DNA of 64,000 bases, taken from assembly GCA_017538105.1 (NCBI GenBank), contig JAFYJN010000035.1, forward strand, positions 96,271 through 160,270. The letters are read 5' to 3'. Position numbers and translations under genes: made by a program. This document shows positions 1-64,000 of this stretch, one piece after another. The stretch's first letter is position 1, and each line of letters begins with the position of its first letter. The notes below the pieces were generated by a model that did no database searches, was not told the DNA's origin, and was given only the letters and a program-made list of their open reading frames with translations. This DNA comes from Prevotella sp. Its GTDB lineage: Bacteria; Bacteroidota; Bacteroidia; Bacteroidales; Bacteroidaceae.

Positions 1-157
1 GAGCCCATATATTGCCCCACCGTCAAAAGTTTGTTCAAAGTTAGCATTTTTTTCTCACGTCTCCAATTATTGGATAAGTTTTTTCGATAAAATGTTTTTT
101 TTTATGGTATAATGAGGAAAAATTGTGAAAAAAGTGAGTTATATGAATGTTTTTCCG

Positions 158-165
158 TATATTTG
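158..165 (+). promoter_or_regulatory. Bacteroidota -7 box upstream of the first Crp/Fnr gene
   Basis: TATATTTG matches TAnnTTTG. It lies about 80 bases before the start codon at 245. No clear TTTG -33 element is seen at the usual 19-21 base spacing, so the promoter may be weak or activator dependent. Confidence 0.5.
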
Positions 166-244
166 CCATCATCTATACTTCCATGAAGTAAACACACCAA
201 CCATTTCCAAGCCTCTATTATACCAACATACTTAATACTATACT

Positions 245-976
245 ATGTCGAAAAACCTGCCACATTCAGACCATGTTGTAGACCTGTTCTGCACCTGTCT
301 GCAAATATCCAATCCCACTCATAGGAAACTGATAAGCGATCATCTCGCCATACGCTGTTACAAACCAAAAGAAACCATCTACCATGAGGGAGAACTTCCC
401 AGCAGTCTATTCCTTATGATTGAGGGCAAGGCCAAGATATTCCGTGAGACCGCCAAACACGACCGTATTCTCCGGATGCTCGCGCCCTCAGAATTTTTCG
501 GTTATCCCCCCTATTTTACCTCATCACGTTTTTATGTAAGTGTCATTTGTGTGGAATCGTCCATCGTGGCCGCCATCCCCTTATCAGTCTTGAAAGAATT
601 GATAGAGACAGAACCATATGTATCTCAATATTTCTTGCGTCAGTTTGCCATTCTGTTAAGCATTTCCGACAAGCGCGGGGAGGTGATTGCCCGCATGAAC
701 CTCCGTGCCCGTCTATCCATGGGGCTATTGTATCTCAGCAACAAATTCGGTATGGAAGAAGACGGTCAGACTTTGAATGTGAGGTTGACACGTGAAGAAC
801 TTGGTGATCTTACGAACATGAATACAAGCAACGCCATCCGCACCCTGTCACAATTTGCCTCAGAAGGACTTATAGAGACACAGGGCAGGTGTATCCGTCT
901 GATTGACAAGGAACGGTTGATGAATGAAATAGAAGATCCTAGTTTGTTATTCGAAAGCGCCCAATTAGGAATTTAA
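245..976 (+). CDS. Crp/Fnr family transcriptional regulator
   Basis: 243 residues with the two-part layout of the Crp/Fnr family. An N-terminal cyclic-nucleotide-binding-type beta-roll spans roughly residues 20-135. A C-terminal winged helix-turn-helix follows, with a recognisable TREELGDLTNMNTSNAIRTL segment. No Cys cluster typical of an Fnr iron-sulfur sensor is visible at the N-terminus, so the ligand is unknown. The gene is monocistronic: it has its own -7 box, and the next gene is convergent. The family assignment is strong; the regulon cannot be read from the sequence. Confidence 0.88.
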   Translation: MSKNLPHSDHVVDLFCTCLQISNPTHRKLISDHLAIRCYKPKETIYHEGELPSSLFLMIEGKAKIFRETAKHDRILRMLAPSEFFGYPPYFTSSRFYVSVICVESSIVAAIPLSVLKELIETEPYVSQYFLRQFAILLSISDKRGEVIARMNLRARLSMGLLYLSNKFGMEEDGQTLNVRLTREELGDLTNMNTSNAIRTLSQFASEGLIETQGRCIRLIDKERLMNEIEDPSLLFESAQLGI

Positions 977-1005
977 TGAATCAGCAAAAATGAATAGTCA
1001 TATCT

Positions 1006-1932
1006 TTACGGTATAATGAAGGACACCACCTCCTGTTCCACTTCTATACGGAAAGGTCCCACGGGAGTATTCATCAGTCTTCCGTCGATACCGATACTCG
1101 CCCTTTCCGCCTTTAGCACCTCCACTGCCTTGGTGCGGTATGGATGAACATCGCGGTGGTTGAGTATCTTTCCGCTATAAAGCAAGTAAAACCCTTCGAA
1201 AAGTTGTGTTACTTCGGGATGATAAACCACCGATACATCGAGCCATCCGTTATAAGGCACGGCATTCGGTGTGAACCCATATCCTTGGGCGTTGCCTATC
1301 GACACCGACATTATTTTGCGTTTGATGGTATCGTCGTTAATTTTGAGATGCATCTTGTATTCGAGCCGTTGAAACACCATTTTTAGAGAGGCGGGGATGA
1401 TGGACACCGTATTCACACCCATCCATCCCGTCGTTTTCCTTCTCATGTTCATGACCGACGCCACCAGTCCTATATTGAGACTGTTGTGGAAATAACGGTG
1501 GCATTTCTCACCATTGCTATTGGCATAATGGATGCACCCCAAGTCAATTTTCCGCGTACGTCCTTTCTTCAGCATTCCCACTGTCCCTTCAATATCATTT
1601 TCCTTGATGCCCCAGAAATGTGCGAAGTCATTCATTTTGCCGTTGGGTATGACACCCAGTTTTATCCCTTCGCGTGTTGGTTTGTCGGCCATCATGAGAC
1701 AGTTGACTGCGTCGTTTAGGGCCGAGTCGCCTCCCACAATGACTATTGTCTTATAGCCATTGTTGATGAGCATGGTGACGAGCCTGTCGACCGACGATGA
1801 CTGTTCGCTCTGAACGAAATCATAGTCGACATTGTATTGCTTGAGGATTTTCTCAATTTTCTCCCATCTTTTTTGGGGACGGAAACTACCGCTCTTTGGG
1901 CAATAGACGATGCCCCATTTTGTATCTTTCAT
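1006..1932 (-). CDS. diacylglycerol/sphingosine kinase-like protein (DAGK catalytic domain)
   Basis: 308 residues resembling the bacterial DgkB/YegS lipid kinase family, which phosphorylates diacylglycerol or related lipids at the inner membrane face. The nucleotide-binding loop is present but divergent: GGDSALND replaces the usual GGDGT-N-E, and PNGKMNDFA replaces P-GTGNDFA. The spacing of both motifs is kept. The gene lies 66 bases downstream of miaA on the same strand without a visible promoter of its own, so it is probably cotranscribed. Substrate is unknown, and the altered loop makes activity uncertain. Confidence 0.75.
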   Translation of the reverse strand: MKDTKWGIVYCPKSGSFRPQKRWEKIEKILKQYNVDYDFVQSEQSSSVDRLVTMLINNGYKTIVIVGGDSALNDAVNCLMMADKPTREGIKLGVIPNGKMNDFAHFWGIKENDIEGTVGMLKKGRTRKIDLGCIHYANSNGEKCHRYFHNSLNIGLVASVMNMRRKTTGWMGVNTVSIIPASLKMVFQRLEYKMHLKINDDTIKRKIMSVSIGNAQGYGFTPNAVPYNGWLDVSVVYHPEVTQLFEGFYLLYSGKILNHRDVHPYRTKAVEVLKAERASIGIDGRLMNTPVGPFRIEVEQEVVSFIIP

Positions 1933-1998
1933 TTTTTTAAAGGAATTATAGTTGGTATAGGGCTTATTGGCTTATAAAGTTTAGAGGATTAAAGGGAA

Positions 1999-2928
1999 TT
2001 ATGGGGGTGACAGCATGGTGAGTATAGTATTCACTTTGTCGGTGGTGGGCAGTGTTGCGTCGAGCCAATGGATTTGTATGCCACGTCTTTCCATGCCTCG
2101 GAACCATGTCATCTGTCGTTTGGCGAACTGGTGAATGGCTATTTCGAGGTCATGAAACATTTGGTCGAAAGATATTTGCCCTATGACATAAAGAGTGACG
2201 AATTTATATTCCAGTCCATAGTACTTGAGGTCTTCTGAAGTGACCCCACTGTCAAGTATTCTTCTTATTTCTTCAACCATCCCGTTGTTGAGTCGCTCGC
2301 GCAATCTTTTGGATATACGCTCCCGGCGTGTTTCCCTGTCGATATCTATACCGAAGACGAGCGAAGGGATGCTAGGAAAATTCCTTTTCTCCGTAGGATG
2401 TTGCAGGTTGTACGTCTCAATCTCTATGGCACGTATAGCTCTTTGCGGTGAATCCACATCCGTAGTGTTATGCATGGATGAGCCCGACTTTTGTTTCAAG
2501 CACTCAAGCGTGAGTGTCAGTTCTTCCAGCGTCTTTCCCTCGAGACTATCACGCAACGGTTGGTTTTGCGGCACTGGAGACAGTTGGTAACCTCTCAGCA
2601 CAGATTCAAGATACAGTCCCGTACCGCCACAAAGAATAGGTTGTTTTTCCCTATTTTGGATATCATTGTAAGCCAACAGAAAATCCCGTTGATATTCGAA
2701 GAGATTGTATTTGGAGCCTGGTTCACAAATATCAATGAGATGGTAAGGGATATCGTGCCCGTCGATGTGATAGTCATCGAGGTCTTTCCCTGTTCCGATG
2801 TCCATTCCCCGGTACACCTGTCGGCTGTCGGCACTGATGATTTCGCCATCGCACAGGAGAGCTAGTTGGGCGGCCAATGTTGTCTTACCGCACGCTGTTG
2901 GTCCGAGTATGGTCACTAGTTGTTTCAT
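1999..2928 (-). CDS. miaA: tRNA dimethylallyltransferase MiaA
   Basis: 309 residues, normal family length. MiaA transfers a dimethylallyl group to N6 of A37 in tRNAs reading UNN codons. The P-loop GPTACGKT is at residues 9-16. It is followed by the SADSRQVYRGMDIGTGK substrate motif and the C-terminal FAKRQMTWFRG motif. A -7 box lies only about nine bases before the start codon, so the mRNA is nearly leaderless. A hairpin terminator separates it from gapA upstream. The lipid-kinase gene follows in the same direction. Confidence 0.95.
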   Translation of the reverse strand: MKQLVTILGPTACGKTTLAAQLALLCDGEIISADSRQVYRGMDIGTGKDLDDYHIDGHDIPYHLIDICEPGSKYNLFEYQRDFLLAYNDIQNREKQPILCGGTGLYLESVLRGYQLSPVPQNQPLRDSLEGKTLEELTLTLECLKQKSGSSMHNTTDVDSPQRAIRAIEIETYNLQHPTEKRNFPSIPSLVFGIDIDRETRRERISKRLRERLNNGMVEEIRRILDSGVTSEDLKYYGLEYKFVTLYVIGQISFDQMFHDLEIAIHQFAKRQMTWFRGMERRGIQIHWLDATLPTTDKVNTILTMLSPP

Positions 2929-2936
2929 TCTGTTGG

Positions 2937-2944
2937 CAAAAATA
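2937..2944 (-). promoter_or_regulatory. -7 box of miaA
   Basis: On the minus strand this reads TATTTTTG, a perfect TAnnTTTG. The ATG begins at 2928, so the transcript would have almost no leader. Confidence 0.6.
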
Positions 2945-2950
2945 CGAAAA

Positions 2951-2983
2951 AAAAGTCGTCAGCCCAAGGACAGACGACTTTTT
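2951..2983 (-). terminator. rho-independent terminator after gapA
   Basis: Inverted repeat AAAAGTCGTC / GACGACTTTTT around a 12-base loop, with a T run in the minus direction and an A run that would serve the other strand. It sits directly after the gapA stop codon. Confidence 0.75.
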
Positions 2984-3007
2984 ATTACGTATAAGTTTGT
3001 TTCCTTA

Positions 3008-4036
3008 TTATTTGAGTTCGGCAAGGTACTTGATGGTGCGAACCATCTGCGAGGTATAGGAGTTCTCGTTGTCGTACCAGCTGACTACCTGCACTTGATA
3101 GGTGTCGTCGTCGATCTTGCTTACCATGGTCTGTGTGGCATCGAAGAGCGAACCGAACTTCATGCCGATGATGTCAGAAGAAACAATCTGATCCTCGGTA
3201 TAACCGAAGGACTCGCTACCAGCGGCCTTCATGGCGGCGTTGATACCCTCAACGGTCACGTCCTTAGCCTTCACCACAGCGATGAGGATAGTAGTTGAAC
3301 CGGTAGGAGTGGGAACGCGCTGAGCGGAACCAATCAGTTTGCCGTTGAGTTCAGGAATCACGAGACCGATAGCCTTGGCTGCACCCGTCGAATTGGGAAC
3401 GATGTTGCAAGCACCTGCGCGGCTGCGACGGAGGTCACCCTTGCGCTGCGGTCCATCGAGAATCATCTGGTCGCCAGTATAAGCGTGGATGGTCGACATG
3501 ATACCGCTGGCAATGGGAGCGTACTTATTGAGAGCGTCAGCCATAGGAGCCAGACAGTTAGTGGTGCAAGAAGCAGCGGAGATAACAGTATCTTCAGGAG
3601 TCAACGTCTTGTGGTTGACATTGTAAACGATGGTGGGCAGATCTTTTCCAGCAGGAGCGGAGATAACCACTTTCTTGGCACCAGCCTGGATATGAGCGGA
3701 AGCCTTCTCTTTCGAGGTATAGAAACCTGTGCACTCGAGCACCACATCGACACCGAGTTCGCCCCAAGGCAGTTCGGCAGCGTTGGGTTTGGCATAGATG
3801 GTGATTTCCTTATCATCAACGATGATGGAGTTGTCCGTAGCCTCTACAGTGTGCTTTCCTTCGCCGAATTTTCCAGCGAATCCACCCTGAGCAGTATCAT
3901 ACTTCAGCAAGTGAGCAAGCATTTTGGGGCTAGTCAAGTCGTTGATAGCTACCACTTCATAACCATCCGCCTCGAACATCTGACGGAATGCGAGACGACC
4001 GATACGGCCGAAACCGTTAATTGCAATTTTGATCAT
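3008..4036 (-). CDS. gapA: glyceraldehyde-3-phosphate dehydrogenase, type I
   Basis: 342 residues, full length. This glycolytic enzyme converts glyceraldehyde-3-phosphate, NAD and phosphate to 1,3-bisphosphoglycerate. The N-terminal NAD-binding motif INGFGRIGR is at residues 6-14. The catalytic Cys157 lies in SCTTNC, and His184 lies in [10 protein letters not shown]. The [12 protein letters not shown] phosphate-site segment is present. The gene stands alone, with its own -7 box about 120 bases upstream and a strong terminator. Codon use is the ordered, biased pattern of a highly expressed gene. Confidence 0.97.
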
Positions 4037-4157
4037 TGTTAATTTATTTAATTAAAGGGTTAGATATAAACTACATTAGATGATGCCGTGAGCCTTTCTT
4101 CCCATGCTGAAACATAAAAAAGTAACCCCAATAGGCATTTTTTCTATAATTCGGGTG

Positions 4158-4165
4158 CAAAGTTA
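4158..4165 (-). promoter_or_regulatory. -7 box of gapA
   Basis: Minus strand reads TAACTTTG (TAnnTTTG). It implies a leader of about 115 bases for gapA. Confidence 0.6.
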
Positions 4166-4266
4166 CAAAAAAAATATTAAATTTGCAATCGAAAACCATT
4201 GAAAAAAGGATAAAGTGTATTTAAAGAGTATTAATTCACCATTAAATAATTTAAATTTTTAAAATT

Positions 4267-4659
4267 ATGGGATTTATCAAAGAGTTTAAAGAGTTTGCCA
4301 TGAAGGGCAACGTGATGGACATGGCCGTTGGTGTAATCATCGGCGGTGCCTTTGGCAAGATTGTCAGTTCGTTGGTTGACGATGTATTGATGCCGTTGAT
4401 TGGCAAGATTACCGGTGGTGTTGATTTCACCAGTCTTGCCGTCACATTGGGTGAAGGTGAGAATGCCGCGAAGTTGAATTACGGCACATTCATCCAGAAC
4501 ATCATCGACTTCTTGATTATTGCTTTCTGTATCTTCCTGATGATTAAGGGAATGAATAAGTTGAGCAGGAAGAAGGAAGAAGAGCCCGCCCCCGAGCCAG
4601 AGCCCTCTAACGAAGAGAAGTTGCTTGGTGAGATTCGCGACTTGTTGAAGAACAAATAA
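4267..4659 (+). CDS. mscL: large-conductance mechanosensitive channel MscL
   Basis: 130 residues, normal MscL length. It forms a stretch-gated inner-membrane pore that releases solutes on osmotic downshock. The amphipathic N-terminus [20 protein letters not shown] leads into TM1 ([20 protein letters not shown]). TM2 lies around residues 75-95, followed by a charged C-terminal helix bundle. The gene is monocistronic and followed by a long hairpin terminator. Confidence 0.97.
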
Positions 4660-4671
4660 TTAATGGTTATG

Positions 4672-4719
4672 AAAACAGAAGCTTCCAGCCGCGCCCAGTG
4701 GTTGGAAGCTACTGTTTTA
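4672..4719 (+). terminator. terminator after mscL
   Basis: Outer arms AAAACAG / CTGTTTT and inner arms AGCTTCCA / TGGAAGCT form one long interrupted stem ending in a short T run. Confidence 0.7.
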
Positions 4720-4780
4720 ACGGTAACAAGCATTAAAGATAAAAAGGGGGAAGGAAATTGAAAATATAAACAGTTAGACG

Positions 4781-5173
4781 ATGGAAAGAATTATCAAGAT
4801 AGTGGCTTGGCTGATACCCGTTATCATCATAGCCGTTTTGTTTTTGTTGTTGTCGGATTTGTCGACTAATGCATGTGCACGTCTCGGACTGGTGTTTGTC
4901 CTGCTTAGTTACGGTCTGATAGTTTTAGCGAGCTATTCCGACAAGGAACGCGCCGGTGTGATGAACCTTACCACCGTCATGGTGGCCGTCATCAACTTCG
5001 TTTTGGAATTGGTTGTCGCCATTGTTTTCAGCTGTTTTATGCCCGAGAAGAGTCTCGCAGCCTTCATCATTCATTTCATCCTTCTGATGCCCACGCTGTT
5101 GGTGATGGCTTTGAGTTACCTGGCCAATAAAAATACCAGGAGGAAGATAGAAGGAGAAACTGAAGATAGATGA
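4781..5173 (+). CDS. small membrane protein of unknown function
   Basis: 130 residues with four hydrophobic segments (roughly 8-27, 33-50, 63-85 and 90-110) and a charged C-terminus (NTRRKIEGETEDR). No catalytic motif is recognised. It is bounded by the mscL terminator upstream and its own strong terminator downstream, so it is probably a single-gene unit. It is likely real because the reading frame is clean and hydrophobicity is well organised. Function unknown. Confidence 0.7.
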   Translation: MERIIKIVAWLIPVIIIAVLFLLLSDLSTNACARLGLVFVLLSYGLIVLASYSDKERAGVMNLTTVMVAVINFVLELVVAIVFSCFMPEKSLAAFIIHFILLMPTLLVMALSYLANKNTRRKIEGETEDR

Positions 5174-5227
5174 GGAAGAGAAGCCGCCCTGGAAAGGATA
5201 ATCCAGAGGGAGGATATTCAAGAAATT

Positions 5228-5270
5228 AATCATCCCCATTGGCATGACCACCAATGGGGATGATTTGTTT
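5228..5270 (+). terminator. strong terminator after the small membrane protein gene
   Basis: A perfect 15-base inverted repeat (AATCATCCCCATTGG / its complement) with an 8-base loop, followed by TTGTTT. It may also act for the convergent zinc-ribbon gene. Confidence 0.8.
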
Positions 5271-5293
5271 GTAGCTATGAGGGATTGAAAGCC

Positions 5294-6040
5294 TTATTGG
5301 TAGTGAAGGTACATGTTATAAGTGACGCTTCCGTTAGAGGATGTGCCGGCAAAGCTTTCACCGTCAGCGGCCGCCACAAAACTCCAGTTTTTAGGTAGTC
5401 CCGTGCTTGTGAAATCGAAGCGATTCGAAGTCAAGTATCCTTCCACGCTCCAGGTCACCCCCACCTTATGATTTTGGAAAGACCCCACATAATAATCACC
5501 ACCCTGCGGATATAGCGTGAACGTGACATTGTCGCCATTCAGTTTGCCTTTTAGCACCACCGTTCCGGAAGGACGACGTGTTGTCGTTGCCACTGTTTGT
5601 TGTGGAGCCGGCGCCACCGTCTGAGGTTGAGGTTGTGGTTCCTGTGGTTGTGAAGTCGTCTGTTCCTCCGCCCGTTTCTGCTCCGCTTTATCCATGGCCG
5701 ATGTCACCTGGGCATCTTTTGATGGTTGCTGTACTCCCTTGTCGTTAAGGGTATCTACGAGGAGCCAACCACCGAGTCCGAGGAGCGCCGCCGCCAATAT
5801 ACCAACGACGATCCAAAGTCCCGCGTTGCTCTTTTTCTGTGGAGCCGGCGCATAGTAAGGTTGCTGGGACTGCCGTCCGTAGTTAGGCTGTGATGGACGA
5901 GGTTGTTGGTAATTATTTTGTGATGGTTGAGCGATGCGTGTGGCGTCATCGTTCATGGGGTTATTTGACAACTGAGCGCCACATATCGGGCAGAAAGTTG
6001 ACCCATCGGGAATTTGGCTATGACATCTGTAGCAAAGCAT
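5294..6040 (-). CDS. zinc-ribbon membrane protein, paralogue 1
   Basis: 248 residues. An N-terminal zinc ribbon (CYRC at 3-6, CPIC at 17-20) is followed by a Gln/Pro/Asn-rich linker. One transmembrane helix lies around residues 72-96. A Gln/Pro/Thr-rich stretch then leads to a C-terminal beta-rich domain of about 90 residues. The protein therefore has a cytoplasmic metal ribbon and probably an exported C-terminal domain. It lies 33 bases downstream of a gene with the same architecture, so the two look like an operon of paralogues. Function unknown. Confidence 0.78.
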   Translation of the reverse strand: MLCYRCHSQIPDGSTFCPICGAQLSNNPMNDDATRIAQPSQNNYQQPRPSQPNYGRQSQQPYYAPAPQKKSNAGLWIVVGILAAALLGLGGWLLVDTLNDKGVQQPSKDAQVTSAMDKAEQKRAEEQTTSQPQEPQPQPQTVAPAPQQTVATTTRRPSGTVVLKGKLNGDNVTFTLYPQGGDYYVGSFQNHKVGVTWSVEGYLTSNRFDFTSTGLPKNWSFVAAADGESFAGTSSNGSVTYNMYLHYQ

Positions 6041-6073
6041 GGTTTAAATATTTTGAGTTGAAAACAACAGTTT

Positions 6074-6742
6074 TTAAATTTCTGTGAGACTGAAAGACAA
6101 GTTCGACTGTTTGGAATAGTTTGTGAACTGTCCAGAGTAGGAATATCCATTGAAGTCTCCGTGGAAATAGCCTGTGTTCAGTCCACTTGGCGCATATTCC
6201 TCAAGTACCATATACGATCCATTGATATATCCATCGACCGTCATGCGGTTGGAACTGCCTTGCGAGTGGTAGTAATAGGTGCCACTCACCTGTGTGCCAG
6301 AAACATATATCTCCATGGTAATGGGGTATTTCGATATGGAGCCACGCATCCGATGTTGTCCCTGGATGCTGTATGTACGTCTGGGTGCCGGTGTTACAGC
6401 AGGTTGAGTCTGGGCAGCAGACTGTTGTGTGTCCGTTGTCTGCGGTGTCGTCTGCGGTGCTGCTGTTTGGGCCACTTGTGCCGTCTGGGGTTGTTCCGTG
6501 TCGCTGGTGCCCCTTACGAGCAACCAGATTCCCAATCCTATCACTGCCGCCACGAGAAACCCCACTATACCATAGAGAACTCCGTTATTGGATCCTCTTG
6601 TCTGTGGTTCAGGATTATAGACAACTCTCGTATTGTCATCGTAACCCATCGGTTGTTGAGGTATTTTGTCGATTTTGGTGCCACATCTCGAGCAAAAAGT
6701 CGCCTCTTCAGACACTTCAAAATTACAAATAGGACATTTCAT
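6074..6742 (-). CDS. zinc-ribbon membrane protein, paralogue 2
   Basis: About 222 residues if translation starts at 6742 (MKCPIC); 6748 (MTMKCPIC) is possible. A longer frame exists upstream, but it would begin on the wrong side of the -7 box at 6764-6771. The zinc ribbon is at Cys3/6/17/20. One transmembrane helix lies about residues 48-68, followed by a Gln/Thr-rich linker and a C-terminal beta-rich domain (GSYMVLEEYAPSG, GYFHGDFNGYSYSGQF). It has the same plan as its downstream neighbour, with little sequence identity in the C-terminal domain. Confidence 0.75.
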   Translation of the reverse strand: MKCPICNFEVSEEATFCSRCGTKIDKIPQQPMGYDDNTRVVYNPEPQTRGSNNGVLYGIVGFLVAAVIGLGIWLLVRGTSDTEQPQTAQVAQTAAPQTTPQTTDTQQSAAQTQPAVTPAPRRTYSIQGQHRMRGSISKYPITMEIYVSGTQVSGTYYYHSQGSSNRMTVDGYINGSYMVLEEYAPSGLNTGYFHGDFNGYSYSGQFTNYSKQSNLSFSLTEI

Positions 6743-6763
6743 GGTCATGTTGTTAAAACGTTG

Positions 6764-6771
6764 CAAATTTA
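6764..6771 (-). promoter_or_regulatory. -7 box of the zinc-ribbon gene pair
   Basis: Minus strand TAAATTTG, about 20 bases before the preferred start codon. It fixes the short start for the downstream gene. Confidence 0.55.
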
Positions 6772-6809
6772 CATAAAAAAAACGAAACGCCAAGAGAGAG
6801 AAGATATAA

Positions 6810-6841
6810 TTTGTTGTTTTCAAGGAAAAAGGCTATTTTTG
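6810..6841 (+). promoter_or_regulatory. promoter of the NRPS gene
   Basis: TTTG at 6810-6813, a 20-base spacer, then TATTTTTG at 6834-6841: a textbook Bacteroidota sigma-ABfr promoter. It implies that translation begins at 6862, not at the in-frame ATG at 6811. Confidence 0.75.
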
Positions 6842-6861
6842 CAAGAAAATCTTCTTCTTTC

Positions 6862-9800
6862 ATGACAAACGAGGCATCCATATCTTCCACATATCCTCTT
6901 TTGCCTTCACAAGAAGGCATTTATTATGCATGGATGTCTCGTATTGATGCCACATGTTGGAATCTCCCCATATGTATGACCTACGGGCGGGAGATAGACA
7001 GGACTCGTTTACAGGAAGCATTACACGCCATTATCGCTCAGCGTGCCACGTTACGTTTGCAGTTGACCGTCGACGAGAAAGGGCAACCCCGTCAATACAT
7101 CGACCCTACACTCACCATCGACGTACCCTGTCGTGAGATGAGCGAATCAGCAGCTCTCGACTACTGCCAGCACCATTTCGTTCGGCCGTTTGTACCTTTT
7201 TCCAAACAGCCCCTATGTCGTTTTGAGATTCTGAGCACTCCCGAGCACCACTATTTGCTGTTTGACCTCCACCATTTGATTGGCGACGGAGTAACCATCT
7301 CCCATGCTTTCCTCAGTGTAGACCTTCCCCATGCTTACGACTGCCAGCCCCTAGATAAGGATGACTATGGCATGTTGGATGCCGCTTTGTCGCAAGAAGC
7401 CCTTTATGGCACTGCGCGATACTTGGCCGACCGACACTATTTCCATGAGCGTTTCCGTCATCACCCCTTCACCCCTTTATGCGGAATACCCGCCAACCCA
7501 TGGGGACGTTATTTGCGGTCAAGTTCTTTTATGGATAGGAAAGCCCTTGATTTGTGGTGCAAGAACAATGGCATATCACCCAATGTCCTTTTCTCCGCCG
7601 CTTTCAGTCTTGTCCTTTCCCGTTTGAGCGGCGAACGCGAAACAGCGTTCCTCACCCTTTTCCATGGTCGCTCCGACCGTCGTTTGCGCAACGCCTGGGG
7701 CATGTTTGTCAGCACTCTACCCCAGTTGGTGAGCCACCACCCTTCCGACACTATCGGCAGTCTGTTGCTACAGAATCGCCAAGAGCAATTCCGTGCCCTC
7801 CGCCACAGCAGCTACCCCCTCACCCATTTCTGCAATAACCTTCATCACACCCCCACGGTCACCTTTGGTTTCCAGAGCGAACAGATACCCGAGAGCATCG
7901 TTTTGGATGGTCATCTATACCCTGGCGTTCAATTGCAGTATGCCGAGAGTCGCAATGAATTGAGCTGTATGATTTATGTACACGGCTCCACTTACGAGAT
8001 ACGTGTCGACTGCAGTTCCGCCTGGCACGACGCCGATTACCTGAAGCGTTTTGCCCAAGCAGTGTCAACCATCGTCGAACAACTGACCACCCTGCCACAG
8101 ACCACCCCTCTCGACCATTTGTCGCTTGTCAATCCATCCGAACAACAATTTTTGACAGCCCTCGGTACCGGGAAATCTTTAGCATGGCCTGAGGAAGAAA
8201 CCCTGACAAGACTTATCCACCGTCAAGTCCTCCGCAGTCCATCAGCCACGGCCATCCACGACATCCATGGTTTTATGAGCTATGAACAACTGTGGCAGGC
8301 CAGTGGACACCTGTCATGCGCACTTCATTGCCGCCACATCGGTCATGGTGACATCGTGGCCATTTCCCTTCCCCACGACCGCCGGTTCCTCGTAGCCGCA
8401 ATCGCCGTGCTCCGCAGCGGAGCCTCCTACCTGCCCCTTGACCCCAACCATCCCCCACTCCGCCATCAACAACTACTGTCCGACAGCTGTGCCCGGCTCT
8501 TGATAGACCAAACAATGTTTGCCACCCTCGCAGCAGTCGATGTCTCTTCCACCACCACACCACACGAAGAGAGCACCATAGACTATTCCCGCGTCGGCGA
8601 TATGGCCTACTTGATGTACACTTCCGGTACCACAGGGAAGCCCAAAGGTGTGATGGTCAGCCACCATTCCCTATGTCATTTCTCCTACGTCACCGCCCAC
8701 CTATGGCATCTGAGTGATAAGAGCCGCATCAGTTGCCATGCCCCTTTCACCTTCGATGCCTCCGTGGAAGACCTCTATCCCGTTCTCACCTGTGGCGGCA
8801 CCGTTTTTTTGCCTGATGAGGCCATACTCCACGACCTCCATGCCCTGCGCCGTTATCTGGCACATCACCATATCACAGGAGGGTGCTACACGCCTCAATT
8901 TGCCCACATGCTTACCGAGGGACACCCTTTGGATGTGGACTACTTATGCGTTGGCGGCGACAGGATGACACATGTGCCAGAAACCAGCGGACGTTTGTTG
9001 AACACCTATGGCCCCACCGAGTTTACGGTCAACGCCACCTATCATGATGTGAATAAGAGTTCCACGGCTAACATCCCCATCGGTCGTCCCCTACCCAATC
9101 TCCATGCGTTCGTCATGGACTATGCCGGTCATCTACTACCTCGAGGCATGGTTGGCGAATTGTGCCTTGGTGGTCCCCAGATGGCCATGGGATATTGGAA
9201 GCGTGTTGAAGAGACCGCCCAACAGTTTGCCTACTTCCCCTCTGTCGGCATGTCTCTCTACCATACTGGCGACTATACACGTTGGAACGATGATGGATTA
9301 TTGGAATACATCGGACGTCGAGACGACCAATTGGAGTTGAATGGACAGCGCATTGAGCCAAGCGAAATTGAGCACGTACTATGTCAGCATCATGAGATTA
9401 TCGATGCCTGTTTGAGTGTACAGATATCTGGAGGACAAGGACAACTCTGTGCACATTATGTTTGCAGGGAGCATCCGGAGAAATCCAGGCCGTATGAGAA
9501 CAATGATCCATTGGAGGGCGATTTAAAGCTATTTCTCCGTCAGCGTCTGCCCTCCTATATGATTCCCCAATTATGGCAGCGAGTGGAGCGCCTGCCCTTG
9601 AATTACAATGGCAAAGTCGACCGGAAGCACTTGCCCCCCATCGTCAAGCGGCCCCATCCTGTCATTACCGCCACCTGCAATGACATCGAAATGCGGTTGT
9701 TGTCATTATTCCGTCAGGTGCTGAATCGGGACGACATAGACGTCACCGACAGTTTTTTTGACATGGGCGGCACCTCTCTGAGTGCCATGGAACTGGTTTC

Positions 9801-10917
9801 GAGAGCCAGAGAGGTGGACCTTGCCATTGATTATGCCATGATTTTCCGCTGGAGCGATGTCCGTTCATTGTCGGCGCACCTCGTCGGGACATCCGACAAC
9901 AATCCCGGGCTATGGCATCTCCCACATGAATTTCGCCCTGTGCCCATCTCACCATTGAGCCAGAAGCGCGAGAGCCCCATTGGTGACCTACTCATCACTG
10001 GCTGTACAGGCTTCTTGGGTAGCCACATACTGGTCGAGTACCTTATCCATGAGCAAGGCACCGCCTATTGTCTTGTCAGGGGTGAGGACGAGGTCTCCGC
10101 GCGTAGAAGACTGCAAAATATTGTGGGAGACATCCTCGGACATGCTCAAGCAGAGCGTTTTGCCCCACGGATCGTCATCGTTCTAGGCGACCTTTGTCGC
10201 GAAGACACGTTAGAAATGTTTGATGACATTCATGTGGATACGCTTATCCATTGCGCTGCCAATGTGAGCCATTACGCCCCAATGAAATTGTTGTGGGACG
10301 TGAATGTGGAAGGTACGCGTCGCGTTCTGCGCCACTGCCTTCGCCATGGCACCCACCTTCTTCATCTATCCACCTTAAGTGTAGGCGGCATCGACGGAGA
10401 AGGCCATTTCCTTCAATTGAAGGAACAGGAGTATTACAAAAATCAATCGTTTGTCGACCCATACGATTACACCAAGTTCATGGCTGAGCACATCGTGTTG
10501 GAAGCCATTGCGCATGAACACCTTTCCGCCACCATTGTACGTCCTGGGTTTCTGGTGTCACCAATCGGTCGTGCCGACCTGATTCCCAACCGCACCGACC
10601 TGTTAGCCACTATTGACCATCTCTCAGAAGAGTTGGGCATATTGCCCCGGCGGATAGCGTCCATACCCATCATTTACAGTCCTGTTGACGAAGCAGCGCG
10701 CGAAGTACTGTCATTTGCCATGGAAGATAACGGCGGCATCATCCGTCACCTTCACACGGTAGAGGAGAAAACAGCAGGCGAGATGATGCTTTCGCGTCAT
10801 CCCGCCCTGAGGTGGGTGGAAGATTCCGTCTTCCAAAGTGCCTTGAAGTCGTTAAATGAGAAAGAACGTTACGCTGTCATTGCTGGCATTATCGGCACCA
10901 TACCGCCAACACACTGA
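6862..10917 (+). CDS. single-module nonribosomal peptide synthetase, C-A-T-R
   Basis: About 1351 residues. An N-terminal condensation domain carries HHLIGDG at 137-143. The adenylation domain has YTSGTTGKPKG near 586-596, NTYGPTE at 714-720, and NYNGKVDRK with the A10 Lys at 918. A thiolation domain has GGTS with the phosphopantetheine Ser at 972. The terminal reductase has TGCTGFLG at 1046-1053 and the Y1201-x3-K1205 pair. The R domain implies NAD(P)H-dependent release of an aldehyde or alcohol. The hand-read specificity residues are D632, A633, E636, C675, C696, G698, T715, V723, N724 and K918. The acidic third position is reminiscent of Lys-type codes. No partner module, phosphopantetheinyl transferase or exporter is adjacent. 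The leading C domain suggests an N-acylated amino aldehyde. Confidence 0.93.
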   Translation: MTNEASISSTYPLLPSQEGIYYAWMSRIDATCWNLPICMTYGREIDRTRLQEALHAIIAQRATLRLQLTVDEKGQPRQYIDPTLTIDVPCREMSESAALDYCQHHFVRPFVPFSKQPLCRFEILSTPEHHYLLFDLHHLIGDGVTISHAFLSVDLPHAYDCQPLDKDDYGMLDAALSQEALYGTARYLADRHYFHERFRHHPFTPLCGIPANPWGRYLRSSSFMDRKALDLWCKNNGISPNVLFSAAFSLVLSRLSGERETAFLTLFHGRSDRRLRNAWGMFVSTLPQLVSHHPSDTIGSLLLQNRQEQFRALRHSSYPLTHFCNNLHHTPTVTFGFQSEQIPESIVLDGHLYPGVQLQYAESRNELSCMIYVHGSTYEIRVDCSSAWHDADYLKRFAQAVSTIVEQLTTLPQTTPLDHLSLVNPSEQQFLTALGTGKSLAWPEEETLTRLIHRQVLRSPSATAIHDIHGFMSYEQLWQASGHLSCALHCRHIGHGDIVAISLPHDRRFLVAAIAVLRSGASYLPLDPNHPPLRHQQLLSDSCARLLIDQTMFATLAAVDVSSTTTPHEESTIDYSRVGDMAYLMYTSGTTGKPKGVMVSHHSLCHFSYVTAHLWHLSDKSRISCHAPFTFDASVEDLYPVLTCGGTVFLPDEAILHDLHALRRYLAHHHITGGCYTPQFAHMLTEGHPLDVDYLCVGGDRMTHVPETSGRLLNTYGPTEFTVNATYHDVNKSSTANIPIGRPLPNLHAFVMDYAGHLLPRGMVGELCLGGPQMAMGYWKRVEETAQQFAYFPSVGMSLYHTGDYTRWNDDGLLEYIGRRDDQLELNGQRIEPSEIEHVLCQHHEIIDACLSVQISGGQGQLCAHYVCREHPEKSRPYENNDPLEGDLKLFLRQRLPSYMIPQLWQRVERLPLNYNGKVDRKHLPPIVKRPHPVITATCNDIEMRLLSLFRQVLNRDDIDVTDSFFDMGGTSLSAMELVSRAREVDLAIDYAMIFRWSDVRSLSAHLVGTSDNNPGLWHLPHEFRPVPISPLSQKRESPIGDLLITGCTGFLGSHILVEYLIHEQGTAYCLVRGEDEVSARRRLQNIVGDILGHAQAERFAPRIVIVLGDLCREDTLEMFDDIHVDTLIHCAANVSHYAPMKLLWDVNVEGTRRVLRHCLRHGTHLLHLSTLSVGGIDGEGHFLQLKEQEYYKNQSFVDPYDYTKFMAEHIVLEAIAHEHLSATIVRPGFLVSPIGRADLIPNRTDLLATIDHLSEELGILPRRIASIPIIYSPVDEAAREVLSFAMEDNGGIIRHLHTVEEKTAGEMMLSRHPALRWVEDSVFQSALKSLNEKERYAVIAGIIGTIPPTH

Positions 10918-10919
10918 TT

Positions 10920-12392
10920 CTATTTCTTCCGTCGGAATACGAGAAGCAACAAAAGGAGCAACAGTATTGCAGCAGCCGCAATTGCCCATGGTTCTTTCCA
11001 GATAGGTGTCTCGGTCGTGGCAGCAGCATTTCCCTCCACCGTAAGCGAGTCCACCGCATCGGGGCCTATAGATTGAGCCTTGATGGAATCGTTCATGTTC
11101 GGTTCCGGTGTTTGGTATTCCACCTTATATATATTAACAGCATTACCTCCACCATTTTTTCGTCCTTGCGAGGTTACGATAACCCATTGTCCATCGCGAG
11201 AAATATCCAGTCCAACGGGATAAGAGTCGCAGGGTATGCTGGCGATTGTCTGCATGGTTCGCGTATCAACCACACACACTTCCGATGCGGCGTTACAAGC
11301 AGCGAAGACGAAGTTGCCCGATGGTGATATTTCTATGGTTCGCGCTCCACCCCCCACTTTACATTCCTGCCAACCCGTCACCGTTCCCAGTTTGCCATTG
11401 ATGTTGCGTGCCGCATCAAGGAATTTCTCCAGCGGTATGCGCTGCACATATCCCGCATTGTTGATGCTCAAGTACAGATATCCGTTTTTGATAACCAAGT
11501 GACGGACGTTCGCCCTCATGCCCTGGAGGCGGCCCATGTATTCCATTTTCTGCATGTCGAAGACAGCGATACCGCCAGCCCCGCCCATGCAGCACACAAG
11601 CAGATACTTGTCATCGGGCGTGAAAACCGTGCCTCGCAGGCAATAACCGCTATTGATGTCGCGATTGATGGCCACCGACTTGCTGAAATTCAGGGGCAGC
11701 ACATAGTCCACGACCAGCACTCTCTCATGATGCCAGTCGCGTGGGTTGTTGCTGTCGACGCGAATCAGTCCCACCGTATTGTTACCCCAGTGTGTGACCG
11801 CCACATATTTACCGTCATGTGAGGCCGCGATCATCTTCGGCAGTGGTCCCGTTTCCATGAGCAGAATAATTTCATCAGTTTCCGTGTCGATGACCGCCAA
11901 TGCCGATGGGTCTTGCGCATTGATGTCAAAGGTTCGACGGTAGTACGGAGCCCAAAAATACCGACCATTGTGCGTGAAGCAACCCTCCACCGGTTTTCCC
12001 CCAAACGTGTTGAGATTGTTGGTGTAATGTGTAAACGGATACAAGTCAGACGGTTTACTCCACAGCGAATCTTTCGACGGGTCACACTCATGGTGGATGG
12101 TTTTCAGTTTTTTGTTCGTTCCCATCTCGAAGACCACGGTAGCACATCCCTCGAGCGAGTTGACATAGTATTTCTTGCCATTGGGATGGATGTTCACAGA
12201 CTTCGGCGAATTGATGTCCGGTTCGTGCGTGACGGCATCGCCCATGAAGTTCTGCCGTTTATCAACATTAGTGATGGTAAGAGCCCCATTGGAGGCTTTT
12301 ACCTCTGTACCCAATTTGGAATGGCGAAACACTTGCGCAGAGGCGGCCATTACAACGCACCACACAATGGTTAAGAAAAAGGTTCTTTTCAT
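10920..12392 (-). CDS. secreted YncE-like beta-propeller protein with C-terminal membrane anchor
   Basis: 490 residues. A signal peptide (MKRTFFLTIVWCVVMAASAQ) is followed by repeated blade motifs of the SPSGNFVFAA, DTRTMQTIA and SRDGQWVIVTS kind, typical of seven-bladed YncE/lactonase-like propellers. A C-terminal hydrophobic helix and an RRKK tail (about 467-490) would anchor it with the propeller in the periplasm. It is convergent with the NRPS, with only two bases between the stop codons and no terminator. It has its own -7 box. The ligand is unknown; a link to the NRPS product is only a possibility suggested by position. Confidence 0.82.
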   Translation of the reverse strand: MKRTFFLTIVWCVVMAASAQVFRHSKLGTEVKASNGALTITNVDKRQNFMGDAVTHEPDINSPKSVNIHPNGKKYYVNSLEGCATVVFEMGTNKKLKTIHHECDPSKDSLWSKPSDLYPFTHYTNNLNTFGGKPVEGCFTHNGRYFWAPYYRRTFDINAQDPSALAVIDTETDEIILLMETGPLPKMIAASHDGKYVAVTHWGNNTVGLIRVDSNNPRDWHHERVLVVDYVLPLNFSKSVAINRDINSGYCLRGTVFTPDDKYLLVCCMGGAGGIAVFDMQKMEYMGRLQGMRANVRHLVIKNGYLYLSINNAGYVQRIPLEKFLDAARNINGKLGTVTGWQECKVGGGARTIEISPSGNFVFAACNAASEVCVVDTRTMQTIASIPCDSYPVGLDISRDGQWVIVTSQGRKNGGGNAVNIYKVEYQTPEPNMNDSIKAQSIGPDAVDSLTVEGNAAATTETPIWKEPWAIAAAAILLLLLLLLVFRRKK

Positions 12393-12421
12393 ATAAGAGG
12401 TTGCTTTAAGTTTTATGGATG

Positions 12422-12429
12422 CAAAGGTA
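12422..12429 (-). promoter_or_regulatory. -7 box of the beta-propeller gene
   Basis: Minus strand TACCTTTG (TAnnTTTG), about 30 bases before the start codon. Confidence 0.55.
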
Positions 12430-12489
12430 AGGAAAAATATAAAATTAAAAGATTATAAAATTAAAAGAAAAAAAATAAACAGGGCAAAA

Positions 12490-12622
12490 ACGTGAACAAA
12501 GGATCAAAGTTTATTATAGACAAAAGGACTTTTTTGACATATGGACAAAAGGGACTTTATTTAGACACATGAACAAAGGGACATAATTTTATGACATAGG
12601 GATAAAAGGGACTTTTTTAACC
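12490..12622. repeat. degenerate tandem repeat, about 5 copies of a 24-29 base unit
   Basis: Successive copies resemble GGACAAAAGGGACTTTATTT followed by a GACA(T)AT spacer. Copies are seen near 12493, 12519, 12543, 12570 and 12600, with several substitutions and small indels. The stretch from 12430 to 12764 holds no convincing reading frame. The repeat lies between the propeller promoter and the IS relic. Confidence 0.6.
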
Positions 12623-12760
12623 AATAAGGAATACTTTTATGTTCTACATTTTTAAGGTAAAAGATGTGAAATAATATTTATTTTTTACACTTTATGGATG
12701 ATTCATGCTTAAAACTCAATAAAAGTGAGTAAATTTACAACCTTTAAAACTAATTATCAT

Positions 12761-13070
12761 AATTCACTACTGTCCGGAGAAATTTGGCCATAGATAAAGT
12801 TGACCATCATTCTCGACATATTTGTTAGACTTGTTACGTTTGAAAATTTCGTTAATAGGCTCCTTCTCGAAGAGGACAAGTCCAATCGACTGAGCAAAGA
12901 TATATAGATCACAATCGATATGAAACATCTTTTTTGCTATAACAAGCAGCAAGTAGTCACACACTGCAATCCAGATTTGTGTGTAGACAGCGTTGCGCGA
13001 TGTTCCATAAAACGATTTGATATGCAGACAACTTTATCTATGGCCAAATTTCTCCGGACAGTAGTGGATT
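12761..13070. mobile_element. IS relic: inverted 38-bp arms around a transposase 3' fragment
   Basis: Bases 12765-12802 and 13029-13066 are perfect reverse complements (38 of 38). With one mismatch the match extends outward to 12761 and 13070. The 226 bases between the arms encode the C-terminal end of a transposase on the minus strand. This looks like an internally deleted IS, reduced to its ends in a MITE-like way. No clear target-site duplication is seen. It may alternatively be an inverted duplication of one IS end. The right arm abuts the truncated dehydrogenase gene. Confidence 0.7.
12767..13027 (-). pseudogene. C-terminal fragment of a DDE (IS4-type) transposase
   Basis: About 87 codons are open. 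The segment reads LHIKSFYGTSRNAVYTQ, then IWIAVCDYLLLVIAKKM, then FAQSIGLVLFEKEPI. This is the usual end of Bacteroidota IS4-group transposases (family recall: IK-FYGTS-NAV-TQIWIA). The N-terminal catalytic part is missing. The fragment starts directly at the inner edge of the right inverted arm, and its last codons lie inside the left arm. It is a dead remnant. Confidence 0.7.
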
Positions 13071-13338
13071 TACATATAAAAGTAATATTAATGATATCAG
13101 GAATACGAAAATAGCTGTAATTCATAAATATCTTCATGAAAAGATAAAAACAGTAGATTGTTATGACCCAAATGTCAACATAGAACAAGTAAGGTCTATT
13201 TATGGTATTAACATGATTCCATCAGAGTCATTGGAAATTCTGTCTTATGACATTATCATCAAGGCTGTTAGCCATGATATATTCGAAACATTAGAATTAG
13301 GAAACGTTAATGTTATAGAGTTGGTTGATTTTCTATGA
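13063..13338 (+). pseudogene. 3' end of a UDP-sugar (nucleotide-sugar) dehydrogenase gene
   Basis: About 90 codons ending at the TGA at 13336-13338. The reading starts GFTYKSNINDIRNTKIAVI and continues with VDCYDPNVN, YGINMIP, YDIIIKAVSHDIF and a C-terminal VIELVDFL. This is the C-terminal domain of the UDP-GlcNAc/ManNAc/Glc 6-dehydrogenase family (WbpA, WecC, TviB), normally about 420 residues, so roughly the first 330 are lost. The homology stops exactly at the right arm of the IS relic. Its stop codon overlaps the next gene's start as ATGA, so the downstream operon was originally coupled to a sugar-nucleotide gene. Confidence 0.8.
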
Positions 13339-14171
13339 TACAACAAATTAACAACAAAAGTGTCAGGGCCGAAGCAGTCCAAAATAGCGACATTCGGTAT
13401 TTGGAAGATTATTTCAAGCATCATGGGAAATTTCCTATGTTTAGGCAGGTGTTGATTGAGACGAGGACAGATTGCAACAATAAATGCCCTTTCTGTCCTC
13501 ATGCATTCAACAAAAAACCACTTGGCATAATGACATGGGAATGCTATACTACCATCATAGACCAGTTATGTACCATCAATTATAATGGAAGAGTCGCGTT
13601 GATGCTTTCCAATGAGCCTTTGCTAGAAGAACGGCTTGAAAAAATGATAACCTATGCCAAGAATAAATCGCAACGATTGTTTTTGGATATAACTACCAAT
13701 GGACGCTTGCTAACTTTAGAAAAGTTAGACCATTTATTTGATCTTGGATTAGACAATATCAACATCAACGATTATAGAGGAGATCGCGACGCATTTCCTG
13801 ATAAATGGTCGTCATACCTTGTCCCCATCTATGAGGCATATAATAACAATCCCAAGGTATGCTTTCAAAAGAGAAGGCTTGATGAGATATTACCCAATTA
13901 TGCTGGTAATATACCACAATCCTTTGACAAATCTCGTTTTGGTTTCTGTAATTATCCTTTTAGAAAACTGACCATAGCTTTTAATGGGGATGTCCTATTA
14001 TGTTGTGACGATTTCATGTATGACACATGTTTCGGTAACGTTATGGAAAGCTCTCTAATTGATTGTTGGAATCATCCGGCTATGAATGATGTTAGATTTT
14101 CTCTTCTCAAGGACAAGAGAACTGGTCTTTGTGAAAGATGTAATGATTTTCAAAACTATAAAGCATACTGA
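13335..14171 (+). CDS. radical SAM protein with SPASM-type C-terminus
   Basis: 278 residues. The radical SAM iron-sulfur motif CNNKCPFC has Cys47, Cys51 and Cys54. A Cys-rich C-terminal region (FCNYPF, LLCCDDFMYDTC, GLCERC) suggests auxiliary clusters of the SPASM or twitch type. Such enzymes modify peptides or sugars by radical chemistry. The start overlaps the stop of the dehydrogenase remnant (ATGA), which supports the start choice. It is first of six tightly packed genes. Substrate unknown; no precursor-peptide gene is visible nearby, which argues somewhat for a sugar or small-molecule substrate. Confidence 0.87.
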   Translation: MIQQINNKSVRAEAVQNSDIRYLEDYFKHHGKFPMFRQVLIETRTDCNNKCPFCPHAFNKKPLGIMTWECYTTIIDQLCTINYNGRVALMLSNEPLLEERLEKMITYAKNKSQRLFLDITTNGRLLTLEKLDHLFDLGLDNININDYRGDRDAFPDKWSSYLVPIYEAYNNNPKVCFQKRRLDEILPNYAGNIPQSFDKSRFGFCNYPFRKLTIAFNGDVLLCCDDFMYDTCFGNVMESSLIDCWNHPAMNDVRFSLLKDKRTGLCERCNDFQNYKAY

Positions 14172-14172
14172 A

Positions 14173-15288
14173 ATGGTGCTGAACGATGAACAATTTGCAG
14201 CATTCTCTATGGAGATAGCCACATTTGGAAATATACCAATACTCAGTAGGTATTGCGGAATCGGTTGTGTATTCTGCAAAGTTCACACTGACTCATATCT
14301 TGGCCATTATCCTAAAATACCGCCAATAGATGTGGAGGATTTGCTTAAAGGTTTCAAGTATGTCAACCCTAAAGTGAACTATGTACGTTTAGGTGCAGGA
14401 GTATTGGTTGCTCCTCATACCGATCCGTTCCTGCATCCTATGATATATGATTTTATAAAAATCACCTCTGATTATTTCCCAACTAAAAAAGTGACAACCG
14501 TCACGACGGGAGCTTATATAAAGGAGGAAAAATTGGATTATTTAAACAGCATACCCAATTATGGCATAGACCTTTCTCTAATAACGATGCAGGAACAACG
14601 TGAAGCAATTATTCCAAGATCTGAGAGGGAGAGAACTATGTATTTGTTAAAACATGCTCCACTGAACAAATGTACTCTTATGTTTACAGGCAATTTGGAC
14701 GAAATAAAGAAGGATCTCGAATTGTTATACAACATAGGAGTAGACAAAAAGGTAAGACAAATACTTGTTAGGAGGTTGGAGCATACGGCAATTTCACAAC
14801 CCACTTTAAAAAGAATGTCTCAGGCGAGCATTGACCATTATGAAGAATGTATAACATGGGTAAAAAGGAACTATCCTGATGTCGTTTTTACAGTACCAAT
14901 TCTTAAGGATGTTTTTAGAGGTGGCAATAATGAGTATTTTATTGATGCAGACGAAAGGATAGAGAACCAAAAAGCAATAATAGGTGGACTTCCATCAAAT
15001 ACTATTGTCAATCTAATCTGTCCATTGTCTGGATATGCATATTTCACAAACGCATTTAAAGATTATAAGAACGTCAAGACAAATCTCATTTATAATCATC
15101 TATATGGGGGATCTGTTTCTGTGGCAGGACTACTGAATCATGGTGATATACGAGAGCAATTTAAGCCAGAAAAGAATGACATTATGATTATGCCAAACGA
15201 AATGTACAACTCTGAGGGAAAAGACCTATTAGGTGAGAAAATAGAAGAATTGGAAAGATATTATCACGCTAAAATAATTCTTGCATGA
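14173..15288 (+). CDS. radical SAM protein with DUF512-like C-terminal region
   Basis: 371 residues from the ATG at 14173, one base after the previous stop. A longer frame begins inside the upstream gene and is less likely. The cluster motif is CGIGCVFC (Cys28, Cys32, Cys35). The C-terminal part, with YNHLYGGSVSVAGLLNHGDI and a later IMPNEMYNSEGKDLL, recalls the end of DUF512 radical SAM proteins (N-FFG-SVTVAGLLTG-DI). The PDZ-like N-terminal part of those proteins is absent. Function of the family is unknown. It overlaps the next gene by four bases. Confidence 0.83.
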   Translation: MVLNDEQFAAFSMEIATFGNIPILSRYCGIGCVFCKVHTDSYLGHYPKIPPIDVEDLLKGFKYVNPKVNYVRLGAGVLVAPHTDPFLHPMIYDFIKITSDYFPTKKVTTVTTGAYIKEEKLDYLNSIPNYGIDLSLITMQEQREAIIPRSERERTMYLLKHAPLNKCTLMFTGNLDEIKKDLELLYNIGVDKKVRQILVRRLEHTAISQPTLKRMSQASIDHYEECITWVKRNYPDVVFTVPILKDVFRGGNNEYFIDADERIENQKAIIGGLPSNTIVNLICPLSGYAYFTNAFKDYKNVKTNLIYNHLYGGSVSVAGLLNHGDIREQFKPEKNDIMIMPNEMYNSEGKDLLGEKIEELERYYHAKIILA

Positions 15289-16160
15289 TGGAAACAATTG
15301 GTTGGGATAAAATACGATTCCTCGTTAGTAATGGTTGTAACTACAAATGTCCTTTCTGTCATAATGAAGGACAGGTAAAATCATTTGCCATTTCCAAAAT
15401 GTCTTTTGATAATGTCAGAATTATCATCGACGTTATTAAGGATGTAAATATCTCTGAAATATGTTTCAGTGGGGGTGAACCATTCTTGAATGAAGACATA
15501 GTACGGATGATAGAATATGCTTGCAATGAAACGGTCTGCGATGTCTGTTGCGCAAGCAATCTATCATTGATTACAGACGACCAGATAAAAGCTCTTTCTG
15601 AAACAAGAGTTAAATTCAACATCCAATTCCCATACATTGACAAACATCTCTTCAAATCAAGTACAGGAAATGGTAACATCAATGATATACTATACAAGAT
15701 TGAACAATTGAGAAAAGCCGGAATACAGATAGGCCTCAATACTGTCATTCAAAATCAGAACATGGACAATATAAAAGAAATGGTTATGTTTGCCCTTAAA
15801 GAAGAAATACCTTTGAAATTACTACCCCAAATAGGACTTGAAGGAAGTGAACATTTCAAGGATTTTGTATACCCTATACTCAAAGAGTATGCCATTGACT
15901 ATAAAGATAAAAAATCTGGGGCAATAAGGTGGACATTGAAATCAAACAACCATCAAACAATCGTGCTATATATAGATGCCCCTTGTTTCAATAAAAACAT
16001 CCATAATTGCAGGAATTATGGGGAATTACGGATATTACCAAACATGAGTGCTCAAACGTGCATCTTGAAGGATGCATCTGTTCTTTTGGAAACAAATAAA
16101 GGTAAAGACGTGTTATTAGAACAATTTTTGACTTTATGGAAAAACTTCAAGCATTGTTAA
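15285..16160 (+). CDS. MoaA-like radical SAM protein
   Basis: 291 residues. DKIRFLVSNGCNYKCPFCHN near the N-terminus carries Cys18, Cys22 and Cys25. It is followed by the FSGGEPFL SAM-binding segment. The C-terminal CRNYGELRILPNMSAQTCIL recalls the second cluster and R-I-DG-L-PCL region of MoaA (GTP 3',8-cyclase). No moaC or other molybdopterin gene is near, so a dedicated nucleotide or sugar reaction is more likely than cofactor synthesis. The start overlaps the previous gene by four bases (ATGA). Confidence 0.85.
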   Translation: MMETIGWDKIRFLVSNGCNYKCPFCHNEGQVKSFAISKMSFDNVRIIIDVIKDVNISEICFSGGEPFLNEDIVRMIEYACNETVCDVCCASNLSLITDDQIKALSETRVKFNIQFPYIDKHLFKSSTGNGNINDILYKIEQLRKAGIQIGLNTVIQNQNMDNIKEMVMFALKEEIPLKLLPQIGLEGSEHFKDFVYPILKEYAIDYKDKKSGAIRWTLKSNNHQTIVLYIDAPCFNKNIHNCRNYGELRILPNMSAQTCILKDASVLLETNKGKDVLLEQFLTLWKNFKHC

Positions 16161-16771
16161 GAGAGTACAGACGCTCACATCCCGAAGACTTGAATATGGC
16201 TCCTTGGAGTTCTCAATATTGCCAAATGAATTTCCCAAAATATTGGGAGATTGTCTATTGCATATTAAAAAAAATGAATAGACGACACCAAATCATTGAG
16301 ATAGGCTGTGGATTAGGAGACATAACCTCTATTCTTGTTTATTTGGGTTTCAAGGACATCATCTCATTTGAAAAGGATAAGGAAATTGCACGTAGAGCAC
16401 AAAGGTCAATAAGCGAATTATTCCAAAAAGACAATATTATCATCAATGGAGAATATCCTGGCTGCAACGAATATGATTGCGATATCCTTATCATGGTAAA
16501 CTGTGCTTATGTCACACTTGCATCATCAAAAGAAGAATACCTGAATTTGTTGAAATCATATTACCGTCATGCAAAAGAGCCAAAGTTCTTTATTTTGGAG
16601 GTTATAGACAGTTCATATAAAAACAAAGATGACGAATTCCCCTCGTATATTCGACTTGATCGTAATGACATAGAAGTTCTGTTTCCAAATACTTCCATCC
16701 ATTCGTGGGTGACATATAAATATCCAGAAAACAGAAGAAGTAAAACTCTTTATTTAATTGAGAAAAAATGA
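16136..16771 (+). CDS. SAM-dependent methyltransferase-like protein
   Basis: 211 residues. The Rossmann motif I segment IIEIGCGLGDITSILVYLG is followed by FEKDKEIARRA, the acidic residue that would bind the SAM ribose. The rest is weakly conserved. It overlaps the upstream radical SAM gene by 25 bases and the next gene by four. The class is clear; the acceptor (sugar, lipid or nucleotide) is not. Codon use is AT-rich, like the rest of the island. Confidence 0.82.
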   Translation: MEKLQALLREYRRSHPEDLNMAPWSSQYCQMNFPKYWEIVYCILKKMNRRHQIIEIGCGLGDITSILVYLGFKDIISFEKDKEIARRAQRSISELFQKDNIIINGEYPGCNEYDCDILIMVNCAYVTLASSKEEYLNLLKSYYRHAKEPKFFILEVIDSSYKNKDDEFPSYIRLDRNDIEVLFPNTSIHSWVTYKYPENRRSKTLYLIEKK

Positions 16772-18525
16772 ACGTTACAATAGTTACATCAGAAATTGGA
16801 CAAAATGGTGGTGGAATGTCATTGTCCTGCTCCCATCTTTATGAGATTATCTCTGCAGAACACATTGTTAGAGTATTACGCTCAGATGAATTCAATATTG
16901 TTACTGCAAAAGGTGGATATTCAACAGAGCTTACAAAAGGCATCCAATGTGAGTACAAGCTGAAGGAAGATCTAGTCGAATATGAAAATACTGACATCGT
17001 GATTGGTTTTGGAGCAAAGTTCAATGGTTATTATTCTTCTTTGTTGGCAGAGAGGCTAGGCGTACCTTTCATTCTATGTTTGAGAGGTACTGATGTCAAC
17101 ATCTCCAAATGGTCTGTATCGGATAGTTGTTTGCTTGGAGAAGCAAGTCGAAAAGCATATAAAATCGTATGTCTATCCAACGAGATGATTTTGAATGTAT
17201 GCAGCATATTACCTGGTGCGGCTAATAAATGTATCATCATTCCAAATGAAATCTATGACGGAAGACCAAACGTCATTTTAAAAAACATTCCTGACTCAAT
17301 CATCCTTGGAACTGCAGCAAGCCATTTAAACGAAAAAAAAGGTGTGGCGAACCTCCTGTTTATGATTAAAGAATTCAAGTCATTATCTGATATCCCAATT
17401 CAATTACAACTTGTAGGAAGCATTGATGATGACTTGCTCAAAGAATATATAGCAATATCCCAAAAGGTTGGCGTATTTGACAATGTATCTTTTCTGGGTT
17501 ACAAAACAAGAGAAGCATTACAGGAAACCATGAAAAAATGGGACTTCTATATACAAGGCTCTGTATGTGAGGGACATCCGAATTCCGTTATTGAAAGTCT
17601 TTTATGCGGTACTGGATTCATTAGCTCTAAAACAGGATATATCGCCGAACTTTTAGAAAAGGATTTTCCTGTTCTTTTCTTCGACTCATGGAGTCCCCCA
17701 AAAATGGCCCGGCATATGGTCAAATTAATAAAAACAGATAATTTGAGTGTTTTGTATTCGAAAGCGTTTGACAAGCTATATTCTTCTTGCAATAGAAAAC
17801 TCGTCATTAAACAATGGAAAAGCTTATTGATGAAGCCGGATACCGTTTATCCTGCACCTATACTGGAAAACATCATATCATTGGGATTACATGATGTTCA
17901 AGGAGAAGTCCATGACAGTATCACAACGCCAAAATCTGTTTTTTCTAAATTCGTTGATTTCATCTATTGTAATGGCATGAGGCTATGTTCAATGAGAGAT
18001 TATTTAGCCTTGAACAAAGAACAACGAAGAAATATGATTGTCTGTACATTTGACGATGGCTATATGAGTCTTGTTAAAACAGCTCTTCCCATTCTTTCAA
18101 AATACAATTTCACAGCAACGGTCTTCATATGTACAGGCTTGATTGGTAAAGACAATTCCTGGAACAATAAAGATGGGAAAATAAGAGAACACTTAAACGA
18201 AGAAGGTATCAGCAGTTTATTAAACTCAAATTGGGAAATAGCCTCTCATGGTGTTACTCATAGAAATCTTCTGAAATTGACAGATAAAGAGGTTGAAGAA
18301 GAACTGTTCTTATCAAAGAAATATATAGATAGCCATTACGGAGAAACCGATACATATGCTTTCCCGTATGGTGCCTATAATCCCTACATACAAAGTTGTG
18401 TGAAAAAGTATTATAAATATGCATTTTCTGTAACTCAGGGTGGAACATCTATTATAGCCGATGCTCTACAAATACGAAGATATTCTATTTCAGATATATA
18501 CAAAATGATTGAATCCGCCAAATGA
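16768..18525 (+). CDS. fusion of a GT4-type glycosyltransferase and a NodB polysaccharide deacetylase
   Basis: 585 residues. The N-terminal 350 residues resemble a GT-B retaining glycosyltransferase (TSEIGQNGGGMSLSC start; SVCEGHPNSVIESLLCGT donor-site motif near 270-290). The C-terminal part from about 405 is a NodB homology domain. It has TFDDGY with Asp429-Asp430, SHGVTH with His494 and His498 as likely metal ligands, and FPYGAYN. The pairing suggests transfer of an N-acetylamino sugar and its de-N-acetylation by one polypeptide, as inferred from the families. No signal peptide or membrane segment is evident, so it probably acts in the cytoplasm. Overlaps both neighbours by ATGA. Confidence 0.87.
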   Translation: MNVTIVTSEIGQNGGGMSLSCSHLYEIISAEHIVRVLRSDEFNIVTAKGGYSTELTKGIQCEYKLKEDLVEYENTDIVIGFGAKFNGYYSSLLAERLGVPFILCLRGTDVNISKWSVSDSCLLGEASRKAYKIVCLSNEMILNVCSILPGAANKCIIIPNEIYDGRPNVILKNIPDSIILGTAASHLNEKKGVANLLFMIKEFKSLSDIPIQLQLVGSIDDDLLKEYIAISQKVGVFDNVSFLGYKTREALQETMKKWDFYIQGSVCEGHPNSVIESLLCGTGFISSKTGYIAELLEKDFPVLFFDSWSPPKMARHMVKLIKTDNLSVLYSKAFDKLYSSCNRKLVIKQWKSLLMKPDTVYPAPILENIISLGLHDVQGEVHDSITTPKSVFSKFVDFIYCNGMRLCSMRDYLALNKEQRRNMIVCTFDDGYMSLVKTALPILSKYNFTATVFICTGLIGKDNSWNNKDGKIREHLNEEGISSLLNSNWEIASHGVTHRNLLKLTDKEVEEELFLSKKYIDSHYGETDTYAFPYGAYNPYIQSCVKKYYKYAFSVTQGGTSIIADALQIRRYSISDIYKMIESAK

Positions 18526-19580
18526 AGAAAATACTTGGAATATTCAGAGGATTCCCTGGTTTGGGAAGAGTCGTATCAGGTGTGTCAATCCTTGAAACAC
18601 TAAATAAAGACTATAATTGCCAAACTGAGATGATATCATATCTTCAAGGTAAAAAATATCTTGAACTAAAAGGATATGATTGTGAGCACGATGTCGTTTC
18701 AGCCGATTATTGCTCCGTAGGACTCTTGCCCACCAATAGGATGGGAGCCTATATTCATAAAAAAATAGTTGAATTTTGTCCAGATGCTATTTTAGTTGAT
18801 GGTGAGCCGCTAATTCTTCAATCGCTTAATATATCTCACCCATCAATTAAGATTATTTCATTACTTAATCCCTCTGATGTTGACAACCCGCAAAATGACA
18901 AGGAGGCTATGGATTTTTTCAATGCTATATACGCTCTTTCTGATTTAGCAATAATCCATGGACTAAGAACGGTTACTCCACAATATGGTTACAAGAAATA
19001 CATTTCCGTCAACACAATTATTCGGAATGAAATATTGAAAATCAATAATAGCCCAAACAATAATATATACTGTGTGCTCGGAGGTGGAACTGTGAATGTC
19101 GAGAGAAGTTTTGTTGATTCCACTATCAGAATTGCAGAGTTGAGTAAGTCTGTTGCATCACGACTTACAGATTACAATATGCATATCATCTGTTCGAGCC
19201 AAAACATATATGAAACTGTCAATTCTAAGATTGGCCCTAATGTTATAATACACAAAGATGTGTTGAAAGCTTCAGATTATTATTCTGACGCTTGTTTGAT
19301 AATAACAAGATCTGGCCGTAATACCCTTAGTGAAATTGCATATCTGTCAATCCCGACAATATCTTTCGTAACTGGTTGTATGTACAGGAAAGAAGAACAA
19401 CAACACAATGCAAACAGCATAAATCAGATGTGTTCATACTTAGCAGATACATCCATCGGCATTGATGATTTTACGAAACTATGCAGGTCTGCTTTAAATG
19501 CAGAGCGAAAGCCCAGTTCTTTCGAAATAGGTAATGCAAAAGCCATAGAAAGTATTCTTGATCTACTAAGATTGTCATAA
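18522..19580 (+). CDS. MurG/GT28-like glycosyltransferase
   Basis: 352 residues of GT-B type. The N-terminal glycine-rich FRGFPGLGRVVSGVSI segment and the C-terminal LIITRSGRNTLSEIAYLSIP donor-binding motif, followed by a Gln-rich QQHNAN, resemble MurG and related UDP-sugar transferases. It is last of the six-gene operon and overlaps the upstream fusion gene by four bases. The acceptor is unknown. Five bases downstream begins a broken metallophosphoesterase frame. Confidence 0.85.
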   Translation: MKKILGIFRGFPGLGRVVSGVSILETLNKDYNCQTEMISYLQGKKYLELKGYDCEHDVVSADYCSVGLLPTNRMGAYIHKKIVEFCPDAILVDGEPLILQSLNISHPSIKIISLLNPSDVDNPQNDKEAMDFFNAIYALSDLAIIHGLRTVTPQYGYKKYISVNTIIRNEILKINNSPNNNIYCVLGGGTVNVERSFVDSTIRIAELSKSVASRLTDYNMHIICSSQNIYETVNSKIGPNVIIHKDVLKASDYYSDACLIITRSGRNTLSEIAYLSIPTISFVTGCMYRKEEQQHNANSINQMCSYLADTSIGIDDFTKLCRSALNAERKPSSFEIGNAKAIESILDLLRLS

Positions 19581-19585
19581 TTATC

Positions 19586-19657
19586 ATGGAATCAAAAAGA
19601 ATAAGGATTGTCCATATGTCTGATTTACATCTGACATCTGATCTCATTATATACTAG
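19586..19657 (+). pseudogene. 5' fragment of a metallophosphoesterase gene
   Basis: A 23-codon frame reading MESKRIRIVHMSDLHLTSD then a stop. RIVHMSDLHL is the first metal-binding motif (D-x-H) of calcineurin-like phosphoesterases, which are normally over 200 residues. Spacing of five bases after the glycosyltransferase stop suggests it was the next gene of the operon before a deletion or rearrangement. From 19658 to the gdhA promoter nothing recognisable remains. Confidence 0.65.
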
Positions 19658-19851
19658 GCAGCGAACAAAGAATGGTCATAGGTTGGGAAACGCAGAAAAG
19701 AGAGCGGGATGACATTCATAACGTCTTTGAATGATAGTAGAAAAAGATGGTTGTGTGCGGACACGAAAACGATTTCAAAAAACAAAAAAGGTCTATTTTT
19801 GTGTAATTTCTAACTTTTTTACATGAAATTTGAAAAATTTCTTTCAATTTG

Positions 19852-19882
19852 TTTGTGAATTTGGAAATTGTGTGTAATTTTG
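19852..19882 (+). promoter_or_regulatory. promoter of gdhA
   Basis: TTTG at 19852-19855, a 19-base spacer, then TAATTTTG at 19875-19882. The leader is about 45 bases. Confidence 0.7.
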
Positions 19883-19935
19883 CAACCACAAACAATTACA
19901 TAGGCATAATAAACAAATTTTAAAGTAAAAAGATT

Positions 19936-21270
19936 ATGAATGCAGCAAAAGTCATTGAGAACTTGAAACAGCGTTTTCCGAACGAGCCCGAGTACATCCA
20001 GGCTGTTAGCCAAGTGTTGGGAACTATCGAAGAAGAGTACAACAAACATCCCGAATTCGAGAAGCAGAACCTGATTGAGCGTTTGTGCATCCCCGACAGG
20101 TTGGTACAGTTCCGAGTTACTTGGACTGACGACAAGGGAAACGTACAGACCAACATGGGTTACCGCATCCAACATAACAATGCCATTGGTCCGTATAAAG
20201 GCGGCATCCGCTATCACGCTTCCGTGAACCTGTCGATCCTGAAGTTCCTTGCTTTTGAGCAGACTTTCAAGAACTCACTGACGACCCTTCCGATGGGTGG
20301 TGCCAAGGGCGGTTCTGACTTCTCGCCTCGTGGCAAATCGAATGGCGAGGTGATGCGTTTCTGCCAAGCTTTCATGACTGAGTTGTACCGTCACATCGGC
20401 CCTGACGAGGACGTGCCCGCCGGTGACATCGGTGTAGGTGGTCGTGAGGTTGCTTATATGTTCGGCATGTACAAGAAACTGACCCACCAGTGGAGTGGCG
20501 TTTTGACTGGCAAGGGACAAGAGTTTGGCGGTTCACGTATCCGTCCCGAAGCTACGGGTTATGGCAATGTGTATTTCCTCTGCAATATGTTGGCCACCCG
20601 TGGCGAGTCCATCAAGGGCAAGACCATTTTGGTGTCTGGTGCCGGCAACGTTGCACAATATACAATTGAGAAATGTATCGAGTTGGGTGGCAAGGTTGTT
20701 ACCGTGAGCGACTCCGACGGTTATGTTTATGACCCCGACGGCATCGACCGTGAGAAACTGGACTTCATCATGGAACTGAAGAACGTGGAGCGCGGTCGTA
20801 TCAGTGAATATGCAAAAGAATACGGTCTGAAGTATGTTCCCGGCAAGAAGCCTTGGTTCGAGAAAGCCGACATCGCCCTACCTTCCGCTACTCAGAACGA
20901 AATCAACGAAGAAGCAGCCAAGGCTCTTGTTGCCAACGGCGTGATTGCAGTGAGCGAAGGTGCCAACATGCCTACTACTCCTGAGGCTATCAAGGTGTTC
21001 CAGGATGCCAAGATTCTATACTCTCCGGGTAAGGCAGCCAATGCCGGTGGTGTTGCCGTGTCGGGTCTTGAGATGAGCCAGAACTCTGAGCGTCTGCGTT
21101 GGAGCCGTGAGGAAGTGGACCAGAAACTGCATGACATCATGAACGACATCCACGCCAACTGCGTGAAGTATGGTACTGAGGCCGACGGTTACATCAACTA
21201 CGTGAAAGGTGCCAATGTAGCTGGTTTCCTGAAAGTGGCCAAGGCAATGATGGCACAAGGAATCCTTTAG
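19936..21270 (+). CDS. gdhA: NADP-type glutamate dehydrogenase
   Basis: 444 residues, the length of hexameric bacterial glutamate dehydrogenases, which make glutamate from 2-oxoglutarate and ammonium. The substrate-site motif LPMGGAKGGSDFSPRGKS is intact. The dinucleotide-binding GAGNVAQY loop and the C-terminal PGKAANAGGVAVSGLEMSQN motif are also present. It is monocistronic, with its own promoter and a strong terminator. It marks the return to chromosomal-type codon use after the AT-rich island. Confidence 0.97.
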   Translation: MNAAKVIENLKQRFPNEPEYIQAVSQVLGTIEEEYNKHPEFEKQNLIERLCIPDRLVQFRVTWTDDKGNVQTNMGYRIQHNNAIGPYKGGIRYHASVNLSILKFLAFEQTFKNSLTTLPMGGAKGGSDFSPRGKSNGEVMRFCQAFMTELYRHIGPDEDVPAGDIGVGGREVAYMFGMYKKLTHQWSGVLTGKGQEFGGSRIRPEATGYGNVYFLCNMLATRGESIKGKTILVSGAGNVAQYTIEKCIELGGKVVTVSDSDGYVYDPDGIDREKLDFIMELKNVERGRISEYAKEYGLKYVPGKKPWFEKADIALPSATQNEINEEAAKALVANGVIAVSEGANMPTTPEAIKVFQDAKILYSPGKAANAGGVAVSGLEMSQNSERLRWSREEVDQKLHDIMNDIHANCVKYGTEADGYINYVKGANVAGFLKVAKAMMAQGIL

Positions 21271-21376
21271 AAGATTAAAAGATTTTAAAATTAAATAATT
21301 AAAAAATAATCTTTGAAAATCCAAGGATTTCACAAATAGAAAATTAAGAGAAAAAACGTAATAAGTTTTCGATATG

Positions 21377-21412
21377 GACTGCCGCACGTATAGCGTGTGG
21401 CAGTCTTTTTTT
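21377..21412 (+). terminator. terminator after gdhA
   Basis: GACTGCC / GGCAGTC arms, extended by a nearly paired GCACG / CGTGT, close a short loop and are followed by seven T. Confidence 0.85.
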
Positions 21413-21429
21413 AGAAATGTGGGAAATTA

Positions 21430-21461
21430 TTTGGAAATGAGGAGAGGAATGGTTATTTTTG
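21430..21461 (+). promoter_or_regulatory. promoter of the CarboxypepD_reg-like protein gene
   Basis: TTTG at 21430-21433, a 20-base spacer, and TATTTTTG at 21454-21461. Confidence 0.7.
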
Positions 21462-21504
21462 TAGCGTTAGTGGCAAAGAAAATGTAGTTTCAATAGGGAG
21501 AACG

Positions 21505-22725
21505 ATGAAGCAGTATTGTTTTGTGTTTTTGTTGCTTTTGGCCAGTTTGAATGTTTTTAGCCAGAAGTTCGTCATCAGCGGGACGGTGACTAACGCGCGT
21601 ACGGGCGCCGTTATTCCCCAAGCTACTGTTGGTGCTGAGGGAGAACGTACGTCTGTCATCACCAACGACGAGGGGTATTTCACGTTGAAGTTGGACAAGA
21701 CACCATCTGCACTCATTGTATCCCATCTGGGTTATGAGAGGCTACGTCATCCCATTTCCTCGTCTTCGACGACTCCCCTTTCCATCCGTTTAAAGCCCAC
21801 ATCGATAGAATTACAGGAAGTGGTGGTGTGGACTGAGAATCCCCGTGACCTGGTCTATCTGGCCCTTAGCAAAGTGCCAGAGAATTACAGCACCAAGCCA
21901 GTATTGTATAAGTGTTTCTACCGTGAGGCCGCCATGAAGCGGAAGCATTTCATCTATGTGGCTGAAGGTGTGGTGGACATGTACAAGACTTCGTACAGGC
22001 AAGATATGACGCATGATAAGGTAGCCATCAAGAAAGGCCGTCGTCTGCTCAGTCCCAAGGAGAGCGACACGTTAGGAGTGAAGGTGGCCGGCGGTCCGGT
22101 GATGCCATTATATTTCGATCTTGTGAAGAACACCGACTTCTTGTTAAACGAGGAAGACTTAGCCAATTACGAATTAAAAATGGACGGTGTTGAGGTGATT
22201 GACGACCGCGTGCAGTATGTGGTGAGGCTTTCGCCACGTGTCTGGACCCCATGGGCTTTGTTTAACGGCAAGTTGTATATCGACCGAACAAACCTATCAG
22301 TCAGTCGTGCGGAGTTGTCGTTGGACATGAGAGACACGCCACGTGCCACCAGTTATATGTTAAAGAAGAAACCTCAGGGTGTGCGTTTCAAGCCAAAGGA
22401 GTTTTCTATCCTTGTAGATTACAAGCAAGATGGCGGCAAGACGCATATCAGTTATCTGCGCAGCACCTACCGTTTCAATTGCGACTGGAAGCGCAGGTTT
22501 TTGGCCACAAGTTTTTCGGTGACTTGCGAGATGGTGGTCACCGACCGCCAGGAAGAGAGTTTCGAGTCGATACGCGGTCGCGACTCGTTCGACTCACATG
22601 ATGCTTTTTATGACAAAGTGGATTATTTCCTTGACAACAAGTTCTGGGAGGGCTACAACATCATTGAGCCTACAGAAACTTTGGACAAGGCGATAGACAA
22701 ACTGGTGAAGAAATATAAGAGATAG
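21505..22725 (+). CDS. secreted carboxypeptidase-regulatory-like (CarboxypepD_reg-like) domain protein
   Basis: 406 residues. A signal peptide (MKQYCFVFLLLLASLNVFSQ) is followed by a beta-sandwich of the CarboxypepD_reg-like type: SGTVTNARTGAVIPQATV, TNDEGYFTLKL and VSHLGYE, about residues 24-100. This domain also begins many TonB-dependent receptors. Here no plug or barrel follows; instead about 300 residues of DUF5686-like or uncharacterised beta-rich sequence remain. It is probably periplasmic or associated with the outer membrane. Function unknown. Confidence 0.8.
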   Translation: MKQYCFVFLLLLASLNVFSQKFVISGTVTNARTGAVIPQATVGAEGERTSVITNDEGYFTLKLDKTPSALIVSHLGYERLRHPISSSSTTPLSIRLKPTSIELQEVVVWTENPRDLVYLALSKVPENYSTKPVLYKCFYREAAMKRKHFIYVAEGVVDMYKTSYRQDMTHDKVAIKKGRRLLSPKESDTLGVKVAGGPVMPLYFDLVKNTDFLLNEEDLANYELKMDGVEVIDDRVQYVVRLSPRVWTPWALFNGKLYIDRTNLSVSRAELSLDMRDTPRATSYMLKKKPQGVRFKPKEFSILVDYKQDGGKTHISYLRSTYRFNCDWKRRFLATSFSVTCEMVVTDRQEESFESIRGRDSFDSHDAFYDKVDYFLDNKFWEGYNIIEPTETLDKAIDKLVKKYKR

Positions 22726-22746
22726 GACTCCCCCGGCTTAGGAACT

Positions 22747-23181
22747 TTAGGATACTTCAGGACTTTGAGGTTTGGTTTCCGGAGAGGGTGTTTTGTCGAG
22801 CATATCTTCGATTTCGGCCATTTCGTCTTCGTCGAACCAATTGTCGAGTTTTTTCCTGGCTTTCTCTTTTACCTCGTCAGACACCTGGTTCCAAACCTTT
22901 TTGAGAACGAAGGCCAGCACCGCCATATCATCACCGAGTCCCACGATGGGTATGGCATCGGGTATGGCATCAAGCGGTGAGATAAGGTATCCCAGCGCTC
23001 CTATGATAATTGCCTTATCTTTGACAGGAATCTTTTTGCTTTGAAGTGTATAATAAAGTATTAAAGCGGAATAAACCAATTTCGCCCCCGCCCTTTTTGC
23101 TATGCGTGATATTTTCTCGACAAATCCTTTTTTTGAGAATTTGTTCGAATATGACATAAAATCGGGAAGTTCCATACCCAA
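22747..23181 (-). CDS. YkvA/DUF1232 family membrane protein
   Basis: 144 residues. The DUF1232 core is recognised by KDKAIIIGALGYLISPLDAIPDAIPIVGLGDDMAVL, given here only as its key elements: the ALGYLISP helix followed by the D-x-IPD turn and GLGDD. The C-terminus is acidic. Starts at 23181 and 23175 are both possible. It is convergent with the gene before it and has its own -7 box. Function of the family is not established. Confidence 0.85.
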   Translation of the reverse strand: MGMELPDFMSYSNKFSKKGFVEKISRIAKRAGAKLVYSALILYYTLQSKKIPVKDKAIIIGALGYLISPLDAIPDAIPIVGLGDDMAVLAFVLKKVWNQVSDEVKEKARKKLDNWFDEDEMAEIEDMLDKTPSPETKPQSPEVS

Positions 23182-23207
23182 AATACTTCGTTAATACAAA
23201 TTTTCGG

Positions 23208-23215
23208 CAAAGATA
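23208..23215 (-). promoter_or_regulatory. -7 box of the DUF1232 gene
   Basis: Minus strand TATCTTTG, 26 bases before the start codon. It is divergent from the promoter at 23245-23276. Confidence 0.55.
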
Positions 23216-23244
23216 CGAATTAATCTGAAAACTGCAAAAAAATA

Positions 23245-23276
23245 TTTGGGGCTTAACAACTTTTGGTGTATCTTTG
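23245..23276 (+). promoter_or_regulatory. promoter of the small membrane protein gene at 23.3 kb
   Basis: TTTG at 23245-23248, a 20-base spacer, and TATCTTTG at 23269-23276. Confidence 0.7.
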
Positions 23277-23322
23277 CAGATGAAAGGGGGAGATTCTAAC
23301 GGTATTAATTCATAGCAATATT

Positions 23323-23721
23323 ATGGTAGACAAGAGCATTGAGGAATTGGAAGAACGCGTGAAAACGTTGATGAAAGAACACGGTGATGAACCTGGTTTT
23401 CCTCAGTTGTCTGATTTCGATATCGACGAGGATGCGCTGAATGACTATTTCTTTGACCAAAAGATTGTTGTTGACCCAATGGAAACGGCGAAGAAGACCT
23501 ACACGGTGTACGGGCTGGTACTGATTATGCCCGTGGTGGTGTTCTCGATGTTTCCCGGCGACGAGAAATACCTTTTTATAGGTTTGGCCATTGGTGCTTT
23601 GCTGTGTCTGTGCTTATATCTTTTTCAGAATTGGCGTAAGAAACGGCATGAGCGGGCATTGCGCGAGTCGGGAGCCGGCAGATTTGTGGAAGCGGTGTTA
23701 CGAGTGACGAAAGACGAGTGA
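23323..23721 (+). CDS. small two-helix membrane protein, unknown function
   Basis: 132 residues. An acidic N-terminal half with a possible coiled coil (SIEELEERVKTLMKEH) is followed by two hydrophobic helices (about 66-82 and 87-103) and a basic tail. No family is recognised. The last codons run into the GAGTGACGAAAGAC repeat, so the present C-terminus may have been altered by repeat growth. A complete promoter supports expression. Confidence 0.68.
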   Translation: MVDKSIEELEERVKTLMKEHGDEPGFPQLSDFDIDEDALNDYFFDQKIVVDPMETAKKTYTVYGLVLIMPVVVFSMFPGDEKYLFIGLAIGALLCLCLYLFQNWRKKRHERALRESGAGRFVEAVLRVTKDE

Positions 23722-23802
23722 CGAGTGACGAAAGACGAGTGACGAAAGACGAGTGACGAGAAAGGAGTGAGGAGTTAAGGAGTGAGGAGTTAAGGAGTAA
23801 AG
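23705..23802. repeat. short tandem repeats at and after the gene end
   Basis: About four imperfect copies of the 14-base unit GAGTGACGAAAGAC are followed by two to three copies of GGAGTGAGGAGTTAA. The first copy includes the stop codon of the upstream gene. A small hairpin (CGGCAAA / TTTGCCG) follows at 23823-23839. Such simple repeats are common between genes in these genomes. Confidence 0.75.
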
Positions 23803-23857
23803 GAAGAGGAAGAGGGATGCCTCGGCAAAACCTTTGCCGATGGTAAAAAGGAAAATG

Positions 23858-25171
23858 TTATAGGTCGCGGATGAGGATGGAGTGTAAGTTTTTGGTGTAG
23901 TCTCTTCTTATTTTGTAGATTTTTCGCCATAGTTTACCATCAAGATCAGCCGTATTGACTTTTGGCTTCCATTTACCTTGTCTTTCCAGTTTGTCTACCA
24001 AGAGTCCCATAGAGATATTATTCGTGCCTATTGATGGTTGGTAAATGGCATTCTCTCCCTTTGCATTTCCTCTGATGTTAATGATGCCCGCTTTCTTCAG
24101 TTGTTGTAGCAGTTCGAGGGTTACAGGCAAGGGAAGTCCCAACTTTTTCTGTAATTGGCGTGCCGTGCAGGCACTTTGTCCATTGTAATGCCGTTTGCAT
24201 ATCACATTCAGTAATAGTGCCGCCATGATGATTTGATGATGGTGGCTAATCTCCTGAACCTCGTGATTATAGAGCGAGTCCTTCAGGTTCTGACTGACGT
24301 AGCACATCTCCGCCCCGAAGAGACAAATGGTCCATGATATCTGCAGCCATAGCATGAAGAGCGGCAATGCCGCGAACGACCCGTAAATGGCGTTGTAGCT
24401 TGACACCCACATCTGCGAATGGATGTAGAACAGTTGGAGGAGTTGCATGGCTACACCCGCGATGATACCCGGAATGATTGCCTTAGTCCATTTCACCTTT
24501 GTGTTGGGCATGTAGATATAGAGTGCCATAAACACCAATGCCCAGATGACATAGGGCACCATCGCCACCATTACTTTCATGATAGGCGCCATGAGGAGCA
24601 CTTCCTTGAGGCCATCAGAAATGGTGGCAAAGACAATAGACACACCCGAGGTTACCAGTATGACTACAGGCAGCAAGAAGAACACCGCGGTATAGTCGAT
24701 GATGGTCCTTGCCCACGACCTTGTTTTCTTAACGAGCCATATATCGTTGAATGCCTGTTCGATGTTCGATGTCAACATAATGACCGTCCAGAGCATGAAG
24801 ATAAGACCTACCCCGAGGATGATTCCGCTTCGTGCGTGGACGAGGTACGAGTTGACAAAGCCGATAATGGCGTCGGCCACTTGCGGTTGAGAGGCGAGAG
24901 CATCCTTGAACCACTCTTCGATATATTTGCTGTAATCAAATCCCCTTGCCACGGCAAAGATCACCGCTGCTATGGGCACTATGGCCAAAAGAGTGGAATA
25001 GGTTAGCGCTGCCGCTGTGCGGATATGCTTCTTGGCAATGAACGCCTTGGTCGTGAGAATAATTACTTTGGCCATATTGACCAAAGCCCGTTTTCCCCAA
25101 GGCAACTCATCAACATTTATATGCCAAAGGTCTTTTCCGAAGAAATCCTTAACTTTCCGCAGCCATTTCAT
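23858..25171 (-). CDS. YihY/BrkB family membrane protein
   Basis: 437 residues from the ATG at 25171 (MKWLRKVKDFFG). A longer frame upstream would run into the rnpB gene and is rejected. Six hydrophobic segments fill residues about 55-320, with the family features AAALTYSTLLAIVPIAAVI near the first helix and WLQISWTICLFGAEMCYV near the last. The C-terminal 100 residues are soluble and look like a winged-helix extension (ARQLQKKLGLPLPVTLELLQ). Once called RNase BN in error; transport role unproven. Confidence 0.9.
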   Translation of the reverse strand: MKWLRKVKDFFGKDLWHINVDELPWGKRALVNMAKVIILTTKAFIAKKHIRTAAALTYSTLLAIVPIAAVIFAVARGFDYSKYIEEWFKDALASQPQVADAIIGFVNSYLVHARSGIILGVGLIFMLWTVIMLTSNIEQAFNDIWLVKKTRSWARTIIDYTAVFFLLPVVILVTSGVSIVFATISDGLKEVLLMAPIMKVMVAMVPYVIWALVFMALYIYMPNTKVKWTKAIIPGIIAGVAMQLLQLFYIHSQMWVSSYNAIYGSFAALPLFMLWLQISWTICLFGAEMCYVSQNLKDSLYNHEVQEISHHHQIIMAALLLNVICKRHYNGQSACTARQLQKKLGLPLPVTLELLQQLKKAGIINIRGNAKGENAIYQPSIGTNNISMGLLVDKLERQGKWKPKVNTADLDGKLWRKIYKIRRDYTKNLHSILIRDL

Positions 25172-25262
25172 AAAATAACGAGTGTCAGGAATCTGTTCAA
25201 TCCTTTTCTTATTGTCCCCATCGACTCCACGACGGCCATTGGGAAGAAGCAAAGAAAAAGGA

Positions 25263-25628
25263 AGCAGTGCCACTGTAAGCCGGGTTCTGTATCACAGAAG
25301 AACTGTGACGCCTGCCATTTATCTAGGCCCAAAGTCACCCTTGGGCTCAAGCGTTCTACCCTCCGTCGTAAAGATTCGGGCGGGCGTCCCTCAGACGACG
25401 GTTTACTTGAATTTGCAGCCCCCAGCCGGCACAGCACGATGATCACCCATCGTCTGGTGGTCTCTTACACCACCTTCTCACCCTTACCCTCCCAAGAGGG
25501 CGGTTATTTTCTTCTGCCGTCACCTACTGTCACCAATAGCTTCTATTTTCGGAAGTGGGGTGCCCTAACTGCCCGGACTTTCCTCTCGCCCCTATCTTGG
25601 AGCCAGCGGCAAGCCGTGACACTACTTT
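25263..25628 (-). ncRNA. rnpB: RNase P RNA (class A)
   Basis: On the minus strand the 5' part contains the conserved GAGGAAAGTCCGGGC helix P4 strand (complement near 25573-25588). The 3' part contains ACAGAACCCGGCTTA (complement near 25276-25290). These are the two signature universal segments of RNase P RNA, about 365 bases apart as expected. Ends are estimated. Several apparent open frames on both strands here are artefacts. Confidence 0.93.
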
Positions 25629-25636
25629 CTCGTCTG

Positions 25637-25644
25637 CAAAAGTA
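25637..25644 (-). promoter_or_regulatory. -7 box of rnpB
   Basis: Minus strand TACTTTTG, placed about ten bases before the estimated 5' end of the RNA. Confidence 0.6.
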
Positions 25645-25787
25645 GCAAGAAAAACTAAAAAATTGAAAAATAAAAAATGAAAATATAAAAAATGGCGTTT
25701 AAAGCGGGTGAAAGTAATCGAAAATACATTATTTGTGGGGTATATTGCAGGAAAATATGTATTTTTGCAGGTTGAAACTGTATATTC

Positions 25788-26345
25788 ATGACATTTTCGG
25801 AAGCATATATCCAGATGAAAGCATTCGCACGCATTGACGGCGTTATTGTCGGTGTGTTGTGGTTGTTGGGTTTTGCCTGTTTTGTCGGCATGTTCCGTTA
25901 TCCCATCTGCGGAATGCTGTGTATGATTATCGTGTTGATGACTCCCTTTCTCATCGCCATGCGTGTGGGAAGTTTCCGCGACCAAGTGTTGGAAGGGTTC
26001 ATCTCTTTTCGTCGTGCCTTTGGCTATTCGCTTTATGTATTTTTCTACGCTTCAATCCTTTTGGCGTTGGGCGTGGCCGTATATTTTCACTTTTTCGACC
26101 ACGGTTATGTGGCCGACCAGTTCAATCTGTTACTCTCGTCGCCCGAGATAGGTTCCTATGCCCAGCGATTAGGTTACAGCGACTCTCTGATACAAGCCTC
26201 CATCGATGCTTGGAAAGATGTCCGTCCTATCGACTTGGCATTGCAGACTATTTTAAACAGCGTGTTTCTGGGTGCCATTGCCAGTGCCCTCATCGCCCTG
26301 GCTAAGCGTCGTCCCACCCCCACCCCTCCGCCCTATCAACAGTAG
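25788..26345 (+). CDS. DUF4199 family membrane protein
   Basis: 185 residues with four hydrophobic segments (about 17-35, 39-57, 75-98 and 148-168). The arrangement and the GSFRDQVLEGFISFRRAFGYSL segment fit DUF4199, a Bacteroidota family. It is preceded by TATTTTTG at 25760-25767 and is followed after 38 bases by a GT2 gene. These two genes are often adjacent in this phylum. Function unknown. Confidence 0.82.
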   Translation: MTFSEAYIQMKAFARIDGVIVGVLWLLGFACFVGMFRYPICGMLCMIIVLMTPFLIAMRVGSFRDQVLEGFISFRRAFGYSLYVFFYASILLALGVAVYFHFFDHGYVADQFNLLLSSPEIGSYAQRLGYSDSLIQASIDAWKDVRPIDLALQTILNSVFLGAIASALIALAKRRPTPTPPPYQQ

Positions 26346-26383
26346 AACGGATTCATTATTGTCAATAAAAAAACATCATACCC

Positions 26384-27358
26384 ATGGAAGAAAAAATAGA
26401 CATATCCGTAGTTGTTCCCCTATACAACGAAGAAGAATCGTTGCCCGAGTTGTATGACTGGATAGAAAGGGTGATGGACGAACATCATTTCAGTTTTGAA
26501 GTATTGTTTATCAACGACGGCAGCACCGACCATTCTTGGGAGGTTATAGAGCGGCTGTCAGAGGAGCACCCAGAAGTTCGTGGCATCAAGTTCCGCAGGA
26601 ATTACGGTAAAAGTCCCGCGTTGTATTGCGGTTTCAAAGAGTCGCGCGGCGACGTGGTCATCACCATGGACGCCGACCTTCAGGACTCCCCCGACGAGAT
26701 ACCCGAACTGTACCGGATGATTACCGAAGACGGTTTCGACTTGGTGTCCGGTTATAAGCAGAAGCGTTATGACCCCTTGTCGAAGACCATCCCCACGAAG
26801 TTGTTCAACTGGACGGCTCGCAAAGTGAGCGGCATTAAAAACCTTCACGATTTCAACTGCGGTTTGAAAGCCTACCGCAAGGACGTGGTGAAGAACATCG
26901 AAGTATATGGAGAGATGCACCGTTACATCCCCTATCTTGCCAAGAACGCCGGTTTCGACAAGATTGGCGAGAAGGTAGTCCAGCACCAAGCCCGTAAATA
27001 CGGCAAGTCGAAGTTTGGCCTTAACCGTTTCATCAACGGCTATCTTGACTTGATTACGTTGTGGTTCTTGAGCACCTTCGGCCGTAAGCCTATGCACGTG
27101 TTCGGTTTTCTGGGCAGCATCATGTTTTTCATCGGTTTCGTGGCCGTTGTCATCCTCGGTGTCGACAAGTTGATTGCCCTGGCCAACCATGTGCCCCAAC
27201 GGTTAATTACCTCATCGCCCTATTTCTATCTGGCCCTGACGATGATGATTATCGGCACGCAGCTGTTTTTGGCCGGTTTTTTGGGCGACCTCATCAGCCG
27301 TTCGTCGTCCAACCGAAACGATTATCAGATAGAGGAGGCCATCCGATGCGAAAAATAG
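26384..27358 (+). CDS. GT2 family glycosyltransferase with two C-terminal membrane helices
   Basis: 324 residues. The GT-A fold nucleotide-binding start VVVPLYNEEESLPELYDW is followed by FINDGSTDHSW, the DXD-like MDADLQDSPDEIP, and a HQARKYGKSKFG region. This is the layout of DPM1/GtrB/ArnC-like enzymes that load a sugar onto a polyprenyl phosphate. Two transmembrane helices follow (about 233-262 and 275-300). It overlaps the next gene by 13 bases. Confidence 0.93.
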   Translation: MEEKIDISVVVPLYNEEESLPELYDWIERVMDEHHFSFEVLFINDGSTDHSWEVIERLSEEHPEVRGIKFRRNYGKSPALYCGFKESRGDVVITMDADLQDSPDEIPELYRMITEDGFDLVSGYKQKRYDPLSKTIPTKLFNWTARKVSGIKNLHDFNCGLKAYRKDVVKNIEVYGEMHRYIPYLAKNAGFDKIGEKVVQHQARKYGKSKFGLNRFINGYLDLITLWFLSTFGRKPMHVFGFLGSIMFFIGFVAVVILGVDKLIALANHVPQRLITSSPYFYLALTMMIIGTQLFLAGFLGDLISRSSSNRNDYQIEEAIRCEK

Positions 27359-27822
27359 GCATTGCATTGTCGCTGTCGCTGTTGTTGTCGTGTTCATCCA
27401 TTGACTGCCCACTGAACAACACCGTGTCGGCCGTGTACACTCTAGGTGGCGACGTGTCATCATTGGGAGCGGCAGACACGCTGACCATTTGGACCATCCT
27501 CGCCAATGGCAACGACACGGTGCTCAACAGCTTTACTTCCGCGAGCACTTTCACCCTTCCCATAAGCTACCACCAACCCACCGATGTTCTGGTTTTGTGT
27601 TACACCGACACCGTGGGCACCCATCTTCTCGACACCCTTTATGTGAGCAAGACCAACGAGCCCCATTTCGAGTCGGTGGACTGCAACCCCTCTTTTTTCC
27701 ATGAGTTGACCAACTTGCAATGCACCCATCACATGCTTGATTCGGTAAGCATCGCCCAACCCTCAGTCAATTATGACACGAAGAAGACCCACATCTATCT
27801 CTATTTCCATAGCGACGATTAG
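27346..27822 (+). CDS. DUF6452 family lipoprotein
   Basis: 158 residues. A short signal peptide ends in LLSC with an SS follow-up (lipobox Cys near residue 16), so a lipid-anchored envelope protein is likely. CPLNNTVSAVYTL and the NLQCTHHMLDSV region resemble DUF6452, which in Bacteroidota sits before DUF6048 as it does here. The start overlaps the GT2 gene by 13 bases and the end overlaps the DUF6048 gene by 50 bases. Function unknown. Confidence 0.78.
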   Translation: MRKIGIALSLSLLLSCSSIDCPLNNTVSAVYTLGGDVSSLGAADTLTIWTILANGNDTVLNSFTSASTFTLPISYHQPTDVLVLCYTDTVGTHLLDTLYVSKTNEPHFESVDCNPSFFHELTNLQCTHHMLDSVSIAQPSVNYDTKKTHIYLYFHSDD

Positions 27823-28471
27823 CGTCGTACTTCTGCTACTGTCACAGCCCATGCAAGCCCAGCGAAGCAAGGCATTGGCAGATGTGGCCGCCCTGGACTC
27901 GACATCATGGTTTGAGGGTCTGTCTGTATCTGTCGACCTTGTAGGTCCTTTACAGCTTGCCTTAAGCAGTTACGGCCAATATGAAGCCGCCCTTCGTGTG
28001 AACATGAAAGACCGCTATTTCCCCATTTTGGAATTAGGCATTGGCCGATCCAATCACGACGAGGATGTGACAGAGACGCACTACGAGACCAAAGCCCCCT
28101 ATATGCGAATAGGCATCGATTTCAACTTGATGAAGAACAAGCACGACATCTACCGTTTGTATGGAGGTGCTCGCTACGGATTCACCTCCTTCAAGTTCGA
28201 TGTGAGCCATCCCCCTGTCACCGACCCCATCTGGGAAGGGCAGTCTGCTTACGAAGGCACCGACGTGAAGTGCAAATATCATTGGATGGAAGCCGTGTTC
28301 GGTGTCGACGCCAAAATCTGGGGGCCCATCCGCTTGGGATGGTCCGTACGTTACCGTCATCGTCTGAAGAAACGAGTTGACGAGATGGACAACTGTTGGT
28401 ATGTGCCGGGCTACGGTGTCGACGACAAGAGCAATCTTGGTGGCACTTTCAATGTCATTGTAGAAATCTGA
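27773..28471 (+). CDS. DUF6048 family outer-membrane-type beta protein
   Basis: 232 residues. A signal peptide (to about residue 29, MQAQ) is followed by alternating beta strands ending in an aromatic-rich C-terminus, consistent with a small beta-barrel. RYFPILELGIGRSNHD and YMRIGIDFNLMKNK are typical DUF6048 segments. It is coupled by a 50-base overlap to the DUF6452 gene. The two probably work together; what they do is not known. Confidence 0.8.
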   Translation: MTRRRPTSISISIATISVVLLLLSQPMQAQRSKALADVAALDSTSWFEGLSVSVDLVGPLQLALSSYGQYEAALRVNMKDRYFPILELGIGRSNHDEDVTETHYETKAPYMRIGIDFNLMKNKHDIYRLYGGARYGFTSFKFDVSHPPVTDPIWEGQSAYEGTDVKCKYHWMEAVFGVDAKIWGPIRLGWSVRYRHRLKKRVDEMDNCWYVPGYGVDDKSNLGGTFNVIVEI

Positions 28472-28476
28472 TTCCC

Positions 28477-29508
28477 ATGAGTGATGCAAGCAAGCGCCGC
28501 CTGAGATGGTGGCACCTCGTTTTTTTAGTCCTTCTCATCGTTGGCACCATTCTCATTGTTCATCAGCATGCCAACAACCCCTACCACCATAATCATGGCA
28601 TGGTGTTCGGCACTCTGTATAACATCACCTACCAACATGAGTCAGACATACAGCCAGAAATTGACTCCGTGCTCCATCAAGTGGACTATTCCCTCTCCCC
28701 TTTCAACCCCGAGTCGGTGATTAGCCATATCAACTCCAACAGCGACATGAAGACCGACACTATGTTCCGCGACGTGTTCGAATTGTCGATGCGCGTGTCG
28801 GAAGTCACTAACGGTGCCTTCGACATCACCGTAGCCCCCCTCGTCAACGCCTGGGGCTTCGGTTTCAAGAACGGCACCATGCCCAACTCGCATGCCGTAG
28901 ACAGTCTGCTCCAATTGGTAGGCTATAGAAAGGTACATCTTTCTCCCCGTGGAGAAGTGAGCAAGAGCGATCCTCGTATCATGCTTGACTGCAGTGCGGT
29001 GGCCAAAGGTTACGGTTGCGACGTTGTTGCCCGTCTGTTACGAAGCCACGGCATCGACAACTACATGATTGAAATTGGCGGAGAAGTGGTGGTCCGCGGG
29101 CAAAACGAGCGTCATCAGTCTTGGCGTATCGGAGTGAGCAAACCCGTTGACGACTCTTTGCGCGTAAACACCGAGCAGCAAGCCATCCTGAGCATCACCG
29201 ACCGTGCTTTGGCCACCAGCGGCAACTATCGCAATTTCTATTACAAAGACGGACAGAAATATGCCCACACCATCGACCCCCACACCGGTTATCCCGTCAG
29301 CCACAGTCTTCTGTCCGCCACGGTGCTAGCCCGCGACTGCGCCACCGCAGATGCCTATGCCACCGCCTTTATGGTGTTGGGAGCCGACCGTGCCAAGCAG
29401 CTATTGTCGACACATGATGAGTTGCAGGCTTACCTCATCAGCGCAGCCCCCGACGGTAGTTATGAGATATGGTATTCACCCGCCTTGGAAAGCAAGCTAC
29501 TACCATGA
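28477..29508 (+). CDS. apbE: FAD:protein FMN transferase (ApbE)
   Basis: 343 residues from the ATG at 28477, five bases after the previous stop; a longer frame starts inside that gene. ApbE attaches FMN to a Thr or Ser of Rnf/Nqr-type proteins in the periplasm. An N-terminal signal anchor (about 12-30) is followed by ITVAPLVNAWGFGF, LDCSAVAKGYGCD, EIGGEVVVRG, HTIDPHTGYPV and DCATADAYATA, all characteristic of the family. It ends in an ATGA overlap with a Crp-like gene. Confidence 0.93.
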   Translation: MSDASKRRLRWWHLVFLVLLIVGTILIVHQHANNPYHHNHGMVFGTLYNITYQHESDIQPEIDSVLHQVDYSLSPFNPESVISHINSNSDMKTDTMFRDVFELSMRVSEVTNGAFDITVAPLVNAWGFGFKNGTMPNSHAVDSLLQLVGYRKVHLSPRGEVSKSDPRIMLDCSAVAKGYGCDVVARLLRSHGIDNYMIEIGGEVVVRGQNERHQSWRIGVSKPVDDSLRVNTEQQAILSITDRALATSGNYRNFYYKDGQKYAHTIDPHTGYPVSHSLLSATVLARDCATADAYATAFMVLGADRAKQLLSTHDELQAYLISAAPDGSYEIWYSPALESKLLP

Positions 29509-30182
29509 AAGAGTCGAGCACGCAGATGTACGACCGTCTGCTCAGTCTGCCACTGTTCCTCGGCATGAGTCAGTCGGATCTTCATGAGGTAGCTGCCCAT
29601 ACCCCGTTGGCCTTCTCCACCTACGCCATAGGCAGTACCATCGTTTCCATCGATGATGTCAGTGACTCCCTGCTTCTGCTCATCCAAGGTGATGTGATGA
29701 GCCACATGGAGTCGTACGACCGTGAGTGGACACTTGACGAGCGTCTCCATTCCCCCTATATGCACCAACCCGAGCATCTCTTCGGCTGGCACCAACGTTA
29801 TACCCGCTCGTTGCGGGCTCTCACACCCTGTCAAGTGCTCAGGATTACAAAACACGACGTGTTGACACTCTTGAGTCAGTTTCAGACCATCCGTTTCAAC
29901 CTACTCAACACCCTCTGCATCCGTGCCCAACGCATGAGCGTTCTGCCACGACGTATCCACCCAACGGGCATAGCAGCCAAGTTGCAGCGTTGGATAGATG
30001 ACGCGTGCGACAGTCCCATGGGCGAGAAAACTTTCCATATCCGCATGACCTATTTGGCACAAGTGCTTGGCGAGAGTCGTCTGAATCTGTCGCGTTGTCT
30101 GCATAGGATGGAAGAAGAGGGCTTGTTGTCGATGCGTAGAGGGGAAATTCATCTGACTCTACCACTTAACATGGATAAATAA
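29505..30182 (+). CDS. Crp/Fnr family regulator, last gene of the apbE operon
   Basis: 225 residues from the ATG at 29505 that overlaps the apbE stop (ATGA). A cNMP-binding-like domain spans about 15-120. A helix-turn-helix follows with TYLAQVLGESRLNLSRCLHR. No Cys cluster for oxygen sensing is seen. The coupling to apbE suggests regulation tied to flavoprotein or redox state, which is inference only. Confidence 0.87.
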   Translation: MKESSTQMYDRLLSLPLFLGMSQSDLHEVAAHTPLAFSTYAIGSTIVSIDDVSDSLLLLIQGDVMSHMESYDREWTLDERLHSPYMHQPEHLFGWHQRYTRSLRALTPCQVLRITKHDVLTLLSQFQTIRFNLLNTLCIRAQRMSVLPRRIHPTGIAAKLQRWIDDACDSPMGEKTFHIRMTYLAQVLGESRLNLSRCLHRMEEEGLLSMRRGEIHLTLPLNMDK

Positions 30183-30302
30183 AGACCGTCGGGACAATAT
30201 ATTACGAAGCATCCCTATCGTTCCATAGGAGAGAACATACAACCATGAAGGATACAAATAATTGGAAATTGCATTAAGAAAATGAAAAAAAAGAGCGCAA
30301 AT

Positions 30303-30333
30303 TTTGCGATGTATGCGTTTTGCAGTATTTTTG
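30303..30333 (+). promoter_or_regulatory. promoter of the M3 peptidase gene
   Basis: TTTG at 30303-30306, a 19-base spacer, and TATTTTTG at 30326-30333. Confidence 0.65.
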
Positions 30334-30412
30334 CATGATGGTTAGAGGCAAGGGGCATGGAGCAAGAGGTGAGAGGTGAGAGAATAGCTATTACAGGAAT
30401 TTGAGAGAGATT

Positions 30413-32536
30413 ATGACAAGCAACGACACTGGAGCATATCAAAACGAGAAAGCGAGGACGAATCCCTTTTTCGAGCCTTACCATACCCCTCACGACACTG
30501 TACCTTTCGACCGTATTCGCATGGAGGACTATGAAGAAGCCTTTATGGAAGGTATCCGTCGTGACAAGGAATACCTGGAGAAGACCGTCAACAACCCCGA
30601 CCATCCCACCTTCGACAACACCTTGATAACAAGCGAAGACGACCCCGACGGCTACTATGACCTGTTGGAACGTGTGTCAACTGTCTTTTTCAACCTTTTG
30701 AGTGCAGAAACGAACGACGAGATGGACGCCTTGGCACAGAAGATACAGCCCATTCTTACACAACACGCCAACGACATGCGTTTGGACAAACGACTGTTTG
30801 AACGTTTGCGCAAGGTACACCGTCATCACCGTCGTCTCACCCCCGAAGAGAAAGTGTTGCTGGAAAACAGCTATCAGGGCTTTGTCCGTAGTGGTGCCCT
30901 CTTGGATGAGGCAGGTAAAGAAAAACTCCGGGAGTTGACAGAAGAAGCCAGCCTGTGCAGCCTGCAGTTCTCCCAGAACCTGTTGAAGGAGCGCAACGCC
31001 TTCATCCTTCACCTGACCGACGAGAGCGACTTAGCCGGACTACCGGAGAGTGCCCGCGAGGCTGCAGTCCAAGCCGCCCGTGAAAGAAACCTCGAAGGAT
31101 GGGTGATTACCCTTGACGCCCCTCTTATGGGACCGTTTATGAAATACAGTGAGCGCCGTGATTTGCGCCGTCAGGTTTATATGGCCTACAACACACTGTG
31201 TACGCACGAAAACAGCGAGAACAATTTCACCAACTGTCAGCGGTTGGTGAACCTTCGTCGTGAAGTTGCCCAGCTGTTAGACTTCAAGTCGTATGCCGAC
31301 TATGTGCTGAAGCATCGCATGGCCAGCAACGTGAAAAGTGTGTACCATCTGTTCAACGAATTAATCACGGCATACAAGCCATACGCTGAGCGCGAAATGG
31401 CCGCCATCAAGCGTTTGGCGCGCCAAAAGGAAGGCAGATCTTTCAAGATGCAACCATGGGATATGTCGTACTACTCGCACAAGTTGCAAATGCAAGAGTA
31501 CAACCTCGACTCAGAGATGCTCCGTCCCTATTTCGAATTATCTCGCGTTATTGACGGCGTGTTCGGTCTGGCACACCGTCTCTACGGCATCAACTTCAAG
31601 GAAAACGGCGACATACCCGTATATCACCCCGACGTGAAAGCCTACGAAGTGTTCGACCGTGACGGTCGTTACCTCGCCGTGTTCTACGCCGACTTTCATC
31701 CTCGCAAGGGCAAGCGTGGTGGAGCATGGATGACCGAGTATCAAGGTCAGTGGATAGACAGGAAAGGAGTGAACGTCCGTCCCCACGTCAGTGTGGTAAT
31801 GAACCTGACCAAACCCACTCCCGAACGTCCCGCCCTGCTCACCTTAGGCGAGGTGGAGACATTCCTTCACGAGTTTGGGCATGCTCTCCACGGCATGTTT
31901 GCCAACACCCGTTTCGGCAGTCTTTCTGGTACGAACGTGTGGTGGGACTTCGTGGAGTTGCCATCTCAGTTCATGGAGAACTACGCCCAAGAGCGCGAAT
32001 TCCTCCGCACATTCGCCTTCCATTACCAGACCGGCGAGCCCCTCCCCGACGAGTTGATTGACCGCATCCACAAGAGCCGCAACTTCATGGTGGCCTACGG
32101 ATGCCTTCGTCAGGTGAGTTTTGGTCTGTTAGACATGGCCTATTACACCCTTCGCAAACCCTTCAAGGCGGACATCCCCGCTTTTGAGAAAGAAGCATGG
32201 AAAGATGCCATCATTGGTGAGCAGCTAGCCGAAACCTGCATGACCGTACAATTCTCGCATATCATGTCAGGAGGCTATGCCGCAGGATACTATAGTTACA
32301 AATGGGCCGAAGTGTTGGATGCTGATGCCTTCAGTGTATTCCAAAAAGAAGGCATCTTCAACCAAGAAACCGCACAGCGTTTCCGTGATGAGATACTCTC
32401 GCGTGGCGGCACCGAGCACCCCATGGTGCTCTATCGTCGTTTCCGTGGTGGCGAGCCAACTATCGATGCCCTGCTGAGGCGAAATGGGGTGAGGAAGCCT
32501 CATCCCCGTTCCTTCTCCAAGGGTAGAAAACAATAG
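30413..32536 (+). CDS. M3 family zinc metallopeptidase (peptidyl-dipeptidase Dcp / oligopeptidase A type)
   Basis: 707 residues from the ATG at 30413 (an in-frame TTG at 30401 is less likely). The zinc motif HEFGH is at about residues 486-490, followed by the family segment HGMFANTRFGSLSGTNV. The helical N-terminal lid domain is present, with NPDHPTFDNTL typical of M3. No signal peptide is evident, so it probably trims short peptides in the cytoplasm. Length matches Dcp. Confidence 0.94.
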   Translation: MTSNDTGAYQNEKARTNPFFEPYHTPHDTVPFDRIRMEDYEEAFMEGIRRDKEYLEKTVNNPDHPTFDNTLITSEDDPDGYYDLLERVSTVFFNLLSAETNDEMDALAQKIQPILTQHANDMRLDKRLFERLRKVHRHHRRLTPEEKVLLENSYQGFVRSGALLDEAGKEKLRELTEEASLCSLQFSQNLLKERNAFILHLTDESDLAGLPESAREAAVQAARERNLEGWVITLDAPLMGPFMKYSERRDLRRQVYMAYNTLCTHENSENNFTNCQRLVNLRREVAQLLDFKSYADYVLKHRMASNVKSVYHLFNELITAYKPYAEREMAAIKRLARQKEGRSFKMQPWDMSYYSHKLQMQEYNLDSEMLRPYFELSRVIDGVFGLAHRLYGINFKENGDIPVYHPDVKAYEVFDRDGRYLAVFYADFHPRKGKRGGAWMTEYQGQWIDRKGVNVRPHVSVVMNLTKPTPERPALLTLGEVETFLHEFGHALHGMFANTRFGSLSGTNVWWDFVELPSQFMENYAQEREFLRTFAFHYQTGEPLPDELIDRIHKSRNFMVAYGCLRQVSFGLLDMAYYTLRKPFKADIPAFEKEAWKDAIIGEQLAETCMTVQFSHIMSGGYAAGYYSYKWAEVLDADAFSVFQKEGIFNQETAQRFRDEILSRGGTEHPMVLYRRFRGGEPTIDALLRRNGVRKPHPRSFSKGRKQ

Positions 32537-32570
32537 TATCACCCTAAAAAAAATCGACAACAGCCAAAAT

Positions 32571-33011
32571 ATGCATACCGATAAACAAAAGAAGTTGGAC
32601 CTACGTTATCTGCGTATGGCCCGAATATGGGCAGAGAACAGCTACTGCCAGCGCCGCCAGGTAGGAGCCCTAGTGGTGAAGGACAAGATGATTATCAGCG
32701 ATGGTTACAACGGCACTCCCAGTGGTTTTGAGAACGTGTGTGAGGACGATTCCAACGTTACCAAACCCTACGTGCTCCATGCCGAAGCCAACGCTATCAC
32801 CAAACTTGCCCGCAGCAGCAATAACAGCGACGGTAGCACGCTATACGTCACCTCTTCCCCTTGCATTGAGTGCGCCAAACTGATCATCCAGTCTGGTATC
32901 AAGCGCGTAGTTTACGGCGAACAGTATCGTCTGACCGACGGCATCGAGCTATTGAAGCGTGCCAACATCGAAGTGATATACCTCAACCCCGACGAACATG
33001 AACATCAATAA
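32571..33011 (+). CDS. dCMP deaminase family protein
   Basis: 146 residues. The zinc site is complete: HAEANAI and SSPCIECAK. The dCMP-type segment GYNGTPSGFENVCED contacts the substrate. The enzyme deaminates dCMP to dUMP for dTMP synthesis. It overlaps the S41 protease gene by 14 bases, forming a three-gene operon with 5-formyl-THF cyclo-ligase, which also touches folate-dependent thymidylate metabolism. Confidence 0.94.
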   Translation: MHTDKQKKLDLRYLRMARIWAENSYCQRRQVGALVVKDKMIISDGYNGTPSGFENVCEDDSNVTKPYVLHAEANAITKLARSSNNSDGSTLYVTSSPCIECAKLIIQSGIKRVVYGEQYRLTDGIELLKRANIEVIYLNPDEHEHQ

Positions 33012-34707
33012 ACGTTACATGCCTATCCTGCTCGCGTTGAGCGTGGTATTCGGCATCATCATCGGCACATTCTATGCCAAGCATTTCAGCGGCAACCGTC
33101 TGAACATTATCAATTCAGGCAGTAACCGTTTGAACAACCTGCTTCGCATTATCGATGACCAATATGTGGACACTGTCGACATCGACAACCTGGTGGAAAA
33201 AGCCATGCCCGAGATACTGGCCGAACTAGACCCCCACTCCGTTTATATCAGTTCGCGCGATGTGCAACAAGCCACTGACGACCTTCGAGGCTCGTTCTCT
33301 GGTGTAGGCATCGAGTTTGTGATTCGCGAAGACACCATCCGTGTGCAGAATGTCATTGCCGACGGTCCAGCCGAGCGTGCCGGTTTGTTGGCTGGCGACA
33401 AGATAGTAATGATTGATGACAAGCCCTTTGTCGGCGAAGAGGTGACCAACGAAGAAGCCATGCACCGTTTGAAAGGACCTAAGGGCAGCAAGGTGAAAGT
33501 AGGCGTCACCAGATATGGGAACAAAGAAGTGAAGCAATATGTTATCACTCGCGACGACATCACTACCCACAGCGTGAGCGCCACGTACATGCTCGACGCC
33601 CACACAGGCTACATGAAAATCAAGAGTTTTGGCGAGACCACCTATGAAGAGATGCTCGTTGCCTTAGCCCAATTGTCGACGAGCGGCATGGAGCAGTTGG
33701 TGATAGACCTCCGCGATAACAATGGCGGATATATGCTCAGCGCCGTGCAGATAGCCGACGAATTCTTGCCCGCACGCAGGATGATTGTATATACTGAGGG
33801 CCGTAAGTCTCCCCGCGAGGATTATGTAAGCAGCGGCCGTGGCAGCTATCAAAACCTTCCCCTTGTTGTGCTGATCAACGAGACCTCCGCCTCCGCCGCC
33901 GAGATTGTAGCCGGTGCCATCCAAGACAACGACCGTGGTACGGTCATTGGCCGTAGAAGTTTCGGCAAAGGTCTTGTGCAGAAGCCCATCGAGTTTCCCG
34001 ACGGCAGCATGATTCGTCTAACCATCGCCCGATATTACACCCCCAGTGGTCGTTGTATCCAGAAGCCCTATACCCTAGGCAAGGACCGCCATTATGAAGA
34101 AGACCTTCTGCTGCGCTACCAACATGGTGAGTTCTTCTCTCAAGACAGTATCAAACAGAGCGGTCCAGCATACCACACCGTCCTTGGACGCACTGTATAT
34201 GGCGGTGGTGGCATCATGCCCGACATCTTCGTTGCCGAAGACACGTCGGAGATAACTTCTTATTACAAGGAAGCCGCCATGAGCGGGCTTATCATGCAGT
34301 TTGCCTTTGAGTATACCGACGCCAACCGCCAGAAACTGAAACCATATACCGAGTTGTCGCCGTTTGTCACATACTTAAAGAGCCAGGGATTACCCGAACA
34401 GTTCGCCACATGGGCGGAAAAACACGGACTCAAACGTAGGAACCTGATGTTGCAAACCTCGCACAAACTATTCGAGAAATACCTTATCAGCAGAGTGGTA
34501 TACAACATGCTCAACGAAGAGGCGTGGATGAAATACCTGAACGCCGACGACCCCGCCGTGCGTGAGGCCCTCGACGTTTTCAACAAGAACGCCGCCTTTC
34601 CCAAGCCTGACGGCAAAGGAGACAAGCCACAAACCACGGCATTCATGGGTAATGGTCCTCGTCTCCCACTTCGCCCCCATTTAGTTGCCTCTTATTCATG
34701 GTCATGA
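32998..34707 (+). CDS. S41 family C-terminal processing peptidase
   Basis: 569 residues. An N-terminal signal anchor (about 8-24) is followed by a PDZ domain (about 95-180, with GVGIEFVIRED and GPAERAGLLAGDKI). The S41 core carries ETSASAAEIVAG (nucleophile region Ser297/Ser299) and SFGKG with Lys324 as the general base. A C-terminal helical region of about 170 residues follows. It degrades or trims periplasmic proteins. It overlaps both neighbours, the next one by ATGA. Confidence 0.94.
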   Translation: MNINKRYMPILLALSVVFGIIIGTFYAKHFSGNRLNIINSGSNRLNNLLRIIDDQYVDTVDIDNLVEKAMPEILAELDPHSVYISSRDVQQATDDLRGSFSGVGIEFVIREDTIRVQNVIADGPAERAGLLAGDKIVMIDDKPFVGEEVTNEEAMHRLKGPKGSKVKVGVTRYGNKEVKQYVITRDDITTHSVSATYMLDAHTGYMKIKSFGETTYEEMLVALAQLSTSGMEQLVIDLRDNNGGYMLSAVQIADEFLPARRMIVYTEGRKSPREDYVSSGRGSYQNLPLVVLINETSASAAEIVAGAIQDNDRGTVIGRRSFGKGLVQKPIEFPDGSMIRLTIARYYTPSGRCIQKPYTLGKDRHYEEDLLLRYQHGEFFSQDSIKQSGPAYHTVLGRTVYGGGGIMPDIFVAEDTSEITSYYKEAAMSGLIMQFAFEYTDANRQKLKPYTELSPFVTYLKSQGLPEQFATWAEKHGLKRRNLMLQTSHKLFEKYLISRVVYNMLNEEAWMKYLNADDPAVREALDVFNKNAAFPKPDGKGDKPQTTAFMGNGPRLPLRPHLVASYSWS

Positions 34708-35288
34708 TGAGCACCATCGAGGCCAAACGTGTCTTGCGTAAAGCCTTACGGAAAGAAAAACAATCCAAGAGCGTCCAAGACTTGGCCGAGCAGTCGACAC
34801 ATGTCTGCACAAAACTCTTGGGTCATCCCTCTATCCTTGCCGCACGCACCATTCTTGCATACCATAGTTTATCCGACGAGATAGACACACATCGTTTACT
34901 CGACCTATTGGAAGAACAAGGAAAATGTGTCATTCTACCACAAGTGACCGGTCCTGAAACGATGATTTTGCGTCGTTATAAAGGAAGGAGCAGTTTGGTG
35001 GAAGGAGCGTTTGGCATCATGGAACCCATTGGAGCCGTGTTCTCCGACTATTCATCAATTGACGTCGCCATCGTTCCAGGCATGGCATTCGACCGTTCCC
35101 TTCATCGTTTGGGCAGGGGCAGAGGTTATTACGACCGATTGTTGCCACAACTGCCAAATGCATTCAAGATTGGAGTCTGTTTTGATTTTCAGTTAATGGA
35201 AAGCGTTCCACATGACGAATATGATGTGGTGATGGAAGAGGTGATAGAAGGAAGCCTCCCCTTCCCCTCCAAAGGAGGGGATAAATAG
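34704..35288 (+). CDS. 5-formyltetrahydrofolate cyclo-ligase
   Basis: About 194 residues. Three in-frame ATGs lie at 34698, 34704 and 34707; the one at 34704 makes the ATGA overlap with the protease stop and is preferred. The ATP/folate motif GMAFDRSLHRLGRGRGYYDR is intact. The enzyme converts 5-formyl-THF to 5,10-methenyl-THF. It is last of the operon with the dCMP deaminase and S41 peptidase. Confidence 0.93.
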   Translation: MMSTIEAKRVLRKALRKEKQSKSVQDLAEQSTHVCTKLLGHPSILAARTILAYHSLSDEIDTHRLLDLLEEQGKCVILPQVTGPETMILRRYKGRSSLVEGAFGIMEPIGAVFSDYSSIDVAIVPGMAFDRSLHRLGRGRGYYDRLLPQLPNAFKIGVCFDFQLMESVPHDEYDVVMEEVIEGSLPFPSKGGDK

Positions 35289-35325
35289 ACTGAAAGAGGA
35301 TGAGTATGGCAACATACTCAACTGA

Positions 35326-35616
35326 TTAATAGAATTTGATGTCGGAGATAACGTAGGCGCCAACAGTATCGTTGAGCCGCTTCACCAGTTTTTGGCGCAT
35401 CATGGAAAGGTCGGCACGCAATGCAGGATTGAGCACCTGCACCATGAGCGTCTGGTTGCTGATAAACTTCTGTCCCGTATACCGACTCACCACTGGCCCA
35501 ACCACAACATCCCAGGACTCCACCAACCTATGTTGAAGCAGTGGTGTCTCCAAACCTTGCAAGCGCAAGAGTTGAGACAGGACATTGTCAATATTTTCAA
35601 CTTTCCTTTTAAACAT
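35326..35616 (-). CDS. DUF721 / DciA-like protein
   Basis: 96 residues. The core with VESWDVVVGPVVSRYT and LMVQVLNPALRADLSMMR is typical of DUF721, a family that includes the DnaB helicase-loading factor DciA. It lies 38 bases downstream of recF on the same strand, a frequent arrangement, which supports a DNA replication role. Confidence 0.85.
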   Translation of the reverse strand: MFKRKVENIDNVLSQLLRLQGLETPLLQHRLVESWDVVVGPVVSRYTGQKFISNQTLMVQVLNPALRADLSMMRQKLVKRLNDTVGAYVISDIKFY

Positions 35617-35654
35617 GTTTTCCTTCCATTTTCCCTATGAGGGAGGTGGACTGA

Positions 35655-36776
35655 TTAGCTTGTGGTGGTGTGTGTTTCTTCCATTTGAATATTGCCGTCT
35701 TCCACGGTGAAGAGGCGATAATCGAAGTTGCCTTGTCGTAGTAAGCCGTCGAGATGTTGCCTATTGGTGTCGGTGATGAATATCTGACCGAAGTCATCGC
35801 CTGCCACGAGAGCGATGATTTGCTGCACGCGCGAAGCATCGAGTTTGTCGAAGATATCATCGAGCAACAGGATGGGCGTTGTCCGGCTATTAGTGTTCTT
35901 GAGGAAATCGAACTGCGCTAATTTCAGCGCTATGGCAAATGTCTTGTGCTGTCCCTGGCTCCCCTCTTTTTTCACGGGAAAACCGCCGAGTGTCATCTCC
36001 AGGTCGTCGCGGTGTATACCATGAAGCGAGAACCCCATGATACGGTCTTTGTGTCTATCTCTCTGAATTACGTCAAGCAAGTCGCCTCGTTGAGCGTGGG
36101 AAATATAGTTAAGTGCCACCGATTCCTGCGCCTCCGCCACCTTATTATATATTCGTTCGAAGATTGGTTTGAGCTTTTCGACAAAACATGTGCGTTTTTT
36201 GTATATCTCCGCACCTTCCACAGCCATCTGCTGCTCCCACATATCAAAGAGCAACGGGTCGGGTTCCTCTTCCTCCTTAAGCAACGCGTTGCGTTGTTGG
36301 AGAGCCTTGTTGTAGTTGTTGAGAGCCTGCAAGTATTCATTGTCATATTGAGCGATGACCATATCCATCATTTTCCGCCGTTCCTCGCTCCCGCTGTCGA
36401 TAATGTTTGTGTCATAGGGCGACACATAGATGATGGGGATGAGTCCTATGTGTTGCGACAGTCGTTTATACTCCTTTTTGTTCCGCTTGAAGTGTTTACG
36501 CTGTCCCCGTTTCAATCCGCAATAAATACGCTCCTCGTCACCCTCTTCAGAGAGATAATCCCCCTCTATGACGAAGAACTCCTGGTCATGCTTGAGCACT
36601 TGTGCGTCGACGGGTGTGATATTGCTTCTGCAAAACGAGAGATAGTGGACCGCATCGAGGAAATTAGTCTTTCCCATGCCATTTTTCCCCACGAAGCAGT
36701 TGAATTTTGGTGACAGTTCGATATTTGCCGTCGCGATGTTTCTGTAGTTGATGATGGATATTTTGCGTAGTATCAT
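35655..36776 (-). CDS. recF: DNA replication and repair protein RecF
   Basis: 373 residues from the ATG at 36776 (MILRKISI). The in-frame ATG at 36788 is only about ten bases from the -7 box, and still earlier starts lie upstream of the promoter. Walker A GKNGMGKTNF lies near residue 30. The SMC-like signature region GGFPVKKEGSQGQHKTFAIA and Walker B ILLLDDIFDKLD are intact. RecF loads RecA at gaps with RecO and RecR. Cotranscribed with the DciA-like gene. Confidence 0.95.
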   Translation of the reverse strand: MILRKISIINYRNIATANIELSPKFNCFVGKNGMGKTNFLDAVHYLSFCRSNITPVDAQVLKHDQEFFVIEGDYLSEEGDEERIYCGLKRGQRKHFKRNKKEYKRLSQHIGLIPIIYVSPYDTNIIDSGSEERRKMMDMVIAQYDNEYLQALNNYNKALQQRNALLKEEEEPDPLLFDMWEQQMAVEGAEIYKKRTCFVEKLKPIFERIYNKVAEAQESVALNYISHAQRGDLLDVIQRDRHKDRIMGFSLHGIHRDDLEMTLGGFPVKKEGSQGQHKTFAIALKLAQFDFLKNTNSRTTPILLLDDIFDKLDASRVQQIIALVAGDDFGQIFITDTNRQHLDGLLRQGNFDYRLFTVEDGNIQMEETHTTTS

Positions 36777-36801
36777 TGTACGTGGCATGTTATTCAAGGG
36801 G

Positions 36802-36809
36802 CAAATATA
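36802..36809 (-). promoter_or_regulatory. -7 box of recF
   Basis: Minus strand TATATTTG, 25 bases before the preferred start. Confidence 0.6.
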
Positions 36810-36885
36810 CTGAAAAAAAATGATAAGGCCATGCAATTCTTCACAAAACGTTAGCGGTTTTCTTTGTTTTTGATTGGGAAATGTT

Positions 36886-36893
36886 TACATTTG
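36886..36893 (+). promoter_or_regulatory. -7 box of the DUF3667 gene
   Basis: TACATTTG, 45 bases before the ATG at 36939. It excludes the earlier in-frame ATG at 36864. Confidence 0.6.
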
Positions 36894-36938
36894 CACGACG
36901 CAATTCATTCTATAGAACTACAAGAAGAAACGACCTTT

Positions 36939-37877
36939 ATGGATATCAAGAAACAATACCGTCGGTTTCGTCATTGGCAAGTTGCTCCGATGAAATATGA
37001 GGACAAGCGTCATGAACCTTGTTGCTGTGCCAACTGCGGGCATGATGTAACCACAGAGTTCTGTCCCATATGCGGTCAGAGAAGTGGTGTGGGGCGTATT
37101 ACCTGGCAAACCGTTCAGCAGGGTGTTATGCTGCTATGGGGTATGGACAATCGTTCAATGCCCTATTCGCTTTGGCAATTGTTATGGCGTCCTGGTTATT
37201 TTATCCACGATTACTTAAGTGGCCATAGACAGGTTAGTTTTCCCCCTGTGAAGATGCTTTTTATCATTGCCTTCTTTGTTGTGTTGTTAGAGCATCTTAT
37301 CGGCAGTTCCACACCGGAAACAACCACAACCGCTTTAGAAACCACGACTTTTTGGGGCAGTATTGAACATTTTCTTGAAACCAACGTTGGTTGGGCTATG
37401 TTGCTCGCCAACTCATTATTCATTCTCCCCATGTGGGTGTTGTTCCGTTTTTCACCCCGCTATGAGTGCCATACTTTACCAGAAGGTTTTTTCATCCAAG
37501 TTTTCATGAGCACTTTAATGCTTTTATTATCTCTCATTCCTGACGTTGTTGGTCTCATTTCCGAAACAGCAAGCGATTGGCTGTTCATATTGGTTCTCTG
37601 CTATTATGTCATCACCTATCATCAGTTATTCGGCTATGGTTGGTGGGGAACAATATGGCGTGTGACAGTTTGTTTATTAGCCGTTATATTGGTCGTCATG
37701 TGTATAATTGTCGTATGGAAATTTTATTTCGCTTCTGACGCTTCTACTATCCAGGCTAACCATAACAGGTTCACTGCACCGTTTGCCATTGTTTTGCCGT
37801 TAGCTTTTTGTGCCATGATGTTAGGAGGAGGATATTTGATTGGGAAGAGGAAGAAAGGGGGGAGAGGTGAGAGGTGA
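36939..37877 (+). CDS. DUF3667 family zinc-ribbon membrane protein
   Basis: 312 residues. An N-terminal zinc ribbon (CCCANCGHDV, FCPICGQ; about residues 24-48) is followed by the RPGYFIHDYLSGHRQVSFPP motif typical of DUF3667. Five hydrophobic segments then lie between about 105 and 305. An inner-membrane protein of unknown role. It has its own -7 box; the next gene also has one. Confidence 0.85.
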   Translation: MDIKKQYRRFRHWQVAPMKYEDKRHEPCCCANCGHDVTTEFCPICGQRSGVGRITWQTVQQGVMLLWGMDNRSMPYSLWQLLWRPGYFIHDYLSGHRQVSFPPVKMLFIIAFFVVLLEHLIGSSTPETTTTALETTTFWGSIEHFLETNVGWAMLLANSLFILPMWVLFRFSPRYECHTLPEGFFIQVFMSTLMLLLSLIPDVVGLISETASDWLFILVLCYYVITYHQLFGYGWWGTIWRVTVCLLAVILVVMCIIVVWKFYFASDASTIQANHNRFTAPFAIVLPLAFCAMMLGGGYLIGKRKKGGRGER

Positions 37878-37955
37878 AGGGGGGGCTTGCGGATGGTTTT
37901 TTAGGGATGATGAAAAAAAGATGGCAATAAATTTCAGTATGTGGGAAAATATGAG

Positions 37956-37963
37956 TAATTTTG
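37956..37963 (+). promoter_or_regulatory. -7 box of the TPR protein / ribH operon
   Basis: TAATTTTG, 60 bases before the ATG at 38023. Confidence 0.6.
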
Positions 37964-38022
37964 CGGCGCAAAAAATGTGTACCCCCAAAAACGAATAAAA
38001 CATTAAAACAAAATAATAATCA

Positions 38023-38808
38023 ATGGCAAAGAAAGAAGTGGCCAAGAATGAGACGGCCAAGAAAGAAGCAGTAAAGAAAGAGACTGCCAAGGTGTCGAAG
38101 AAAGGACAGACTGAGATTAGCGAAGTCGTGAACAAATCGGAAGCATTTTTCGAAAAGTACAAGAAGCACCTGTTGGCTGCCCTTGCCGCCGTTATCATCA
38201 TCGTAGGCGGTTGGATGCTGTACAAGGAATTTGTGGTGAAGCCCCGCGTGGAGAAGGCGAATACCGCTTTGTCGAAACCCCAGGAGTTGTTTGGTCTTCG
38301 TCAGTTCGACAAGGCTTTAAAGGGTGACAGCACTGGAGTGAAAGGTTTCATCGCCATTGCCGATGAATACAGCGGCACCCCTGCTGGCAACCTTGCCAAT
38401 CTGTATGCCGGTCTTTGCTATGCCAACTTGGCCACCGCCGACAGCACCGCTGAGGCCTCGAAGAAATGGCAAGAAGCTGTCCGTTACCTTGACCTATTCG
38501 ACCAAAAGGGCGACTTGATGGTTAGCCCGATGGCTCTTGTCGCCGCCGGTGACGCTTATGCGAATGTTGGCGACTTGGACAAAGCCGTTAGTCTGTTCAA
38601 GAAAGCCGCCGAGACCGCTGACAAGGCCACAGAAGACGGAGCGAACAACAGTGTCTCCCCCACCGCGTTGTTGAAAGCCAGCATCGTGTTGCTGAAGCAG
38701 AACAAGAAAGACGAAGCCCTGAAGATGCTTCAAGACATCAAGGCCAAATATATGCAAACCCCGCTTCGTAGCGAGATAGACAAATATATCGAATACGCGT
38801 CGAAATAA
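38023..38808 (+). CDS. membrane-anchored TPR-like protein (YfgM-like)
   Basis: 261 residues. A Lys/Ala/Glu-rich N-terminus (many AKKE repeats, about 1-30) precedes one transmembrane helix (about 48-67). A periplasmic helical-repeat domain follows with TPR features ([48 protein letters not shown]). The layout resembles YfgM/Anc proteins, which associate with the Sec machinery or envelope assembly. The stop overlaps the ribH start (TAATG). Confidence 0.82.
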
Positions 38809-39281
38809 TGGCCACCCTACCCCACCATCTCTCCGGCGAAGGTTTTGAACAGGTGCCCGACGCCAGCAATATGTGTTTCGGCATCGTGGTGTCGGAATGG
38901 AACAAGGACATTACCAGTTCTTTGTTGGAAGGTTGTGTCGACACGTTAAAGTTGCACGGCACATTGCCCGAGAACATCCATGTAAAAAGCGTCCCCGGCA
39001 GTTTCGAGTTGGTGTACGGAGCCAGTCAGCTCACCCATAAGGATTATGATGCCATCATCATCCTAGGATGTGTGATACGCGGCGAGACCCCCCATTTCGA
39101 CTATATTTGCCAGGGAGTGACATATGGCATTGCCCAGTTGAACCTCAGCAACCCCATTCCCGTGGTATACGGTCTGTTAACCTGCGACACGTTGGAACAG
39201 GCAAGAGCCCGCAGCGGTGGCAGTTATGGCAACAAAGGGAGTGAATCTGCCGTGGTGGCGATAAAAATGGCGAAATATTAA
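38808..39281 (+). CDS. ribH: 6,7-dimethyl-8-ribityllumazine synthase
   Basis: 157 residues. It makes the riboflavin precursor lumazine from ribityl-uracil and dihydroxybutanone phosphate. [28 protein letters not shown] and [11 protein letters not shown] are the expected substrate-site motifs. It is coupled to the upstream TPR gene and followed by a terminator. Confidence 0.96.
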
Positions 39282-39300
39282 AAACACTTATAGACTTATA

Positions 39301-39336
39301 GACCCTCGAACCATAAAGGTCCGAGGGTCTCTTTTT
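39301..39336 (+). terminator. terminator after ribH
   Basis: GACCCTCG / CGAGGGTC arms, with a partly paired inner stem, followed by TCTTTTTAT. Confidence 0.8.
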
Positions 39337-39384
39337 ATCCCCCTTTCTCCTTCTGGAGCAAGGGGCTTTTACAATAATTCTATT

Positions 39385-39990
39385 TCACACACCGTCGTCT
39401 TCGTTGTCTTTGATGTAGTCATTATTGATGGTGGTTGTATCGGCTGCTTGATTGTGCATGTCTAGGTCGGTATCACGCTGGAAGGATGCGTGGCCCTCGC
39501 TATCGACAAGCATGACAAGTGGCACATAAGAATCGCTCTGCACATCGGGAGAACCGACGCTTCCTGCAAACCGCAATTTGTTGTTATCAATGCCGTCGTA
39601 GACAAAACCGAGTAGAGCCCCATTCTGCTTCATGTCATCATCGAGAAATTCGGAGAATGATTTCTTGGTGAGTTTCTTCTCAAAGAACGTGGAACCGTCG
39701 GCCCTGGTGATGCTAATGAAGACACTATTGTCATAATAGCGGTTTCCTATCTCGTCCTTTGCCATCGGCAAGCTATCGACACGTTCCCGTACTACCTTAA
39801 TATTATAGTGGGCATTGAGCCAAGGGATTTCTTTTGTCGTTTCCGACCTTTCCATCCATGCGATGGTGTCGGATGGTTTTACTACCTCTTGTTTAGGAAT
39901 GATGATGGTAGATGTTTCTTTTTTCTTGCTACAAGAGAGGGAGATGGCTGCGACTATAGCCGTCGCCATCATGGCATGCCAAACTTTCAT
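39385..39990 (-). CDS. DUF4738-like lipoprotein
   Basis: 201 residues. A signal peptide ends in SLSC with SKKK following (lipobox Cys near residue 20). The mature part has GNRYYDNSVFISITRADGSTF and KKLTKKSFSEFLDDDM segments consistent with DUF4738, a Bacteroidota family. The acidic tail ends NDYIKDNEDDGV. Own -7 box at 40019-40026 (minus strand TACTTTTG). Function unknown. Confidence 0.78.
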   Translation of the reverse strand: MKVWHAMMATAIVAAISLSCSKKKETSTIIIPKQEVVKPSDTIAWMERSETTKEIPWLNAHYNIKVVRERVDSLPMAKDEIGNRYYDNSVFISITRADGSTFFEKKLTKKSFSEFLDDDMKQNGALLGFVYDGIDNNKLRFAGSVGSPDVQSDSYVPLVMLVDSEGHASFQRDTDLDMHNQAADTTTINNDYIKDNEDDGV

Positions 39991-40018
39991 GATTTAGGTT
40001 TTCTTTATTAAATTCATG

Positions 40019-40026
40019 CAAAAGTA
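40019..40026 (-). promoter_or_regulatory. -7 box of the DUF4738-like gene
   Basis: Minus strand TACTTTTG, about 30 bases before the start codon. It is divergent from the identical box at 40071-40078 on the plus strand. Confidence 0.55.
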
Positions 40027-40070
40027 CTGAAAAAAAACGATTGAACGTCGATTGATTAGTGTTTTTTTTA

Positions 40071-40078
40071 TACTTTTG
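40071..40078 (+). promoter_or_regulatory. -7 box of the DUF4230 operon
   Basis: TACTTTTG, about 30 bases before the ATG at 40107. It rules out the in-frame ATG at 40059. Confidence 0.6.
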
Positions 40079-40106
40079 CAGAGTAAGAAGGAAAGAAAGA
40101 AGGATT

Positions 40107-40769
40107 ATGCGTGGTCTGTCTTATTTCATGGCAGTGATGTTGCTTTTCGGCGTTTTCTCTTGCGGAAAGAGCGAGAGAGATGTCGGAGGGGTTGACTCGT
40201 TGCCTATGCTCATCACTAAGATACGCAGCACGTCGCGTCTATACACCACCGAATACAAGGTGCACAAGATTGTGACTCACAACGACGAACTGAAGTTTGA
40301 GGGTAGCCTATTTGGTCATGAGTTCAGCATCCCCATTCCCGCCGGTGAAAGAAAGATTGCCATTCCCATGGATGTGACTCTGAAGGGTTATATCGACTTC
40401 GAGGGTTTCAGCGAAGACAATGTGCGTCGCGACAGTAACAGAATAGAACTGATACTGCCCGACCCTGAGGTGGCATTGACCAGCAGCCGCATCGACCACG
40501 ACCGCGTACAGGACCATGTGGCTCTGTTCCGTCGTCGGTTCAGTGATGAGGAGTTGTCGAGCTATGAGCGTCAGGGCCGTGCCAGTGTCATCAATACCAT
40601 TCCAAAAATGGGCATAGAAGAGAAAGCCCGTCAAAATGCCGCTCGCGTGTTGATTCCCCTCCTACAGCAGTTCGGCTATGCAGAGCAAGACATCACCATC
40701 TCGTTCCGTAAGGAGTTCGCCCCCGACTCCATCACCGTTAAAGACCTTACCAATCCCGCAGGCAAATGA
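40107..40769 (+). CDS. DUF4230 lipoprotein
   Basis: 220 residues from the ATG at 40107. A lipoprotein signal ends at GVFSC (Cys about residue 16). The DUF4230 core is seen in LITKIRSTSRLYTTEYKVHK, the PIPAGERKIAIPMDVTLKGY segment and the C-terminal helices that precede SFRKEFAPDS. The four-base overlap with the next gene, itself DUF4230, suggests the two products act as a pair. Function unknown. Confidence 0.84.
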   Translation: MRGLSYFMAVMLLFGVFSCGKSERDVGGVDSLPMLITKIRSTSRLYTTEYKVHKIVTHNDELKFEGSLFGHEFSIPIPAGERKIAIPMDVTLKGYIDFEGFSEDNVRRDSNRIELILPDPEVALTSSRIDHDRVQDHVALFRRRFSDEELSSYERQGRASVINTIPKMGIEEKARQNAARVLIPLLQQFGYAEQDITISFRKEFAPDSITVKDLTNPAGK

Positions 40770-41365
40770 GAAAGAAGAAACGCAGTCGCCAACAAGGCAA
40801 CCGTACGTTGCTCAACGACATCACATGGATGGTGATCGTGGGTATTGCTCTTATTCTGCTCATTGTGGGCACGGGCACCGAGATACATATCACAGAGGAC
40901 AAGAACATTGCCATCACACCACTTGAAATCAAGCAGATTAAGGACATTGGTCAGTGGGAGTTTCTGTCCATCCAGGACGAGGAGTTGGTGGATACCATCC
41001 GCAAAGGCATCTTCAGCGATGACGAATTGGTGCGCGTGTATTACGGTACGGTTAGCCTTGGCATCGACCTGACGACGGCCAAGGATGGTTGGATAACGAT
41101 GAAAGAAGACACCGTCGATGTGGCGTTGCCCCCCATTCAAATACTTGACCCCGACATTGTTGACGAGGCTGCGAGCCAGCCTTTCTTCGAGACCGGCAAA
41201 TGGAACCAGAAAGCTCGCGAGGCCTTATATCTGAAAGCAAAGAAACAGATTTTCGACCGCTGTTTTACAAAAGACAATATCAAGCAAGCCCAAGAGAGTG
41301 CCATGACTCATTTCCAACAATTAGTGGAGGCTATGGGCTATAAGCAAGTGAAGGTTCACTTTTAG
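40766..41365 (+). CDS. DUF4230 membrane-anchored protein
   Basis: 199 residues. A basic N-terminus (RKKKRSRQQ) and one transmembrane helix (about 22-41) are followed by a DUF4230 domain (TPLEIKQIKDIGQWEFLS, VSLGIDLTTAKDGW, VDVALPPIQILDPDI). It is a diverged paralogue of the lipoprotein immediately upstream, here held by a membrane helix rather than a lipid. Confidence 0.83.
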   Translation: MRKKKRSRQQGNRTLLNDITWMVIVGIALILLIVGTGTEIHITEDKNIAITPLEIKQIKDIGQWEFLSIQDEELVDTIRKGIFSDDELVRVYYGTVSLGIDLTTAKDGWITMKEDTVDVALPPIQILDPDIVDEAASQPFFETGKWNQKAREALYLKAKKQIFDRCFTKDNIKQAQESAMTHFQQLVEAMGYKQVKVHF

Positions 41366-41399
41366 CTTTTTTCTTTTCAACCACTATTTTTCGCCAAGT

Positions 41400-42380
41400 T
41401 TATTCCATCTTCCAAAGGCCGTCATCGTGGAAACCATTGAGGAAATCTTTGGCATCCATACGTTTTTTTCCTGCCAACTGCAGCGATTCAACGACAACGC
41501 TACCATCTTCAACGGCGACGAACATTCGCTTGTCTTCACACACGACTCCCCCTATTGGCACGTCGGCCCACCGCCTACTGCTCACTGAGGTCTTAAAAAT
41601 CTTTATTGTCTGCTGTATGCCCCCTTGATGGACGAGTGTGGTCCATGCCCCTGGTATAGGTGACAGTCCACGAACGAAGTCGTGAATACTTTTCATGGGG
41701 CTACTCCAGTTGATGCGGCACGTCTCTTTGAAAATTTTCGGTGCAGGGTGGAGTATCTCGCCATCCGGAATCATAAGTGACTGATCGCAGGTAGTGATGT
41801 GTCCCTCTTCATCAGCTATGGCTCTAACCGTATCGAGACACAGTTCAGCCCCAAGTTTCATCAAACCATTGTAAACGAATTCAACATCGGCATCGGCGGG
41901 AATATCGAACGGTTTCTGCATAATAATTTTACCTGTGTCGATGGTATGGTCGAGGAAGAATGATGTCACCCCTGTCCGTTTCTCACCATTGATAATGGCC
42001 CAGTTAATAGGAGCCGCCCCACGATATTGGGGCAGCAGCGACGCATGTATATTGAACGTGCCAAAACGTGGCATGTTCCACACCACCTCGGGCAGCATGC
42101 GGAAAGCCACAACGATGAATAAATCTGCTTGGTATTGCTCCAGTTGTCCCAAGAAGACAGGATCCTGCATCTTCTCGGGCTGTAGGACAGGAATACCCCT
42201 TTCTATAGCAAACTGTTTCACTGGCGGCTGATGCAATGTGCTTACATGGCGACCCACCGGCTTATCCGGTTGGGTGACAACGGCAAGGACACGGCAGTTA
42301 TTGTCGAGAAGTGTTTTAAGGGATTCCACGGCAAATTCCGGAGTTCCCATGAAGACTATGTTCAAGTTTTTAATATCCAT
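41400..42380 (-). CDS. fmt: methionyl-tRNA formyltransferase
   Basis: 326 residues. It formylates initiator Met-tRNA using 10-formyl-THF. FMGTPEFAVESL near the N-terminus, HASLLPQYRGAAPINWAI (catalytic Asn-His-Asp region) and TGVTSFFLD are intact. The C-terminal domain is also present. It lies 38 bases downstream of the chloride-channel gene on the same strand and is probably in the trpF-clc-fmt unit. Confidence 0.96.
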   Translation of the reverse strand: MDIKNLNIVFMGTPEFAVESLKTLLDNNCRVLAVVTQPDKPVGRHVSTLHQPPVKQFAIERGIPVLQPEKMQDPVFLGQLEQYQADLFIVVAFRMLPEVVWNMPRFGTFNIHASLLPQYRGAAPINWAIINGEKRTGVTSFFLDHTIDTGKIIMQKPFDIPADADVEFVYNGLMKLGAELCLDTVRAIADEEGHITTCDQSLMIPDGEILHPAPKIFKETCRINWSSPMKSIHDFVRGLSPIPGAWTTLVHQGGIQQTIKIFKTSVSSRRWADVPIGGVVCEDKRMFVAVEDGSVVVESLQLAGKKRMDAKDFLNGFHDDGLWKME

Positions 42381-42418
42381 AGTTGCAATGATGTGAGATT
42401 ATTATTGTATTGGGGGAG

Positions 42419-44230
42419 TTATTCCGTCGAGAGGTCATGTACCATTTTGCGGTACATGGCATACATGCGTGTGCGCGACACATAGCCAATGAGATGGTGA
42501 GCCATATCACACACCGGCAGTTGTTGTGCATTGGTTCGCTCGAATGTCTTCATCACATCGAGCATATTGTCGTTGATACCGAGTATTGCCGGCGGCTGAG
42601 ACATGAGTTGCGCCACGGTGAAGTGGTGGTACAACTCCGTCCGGAACACCACATGGCGAATTTTCGTGAAGTCGATTTCCCCTAAGATTTGTCCGTCGCT
42701 GTCGAGCACCGGCAAAAGTATCGATTTGCTTTTACTGAATGAATGGACAAGATTTCCCAGCGTCATCTCCGCACTTACACTCTCGTATTTTTTGTTGACC
42801 ACGCTCTCCAGACTCATGAGCGTAAGCACAGAATGGTCAGTATGGTGAGTGATCAGTTTCCCTTCACGAGCCAGTCGCATGCCATAGATGCTATGCGGTT
42901 CGAAGATGATGATGGTAAGGTAGGCGCACACACTGACGATAATGAGTGGGATAAATAAGTTGTATCCACCCGTCAGTTCTGCGATGAGAAACACACCCGT
43001 AAGCGGAGCGTGCATAACCCCCGCCATGACTCCCGCCATACCCAACAATGTGAAGTTTTTCTCCGACACATAAGGTCCGACATTGTACATATTCCACAGA
43101 CGAGAGAACAGGAATCCCCCGAAAGCCCCAATAAAGAGCGACGGTGCAAAGGTTCCTCCACATCCCCCCGCACCATTCGTTGCCGATGTAGCAAACACCT
43201 TCGTGAGCAACACAAGGGAGATATAGAGTATGAGTAAGTTGTCGCTACCATAGAACAATGAGTTACCCATCACTGCGTTCCACTCCTCCGTGTTTGAGCC
43301 ATTAATAAGCACCGATATGCTGTTGTAGCCCTCGCCGTAGAGCGAAGGGAAGAGAAAGATGAGCGTACTGAGGATGGTAGCCCCAATGAGCAGTCGCAAG
43401 TAGCGGTGGTTCTTCAGTCGTTCGAACACCCCCTCGCAAGCCGTCATCATCCGGATGAAATACAAGCTTACCAATCCACAAGCCACCCCCATGAGTATTA
43501 TTGCCGGCACTCCCTCAAGTTGCCAGTTACTGTCGGGTGAGAATGTGAAGAGCGAATCGCCCCCAATGAAGAAATAGGTGAAGCAAGTAGCCGTGACACT
43601 GGCAATGAGTATTGGCAGCAACGACGCCATGGTGAGATCAATCATCAGCACCTCAAGCGTGAACACCAGTCCGGCAATGGGAGCCTTAAATATGCCCGCA
43701 ATGGCCGCCGACGCCCCACAACCCACCAACACCATGAGCATCTTGCCATCGAGCCGGAACAATTGTCCCAGGTTGCTACCAATGGCAGAGCCTGTGAGGA
43801 CAATAGGCGCCTCTGCACCCACCGACCCCCCGAAGCCTATTGTCAAAGCAGAAGCGAACACTGAACTCCAGCAGTTATGCCTTTTGATGCGGCTCTTCTT
43901 TCTGCTGATAGCATAAAGGATACGTGTTATGCCATGGCTGATATCGTCTTTTACAACATATTTGACAAATAGCGAGGTGAGGTAGATGCCCACAATAGGA
44001 AAGGCGAGGTATAACCAGTTGTAGGATTCGAAATTGAATCCTGAGGTAAGGATATGTTCAATCCATTTGATTAGGCTGTGGAGCACCAATGCCGCCAACG
44101 CCGCCAACATGCCCACCAAAAAGCTCAATATAACCATGAATTGTCTGTCGGTGAGATGTTTCTCCCGCCATGCGATGGCTCTGAGAAGCCATGTATTTCC
44201 TTTCATGGTAGCCTTTTCGTCCATTGTCAT
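42419..44230 (-). CDS. ClC family chloride channel/transporter with CBS domains
   Basis: 603 residues. About ten to twelve membrane helices occupy residues 25-450. Selectivity-filter elements are GGSVGAEAPIVLTGSA (the usual G-EGP with Glu kept but Gly to Ala) and GAGGCGGTFAPSLFIGA. Two C-terminal CBS domains (about 470-600) could bind nucleotides. Whether it is a channel or an H+/Cl- exchanger is not settled here. The start overlaps the trpF stop by one base. Confidence 0.92.
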   Translation of the reverse strand: MTMDEKATMKGNTWLLRAIAWREKHLTDRQFMVILSFLVGMLAALAALVLHSLIKWIEHILTSGFNFESYNWLYLAFPIVGIYLTSLFVKYVVKDDISHGITRILYAISRKKSRIKRHNCWSSVFASALTIGFGGSVGAEAPIVLTGSAIGSNLGQLFRLDGKMLMVLVGCGASAAIAGIFKAPIAGLVFTLEVLMIDLTMASLLPILIASVTATCFTYFFIGGDSLFTFSPDSNWQLEGVPAIILMGVACGLVSLYFIRMMTACEGVFERLKNHRYLRLLIGATILSTLIFLFPSLYGEGYNSISVLINGSNTEEWNAVMGNSLFYGSDNLLILYISLVLLTKVFATSATNGAGGCGGTFAPSLFIGAFGGFLFSRLWNMYNVGPYVSEKNFTLLGMAGVMAGVMHAPLTGVFLIAELTGGYNLFIPLIIVSVCAYLTIIIFEPHSIYGMRLAREGKLITHHTDHSVLTLMSLESVVNKKYESVSAEMTLGNLVHSFSKSKSILLPVLDSDGQILGEIDFTKIRHVVFRTELYHHFTVAQLMSQPPAILGINDNMLDVMKTFERTNAQQLPVCDMAHHLIGYVSRTRMYAMYRKMVHDLSTE

Positions 44231-44922
44231 TACGCTTTCAGCGCATTCAAAAAGAGTTTGATTTTTTCAATGTCCTTAACCGCAGGTTCTGTTTCGAACT
44301 GTGAGTTGATATCAATACCATAGAACAAGGGATGTTCAAACTTCTTGATATCCTCGGCCATCTGTGGAGCTATGCCCCCACTGATGAGAAACGGCGTTTT
44401 TCCTTGATAGTGACTGATGAGCCCCCAGTCGAACGTTCTCCCACTGCCTCCCATCTCCGCACATTTGGTGTCGAACAGGAAGAAATCAACCGTCCCCTCA
44501 TATTCCTCCGTCTTTTTGAAGTCGTCGGCAGACGCTATGGCGATGGTTTTCATTATTTGTATATCCGGCTGTATATCGGGCACGAGCGTGCGTCGGAGAT
44601 TTTCTATCATCACTTTGCTTTCCGATCCGTGCAGTTGCACGATGTTGAGGTGGTAGTTAAAGACCCTCGCCACAATGCTTTGAGGCATTTCGTCGACGAA
44701 CACCCCCACTCTTTTTATCCTATTTTGCGGTCTATCCTCTTCCTTGGATGCCCTATCCTCCTTGAGCGAAGAATAATCAGGTATTATACCCGCCCTGGAA
44801 GAAATCATCCTAACAAATCTAGGACTCTCCGGCCAAAAGATGAACCCCATCCAGTCAATATCCAATTGTTGTAGTGCGCGAATATTCTCTGGCTCGCGCA
44901 TGCCACACACCTTAATGATCAT
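44230..44922 (-). CDS. trpF: phosphoribosylanthranilate isomerase
   Basis: 230 residues. The TIM-barrel start IIKVCGMREPENIRAL, the VQLHG strand and the C-terminal PFLISGGI and FYGIDINSQFE are all as expected for TrpF, which isomerises PRA in tryptophan synthesis. No other trp gene is in the window. A region of about 20 charged residues near 50-70 is longer than usual. It leads the clc-fmt unit. Confidence 0.94.
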   Translation of the reverse strand: MIIKVCGMREPENIRALQQLDIDWMGFIFWPESPRFVRMISSRAGIIPDYSSLKEDRASKEEDRPQNRIKRVGVFVDEMPQSIVARVFNYHLNIVQLHGSESKVMIENLRRTLVPDIQPDIQIMKTIAIASADDFKKTEEYEGTVDFFLFDTKCAEMGGSGRTFDWGLISHYQGKTPFLISGGIAPQMAEDIKKFEHPLFYGIDINSQFETEPAVKDIEKIKLFLNALKA

Positions 44923-45088
44923 TGTCTTTTTCTTTATTATTCAATAACGCAAGAAAATGCAGATTATTGTCAACAGGTGAAATGATTGTCCTTATGTAAA
45001 TAAACATTAAAATTTTGATGAAACATAATAAAGAAAACATGTTGTCGTTAGGATAGTGTAAGACGATTCAACCCATAACAGTTTGCCT

Positions 45089-45214
45089 ATGATTTTTTCT
45101 ACACTTGAAGAATTTCAACCCCGAAAAGAAACCCTTAACATTATCCGTCAAATAGCTTACACCTATCGTTCGCTGACCTACGGTGGCAAGGAAGATTTTT
45201 ATTGTTTGAACTAA
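45089..45214 (+). CDS. small conserved-looking protein, 41 residues
   Basis: A 41-codon frame starting MIFSTLEEFQPRKETLNI, with RQIAYTYRSL following and a stop at 45212-45214. It ends nine bases before rpe on the same strand, and the composition (no rare or odd stretches, amphipathic helix) looks coding. Small proteins with a PRKETL-IRQ-AY-YR pattern occur in Bacteroidales as far as recalled. Function unknown. It could be cotranscribed with rpe. Confidence 0.6.
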   Translation: MIFSTLEEFQPRKETLNIIRQIAYTYRSLTYGGKEDFYCLN

Positions 45215-45223
45215 GGGTAATCC

Positions 45224-45886
45224 ATGGAAGAAAGGAAGATATTGATATCGCCCTCGTTGCTGGCTGCCGATTTCAGCCGTCTGGGCGAAGAGATTTCGAT
45301 GATCAACCGCAGCGATGCCGATTGGTTGCATCTAGACGTGATGGACGGTGTGTTTGTACCTAACATCAGTTTTGGCTTTCCCGTTTTGGAAAGCGTATCG
45401 AAACTATGCAAGAAGCCATTGGATGTCCATTACATGGTAGTTCACCCAGAACGTTACGTTGAGCGAACCGCCCGTTTGGGGGCCATGATGATGAACGTTC
45501 ACTATGAGGCATGCCAACATCTTCACCGCACCATAGAAGAGATACACAAGGCCGGCATGAAAGCCGGTGTCACCTTGAATCCCAGCAGTCCCGTCAGTCT
45601 GCTTGAAGACATCATCGTGGATGTGGACATGGTGTTGCTGATGAGTGTGAATCCTGGTTTTGGCGGCCAACGTTTCATTGGAAACACACTCCAAAAGGTG
45701 AGTCGGCTGAGAGAATTGATAGCCCTCAGTGGCAGCCATGCGTTAATAGAGATTGACGGTGGAGTGCAAGAAGAGACCGCCCCCCAACTGATAGCCCATG
45801 GAGCCGATGTGTTAGTGAGCGGCAGTTATGTTTTCAAGGCTACCGACCCACTAAAGGCGATTGAGACGTTAAGAGGGAAAAACTAA
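45224..45886 (+). CDS. rpe: ribulose-phosphate 3-epimerase
   Basis: 220 residues. It interconverts ribulose-5-phosphate and xylulose-5-phosphate. ISPSLLAADFSRLGEE, WLHLDVMDGVFVPN (metal His/Asp), MSVNPGFGGQ and IEIDGG are diagnostic. Monocistronic or joined to the small frame upstream; a strong bidirectional terminator follows. Confidence 0.97.
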   Translation: MEERKILISPSLLAADFSRLGEEISMINRSDADWLHLDVMDGVFVPNISFGFPVLESVSKLCKKPLDVHYMVVHPERYVERTARLGAMMMNVHYEACQHLHRTIEEIHKAGMKAGVTLNPSSPVSLLEDIIVDVDMVLLMSVNPGFGGQRFIGNTLQKVSRLRELIALSGSHALIEIDGGVQEETAPQLIAHGADVLVSGSYVFKATDPLKAIETLRGKN

Positions 45887-45888
45887 GA

Positions 45889-45937
45889 AAAACCAACAGG
45901 AGAGCCATTTGTAGATAGCTCTCCTGTTGGTTTTTAT
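45889..45937. terminator. bidirectional terminator between rpe and the sigma factor gene
   Basis: Arms AAAACCAACAGGAGAGC and their exact complement enclose a loop of about 12 bases. The ends are A-rich and T-rich, so it can stop both convergent genes. Confidence 0.85.
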
Positions 45938-45951
45938 AAAGAATAAGATAA

Positions 45952-46548
45952 TTAGTCGAACTGTAAAGCCATGTCATGCTCTTTGGCCATTCTCCGTAGG
46001 TTGAGGATGGCATATCTCATTCGTCCGAGTGCCGTATTGATGCTCACGTTTGTCGTTTCAGCTATCTCCTTGAAAGAAAGTTGTTGATAGAAACGCATGA
46101 ACACCACTTCACGCTGTGTAGCTGGGAGCATGTTCATCATTTTCTTGACATCGGTCATCACCTGTTCGCGTATGAACTGATTCTCGATGCCTGAGTCGAG
46201 CAAGTCTTTTCCTCCGAGGTTGGAGAGGTCATTATCCTCGGTCGGTTCAACAATACGTTCCGCCTTCTGTTCCCTATACCAGTCCATGATGACGTTATGG
46301 GCTATTCTCATGATCCATGCGCCAAACTTCCCGGAGGTAGTGTATTTTCTCTGGTGCAGTTTGGTGATGACCTTGACAAAGGTTTCCTGGAAAATGTCGT
46401 TTGCCGTATCTTGGTCTCTCACTACGAACAAGATATAAGAGAACAATTTCGACTGGTTACGGCTGAGTAACAGATCGAAAGCCCTATTGTTCCCATCGAT
46501 GTATTTCAATGCCAGTTCTTCGTCTGACATTTCTTCGAGGTATTTCAT
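45952..46548 (-). CDS. ECF-type RNA polymerase sigma factor
   Basis: 198 residues. Sigma region 2 (LALKYIDGNNRAFDLLL, DIFQETFVKV) and region 4 (REVVFMRFYQQLSFKEIAET, SINTALGRMRYAI) are present. No anti-sigma gene is adjacent: the frame before it is noncoding and the next gene is convergent. The promoter matches the housekeeping consensus exactly, so it is probably not autoregulated in a simple way. Confidence 0.92.
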   Translation of the reverse strand: MKYLEEMSDEELALKYIDGNNRAFDLLLSRNQSKLFSYILFVVRDQDTANDIFQETFVKVITKLHQRKYTTSGKFGAWIMRIAHNVIMDWYREQKAERIVEPTEDNDLSNLGGKDLLDSGIENQFIREQVMTDVKKMMNMLPATQREVVFMRFYQQLSFKEIAETTNVSINTALGRMRYAILNLRRMAKEHDMALQFD

Positions 46549-46660
46549 TCCTTAAAGTTTAAAAATTTAAGTAATGATCTATTCAATAGGCTTATTCCTT
46601 TTTAGTTAATATTCCGTTTAGATAAAATGGTTTTTGTCACAATTTGGCATGAAACCGGTG

Positions 46661-46692
46661 CAAAGTTAAACACTTTTGTTGTTTTAACCAAA
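46661..46692 (-). promoter_or_regulatory. promoter of the ECF sigma gene
   Basis: Minus strand TTTG at 46692-46689, a 20-base spacer, then TAACTTTG at 46668-46661. Confidence 0.7.
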
Positions 46693-46924
46693 TATTTTTA
46701 GAAAAAAGTGAAATTGGCGAAGGGGAAAAGGAGATAATAGAATCAGAAATTCGGAATTAGGAAATAGAGAAAAAGGATTATTATATGAAAGAAGAGAAAG
46801 AGAATGCCACTATTCGACGGTACACACAAAAGGCATTCCCATACTTCATTCGAGGAACGGATGTCAACAGAATTCTCATAATAGCATATTGTGAAGAGAC
46901 CATATTAATTTTTCTCGTTGTTTT

Positions 46925-46955
46925 TTTGCGTTTTCAAAATTATTGATTACTTTTG
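46925..46955 (+). promoter_or_regulatory. promoter of the cobalamin riboswitch transcript
   Basis: TTTG at 46925-46928, a 19-base spacer, and TACTTTTG at 46948-46955, about 30 bases before the riboswitch fold begins. A full consensus promoter. Confidence 0.75.
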
Positions 46956-46983
46956 CACTGTTCTACATGCTTAACGTATTGTA

Positions 46984-47140
46984 GGATGAGACAAGGTTCG
47001 CTCACCGCGATTAAAAAGGGAACGGAGTGCAAGTCTCCGACTGTCCCGCAGCTGTGAGTTCCATTATACTTTCTTGCACAGCCACTGGTTTTCCGGGAAG
47101 GCGCATGAAGGGGAACAGAGTCAGAAGACCTGCCTTGTTA
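46984..47140 (+). promoter_or_regulatory. cobalamin (B12) riboswitch without a downstream gene
   Basis: All conserved blocks are present in order: AAAAAGGGAA near 47012-47022; GACTGTCCCGCAGCTGTGA near 47059-47077; AGCCACTGG and CCGGGAAGGCG near 47090-47104; and the B12 box AGTCAGAAGACCTGCC at 47119-47134. It binds adenosyl- or related cobalamins and normally controls B12 uptake or B12-independent isozyme genes. Here no gene of that kind follows on this strand: the next coding region starts at 47805 behind a terminator and its own promoter. Confidence 0.92.
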
Positions 47141-47408
47141 GTTATTTATCCGTGATGCTCGATGTAAGTATTGTCGGAGGTCAATGAAGTTATAAGGCTA
47201 TAGGAAGAATAGCAACTATAGTAGCTATAGAGATATAGCAGCTATAGAAGGAATCGTAGCTATCAGGGATTGTGGCTATGGGTATGTTGATAGCGATTGA
47301 CCTTTATTGGAGGAGCAGGAACTATTGATGCCAGAGGAGGAATCAAGACGATAATTAATAATCATTACAGTACGTGTATTGAAACGTGTATTAAATAAGT
47401 TATGTTGT
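47141..47408 (+). other. noncoding stretch between riboswitch and terminator
   Basis: No frame longer than about 16 codons begins here. The segment 47190-47280 is rich in repeated TAGCTATA-like words in both orientations, which could fold. It may be the rest of a regulatory RNA, or the scar of a deleted gene. Confidence 0.5.
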
Positions 47409-47441
47409 AAAAGGCGAGACCGTGAGGTTTTGCCTTTTTGT
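47409..47441 (+). terminator. terminator ending the riboswitch transcript
   Basis: AAAAGGCGAGACC / GGTTTTGCCTTTTT pair over 13 bases (with G-U pairs) around a GTGA loop and end in a T run. Confidence 0.8.
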
Positions 47442-47516
47442 GTAACAAAGAAGAAATTGTCATCCGCCATCCCTTAGCGCTGTAATGAAAGGCCAGGTCT
47501 ATTCATGTATACAAAA

Positions 47517-47544
47517 GAGGTTGGTGCAGGACGCTACCAACCTC
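47517..47544. repeat. perfect hairpin in the gap before the pectinase gene
   Basis: GAGGTTGGT / ACCAACCTC with a 10-base loop and no T run, so it is not a standard terminator. The rest of 47442-47754 shows nothing recognisable. Confidence 0.5.
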
Positions 47545-47754
47545 ACGGATCGATTTCAAAAACTGAAATCTGAAAAACATGTTGCAAAAATATATTTTTA
47601 TGTTATAACTTGCAAATTTTACACAAAAAAAATGAAAGTTTTAACATTTCGCGAACTGCAGTTAGGTTGCGTACGAATGGTTTATTTTGCAAACGATTTC
47701 AGAGATTATAACATTTTTTATTGTTGGATATTTCCATATAATAAATTAAAAACG

Positions 47755-47762
47755 TATTTTTG
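47755..47762 (+). promoter_or_regulatory. -7 box of the GH28-GH105 gene
   Basis: TATTTTTG, 42 bases before the ATG at 47805. The in-frame ATG at 47760 lies inside it and is excluded. Confidence 0.6.
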
Positions 47763-47804
47763 TCGAAAATTAGGCTACGCATCAATCTACCAAGACATAC
47801 CAAG

Positions 47805-50384
47805 ATGAGAAATACCCTGTTCGCGCTATTGTGCCTGATATTCCCTTTGACCTCATTTGGTCAGGGGTGGGCGACCGATTACGTCCCCTTGTCGCAGAGT
47901 ATCCGCCAGCTGTCATTTCCCGAGCGCATCTTCAACGTAACGCGCTATGGCGCATCGCCACAAGCCAGCGCCGCAAAGAACCAACAAGCCATCAACAAAG
48001 CCATTGACGCCTGTTCGAAAGCAGGTGGCGGCAAAGTAGTTGTTCCCGCAGGCACGTGGAACACCGGTGCCCTACGTCTGAAAAGCCATGTGAATTTGGT
48101 GGTGGAGAAAGGGGCCACCCTACTGTTTGCCTTCGACACCAAGTTGTATCCTTTGGTGTTGACCCGTTGGGAAGGGCTCGACCTATGGAACTATTCCCCA
48201 TGCATATATGCCTATGACGAACGTGACGTTGCCATCACTGGTGAGGGTATCATCGATGGCAACGGCTCGAACGAAACATGGTGGCCGATGTGTGGCAAAG
48301 ACCGTTTCGGCTGGACAGAACAGACCACAGAGAGCCAAAAAACATCCCGTCCCCGCTTGTTAAAAATGGCCGAGGATGGTGTTGACGTGGGCGAGCGCCG
48401 TTTTGGCCAGGGCCAAGGACTCCGTCCACAACTCATCAACCTTTACAAATGTGAAGGTATCTTGATAGAAGGCGTCACCCTGTTACGTTCCCCATTTTGG
48501 GTGATTCACCCACTATTGAGCCAGGACGTTACTGTCCGCGGTGTGAAGATATGGAACGAAGGACCAAACGGTGATGGTTGCGACCCCGAGTCGTGTAATC
48601 GTGTGTTGATAGAGAACTGCGTGTTCCACACAGGCGACGACTGCATCGCCATCAAGAGCGGGCGCAACGCCGACGGGAGGAAGTGGAACGTTCCGAGCCA
48701 GAACATCATCGTGAGAGGCTGCACCATGGAAGACGGTCATGGTGGCGTGGTCATCGGCAGCGAGATTAGCGGTGGCTGCAAGAACGTGTTTGTTGAAAAC
48801 TGCAAGATGGACTCTCCTAACCTTGACCGTGTGTTGCGCATCAAGACCAACACCTGTCGTGGAGGTATCATAGAGAACATCTTCTTCCGAAATGTCGAGG
48901 TAGGTCAGTGCAAAGAGAGCGTGATGCGCATCAACCTAAACTATGAGCCCAAAGAAGCCTGCTGTCGCGGTTTCATCCCCACAGTGCGTAATGTGTACAT
49001 GGAGAATGTGACCTGCCAAAAAAGCCGTTACGCTGTGCGGTTGAATGGTATTGACGAAGCTGACAACATCTACAATATCCACATCCAGGACTGCCAGTTC
49101 AACGGTGTGTGGGACCGTGCCATTGATCGCACTGGCAAGAGTCACGACATCTTTTTCGACAACTTTGTGGTGAACGGATCTCATCTGCTCAGTGAAGCCC
49201 CCTTCAAGCACTACAGCGAGTGGCTCGTGCATTCTGAGATGCAGCGCGTGGCCCACCCCTATCTGTTGGACTTCGCCAAGAAGCCCCGTTGGAGCTATGT
49301 GATGGGCATAGAGTTGGAATCCATGCTCGACACCTATCAACGATACGGCGACACGACCATCCTGGATTACCTGAAGGAATATCCTGCCGAGATGATTGAT
49401 GCGAATGGCAATATCACTGGTTACAAATATAAAGACTTCAACCTTGACAATGTGCGTACCGCCCGTTTTATCCTACGCATGTACAACATTGACCCATCAA
49501 AGAAAGACCTAAAAGCATTAAATACCCTGTTTAAACAGTTGGAGAAACAGCCACGCACCAAAGAAGGCGTATGGTGGCACAAAGCCATCTATGCCAATCA
49601 GGTGTGGCTTGACGGCATCTACATGGGACTACCCTATTACACCATGGCCGCCGCCCAACTGAAAGGAGTCAAGAAAGCAAAAAAATACTATGACGACGCC
49701 GTAGACCAGATTACGAAGACTGACAAACGCACCTACGATGCGACCACCGGTCTGTGGAAACACGCATGGGACGAAACCCGCAGTATGTTTTGGGCCAATG
49801 AAGAAACAGGTTTGTCACGCCACACATGGGGACGAGCCTTGGGTTGGTATGTTATGGCGATGTTAGAGGTGCTTGACGCTCTCCCCGATAATTTTACACG
49901 CAGAAGTGAGGTGATAGACCTCTTCCGTAAGGCCATGGCTGCTGTGGTAAGATACCAAGACAAGGAGAGTGGCGTATGGTACGACGTGTTGGACGTGCAA
50001 GACGAGCGTAATTATCTGGAAGCCACCTGTTCGTCAATGTTTGCATACTGTCTGCTAAAAGGAGCGCGCTTAGGTTATCTCGATGCCAGCTACAAAGCGG
50101 CAGGTGAACGAGCCTATGAGGGTATTGTGAAGCATTTCATCCGCGTAAATGCCGACAAGACCATCTCGCTAACCCATTGTTGTTCAGTAAGCGGGCTGGG
50201 TCCTGATAGTAACCCCAAGCGAGATGGCTCGTTTGACTATTATATGAGTGAACCCATTAGAGACAACGACGCCAAGGGAGTGGGTCCGTTCGTTTGGGCT
50301 TCTCTGGAAATGGAGATGAATGGCTATGAGATAAAACTCTGGGGCAACGGAGAATACGATGCCAGCGGAGACTTTCAAGGATAA
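47805..50384 (+). CDS. GH28 polygalacturonase fused to a GH105 unsaturated rhamnogalacturonyl hydrolase
   Basis: 859 residues with a signal peptide (MRNTLFALLCLIFPLTSFGQ). The N-terminal beta-helix (about 30-480) is GH28: NGDGCDPESC near 252-261, GDDCIAIKSG with Asp278-Asp279, and DGHGGVVIGSE with His312. From about 500 an alpha/alpha barrel of the YteR/GH105 type follows: VWLDGIYMGLPYY with a candidate catalytic Asp near 603, HTWGRALGWYVMAM, and LEATCSSMFAYCLLKG. One enzyme could cut homogalacturonan or rhamnogalacturonan and remove the unsaturated end sugars left by a lyase. Next to a PL1 lyase, which would supply such ends. Confidence 0.93.
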   Translation: MRNTLFALLCLIFPLTSFGQGWATDYVPLSQSIRQLSFPERIFNVTRYGASPQASAAKNQQAINKAIDACSKAGGGKVVVPAGTWNTGALRLKSHVNLVVEKGATLLFAFDTKLYPLVLTRWEGLDLWNYSPCIYAYDERDVAITGEGIIDGNGSNETWWPMCGKDRFGWTEQTTESQKTSRPRLLKMAEDGVDVGERRFGQGQGLRPQLINLYKCEGILIEGVTLLRSPFWVIHPLLSQDVTVRGVKIWNEGPNGDGCDPESCNRVLIENCVFHTGDDCIAIKSGRNADGRKWNVPSQNIIVRGCTMEDGHGGVVIGSEISGGCKNVFVENCKMDSPNLDRVLRIKTNTCRGGIIENIFFRNVEVGQCKESVMRINLNYEPKEACCRGFIPTVRNVYMENVTCQKSRYAVRLNGIDEADNIYNIHIQDCQFNGVWDRAIDRTGKSHDIFFDNFVVNGSHLLSEAPFKHYSEWLVHSEMQRVAHPYLLDFAKKPRWSYVMGIELESMLDTYQRYGDTTILDYLKEYPAEMIDANGNITGYKYKDFNLDNVRTARFILRMYNIDPSKKDLKALNTLFKQLEKQPRTKEGVWWHKAIYANQVWLDGIYMGLPYYTMAAAQLKGVKKAKKYYDDAVDQITKTDKRTYDATTGLWKHAWDETRSMFWANEETGLSRHTWGRALGWYVMAMLEVLDALPDNFTRRSEVIDLFRKAMAAVVRYQDKESGVWYDVLDVQDERNYLEATCSSMFAYCLLKGARLGYLDASYKAAGERAYEGIVKHFIRVNADKTISLTHCCSVSGLGPDSNPKRDGSFDYYMSEPIRDNDAKGVGPFVWASLEMEMNGYEIKLWGNGEYDASGDFQG

Positions 50385-50390
50385 TCATAT

Positions 50391-50428
50391 AAAGGTAAAA
50401 AGGTAAAAAAGTAAAAAGGTAAAAAATA
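50391..50428. repeat. AAAGGTAAAA-type tandem repeat between the pectinase genes
   Basis: About five units of 8-9 bases (AAAGGTAAA and variants) fill the 48-base gap. The short spacing suggests cotranscription of the two genes. Confidence 0.7.
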
Positions 50429-50432
50429 CGAT

Positions 50433-52679
50433 ATGAATATTAAGAGTATTTTATTATTGATGGTAGGTGTCGTGCTAGGGTTTAGCATTGATATGCAGGC
50501 ACAGGCACCCGCTTTTCCTGGTGCCGAGGGCCATGGCAGATATGTTACTGGTGGCCGCGGTGGCGAGGTGCGTCATGTTACTAACCTTAACAACAGCGGA
50601 ACAGGATCGTTGCGCGCTGCTGTAAACGGATCCTCGCCCAAGATTGTGGTGTTCGATGTTGGCGGGGTGATTGCTTTGAGTAGTGACCTTACCATTGGAG
50701 CGAACACCACCATCGAGGGTCAGTCAGCCCCCTACCCTGGCATAACCGTTCGTTACTACACCGTACGTCCCAAGAGCAACACTATCATCCGTTATATGCG
50801 TTTCCGCCGCGGTCAGGAACGAGACGTGAACGATGGTGCCGATGCCACTTGGCAGCGAGAAGAGACTGGCATCATCTTCGACCACTGTTCCTTCTCCTGG
50901 TCGATTGACGAGGTGGCCTCGTTCTACGACAACAACAACTTCACCATGCAGTGGTGTTCGTTGGGCGAGAGTTTGAACAATGCCGGTCATGGCAAAGGAG
51001 CGCACGGCTACGGCGGCATCTGGGGTGGTAAACTCGCCTCATTTCACCACAATTTGATTGTGCATGTAAACAACCGCTCGCCCCGTTTCTGCGGTGCCCG
51101 ATATGACTGGGGCGGTTTCACTAACAACCAGCAGTATGACCTCTACCAGTGGGAGAATGCCGTCCAGGCTGAAAATGTAGACATGCGTAACTGCGTGGTG
51201 TACAACTGCGGCAACGGTTGCTACGGTGGACCTGGTGGCGGTTATATCAACATGGTGAACAACTACTATAAGAGCGGCCCTGCTGCCTCCACCACTCGTT
51301 TAACAACAGTCAGTGTCGGTTCAAGCGGCAATTCAAGTGAGAACAGCAAATACTGGACGATGACCAGCCGTTATTACCTCAGTGGCAACCAGGTAAACAA
51401 CAATGCCAGCTATGACTGGAACGGTGTGACTTACGATAGTGGAACATACCTGATTGACGGCGAACGTTGCAGCCCCGACCCCAACCACTATTACGGCAAC
51501 GGGGTGACTTACTACCAGAACAGCAGTGGAAAGGATTGCGTGCGTATCAAACTCGACGAGAGCGAGGCCGCCCCTACAGGATTGGTGACCACCCACAGTG
51601 CACAGACAGCTTTTGATAAGGTGCTCGACCATGTGGGTGCCTCGTTCTATCGTGACGATGTTGATGTGCGTTATTCAGATGAGACACGCAATGGTACCTG
51701 TACCTATAAAGGCAGTGTGACGAAGAAATGGGGGCGCATTGACAAGGTGAGCGATGTGAACGGTTACACTGAAGCCAATTTCCCAACTTCAACAGTGGCC
51801 AGCGACTTCGACAGTGACGGTGACGGCATGGCCGACATCTGGGAGACAGCCAACGGATTGAACCCTAACGATGCCAGCGACGCGAATACCTACACCCTCG
51901 ACCCCAAGGGTTGGTATACCAATGTGGAAGTATATTGCAATGCTTTGGTGGAAGAGCAGGTGAAAGCTCAGAATGCCGATGCTGAAACATCTGTCGATGA
52001 GTATTTCCCTGCTGTGGCCAAGGTGGACGGTGTGCCATATTATGAGACAACAGCCACCACAGTTGAGCCCGACCCAGGTCCTGGTGGAGGTGACAATGTG
52101 AGCTATACCATCTCGCAAGGTACATATATCAGCAGCGCAAGTGACACGGAATGGAATTTTCAAGACGGCATCACCGTGAGCAATGCCAATAAAAAAACCT
52201 ATCAGACTGGCAAAGAAAACGGCATCAAATACAGTGCTGGCGTAACCTACACCATTGGGTTGCCACAAGGTGTCACCATCAATGAAGTGGTGCTTAGGGG
52301 CTACGACAACTACGACGAAGTAGATGCTTATTTGGGCGACATGACCGGATGGAGCGGTACCCCCGAATGTGTATTTCCACAAAAAGATGAAGACGGCACC
52401 TACCATGTGGTGGAGCATACTCTTACTTTGAATAATGTGAGTGGGAATATTCAATTTACGCCCCAGGGCAAACAAGTGGTATTGGTGATTACTCTTAACG
52501 GAACAAAGGTGAGCACCGGCATTGCTTCTGCAACTGTTGACAGTGCTGTTGAGAGCGTACATTACTACACTGTATCAGGCATGGAGGTGAGCCATCCCGA
52601 ACAGCATCGTGGAATACTGATTTGCGTGGAACGCTTGAAGAACGGGAAGACGCGAACAACAAAGAGCATTGAACGCTGA
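50433..52679 (+). CDS. secreted pectate lyase (PL1-like) with C-terminal extra modules
   Basis: 748 residues. A signal peptide (to about 24) is followed by a right-handed beta-helix lyase domain (about 26-430): FPGAEGHGRYVTGGRGG, NLNNSGTGSLRAAV, TIEGQSAPYPGITVRYY, DHCSFSWSIDE and HHNLIVHVNNRSPRF, all typical of Bacteroidota PL1 enzymes. A calcium-type SDGDGMADIWETANGLNPND loop near 455-475 comes next. A DPGPGGG linker then leads to a beta-sandwich and a short C-terminal tail (YYTVSGMEV, KNGKT). It cleaves pectate by beta-elimination. Confidence 0.9.
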   Translation: MNIKSILLLMVGVVLGFSIDMQAQAPAFPGAEGHGRYVTGGRGGEVRHVTNLNNSGTGSLRAAVNGSSPKIVVFDVGGVIALSSDLTIGANTTIEGQSAPYPGITVRYYTVRPKSNTIIRYMRFRRGQERDVNDGADATWQREETGIIFDHCSFSWSIDEVASFYDNNNFTMQWCSLGESLNNAGHGKGAHGYGGIWGGKLASFHHNLIVHVNNRSPRFCGARYDWGGFTNNQQYDLYQWENAVQAENVDMRNCVVYNCGNGCYGGPGGGYINMVNNYYKSGPAASTTRLTTVSVGSSGNSSENSKYWTMTSRYYLSGNQVNNNASYDWNGVTYDSGTYLIDGERCSPDPNHYYGNGVTYYQNSSGKDCVRIKLDESEAAPTGLVTTHSAQTAFDKVLDHVGASFYRDDVDVRYSDETRNGTCTYKGSVTKKWGRIDKVSDVNGYTEANFPTSTVASDFDSDGDGMADIWETANGLNPNDASDANTYTLDPKGWYTNVEVYCNALVEEQVKAQNADAETSVDEYFPAVAKVDGVPYYETTATTVEPDPGPGGGDNVSYTISQGTYISSASDTEWNFQDGITVSNANKKTYQTGKENGIKYSAGVTYTIGLPQGVTINEVVLRGYDNYDEVDAYLGDMTGWSGTPECVFPQKDEDGTYHVVEHTLTLNNVSGNIQFTPQGKQVVLVITLNGTKVSTGIASATVDSAVESVHYYTVSGMEVSHPEQHRGILICVERLKNGKTRTTKSIER

Positions 52680-52710
52680 ACATTGATAATTGATAGTTAA
52701 ACGATTAATA

Positions 52711-52740
52711 AAAATCTCTGCCTTCGGGTGGAGATTTTTT
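52711..52740 (+). terminator. terminator after the pectate lyase gene
   Basis: AAAATCTC / GAGATTTTTT around a TGCCTTCGGGTG loop, ending in T. Confidence 0.8.
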
Positions 52741-52784
52741 GTTATTTTTAATACTTCAATTGAATGGGTTATGAAGAAAAATAT

Positions 52785-52792
52785 TATCTTTG
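52785..52792 (+). promoter_or_regulatory. -7 box of the 830-residue secreted protein gene
   Basis: TATCTTTG, 73 bases before the ATG at 52865. No good -33 match. Confidence 0.55.
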
Positions 52793-52864
52793 TACCCAAA
52801 TACACATTTCTTACCGAATATCTTAAATCAAATTATCAATATTATTAACTAAAAACAACTATCA

Positions 52865-55357
52865 ATGAACAAATTTTTACGTTATGCAACATGTTTGCTC
52901 ATGACCCTGTTCTTTGGTACCGCTATGGCTGCCCCCATTACATTTGACCCTGCTTCGGACAAAGGTGTACAGGCTGGCAGTAGCACGGGAGCCGATGAAG
53001 TGACTAAGGATGGTGTCACAATCAGCGTGTCACCCACAGGATCATTTGGCAATGGCCAACAGTACCGTGTGTACAAGGAGTCCACCTTCTCCGTGAAGTC
53101 AACTGCCGGCACCATCACGACAGTGGTTATTACCTGTTCCGCTTCAGGAGAAGAGAAATACGGTCCAGGTAATTTCACTGGCCCGACAGCTGGCGAATAT
53201 ACTTATAGCGGCACAACCGGTACTTGGACGGGCAGTGCCACTGAATTCTCGTTGACCGCCTCCGGCGCACAGGTACGTATGACAAAGATTGAAGTGTACC
53301 TTAATGGCGAGACACCGGGTGTTGATCCCGGTCCAGGACCTGGTCCTTCCGATGAGACCATTTTTGACTTTGACAATAAAGCCGACGAACTGTTCCCTGG
53401 CATGGGTCGTTCTTCAGGTTCAAACGCAGACTACGATCCTGCTGGTGAATTCAACGAGAACACCACTTCTACCGCTGTGAATGGTGCCACGGTGACTGTC
53501 TCAGCCTCACCCTCTGATGCCAGCACACGCAACCGTCTGTGGAAGACCAGTCCCGTGCTCCGTATGTATAATGGAACGCTGACTGTGAATGCCCCCCAAA
53601 ACATCAAGAGCATGATTATTACTGTGGGATGGAATAGTAGCAAGAAAGCAATTCAGTGGAGTACAGACAACACTGTGAACACTGGCACAATGGTGTTGGG
53701 CGACCAGGAAAATCAGACCGTCACTTGGACAGGCGATGCCTCGGAAGTGGTATTTACCATTGCCGCCAATAGCCAGATTAAGAAGATTGAACTTGGTTTC
53801 GATGCGGTTGAGCCGACCTTGGAAATTACAGGTACAACACCGTTCGTCGGTAGCACTACAGTGACCATCAAAGGTGGAACCGACGTGTATTACACCATTG
53901 ACGGCAGCGACCCTGCTGATGAGAACAATATTAATGCTATTCCGTATACTGCTCCATTTATTATCATACAGAGCTGTACCGTGAAAGCCTACGATGATGC
54001 CAGCGGTCTGTCTGCAGAGAAAGAGTTTGTGAGGAGCGAAATTACCACCGTTGACAATATTGCTGCCTTCAAGGCCTTGGATAGCGGTACCGATGCCACC
54101 TTGACTCTGACTGATGCACAAGTGCTTTATGTGAATGGCAACGATATGTACGTGCGTGACGAGACGGGAGCCATCGACTTCTTCAAGACTGAATTCAACT
54201 ACACTGCCGGCCAGAAACTGAACGGAAGTGTAACAGGTCAATTCAAGCTGTACAACGGTTTACCTGAATTGGTGAAAACTGATGCCACGAATAGCAACGA
54301 CATCATCGCCTCTGCCGGTACAGCCGAGCCCAAGGTTGTTACTCCCAGTGCCGCAAAAGCCGATCAGTACCTGTGTGACCTGATCAAGATTGATGGAGCT
54401 ACCATCGAAAGCCGTGAAGAGACAAATAACGGCCAAACCTTCACCAACACCTACGCCATTGTCAATGGAGAGGAATTGTTGATTTACAACAAGTACAATG
54501 TAACCATGCCCACAGATCTCACCAAGACCTATGACGTAGAAGGAATCCTTGTTCTCTTCAAGGGAGCATACGAACTTTACATCACCAACATCTATGAGAG
54601 TGGAACCACACCAGGTCCTGGCCCTGAGATTCCTGAGGTGGACAACATTGCCGCTTTCGCCGCTTTGGCTAGTGGTACTACCGCCAAGTTGACGCTGACA
54701 AATGCCGAGGTAGTGAAGAGTTGGACCTCGAACGCAGGCAACACGCAAACCTTTGTTCGCGATGCCAGTGGCGCGATTCAGTTCTATAACTGCGGTCTGG
54801 GACTCGACACCAAAGACTTGGTGAACGGCACTGTGGTGTTGCAGTTCAGCGTTTATAAAGGTGAGCCAGAGGCTGTTGCCGTGAGCGGCAAGACCAATGC
54901 CGACGATCTGATTATCAGCAAGGGCCAAGCAGCCGCAGAGCCTAAGGAAATTGGCGTTGACGCAGCATCGTCCAATGTGAACGACTTGGTTAAATTTACT
55001 GCCGTGAGCGTGGTAGAAACCGACGGCAAATACTACGCCACCGATGCCAGCGGCAACCAGGTACAGGTATACAATGGTTTCCATGACGACGCTTTTAACG
55101 ACCTGGCTTCCTTCGTTGGTGAGAAAGCATACGATGTGACAGGTATCCTTGTCGCGTTCAAGGCGAATGCGTCTGCTGAGACCATCTATGAGGTTTATCC
55201 AGTCGAAATCCAGGAGAATACCTCCACGGGTATTTCCGAAGTAAGCGTTAACACACTTGACGTGAACGCTCCAATTTACAACCTTGCAGGACAGCGTGTT
55301 GACGCAACCTTCAAGGGAGTGGTTCTCCAAAATGGCAAGAAGTTCATCAACAAATAA
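52865..55357 (+). CDS. large secreted multidomain protein with chitobiase-type and repeated OB-like domains
   Basis: 830 residues. A signal peptide (to about 22) precedes two beta-rich modules separated by a PGPGPGP linker (near 157). A CHB_HEX_C-like domain follows (about 318-392, with YYTIDGSDPADENN and VKAYDDASGLS). Then two copies of a domain beginning VDNIAAFKALDSGT / VDNIAAFAALASGT, each about 185 residues and joined by PGPGPEIPE. The C-terminus YNLAGQRVDATFKGVVLQNG is a sorting-type tail. No catalytic motif is seen; substrate binding or scaffolding is likely. Located beside pectin enzymes. Confidence 0.8.
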   Translation: MNKFLRYATCLLMTLFFGTAMAAPITFDPASDKGVQAGSSTGADEVTKDGVTISVSPTGSFGNGQQYRVYKESTFSVKSTAGTITTVVITCSASGEEKYGPGNFTGPTAGEYTYSGTTGTWTGSATEFSLTASGAQVRMTKIEVYLNGETPGVDPGPGPGPSDETIFDFDNKADELFPGMGRSSGSNADYDPAGEFNENTTSTAVNGATVTVSASPSDASTRNRLWKTSPVLRMYNGTLTVNAPQNIKSMIITVGWNSSKKAIQWSTDNTVNTGTMVLGDQENQTVTWTGDASEVVFTIAANSQIKKIELGFDAVEPTLEITGTTPFVGSTTVTIKGGTDVYYTIDGSDPADENNINAIPYTAPFIIIQSCTVKAYDDASGLSAEKEFVRSEITTVDNIAAFKALDSGTDATLTLTDAQVLYVNGNDMYVRDETGAIDFFKTEFNYTAGQKLNGSVTGQFKLYNGLPELVKTDATNSNDIIASAGTAEPKVVTPSAAKADQYLCDLIKIDGATIESREETNNGQTFTNTYAIVNGEELLIYNKYNVTMPTDLTKTYDVEGILVLFKGAYELYITNIYESGTTPGPGPEIPEVDNIAAFAALASGTTAKLTLTNAEVVKSWTSNAGNTQTFVRDASGAIQFYNCGLGLDTKDLVNGTVVLQFSVYKGEPEAVAVSGKTNADDLIISKGQAAAEPKEIGVDAASSNVNDLVKFTAVSVVETDGKYYATDASGNQVQVYNGFHDDAFNDLASFVGEKAYDVTGILVAFKANASAETIYEVYPVEIQENTSTGISEVSVNTLDVNAPIYNLAGQRVDATFKGVVLQNGKKFINK
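55277..55357 (+). repeat. inverted DNA repeat, copy 1 (encodes the C-terminal tail)
   Basis: 81 bases that match the reverse complement of 55782-55862 at 73 of 81 positions by direct count. It encodes YNLAGQRVDATFKGVVLQNG and the last six residues. See the convergent partner gene. Confidence 0.85.
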
Positions 55358-55382
55358 GGTGTTGTTGTAAACGATAAGAAGT

Positions 55383-55410
55383 GGGGCTGCAGACAGCCCC
55401 TCTTCTTGTT
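55383..55410 (+). terminator. terminator after the 830-residue protein gene
   Basis: GGGGCTG / CAGCCCC with a four-base loop, followed by a T-rich stretch (TCTTCTTGTT). The rest of the gap to 55720 shows no gene. Confidence 0.7.
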
Positions 55411-55720
55411 ATCTATATTATTGGAAAGAGGTTGAGGCTATTATACAAGCCACCCTACTTGAAGATTTTTTCCTTTCAAGGACCAAATCGCCTTTGGAAA
55501 GGGAGGGGGATATTTACTCTGCGATGGAGAAGGTAAGGAAAGAAAATCAGCTTTCCTCTAACTCCACCTATAGGGGGAGGACTTGTTACCTTGAAGAATG
55601 ATGACTGGCAAACATAAAGTCAATCCTTCGAAGTAAATCGAAACGGCCCTAATGACGGAACACATGTTTTGATGGTGCTTTTACCCAATAAGGTAAATTA
55701 CAGGATCATAAGCAATACAC

Positions 55721-55754
55721 AATGAGGGCTGCGCTCAATGACGCAGCCCTCATT
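55721..55754. terminator. hairpin before the convergent secreted-protein gene end
   Basis: A perfect 13-base inverted repeat AATGAGGGCTGCG / CGCAGCCCTCATT with an eight-base loop. It lies 27 bases past the minus-strand stop codon. The T run is poor, so terminator function for that gene is probable but not certain. Confidence 0.6.
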
Positions 55755-55781
55755 CATATTATACTCTGTTATCGACAAATA

Positions 55782-55862
55782 CTATTTGTTGATGTATTTC
55801 TTGCCATTTTGGAGAACCACTCCCTTGTAGGAAGTGTCAACACGCTGTCCGGCAAGGTTGTA
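55782..55862 (-). repeat. inverted DNA repeat, copy 2 (encodes the C-terminal tail)
   Basis: Reverse complement of 55277-55357 with eight mismatches in 81 bases. It encodes YNLAGQRVDTSYKGVVLQNG and the last residues. Confidence 0.85.
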
Positions 55863-57272
55863 ACGGATACCATTTGCAGGCTGTACATCAATCACCTTCG
55901 TGATGCCTGTGGCAGTGCGGGTGATAAGAACCTGAATATCCTTGAAATAGAAGGTGTTCTCTATACCCTTAGCCAAGTTAAAGGCAATAGTATAAGTGCC
56001 AACAGCACCTACCTGCCAGGCACCTTTACCCGAAATGGGAACTTCCGGTGACTCAAAGGGAGCCCATTCCTCAGAGAAAGCAACGTCACCTACGGCAAAC
56101 CAATGAACGTATACTCCAGGTTCATTGTGAAGCTGAGTGCCGATACTTGTAGCCACATCGGATTTCACCTGCATCTTTAGTTGCAATTTGTCTCCTTCCT
56201 GCAAAGCATTCTCTTCGCCGAAGGTGATAAAGAACTGCGAATCCCAGTCAGCATAGGAAGTGTTGCCATTTTCATCAGGCTGAGTCATCGTGGGGTTGCC
56301 GGCTTCCTCGGCCTGGGCCTGGCTGCGTACATACACCACTGCGGCACCGTCTTCAATACGGGAAGGACCTTGGTAACGGGCATCGCTATTCAGCCACTCG
56401 TAGGAAACCAAAGAGGCTGCTCCATCGATGGTCTCGCCATTGAGAAGGAGAGTGGCAGGAACTTCAACAGGCGTGTCACCTGAAGGTGTAAAGACATAGC
56501 CAAAGAAACTCAGTTTAGAACCCGTACAGAAAACGTAATAGGTACGATTAGCTTTTACATCAAACTCTACTGTACCGGTTATTTTATCAAGCACCTTCAC
56601 ACCGCCTTTGCCACCATCATAAATGCAACCAGCAGCAGCTTCATCCTGATAGGGAAGTTCATTACCCTCGCTATCGCATATTTTGAACATGTCGTGCGTA
56701 AAGACAGCGTCTATGTTGACAACGTTGTAAGTATAGTTTCCTGTTTCACCACCTTCCTCATCAAGCACAGGTGTCTGAACAGCATCAGTGGCATCAACGA
56801 TGAAGAACTCTTTGTCGCCATTTAGAATGATACCAGCCAGAATGGTTCCGTTAACAGAAGGCGTAATCTTGTAATAAGTACCGCTCTGAGGTAGTTTACC
56901 TTCTCTAGGATTGCCTTCACTGTCGTAAGGTGTTCCGTTAAAGCCACCACCCTTGTTGGCCAAATCATCTTTGGGGTTATTGGCACCTAAGATGTAGACA
57001 ATACGTTCTTTGTCTTCCATATCGCCAGTGTCTTCGTTTTTGACTTGAACAATCTGGGTAAAAGGAGCGAGGTATTCAGTTGTACTTGTAGCCTTATTGT
57101 CCCACTTTTCGGCTTTCTTGATGTCCTTGCCCAACTGGAGTGTCGTATTTTCAGTTGTGAATTCCTGTTCGTCGACGTAGGTCGCACCAAATTCGAAGAG
57201 GAGTTTTTCTTCCTGAGCGTTGGCTGTTAATGTCAATGCACCCAGTGCAAATAGAGTAAAGATTTTCTTCAT
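55782..57272 (-). CDS. secreted beta-rich protein with sorting-type C-terminal tail
   Basis: 496 residues from the ATG at 57272 (MKKIFTLFALGALTLTANAQ signal). A longer frame starts upstream of the promoter and is rejected. The body is acidic and beta-rich with no catalytic motif recognised. The C-terminus YNLAGQRVDTSYKGVVLQNG with a KKYINK end is nearly identical to that of the convergent gene, although the bodies differ. Own promoter box. Probably exported by the same route and attached to the cell surface or released. Function unknown. Confidence 0.78.
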   Translation of the reverse strand: MKKIFTLFALGALTLTANAQEEKLLFEFGATYVDEQEFTTENTTLQLGKDIKKAEKWDNKATSTTEYLAPFTQIVQVKNEDTGDMEDKERIVYILGANNPKDDLANKGGGFNGTPYDSEGNPREGKLPQSGTYYKITPSVNGTILAGIILNGDKEFFIVDATDAVQTPVLDEEGGETGNYTYNVVNIDAVFTHDMFKICDSEGNELPYQDEAAAGCIYDGGKGGVKVLDKITGTVEFDVKANRTYYVFCTGSKLSFFGYVFTPSGDTPVEVPATLLLNGETIDGAASLVSYEWLNSDARYQGPSRIEDGAAVVYVRSQAQAEEAGNPTMTQPDENGNTSYADWDSQFFITFGEENALQEGDKLQLKMQVKSDVATSIGTQLHNEPGVYVHWFAVGDVAFSEEWAPFESPEVPISGKGAWQVGAVGTYTIAFNLAKGIENTFYFKDIQVLITRTATGITKVIDVQPANGIRYNLAGQRVDTSYKGVVLQNGKKYINK

Positions 57273-57323
57273 AAGTTTCACTATTAAATTAGGTTTATTG
57301 ATTTGATTAAATAGATTACACTG

Positions 57324-57331
57324 CAAAGATA
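57324..57331 (-). promoter_or_regulatory. -7 box of the 496-residue secreted protein gene
   Basis: Minus strand TATCTTTG, 52 bases before the ATG at 57272. Confidence 0.6.
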
Positions 57332-57400
57332 ATAATAATGTGTAGAAAATAGTATTATTTTAGAAAAAAAGAATGGGATTTTACGTAAACGATTGAGTTG

Positions 57401-57433
57401 GAAAAAGCGTATCGGCCAGTGACCGATACGCTT
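57401..57433 (-). terminator. terminator after the ROK kinase gene
   Basis: AAGCGTATCGG / CCGATACGCTT with a seven-base loop and a T run in the minus direction. Confidence 0.8.
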
Positions 57434-57471
57434 GGCTATAACTTGGATGATAGATTATTACTTCTATACGA

Positions 57472-58449
57472 TTATATTTCCCATCCAATTGCAGAAGCGC
57501 CAAGGACAGCGGCAGAAGAGCCGTCAAGACCTGAAATAAGGAATTGTGCCTTGTCTTTGAAAATTTTCATGACACACTCGTTGTAGCTTTTCTTGATGGG
57601 TTCCATGATGAGGTCGCCAGCCTTGGTGAGTCCACCGAAGAAGATGAAAGCTTCAGGCGACGAGAACGCCGCGAAGTCGGCACAGGCCTCACCAAGCATC
57701 TTTCCTGTAAACTCATATACGCGTAGTGCTAATTTGTCACCTTTACTTGCAGCAATAGACACATCGAGGGATGTTATATCATATGGGTTCATCTCGCGCA
57801 GAAGTGACGGTTCATCGGAGTTAAGCAAGAATTCACGTGCCGAGCGAGCCACACCTGTAGCCGAGCAATACGCCTCGAGACATCCATGACGACCGCATCC
57901 ACAGGACCGTCCGTTTTCCCTTCTCATAATGACATGTCCAAGTTCACCCGCAAAACCATCGTGTCCATAGACGAGTTGTCCATTAACTACGATACCCGAT
58001 CCCACGCCTGTTCCAAGTGTCAGCACGATGAAATTCTTCATACCGCGAGCTACGCCATAGATCATTTCCCCCAGAGCAGCAGCATTGGCGTCGTTCGTTA
58101 AAGCAACGGGGATACCCAGTTTCTCACTGAACAAGTCGGCCAGCGGAACGATACCATTATGTCCCCAAGCTAGATTAGGCGCAAATTCGATGGTTCCTTT
58201 ATAATAATTCCCATTGGGAGCTCCGACACCCATTGCTTTTATGTTGTCGATGCCGCCCACTTGCTCGATGATCGGTTGAAGGGCTGTAACGGAAGCCTCA
58301 ACGTAGTCCTCCACTTTATCGAAGCCTTGAGTTTTAATGGCTGTTGTAGCCTTTATTTCACCCCTGCTGTCAACGATGCCGAAGACAGAATTTGTGCCCC
58401 CCAAGTCCAATCCGATGACATAAGGCTTTAATTTTGGTTGTGCGTTCAT
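57472..58449 (-). CDS. ROK family sugar kinase (glucokinase-like)
   Basis: 325 residues. The ATP-binding GLDLGGTNSVFGIVD near the N-terminus, the GTGVGSGIVVNG loop and the ELGHVI segment are present. The zinc-binding CGCGRHGCLE motif marks a ROK kinase. It most likely phosphorylates glucose at C6, though ROK substrate range is broad. Monocistronic, with a good promoter and terminator. Confidence 0.92.
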   Translation of the reverse strand: MNAQPKLKPYVIGLDLGGTNSVFGIVDSRGEIKATTAIKTQGFDKVEDYVEASVTALQPIIEQVGGIDNIKAMGVGAPNGNYYKGTIEFAPNLAWGHNGIVPLADLFSEKLGIPVALTNDANAAALGEMIYGVARGMKNFIVLTLGTGVGSGIVVNGQLVYGHDGFAGELGHVIMRRENGRSCGCGRHGCLEAYCSATGVARSAREFLLNSDEPSLLREMNPYDITSLDVSIAASKGDKLALRVYEFTGKMLGEACADFAAFSSPEAFIFFGGLTKAGDLIMEPIKKSYNECVMKIFKDKAQFLISGLDGSSAAVLGASAIGWEI

Positions 58450-58454
58450 AATGA

Positions 58455-58494
58455 GTTTTTTAGTTTATGAGTTTATAAGTTTTTTAGTTTATGA
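58455..58494. repeat. direct repeat in the ROK kinase leader
   Basis: GTTTTTTAGTTTATGA occurs at 58455-58470 and 58479-58494, in the untranslated leader of the minus-strand kinase gene. Confidence 0.7.
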
Positions 58495-58515
58495 ATTTAC
58501 AGGTAATAGTATGCG

Positions 58516-58546
58516 CAAAGATATGAAAAAAGAAGGACGTGACAAA
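58516..58546 (-). promoter_or_regulatory. promoter of the ROK kinase gene
   Basis: Minus strand TTTG at 58546-58543, a 19-base spacer, then TATCTTTG at 58523-58516. Confidence 0.7.
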
Positions 58547-58601
58547 GTTTTGGGTATAAAATTTGCGTCATTCACATTTTTTTAGCAATTTTGCATCCGT
58601 T

Positions 58602-59267
58602 ATGCCTTTTGAATTTCACATCGACATATTGGACATCATTTTCAAGGGTCTCATCATCGGCATTTTATGCTCCGCCCCGATGGGTCCTGTAGGCATACTC
58701 TGCGTACAGCGCACGTTAAACAAAGGCCGTTGGTATGGTTTTGTTACTGGTGTGGGTGCCACGGCCAGCGATTTGTTTTATGCGTTGATTACCGGTTTTG
58801 GTATGAGTTTCGTGATGGACCTTATCAACAATGCGCAGAACCGATTCTTCTTACAACTTACCGGTAGTATCATGTTGTTGATCTTCGGTTTGTTTTGTTT
58901 CAGGAGCAATCCCACGAAGAACATGCACCGCAGCGGGAAGCAAAAAGGTACTTTGATGCACAATGGGTTCACCGCTTTTTTGGTTACCATAAGCAATCCC
59001 TTAATCATCATCCTTTTTATGGCCTTGTTTGCCCAATTCTCATTCATTATGCCAGGCCGCCCTCTTGAGATGCTCGTGGGTTATTTGAGTATCGTTGGTG
59101 GCGCCCTGTTATGGTGGTTCGGTTTGACATGGTTGGTAGACAAGATTCGCAACAAATTTGAGGATTACGGCATCATCATCATCAACAAAGTGATTGGCAG
59201 TGTGGTGATTATCATCTCCGTAATCATACTGTTTGGCACCATTTTCAACCTTTTTACTATACATTGA
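58602..59267 (+). CDS. LysE family transporter
   Basis: 221 residues from the ATG at 58602 (MPFEFHIDIL). An upstream in-frame ATG at 58563 is less likely. Six hydrophobic segments and the LysE/RhtB start motif GILCSAPMGPVGILCVQRTL support an amino-acid or small-solute exporter. The second half has ISNPLIIILFMALF, also typical. Substrate unknown. Confidence 0.9.
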   Translation: MPFEFHIDILDIIFKGLIIGILCSAPMGPVGILCVQRTLNKGRWYGFVTGVGATASDLFYALITGFGMSFVMDLINNAQNRFFLQLTGSIMLLIFGLFCFRSNPTKNMHRSGKQKGTLMHNGFTAFLVTISNPLIIILFMALFAQFSFIMPGRPLEMLVGYLSIVGGALLWWFGLTWLVDKIRNKFEDYGIIIINKVIGSVVIIISVIILFGTIFNLFTIH

Positions 59268-59324
59268 AGTGGAAGGTATTTTTCAGAGTCAACAGTTTAA
59301 GTAGTTAGAACTATTATAAGAATT

Positions 59325-59873
59325 ATGTATATATCGCACGACCTTCGCAAAAAGAACATCGCCGAATATCTATTGTATATGTGGCAGGTGGAAGATATCA
59401 TTCGCGCCTATGGCTGTAATTTGCAGCGTATACGTGAAGAATATCTCAGTCGTTTCGACGTTGACGAGGAAAAGCGTGAAGAGTTGTCGGACTGGTATGG
59501 CGACTTGATAAGGATGACGAACCAGGAAGGTTGTCGTGAAGGCGGTCATCTCCAGATTAACAAGTTGGTGATGCAGCAGTTGTGCGAGTTACACGATCAA
59601 TTGCTTGGTTGTTCAAAATACCCCTTCTACAGTGCCGAGTACTACAAGGTGCTACCGTTTATCGTTGAACTACGTCACAAGGGCAGCAGCCAGGATGAAC
59701 ACGAGATAGAGACTTGCTTCAATGCCTTGTACGGCGTGATGCTTCTTCGCTTGCAGCAAAAAGCGGTGAGTCCTGACACCACACATGCCATTGAAGAGAT
59801 GACCACCTTATTGGGTATGCTGTCGGATTACTTTCTAAAGGACAAGGAGGGGAATTTGAAAATTGAAGATTGA
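59325..59873 (+). CDS. DUF4924 family protein
   Basis: 182 residues, mostly helical. Begins MYISHDLRKKNIAEYLLYMW and contains GGHLQINKLVMQQLCELHDQ, both typical of DUF4924. In Bacteroidota this gene commonly precedes rfbD and prfC as it does here, about 80 bases upstream. Function unknown; the stable gene order hints at a housekeeping role. Confidence 0.87.
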   Translation: MYISHDLRKKNIAEYLLYMWQVEDIIRAYGCNLQRIREEYLSRFDVDEEKREELSDWYGDLIRMTNQEGCREGGHLQINKLVMQQLCELHDQLLGCSKYPFYSAEYYKVLPFIVELRHKGSSQDEHEIETCFNALYGVMLLRLQQKAVSPDTTHAIEEMTTLLGMLSDYFLKDKEGNLKIED

Positions 59874-59951
59874 TAGTTGGACAATTGATTATTTAAAATT
59901 GAGGCTGAATTCATGTCTCAGCATAATAACTACTATTTTGAATTGTAAATT

Positions 59952-60809
59952 ATGAACATATTAATTACTGGATGCAACGGGCAACTGGGCAGCGAACTAC
60001 GTTTACTGGAACCTACCTACACCGAACACAGTTTTTTCAACACTGACATAGAAGAGTTGGACATCACCAACCAGATGGCCGTAGACGCTTTTGTGGCGAA
60101 AAACCATATTGAAGGCATTGTGAACTGTGCCGCCTTCACCGCCGTAGACAAAGCTGAAAATTCCAAGGAGATATGCACGGCATTGAACACCGTGGCTCCT
60201 GCCTACCTAGCTTCGGCTATAGAGCGTCGTGGGGGCTGGATGATTCACATCTCCACCGACTACGTGTTTGACGGCACCGCCCATATCCCCTATCAGGAAG
60301 ATGCCACTCCGAGTCCAGATAGCGTTTACGGCAGCACGAAATTAGCTGGAGAATTGGCCGTATCGAAGTTTTGCCAGCGTTCGCTGATTATCCGTACGGC
60401 ATGGTTATACAGTCCGTTTGGCAACAATTTTGTGAAGACGATGATACGTTTAGGCAAAGAGCGCAGCGAGTTAGGCGTTGTCTTCGACCAAATAGGTACC
60501 CCCACTTATGCCCACGACTTAGCCGGCGCCATTCTACATATTGTGGAAGCAGGCATTAAGCCCGGTGTGTATCATTACTCAAATGAAGGAGTTATCAGTT
60601 GGTATGATTTCACCAAAGCCATTCACCGCGTTGCAGGAATCGACAGTTGCAAAGTGACACCCATCCATACCACCGATTATCCCACCCCTGCCCATCGTCC
60701 TCCATATAGTGTGTTGGACAAGAGCAAGATTAAAGAAGTATATGGCATGGATATACCCTATTGGGAAGAGTCACTGGCAGATTGTATTGGGAGGTTGAAT
60801 ATTGAATAA
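59952..60809 (+). CDS. rfbD: dTDP-4-dehydrorhamnose reductase
   Basis: 285 residues. This last step of dTDP-L-rhamnose synthesis uses NAD(P)H. The Rossmann start ILITGCNGQLGSEL, the DYVFDGT segment and the YGSTK catalytic Tyr-Lys pair are present. RfbA, B and C are not in the window. It lies 28 bases before prfC and is probably cotranscribed. Confidence 0.95.
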   Translation: MNILITGCNGQLGSELRLLEPTYTEHSFFNTDIEELDITNQMAVDAFVAKNHIEGIVNCAAFTAVDKAENSKEICTALNTVAPAYLASAIERRGGWMIHISTDYVFDGTAHIPYQEDATPSPDSVYGSTKLAGELAVSKFCQRSLIIRTAWLYSPFGNNFVKTMIRLGKERSELGVVFDQIGTPTYAHDLAGAILHIVEAGIKPGVYHYSNEGVISWYDFTKAIHRVAGIDSCKVTPIHTTDYPTPAHRPPYSVLDKSKIKEVYGMDIPYWEESLADCIGRLNIE

Positions 60810-60837
60810 TGAACGTTGAATAATGAACGTTTGAAAC

Positions 60838-62406
60838 ATGAATACTGAGATTGCAAGAAGGAGGACATTTGCCATTATTTCGCACCCTGACGCGGGCAAG
60901 ACCACGCTGACCGAGAAGTTTCTTCTTTTCGGCGGTCAGATACAAGTGGCCGGAGCTGTCAAGAGCAACAAGATACGCAAAACCGCGACGAGCGACTGGA
61001 TGGACATCGAGAAACAGCGCGGTATTTCCGTGAGCACCTCGGTGATGGAGTTTGACTATGAAGGTTACAAAGTGAATATTCTTGATACCCCCGGGCACCA
61101 AGATTTTGCTGAAGACACCTATCGAACGTTAACTGCCGTAGACAGTGCCATCATCGTTGTTGATGGAGCCAAAGGCGTTGAGACCCAAACCCGCAAGTTG
61201 ATGAACGTTTGCCGTATGCGCAACACACCCGTTATTATTTTCATCAACAAGATGGACCGTGAAGGTCGCGATCCTTTTGACCTTCTTGACGAGTTAGAGA
61301 GCGAGTTGCAGATCAAGGTCCGTCCCCTTTCCTGGCCCATCAACCAAGGAGTCCGTTTCAAGGGAGTATATAACATCTACGAAGAAAAACTAGACCTATT
61401 CACTCCCGACAAGCAGCGTGTGACAGAAAAAGTGGAAGTGGACATCAGCAGTGACGAGCTTGACAAGCGCGTTGGTGAACGCGATGCCCAACAACTGCGC
61501 GACGACTTGGAGTTGGTGGATGGTGTCTATCCTCCCTTTGAAGAAGAGACCTACCGTAATGCCGAGGTGGCTCCCGTCTTTTTCGGTAGTGCTCTGAACA
61601 ATTTCGGTGTTCAAGAGTTGTTGAACTGCTTTGTGAAGATAGCCCCGTCACCCAAACCCACACAGGCTGAAGAGCGGTTGGTGGAACCTGAAGAACCTAA
61701 GTTCAGTGGTTTTATCTTCAAGATTACCGCCAACATTGACCCTAATCACCGCAGTTGCATCGCTTTCTGCAAAGTGTGTAGTGGTCGTTTTGTGAGGAAT
61801 CAGCCCTACCTCCATGTGCGTCAGGGCAAAACACTCCGTTTCTCTTCACCCACCCAGTTTATGGCCCAACGCAAGGAGACCATTGATGAAGCCTATCCTG
61901 GCGACATTGTAGGTTTACCCGACAATGGCATCTTCAAAATTGGCGACACGTTGACCGAGGGTGAACTGATTCATTTCCGCGGACTCCCTTCATTTTCGCC
62001 TGAAATGTTCAAATATATCGAGAACGACGATCCGATGAAGCAGAAACAATTGGCCAAGGGTATTGAACAGTTGATGGACGAAGGTGTGGCCCAGTTGTTT
62101 GTCAACCAGTTCAACGGCCGCAAAATTATCGGCACAGTAGGCCAGTTGCAGTTTGAAGTAATACAATACCGTCTTGAGAACGAATACGGTGCCAAATGCC
62201 GTTGGGAGCCTGTCCATCTTCACAAAGCCTGTTGGATAGAGAGCGATGACGAGCAGGAATTAGAGAACTTCAAGAAGCGTAAATACCAATATATGGCCAA
62301 AGACCGTGAGGGTCGAGACGTCTTTTTGGCAGATTCTGGGTATGTCTTGTCGATGGCCCAAGAAGATTTCAAACACATCAAATTCCACTTCACGAGTGAA
62401 TTTTGA
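60838..62406 (+). CDS. prfC: peptide chain release factor 3
   Basis: 522 residues. This GTPase recycles RF1 and RF2 from the ribosome after termination. G1 [21 protein letters not shown]3 [14 protein letters not shown] and G4 [12 protein letters not shown] are intact. The [15 protein letters not shown] switch region separates RF3 from EF-G. Domain 2 and the C-terminal domain are full length. Confidence 0.97.
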
Positions 62407-62412
62407 ACGTCT

Positions 62413-63033
62413 TTAAGCCATTATCGGTTTGCAGCACCATCGGGAGACCTTGACCATAACTCCCATTCCTGGCACCTCTTTGAGCAGATAATATTTCTTG
62501 TTTTGGCGAACCAGTCGTCCAGTAACACCTTTCAGCGGTCCATGTGCCACAAGCACAGGATCGCCAACTTTTAATTGCGCCTCTTCAGTTGTGAGGAACA
62601 TTTTTTGGGCATATTGAGGGTCGCACATGGTCCTGAATTCCACCATCTGCTTGGCAGGTATTTCGTAATACTCTTTCGACCCCTTTGTTTTTCGCATCAC
62701 CATCATCGGTTTTTGCGTTTCAGCCATTAACTCGTTGAGTCGCTGGTTGGATACCGTTTTTTTTACGAAAATGAGGTTACGAACCACCGGTCGCAGCGCA
62801 TGTCGAATATGTCCGGTCTTATCCATGAAATCCACCATCTGCATGGGTATGAACGATTCCACGTCGTTTTCCCTGAAATAATCGGCCAAATCAGCAGATT
62901 TCATTCCTCCAAAAAGTCTTATGGCAAACCACGGCGTATTATCGTTAGCCACCTTATCTATGGCCTCTATAAGTTTTCTGCCCTCTTTGCCACTTACTTG
63001 GCCCATTTGTTGTTTTGGCGTTTCCTGATTCAT
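62413..63033 (-). CDS. UpxY/NusG-family transcription antitermination protein
   Basis: 206 residues from the ATG at 63033; MGQVSG at 63006 is an alternative. An NGN domain (about 30-135, WFAIRLFGGMKSADLADYF, VRNLIFVKKT) is followed by a KOW domain (VGDPVLVAHGPLKGVTGRLV). UpxY proteins act on specific long operons, often capsule loci, but no such operon is next to it on this strand. It is convergent with prfC. It may act at a distance or be the housekeeping NusG paralogue. Confidence 0.85.
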   Translation of the reverse strand: MNQETPKQQMGQVSGKEGRKLIEAIDKVANDNTPWFAIRLFGGMKSADLADYFRENDVESFIPMQMVDFMDKTGHIRHALRPVVRNLIFVKKTVSNQRLNELMAETQKPMMVMRKTKGSKEYYEIPAKQMVEFRTMCDPQYAQKMFLTTEEAQLKVGDPVLVAHGPLKGVTGRLVRQNKKYYLLKEVPGMGVMVKVSRWCCKPIMA

Positions 63034-63083
63034 GCCCCAAAAATACGAATTATTTAATACGTTAGCAAATAAAAGTGATTTTT

Positions 63084-63123
63084 TTTGGGGTGTAAATATT
63101 TTTTTCATATCTTTGCAAAGATA
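63084..63123. promoter_or_regulatory. promoter with a palindromic -7 box
   Basis: Plus strand: TTTG at 63084-63087, a 20-base spacer, TATCTTTG at 63108-63115. The next eight bases complete a perfect 16-base palindrome, TATCTTTGCAAAGATA, so the minus strand also reads TATCTTTG at 63123-63116. It could fire toward both the repeat protein gene and the NusG-like gene. A second minus-strand box, TATTTTTG at 63045-63038, lies only five bases from the NusG-like start. Confidence 0.6.
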
Positions 63124-63164
63124 CAAAATTAGAAGATTATTATTAACTATTAAAAAACATAATC

Positions 63165-64000
63165 ATGAAAAGATGCCAATTTTGCAACATGCTTTTGGCT
63201 GACAACGCCAAGTATTGTCCTGCTTGTGGAAAGAAGCAGAAACCCATTGGTGCTGGTGCGCCTGAATCTCCCGGATATATGGCTACACAGCCACTGCAGC
63301 AACCCAAACCCATTCAGGGACAACCGCCTATCCCGCCTGTGATGCCTCAACCACCCGTGCAGCCACAGCAACCTGTGATGCCACAACAACCCGTACAACC
63401 GCAACGTCCTATTCAGCAACCCACTTACGAAACTCAGATACCTATCCAACCACAACAACCCATCCAGCCGCAGCAATCTTCACACGGAGTTCCTGTATTT
63501 TCCCAAGAAGACGCATTGAGGAGCCAACAAGAAGCCGCCAGAAGGCAGGCAGAGGAAGAGGCCGCTCGTAGGGCTGCTGAGGAAGCCGCAAGAAGGCAGG
63601 CAGAGGAAGAGGCCGCTCGTAGGGCCGCTGAGGAAGCCGCAAGAAGGCAGGCAGAGGAAGAAGCCGCTCGCAGGGCCGCTGAGGAAGCCGCCAGAAGGCA
63701 GGCAGAGGAAGAGGCTGCTCGCAGGGCCGCAGAGGAAGCCGCCAGAAGGCAGGCAGAGGAAGAGGCTGCTCGCAGGGCCGCTGAGGAAGCCGCCAGAAGG
63801 CAGGCAGAGGAAGAGGCTGCTCGTAGGGCTGCTGAGGAAGCCGCAAGGAAACAGGCAGAGGAAGAGGCCGCGCGCAGGGCTGCTGAGGAAGCCGCAAGGA
63901 AACAGGCCGAAGAAGAGGCCGCGCGCAGGGCAGCTGAGGAAGCCGCCAGGAAACAGGCGGAGGAAGAGGCCGCTCGCAGGGCTGCGGCCGAAGCCGCTAG
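63165..64000 (+). CDS. zinc-ribbon protein with charged 17-residue helical repeats (5' part)
   Basis: At least 278 codons, cut by the window end. MKRCQFCNMLLADNAKYCPA begins a zinc ribbon (Cys4, Cys7, Cys18, Cys21). A Pro/Gln-rich linker follows (about 35-112, many QQPIQPQ units). From residue 123 come tandem copies of EAARRQAEEEAARRAAE. The repeats would form a long single alpha-helix or coiled coil with alternating Glu and Arg, similar in look to TolA or caldesmon-type helices. Its zinc ribbon resembles those of the proteins at 5.3-6.7 kb. Full length and C-terminal domain are unknown. Confidence 0.85.
   Translation, partial: MKRCQFCNMLLADNAKYCPACGKKQKPIGAGAPESPGYMATQPLQQPKPIQGQPPIPPVMPQPPVQPQQPVMPQQPVQPQRPIQQPTYETQIPIQPQQPIQPQQSSHGVPVFSQEDALRSQQEAARRQAEEEAARRAAEEAARRQAEEEAARRAAEEAARRQAEEEAARRAAEEAARRQAEEEAARRAAEEAARRQAEEEAARRAAEEAARRQAEEEAARRAAEEAARKQAEEEAARRAAEEAARKQAEEEAARRAAEEAARKQAEEEAARRAAAEAA
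63531..64000 (+). repeat. 51-base tandem repeat, nine full copies and continuing
   Basis: Copies begin at 63531, 63582, 63633, 63684, 63735, 63786, 63837, 63888 and 63939, with a tenth starting at 63990. The period is exact (51 bases, 17 codons) and the substitutions are mostly silent, for example GCC/GCA/GCT for Ala and CGC/CGT/AGG for Arg. Confidence 0.95.

Follow-up and report, generated by a model that had tools for sequence, protein, structure and literature searches.

In a Prevotella sp. contig, six closely packed genes (A to F) make up what is best read as a horizontally moved operon, present in a handful of related species; low GC content in every host and mobile or anti-phage genes near three related loci support its carriage by mobile DNA. 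We tentatively propose, with rather limited confidence, that this acquired operon makes a soluble, heavily tailored, C-methylated amino-sugar glycoside, modified much as aminoglycosides are though in the absence of cyclitol genes. The genes and their arrangement, their conservation, the mobile surroundings, the homology classes and the conserved cofactor residues are observations, whereas we infer each reaction, the sequence of the steps and the identity of acceptor and product.

An AT-rich operon and its borders

Within the window, the whole stretch of 64,000 nucleotides analysed here, six intact frames on the forward strand span 13335–19580 with successive gaps of +1, −4, −25, −4 and −4 nt (Table 1). 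The island has a GC content of 0.354, compared with a mean of 0.482 outside it (432 overlapping 6.6-kb windows in 100-nt steps, sd 0.019, minimum 0.449), so that the six overlapping or abutting genes in an AT-rich stretch described by the first-pass annotation are upheld by frame coordinates and composition alike.

Table 1. Features of the island and its borders (window coordinates)
Feature	Position	Strand	Basis
Insertion-element remnant	12765..13066	.	38-bp perfect terminal inverted repeats
TviB-type nucleotide-sugar dehydrogenase, C-terminal remnant	13066..13338	+	Homology to L004 gene
A, radical SAM with twitch domain, BtrN-like	13335..14171	+	Pfam Radical_SAM and SPASM, BtrN match
B, radical SAM with C-terminal DUF512	14173..15288	+	Pfam, csDUF512 and Bacteroidota DUF512 profile matches
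C, MoaA-like radical SAM, extra conserved C-terminal cysteines	15285..16160	+	Pfam Radical_SAM
D, SAM-dependent methyltransferase	16136..16771	+	Three Pfam matches, all under their cut-offs
E, fusion of a GT4 glycosyltransferase and a NodB-type deacetylase	16768..18525	+	Pfam GT4 and polysaccharide deacetylase
F, GT28/MurG-like glycosyltransferase	18522..19580	+	Pfam GT28 C-terminal
23-codon frame, metallophosphoesterase N-terminus-like (weak)	19586..19657	+	Position and sequence
Return to host sequence: glutamate dehydrogenase gene with its upstream region	19744..21270	+	Similarity to G019

Broken genes had been proposed at both edges, which holds for the left one. There the last ~90 residues of a dehydrogenase remain (37.8% over 90 aa to the gene of relative L004, E 1.5e-16; a family hit of 36.3 bits in the scan of its own genome, under the cut-off), and the truncation point at 13066 is the right end of the insertion-element remnant, the inverted-repeat arms of which (12765–12802 and 13029–13066) match at 100% over 38 bp. 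The fragment shares an ATGA overlap with the start of A, likewise in L004. The right edge offers a short phosphoesterase-like stub with a weak match: against metallophosphoesterase the best hit covers merely 14 aa (E 0.25), and the L007 protein gave no match there. A metallophosphoesterase gene follows F in four relatives, and that the stub is the start of this gene is a weak proposal, for which its location counts no less than its sequence. From 19744 onwards the window again resembles the sibling genome G019 (88.6%), and the right limit of the island is at 19657–19744; the closest sibling, with a 99% identical gdh, carries different genes upstream of gdh. Loci L040–L042 entered the comparison solely through a BLAST of the flanks. 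No Rfam match was obtained at 12000–20500 and no tRNA at 10000–22000. Although contamination of the source assembly is put at 5.5%, the island is embedded in a contig of 160 kb and is flanked by host genes on both sides.

Relatives, rarity and mobility context

When about 85,000 genomes, each standing for a species, were scanned by pattern, five close relatives of B came up, all in Bacteroidales MAGs. The order A to F is kept in four of them, with two inserted genes in L004, while in the fifth the cluster is split over contigs and a different radical SAM gene stands at the place of A. The conserved co-occurrence in Bacteroidota for which the first-pass annotation had suggested a search is thus found, and the case that the genes never co-occur elsewhere does not apply. 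The cluster is nevertheless rare, being present in one of 393 genomes of the order, its own. At 1e-3, B is matched in three of 296 genomes of the phylum, namely its own, G239 (E 1.6e-4, 99 residues) and G122 (E 9.4e-4, 53 residues), the latter two being set aside as generic matches covering part of the radical SAM core; E at 1e-50 is found solely in its own genome (1/247), and C, D and F have only distant relatives. For A at 1e-15 six of 247 genomes, own included, give a match, and in the three of the five others that were inspected (G095, G272, G129) no A-to-F-like cluster was seen. No relative of B was detected in the plasmids, phages or viral contigs searched, nor one of A in the viral contigs searched. 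With 78–81% identity to the relatives B is the most conserved protein (partners 38–74%), and all six genes are under purifying selection with respect to the relatives (pN 0.13–0.43, pS 0.74–0.90).

Horizontal transfer, as had been assumed, is backed by a GC content of the cluster genes of 0.33–0.41 in every host and by integrases, relaxases or anti-phage genes near the loci of three relatives, outer neighbours including AbiD, TmtA and a RhuM-type gene (PDC-S05). Closer in, TviB- and TviC-like nucleotide-sugar genes flank the cluster in relatives. The host genome encodes three full nucleotide-sugar dehydrogenases. In relative G729, a GT2 gene and a further glycosyltransferase-like gene, the latter recognized by eye and with no Pfam hit, stand after F.

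Such neighbours might instead belong to a surface-glycan module that makes or decorates a capsule, O-antigen or protein-glycan repeat, assembly and export being provided by other host loci, which we regard as possible but doubtful. Capsule and O-antigen loci typically contain TviB/TviC-like genes, and besides the additional transferase genes of G729 a distant homologue of A lies, as read by eye, in the LPS-type locus L061. However, mobile and defence genes occupy the outer flanks, and among the frames listed for L004–L008, L048–L050 and L052 (read by eye and in part profile-scanned, apart from short frames and L051; some contigs end early) neither a flippase or polymerase nor an initiating transferase or exporter was recognized. 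Nor do the two glycosyltransferases of the window show obvious membrane segments: the highest 19-residue hydropathy mean among the six proteins is 1.64, from which we conclude that A to F are devoid of an obvious one.

Radical SAM enzymes A, B and C

A had been described as SPASM-type; while Pfam does find the SPASM domain, the protein is a BtrN-like twitch protein and not a generic SPASM enzyme. Its profile match to BtrN, the radical SAM dehydrogenase of butirosin biosynthesis, extends over residues 35–272 of 278 with the catalytic and twitch region (E 1.8e-28; next non-BtrN PDB match 9e-4). Seven cysteines, three of the radical SAM cluster (C47, C51, C54) and four of the auxiliary cluster (C205, C223, C266, C269), align with those of BtrN and are invariant in 5/5 sequences. 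A is therewith a candidate alcohol-to-ketone dehydrogenase, as judged from sequence.

B was taken to start at 14173 and not at the first-listed 14086, because in each of the five relatives the frame begins at the corresponding residue. The DUF512-like character claimed at first pass is borne out by a Pfam match above cut-off (PF04459, 32.7 bits, cut-off 25, only model positions 111–197 of 202), by csDUF512 (9CG1, E 0.004) and by a profile built from six DUF512 proteins of Bacteroidota (hhalign probability 88.1%, E 3e-6, 72 columns), the match being limited to the C-terminal part of the model, about 75–90 residues. What had been missed is the role of this domain, for which cobalamin binding was demonstrated in 2024 (PMC11659888), and which makes B a candidate B12-dependent methylase. 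The CX3CX2C cysteines C28, C32 and C35 are invariant (6/6), as is L320, aligned with L366, the lower axial leucine to cobalamin in csDUF512. In the three solved structures of the DUF512 class the aromatic residue after the third cysteine (F95, Y47 and Y23) sits between cluster and cobalamin, and a threonine (T323 in csDUF512) is hydrogen-bonded to the DMB tail of the cofactor (PMC11659888). In B, these positions are K36 and C283, again invariant in 6/6, and the cofactor site may therefore differ. In our reading the DMB-contacting threonine and the post-cysteine aromatic are common to the solved structures, though not defining for class 2. B is hence best described as a candidate class 2 Cbl-dependent radical SAM methylase in which two of the three cofactor-site residues checked deviate.

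DUF512 occurs in seven of 198 genomes of the phylum, own included. The other six proteins align mutually over their length, and an N-terminal PDZ match, in one case just under the cut-off, was present in all three of them that were scanned. The radical SAM half of B matches PF04055; in three scanned Bacteroidota DUF512 proteins PF19238 fits that half best. The host genome encodes two proteins with a B12-binding domain.

The MoaA resemblance noted for C stands, the identity as MoaA does not: with 100.4, 82.6 and 88.6 bits C stays below the cut-offs of all three NCBIfam equivalogs (325.25, 284.05 and 231, respectively), and MoaA proper was ruled out.

SPASM/twitch enzymes are common as maturases of RiPPs, and a RiPP-type route, with a small peptide altered by several radical SAM enzymes and then glycosylated, has to be considered, as one relative's cluster (L007) contains as many as five radical SAM genes, the maximum among clusters, and maturase models are among the weak matches of A and C. 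As no model reaches its cut-off among those listed, the 25 best out of 29 for A and out of 68 for C, as a cyclitol dehydrogenase heads the structural matches of A and as the six genes are packed so tightly that there is no space for a precursor gene between them, we consider this improbable.

Similarly improbable is viperin-like phage defence by a radical-made nucleotide. PADLOC pVip models, which come with no cut-off, match C at 55.4 bits and also hit A and another two radical SAM proteins from L007, D and the phosphoesterase weakly match defence methyltransferase/nuclease models (20–27 bits), and the anti-phage genes AbiD, TmtA and PDC-S05 are near in relatives; but C scores 46.1 compared with a cut-off of 180 for NF038283, MoaA models and structures fit it better, and a nucleotide kinase was not recognized. 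A generic viperin was rejected, since the pVip matches track the shared radical SAM core and the scores are far under the viperin cut-off.

Methyltransferase and glycosyltransferases

D is kept as the SAM methyltransferase proposed at first pass on its three sub-cut-off Pfam matches; an assignment as Erm/KsgA was discarded, the weak matches being confined to residues about 38–103 around the SAM-binding motif. The fusion of GT4 and NodB domains in E is confirmed by Pfam, with matches to group 1 glycosyltransferase (4.5e-9), the BshA structure 5d00 (1.1e-8) and polysaccharide deacetylases (4e-11). Residues D430, H494 and H498, which presumably form the metal-site motif, are invariant in 5/5. F was correctly called MurG-like.

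A proposed pathway and its significance

That the genes direct synthesis of an unusual sugar, glycolipid or nucleoside had been suggested; co-occurrence and TviB/TviC-like neighbours speak for a sugar or glycoside, while direct evidence for lipid or nucleoside was not found. In the tentatively proposed route to an amino-sugar glycoside, TviB/TviC-type enzymes, the genes of which adjoin the cluster in relatives, would provide a UDP-N-acetylaminouronic acid, host dehydrogenases possibly replacing the TviB-type enzyme in the window, where merely a fragment is left. E could transfer a GlcNAc-type sugar to an acceptor, its NodB half subsequently taking off the acetyl group, and F may add a second sugar. 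A would oxidize a sugar or cyclitol hydroxyl to the ketone by radical chemistry, B as cobalamin-dependent radical methylase would C-methylate the product, C might perform a further MoaA-like radical rearrangement or oxidation and D an O- or N-methylation, and the phosphoesterase could trim a phosphate or nucleotide.

About 6000 DUF512 proteins are now considered B12-dependent radical SAM enzymes, and a review of December 2025 poses the question which reactions they catalyse (PMC13331322). The operon provides a testable context for such an enzyme, since B has as companions the dehydrogenase-like A, the transferase/deacetylase fusion E and, in relatives, enzymes for nucleotide sugars; these conserved partners direct the search for the substrate of B towards sugars or glycosides and offer enzymes for reconstitution. 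If bioactive, the product would represent a new compound class of gut Bacteroidales, spread with mobile DNA. An aminoglycoside-like C-methylated amino-sugar compound that serves, on mobile defence islands, as chemical weapon or chemical anti-phage defence with the DUF512 enzyme as key step is an unlikely extension, which if true would for the first time assign a small-molecule role to an enzyme with DUF512.

Comparison with known systems

The first-pass annotation recognized no pathway, and indeed no named pathway matches in full within what was searched, the literature searched holding nothing on this gene combination. Aminoglycoside pathways combine GlcNAc-type transfer with deacetylation. 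The gentamicin and butirosin pathways also share step kinds with those proposed for the cluster, radical dehydrogenation (BtrN) and cobalamin radical C-methylation (GenK; PMC4039129). In contrast to them the cluster is without cyclitol genes, joins a NodB-type deacetylase to the transferase, uses DUF512 instead of an N-terminal B12 domain and resides on Bacteroidales mobile DNA. The scan of the cluster genes revealed neither a cyclitol synthase or aminotransferase nor an exporter or resistance gene; in comparison with BtrN, A has neither a 2-deoxy-scyllo-inosose synthase nor an aminotransferase recognized in its cluster.

C resembles MoaA, the GTP 3',8-cyclase, in its radical SAM core and extra C-terminal cysteines, the spacing of which is, we assume, unlike the MoaA motif. 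BshA (N-acetylglucosaminyl L-malate synthase, as the matched structure is named) and MshA act with a deacetylase partner, whereas E unites GT4 transferase and deacetylase in one chain, reaches 27.5 bits against the 273.7 of the BshA model and has a deacetylase that we take to be NodB-type and not BshB-type. As to TviB and TviC of the Vi antigen, the flanking genes of L004 score highest with these among equivalog models (305 and 350 bits), though under the cut-offs (592 and 760), while the window retains only the TviB-type fragment. With class 2 Cbl-dependent radical SAM enzymes, DUF512 proteins and Mmp10, B shares the CX3CX2C motif, the C-terminal DUF512 and the axial leucine; a PDZ domain was not found in B, pfDUF512 likewise being without one, and B differs by Lys36 for Phe/Tyr, Cys283 for Thr, the partial DUF512 match and its location in a sugar operon.

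Island layout and insertion site

The six tightly packed frames, the strongly AT-rich composition and the broken genes at the edges described in the first-pass annotation are borne out: all frames (A to F) are open, with intergenic gaps of +1, −4, −25, −4 and −4 nt in order, and the GC content of the island is 0.354 compared with a mean of 0.482 and a minimum of 0.449 in 432 overlapping windows of 6.6 kb taken from the rest of the 64 kb. While both edges are shorn, with a TviB-type dehydrogenase fragment on the left and a short stub on the right, whose weak match to a metallophosphoesterase start (E 0.25) is supported by its position, the core is intact, and host sequence starts again at 19744. 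For the assembly, completeness is rated at 99.7% and contamination at 5.5%; the island lies within one contig with host genes on both sides.

Features of the island and its left flank
Feature	Position	Remark
Single-module NRPS	6811-10917	close to island
Beta-propeller protein	10920-12392 (-)	
27-nt repeat array	12522-12618	between beta-propeller gene and insertion-element remnant
Remnant element	12765-13066	38-bp perfect inverted repeats; left edge of island
TviB-type dehydrogenase fragment	13066-13338	begins where remnant element ends
A	13335-14171	frame open
B	14173-15288	frame open
C	15285-16160	frame open
D	16136-16771	frame open
E	16768-18525	frame open
F	18522-19580	frame open
23-codon frame	19586-19657	right edge; metallophosphoesterase-start-like

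In the left flank, the repeat array consists of about 3.6 degenerate copies with consensus AAAAGGGACTTTTTTGACATAGGAA. The beta-propeller protein matches the Lactonase and YNCE-like Pfam models above their cut-offs and the PQQ-associated model TIGR03866 under its cut-off (60.3 bits), with a C-terminal end that is membrane-like by eye. The NRPS comprises condensation, adenylation, carrier and terminal reductase-type domains; such terminal domains release products as aldehydes or alcohols.

In a sibling genome (G019), whose adjacent glutamate dehydrogenase is 99% identical to the window's, neither B nor E was found, and other genes occupy the island's place, which suggests that the site upstream of gdh is variable. 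A WYL regulator lies about 11 kb further up from this place in the sibling.

Enzymes of the cluster

Radical SAM enzyme A matches the profile of the butirosin dehydrogenase BtrN with E 1.8e-28 (next non-BtrN match 9e-4), and 7/7 cluster cysteines align. BtrN, whose auxiliary cluster has four cysteine ligands, converts 2-deoxy-scyllo-inosamine oxidatively into a ketone (excerpt of PMC9012708).

B matches the cobalamin-binding domain DUF512 above the Pfam cut-off and a profile of six Bacteroidota DUF512 proteins with 88% probability, the direct match to the solved structure csDUF512 (PDB 9CG1) being weak (E 0.004). For four DUF512 proteins, both cobalamin binding and the formation of methylcobalamin from cobalamin and SAM were demonstrated (Wang et al., 2024; PMC11659888, in part). 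The axial Leu is retained (L320), Cys283 occupies the position of the Thr contacting DMB, the cobalamin tail, and Lys36 the place of the aromatic residue after the third Cys, the latter two substitutions invariant in 6/6 sequences. Whereas three scanned Bacteroidota DUF512 proteins match PF19238 best in the radical SAM half and DUF512 over its full length, B matches PF04055 and the C-terminal part of DUF512 only; with Cys283 and Lys36, these sequence features indicate that B is probably a divergent member of the DUF512 enzymes.

C is MoaA-like (E 3e-15) with nine invariant cysteines; as MoaA proper it was rejected, falling under all MoaA cut-offs. D is a methyltransferase and F is GT28-like. 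E joins a GT4 part, with BshA among the best structural matches, to a NodB part in which the metal-site residues are invariant.

Distribution, conservation and mobility

B was found in one of 60 relatives searched, in 3/296 genomes of the phylum at 1e-3 (two of them weak partial matches) and in 1/393 genomes of the order at 1e-10, the genuine match being each time the window's own genome. When about 85,000 species genomes were scanned for the pattern, a method that detects close relatives only, 53 matches were obtained, five encoding a relative of B, on contigs labelled Phocaeicola, Bacteroidales (two), Muribaculaceae and Porphyromonadaceae, all MAGs. The conserved neighbourhood in Bacteroidota that the first-pass annotation had proposed to look for is thereby present, as the order A-B-C-D-E-F is kept in four of these loci (L004 to L007). 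L004 has two additional genes: a methyltransferase separates A from B, and a gene looking glycosyltransferase-like by eye, with no Pfam or NCBIfam match, lies between E and F. In the fifth locus, L008, A's place is taken by another radical SAM gene, of 268 aa (L008:2178-2984), so this dehydrogenase-like slot may be open to exchange; the L008 contig stops inside D, and a second short contig, L049, holds E and F of the same genome. Counting extra ones, each locus has three to five radical SAM genes.

Identity to the window's copies is 55-74% for A, 78-81% for B, 51-55% for C, 42-55% for D, 38-53% for E and 49-59% for F, B standing out in conservation. As pS is near saturation (0.74-0.90) and pN is 0.13-0.43, selection has preserved all six genes since the copies separated long ago. 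In every host the GC content of these genes is low (0.33-0.41).

The surroundings were read in L004 to L007, L008 being too short. The L004 cluster directly follows two phage-type integrases, with a RhuM-type gene (PADLOC PDC-S05) and, further on, a Mob_Pre gene on its other side. In L006 a relaxase lies downstream of the cluster and TmtA some 8 kb upstream of it; in L007 the downstream side holds AbiD together with a WYL regulator. Close to the left end of L005 there is a DDE transposase. The integrases, relaxase and Mob_Pre gene support the earlier proposal of horizontal transfer. The cluster is cargo of mobile DNA and often has defence genes nearby, the link to defence being an association.

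Proposed pathway and known systems

Upstream of the cluster, L004, L006, L007 and L008 carry a TviB-type dehydrogenase (the scans covered L004, L006 and L008); an epimerase follows the cluster in L004 (TviC-like) and L005, and a metallophosphoesterase follows F in L004 to L007 (Pfam-scanned in L005 and L007, two of the four). TviB and TviC are nucleotide-sugar enzymes of the Vi antigen. The best-supported reading of A to F is a soluble amino-sugar glycoside pathway, the main rival reading being a surface-glycan module. This glycoside pathway would start with nucleotide-sugar supply; E would transfer and deacetylate the sugar, F would perform a second transfer, A a radical oxidation, B a radical C-methylation, C a further radical step and D a simple methylation.

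The individual enzyme kinds are already known; what appears new is the gene combination, the mobile distribution and the context for the DUF512 enzyme, and a published description of this combination was not found in open-access full texts (subscription papers being outside the scope). Because the cluster has no recognised cyclitol synthase or aminotransferase, it is not classed among the aminoglycoside clusters. As aminoglycosides can block phage infection (PMC9239200, in part), a chemical defence role of the product is conceivable. The step types proposed for A to F are similar to those of aminoglycoside tailoring, in which the C-methylase GenK is a radical SAM enzyme dependent on cobalamin (excerpt of PMC4039129).
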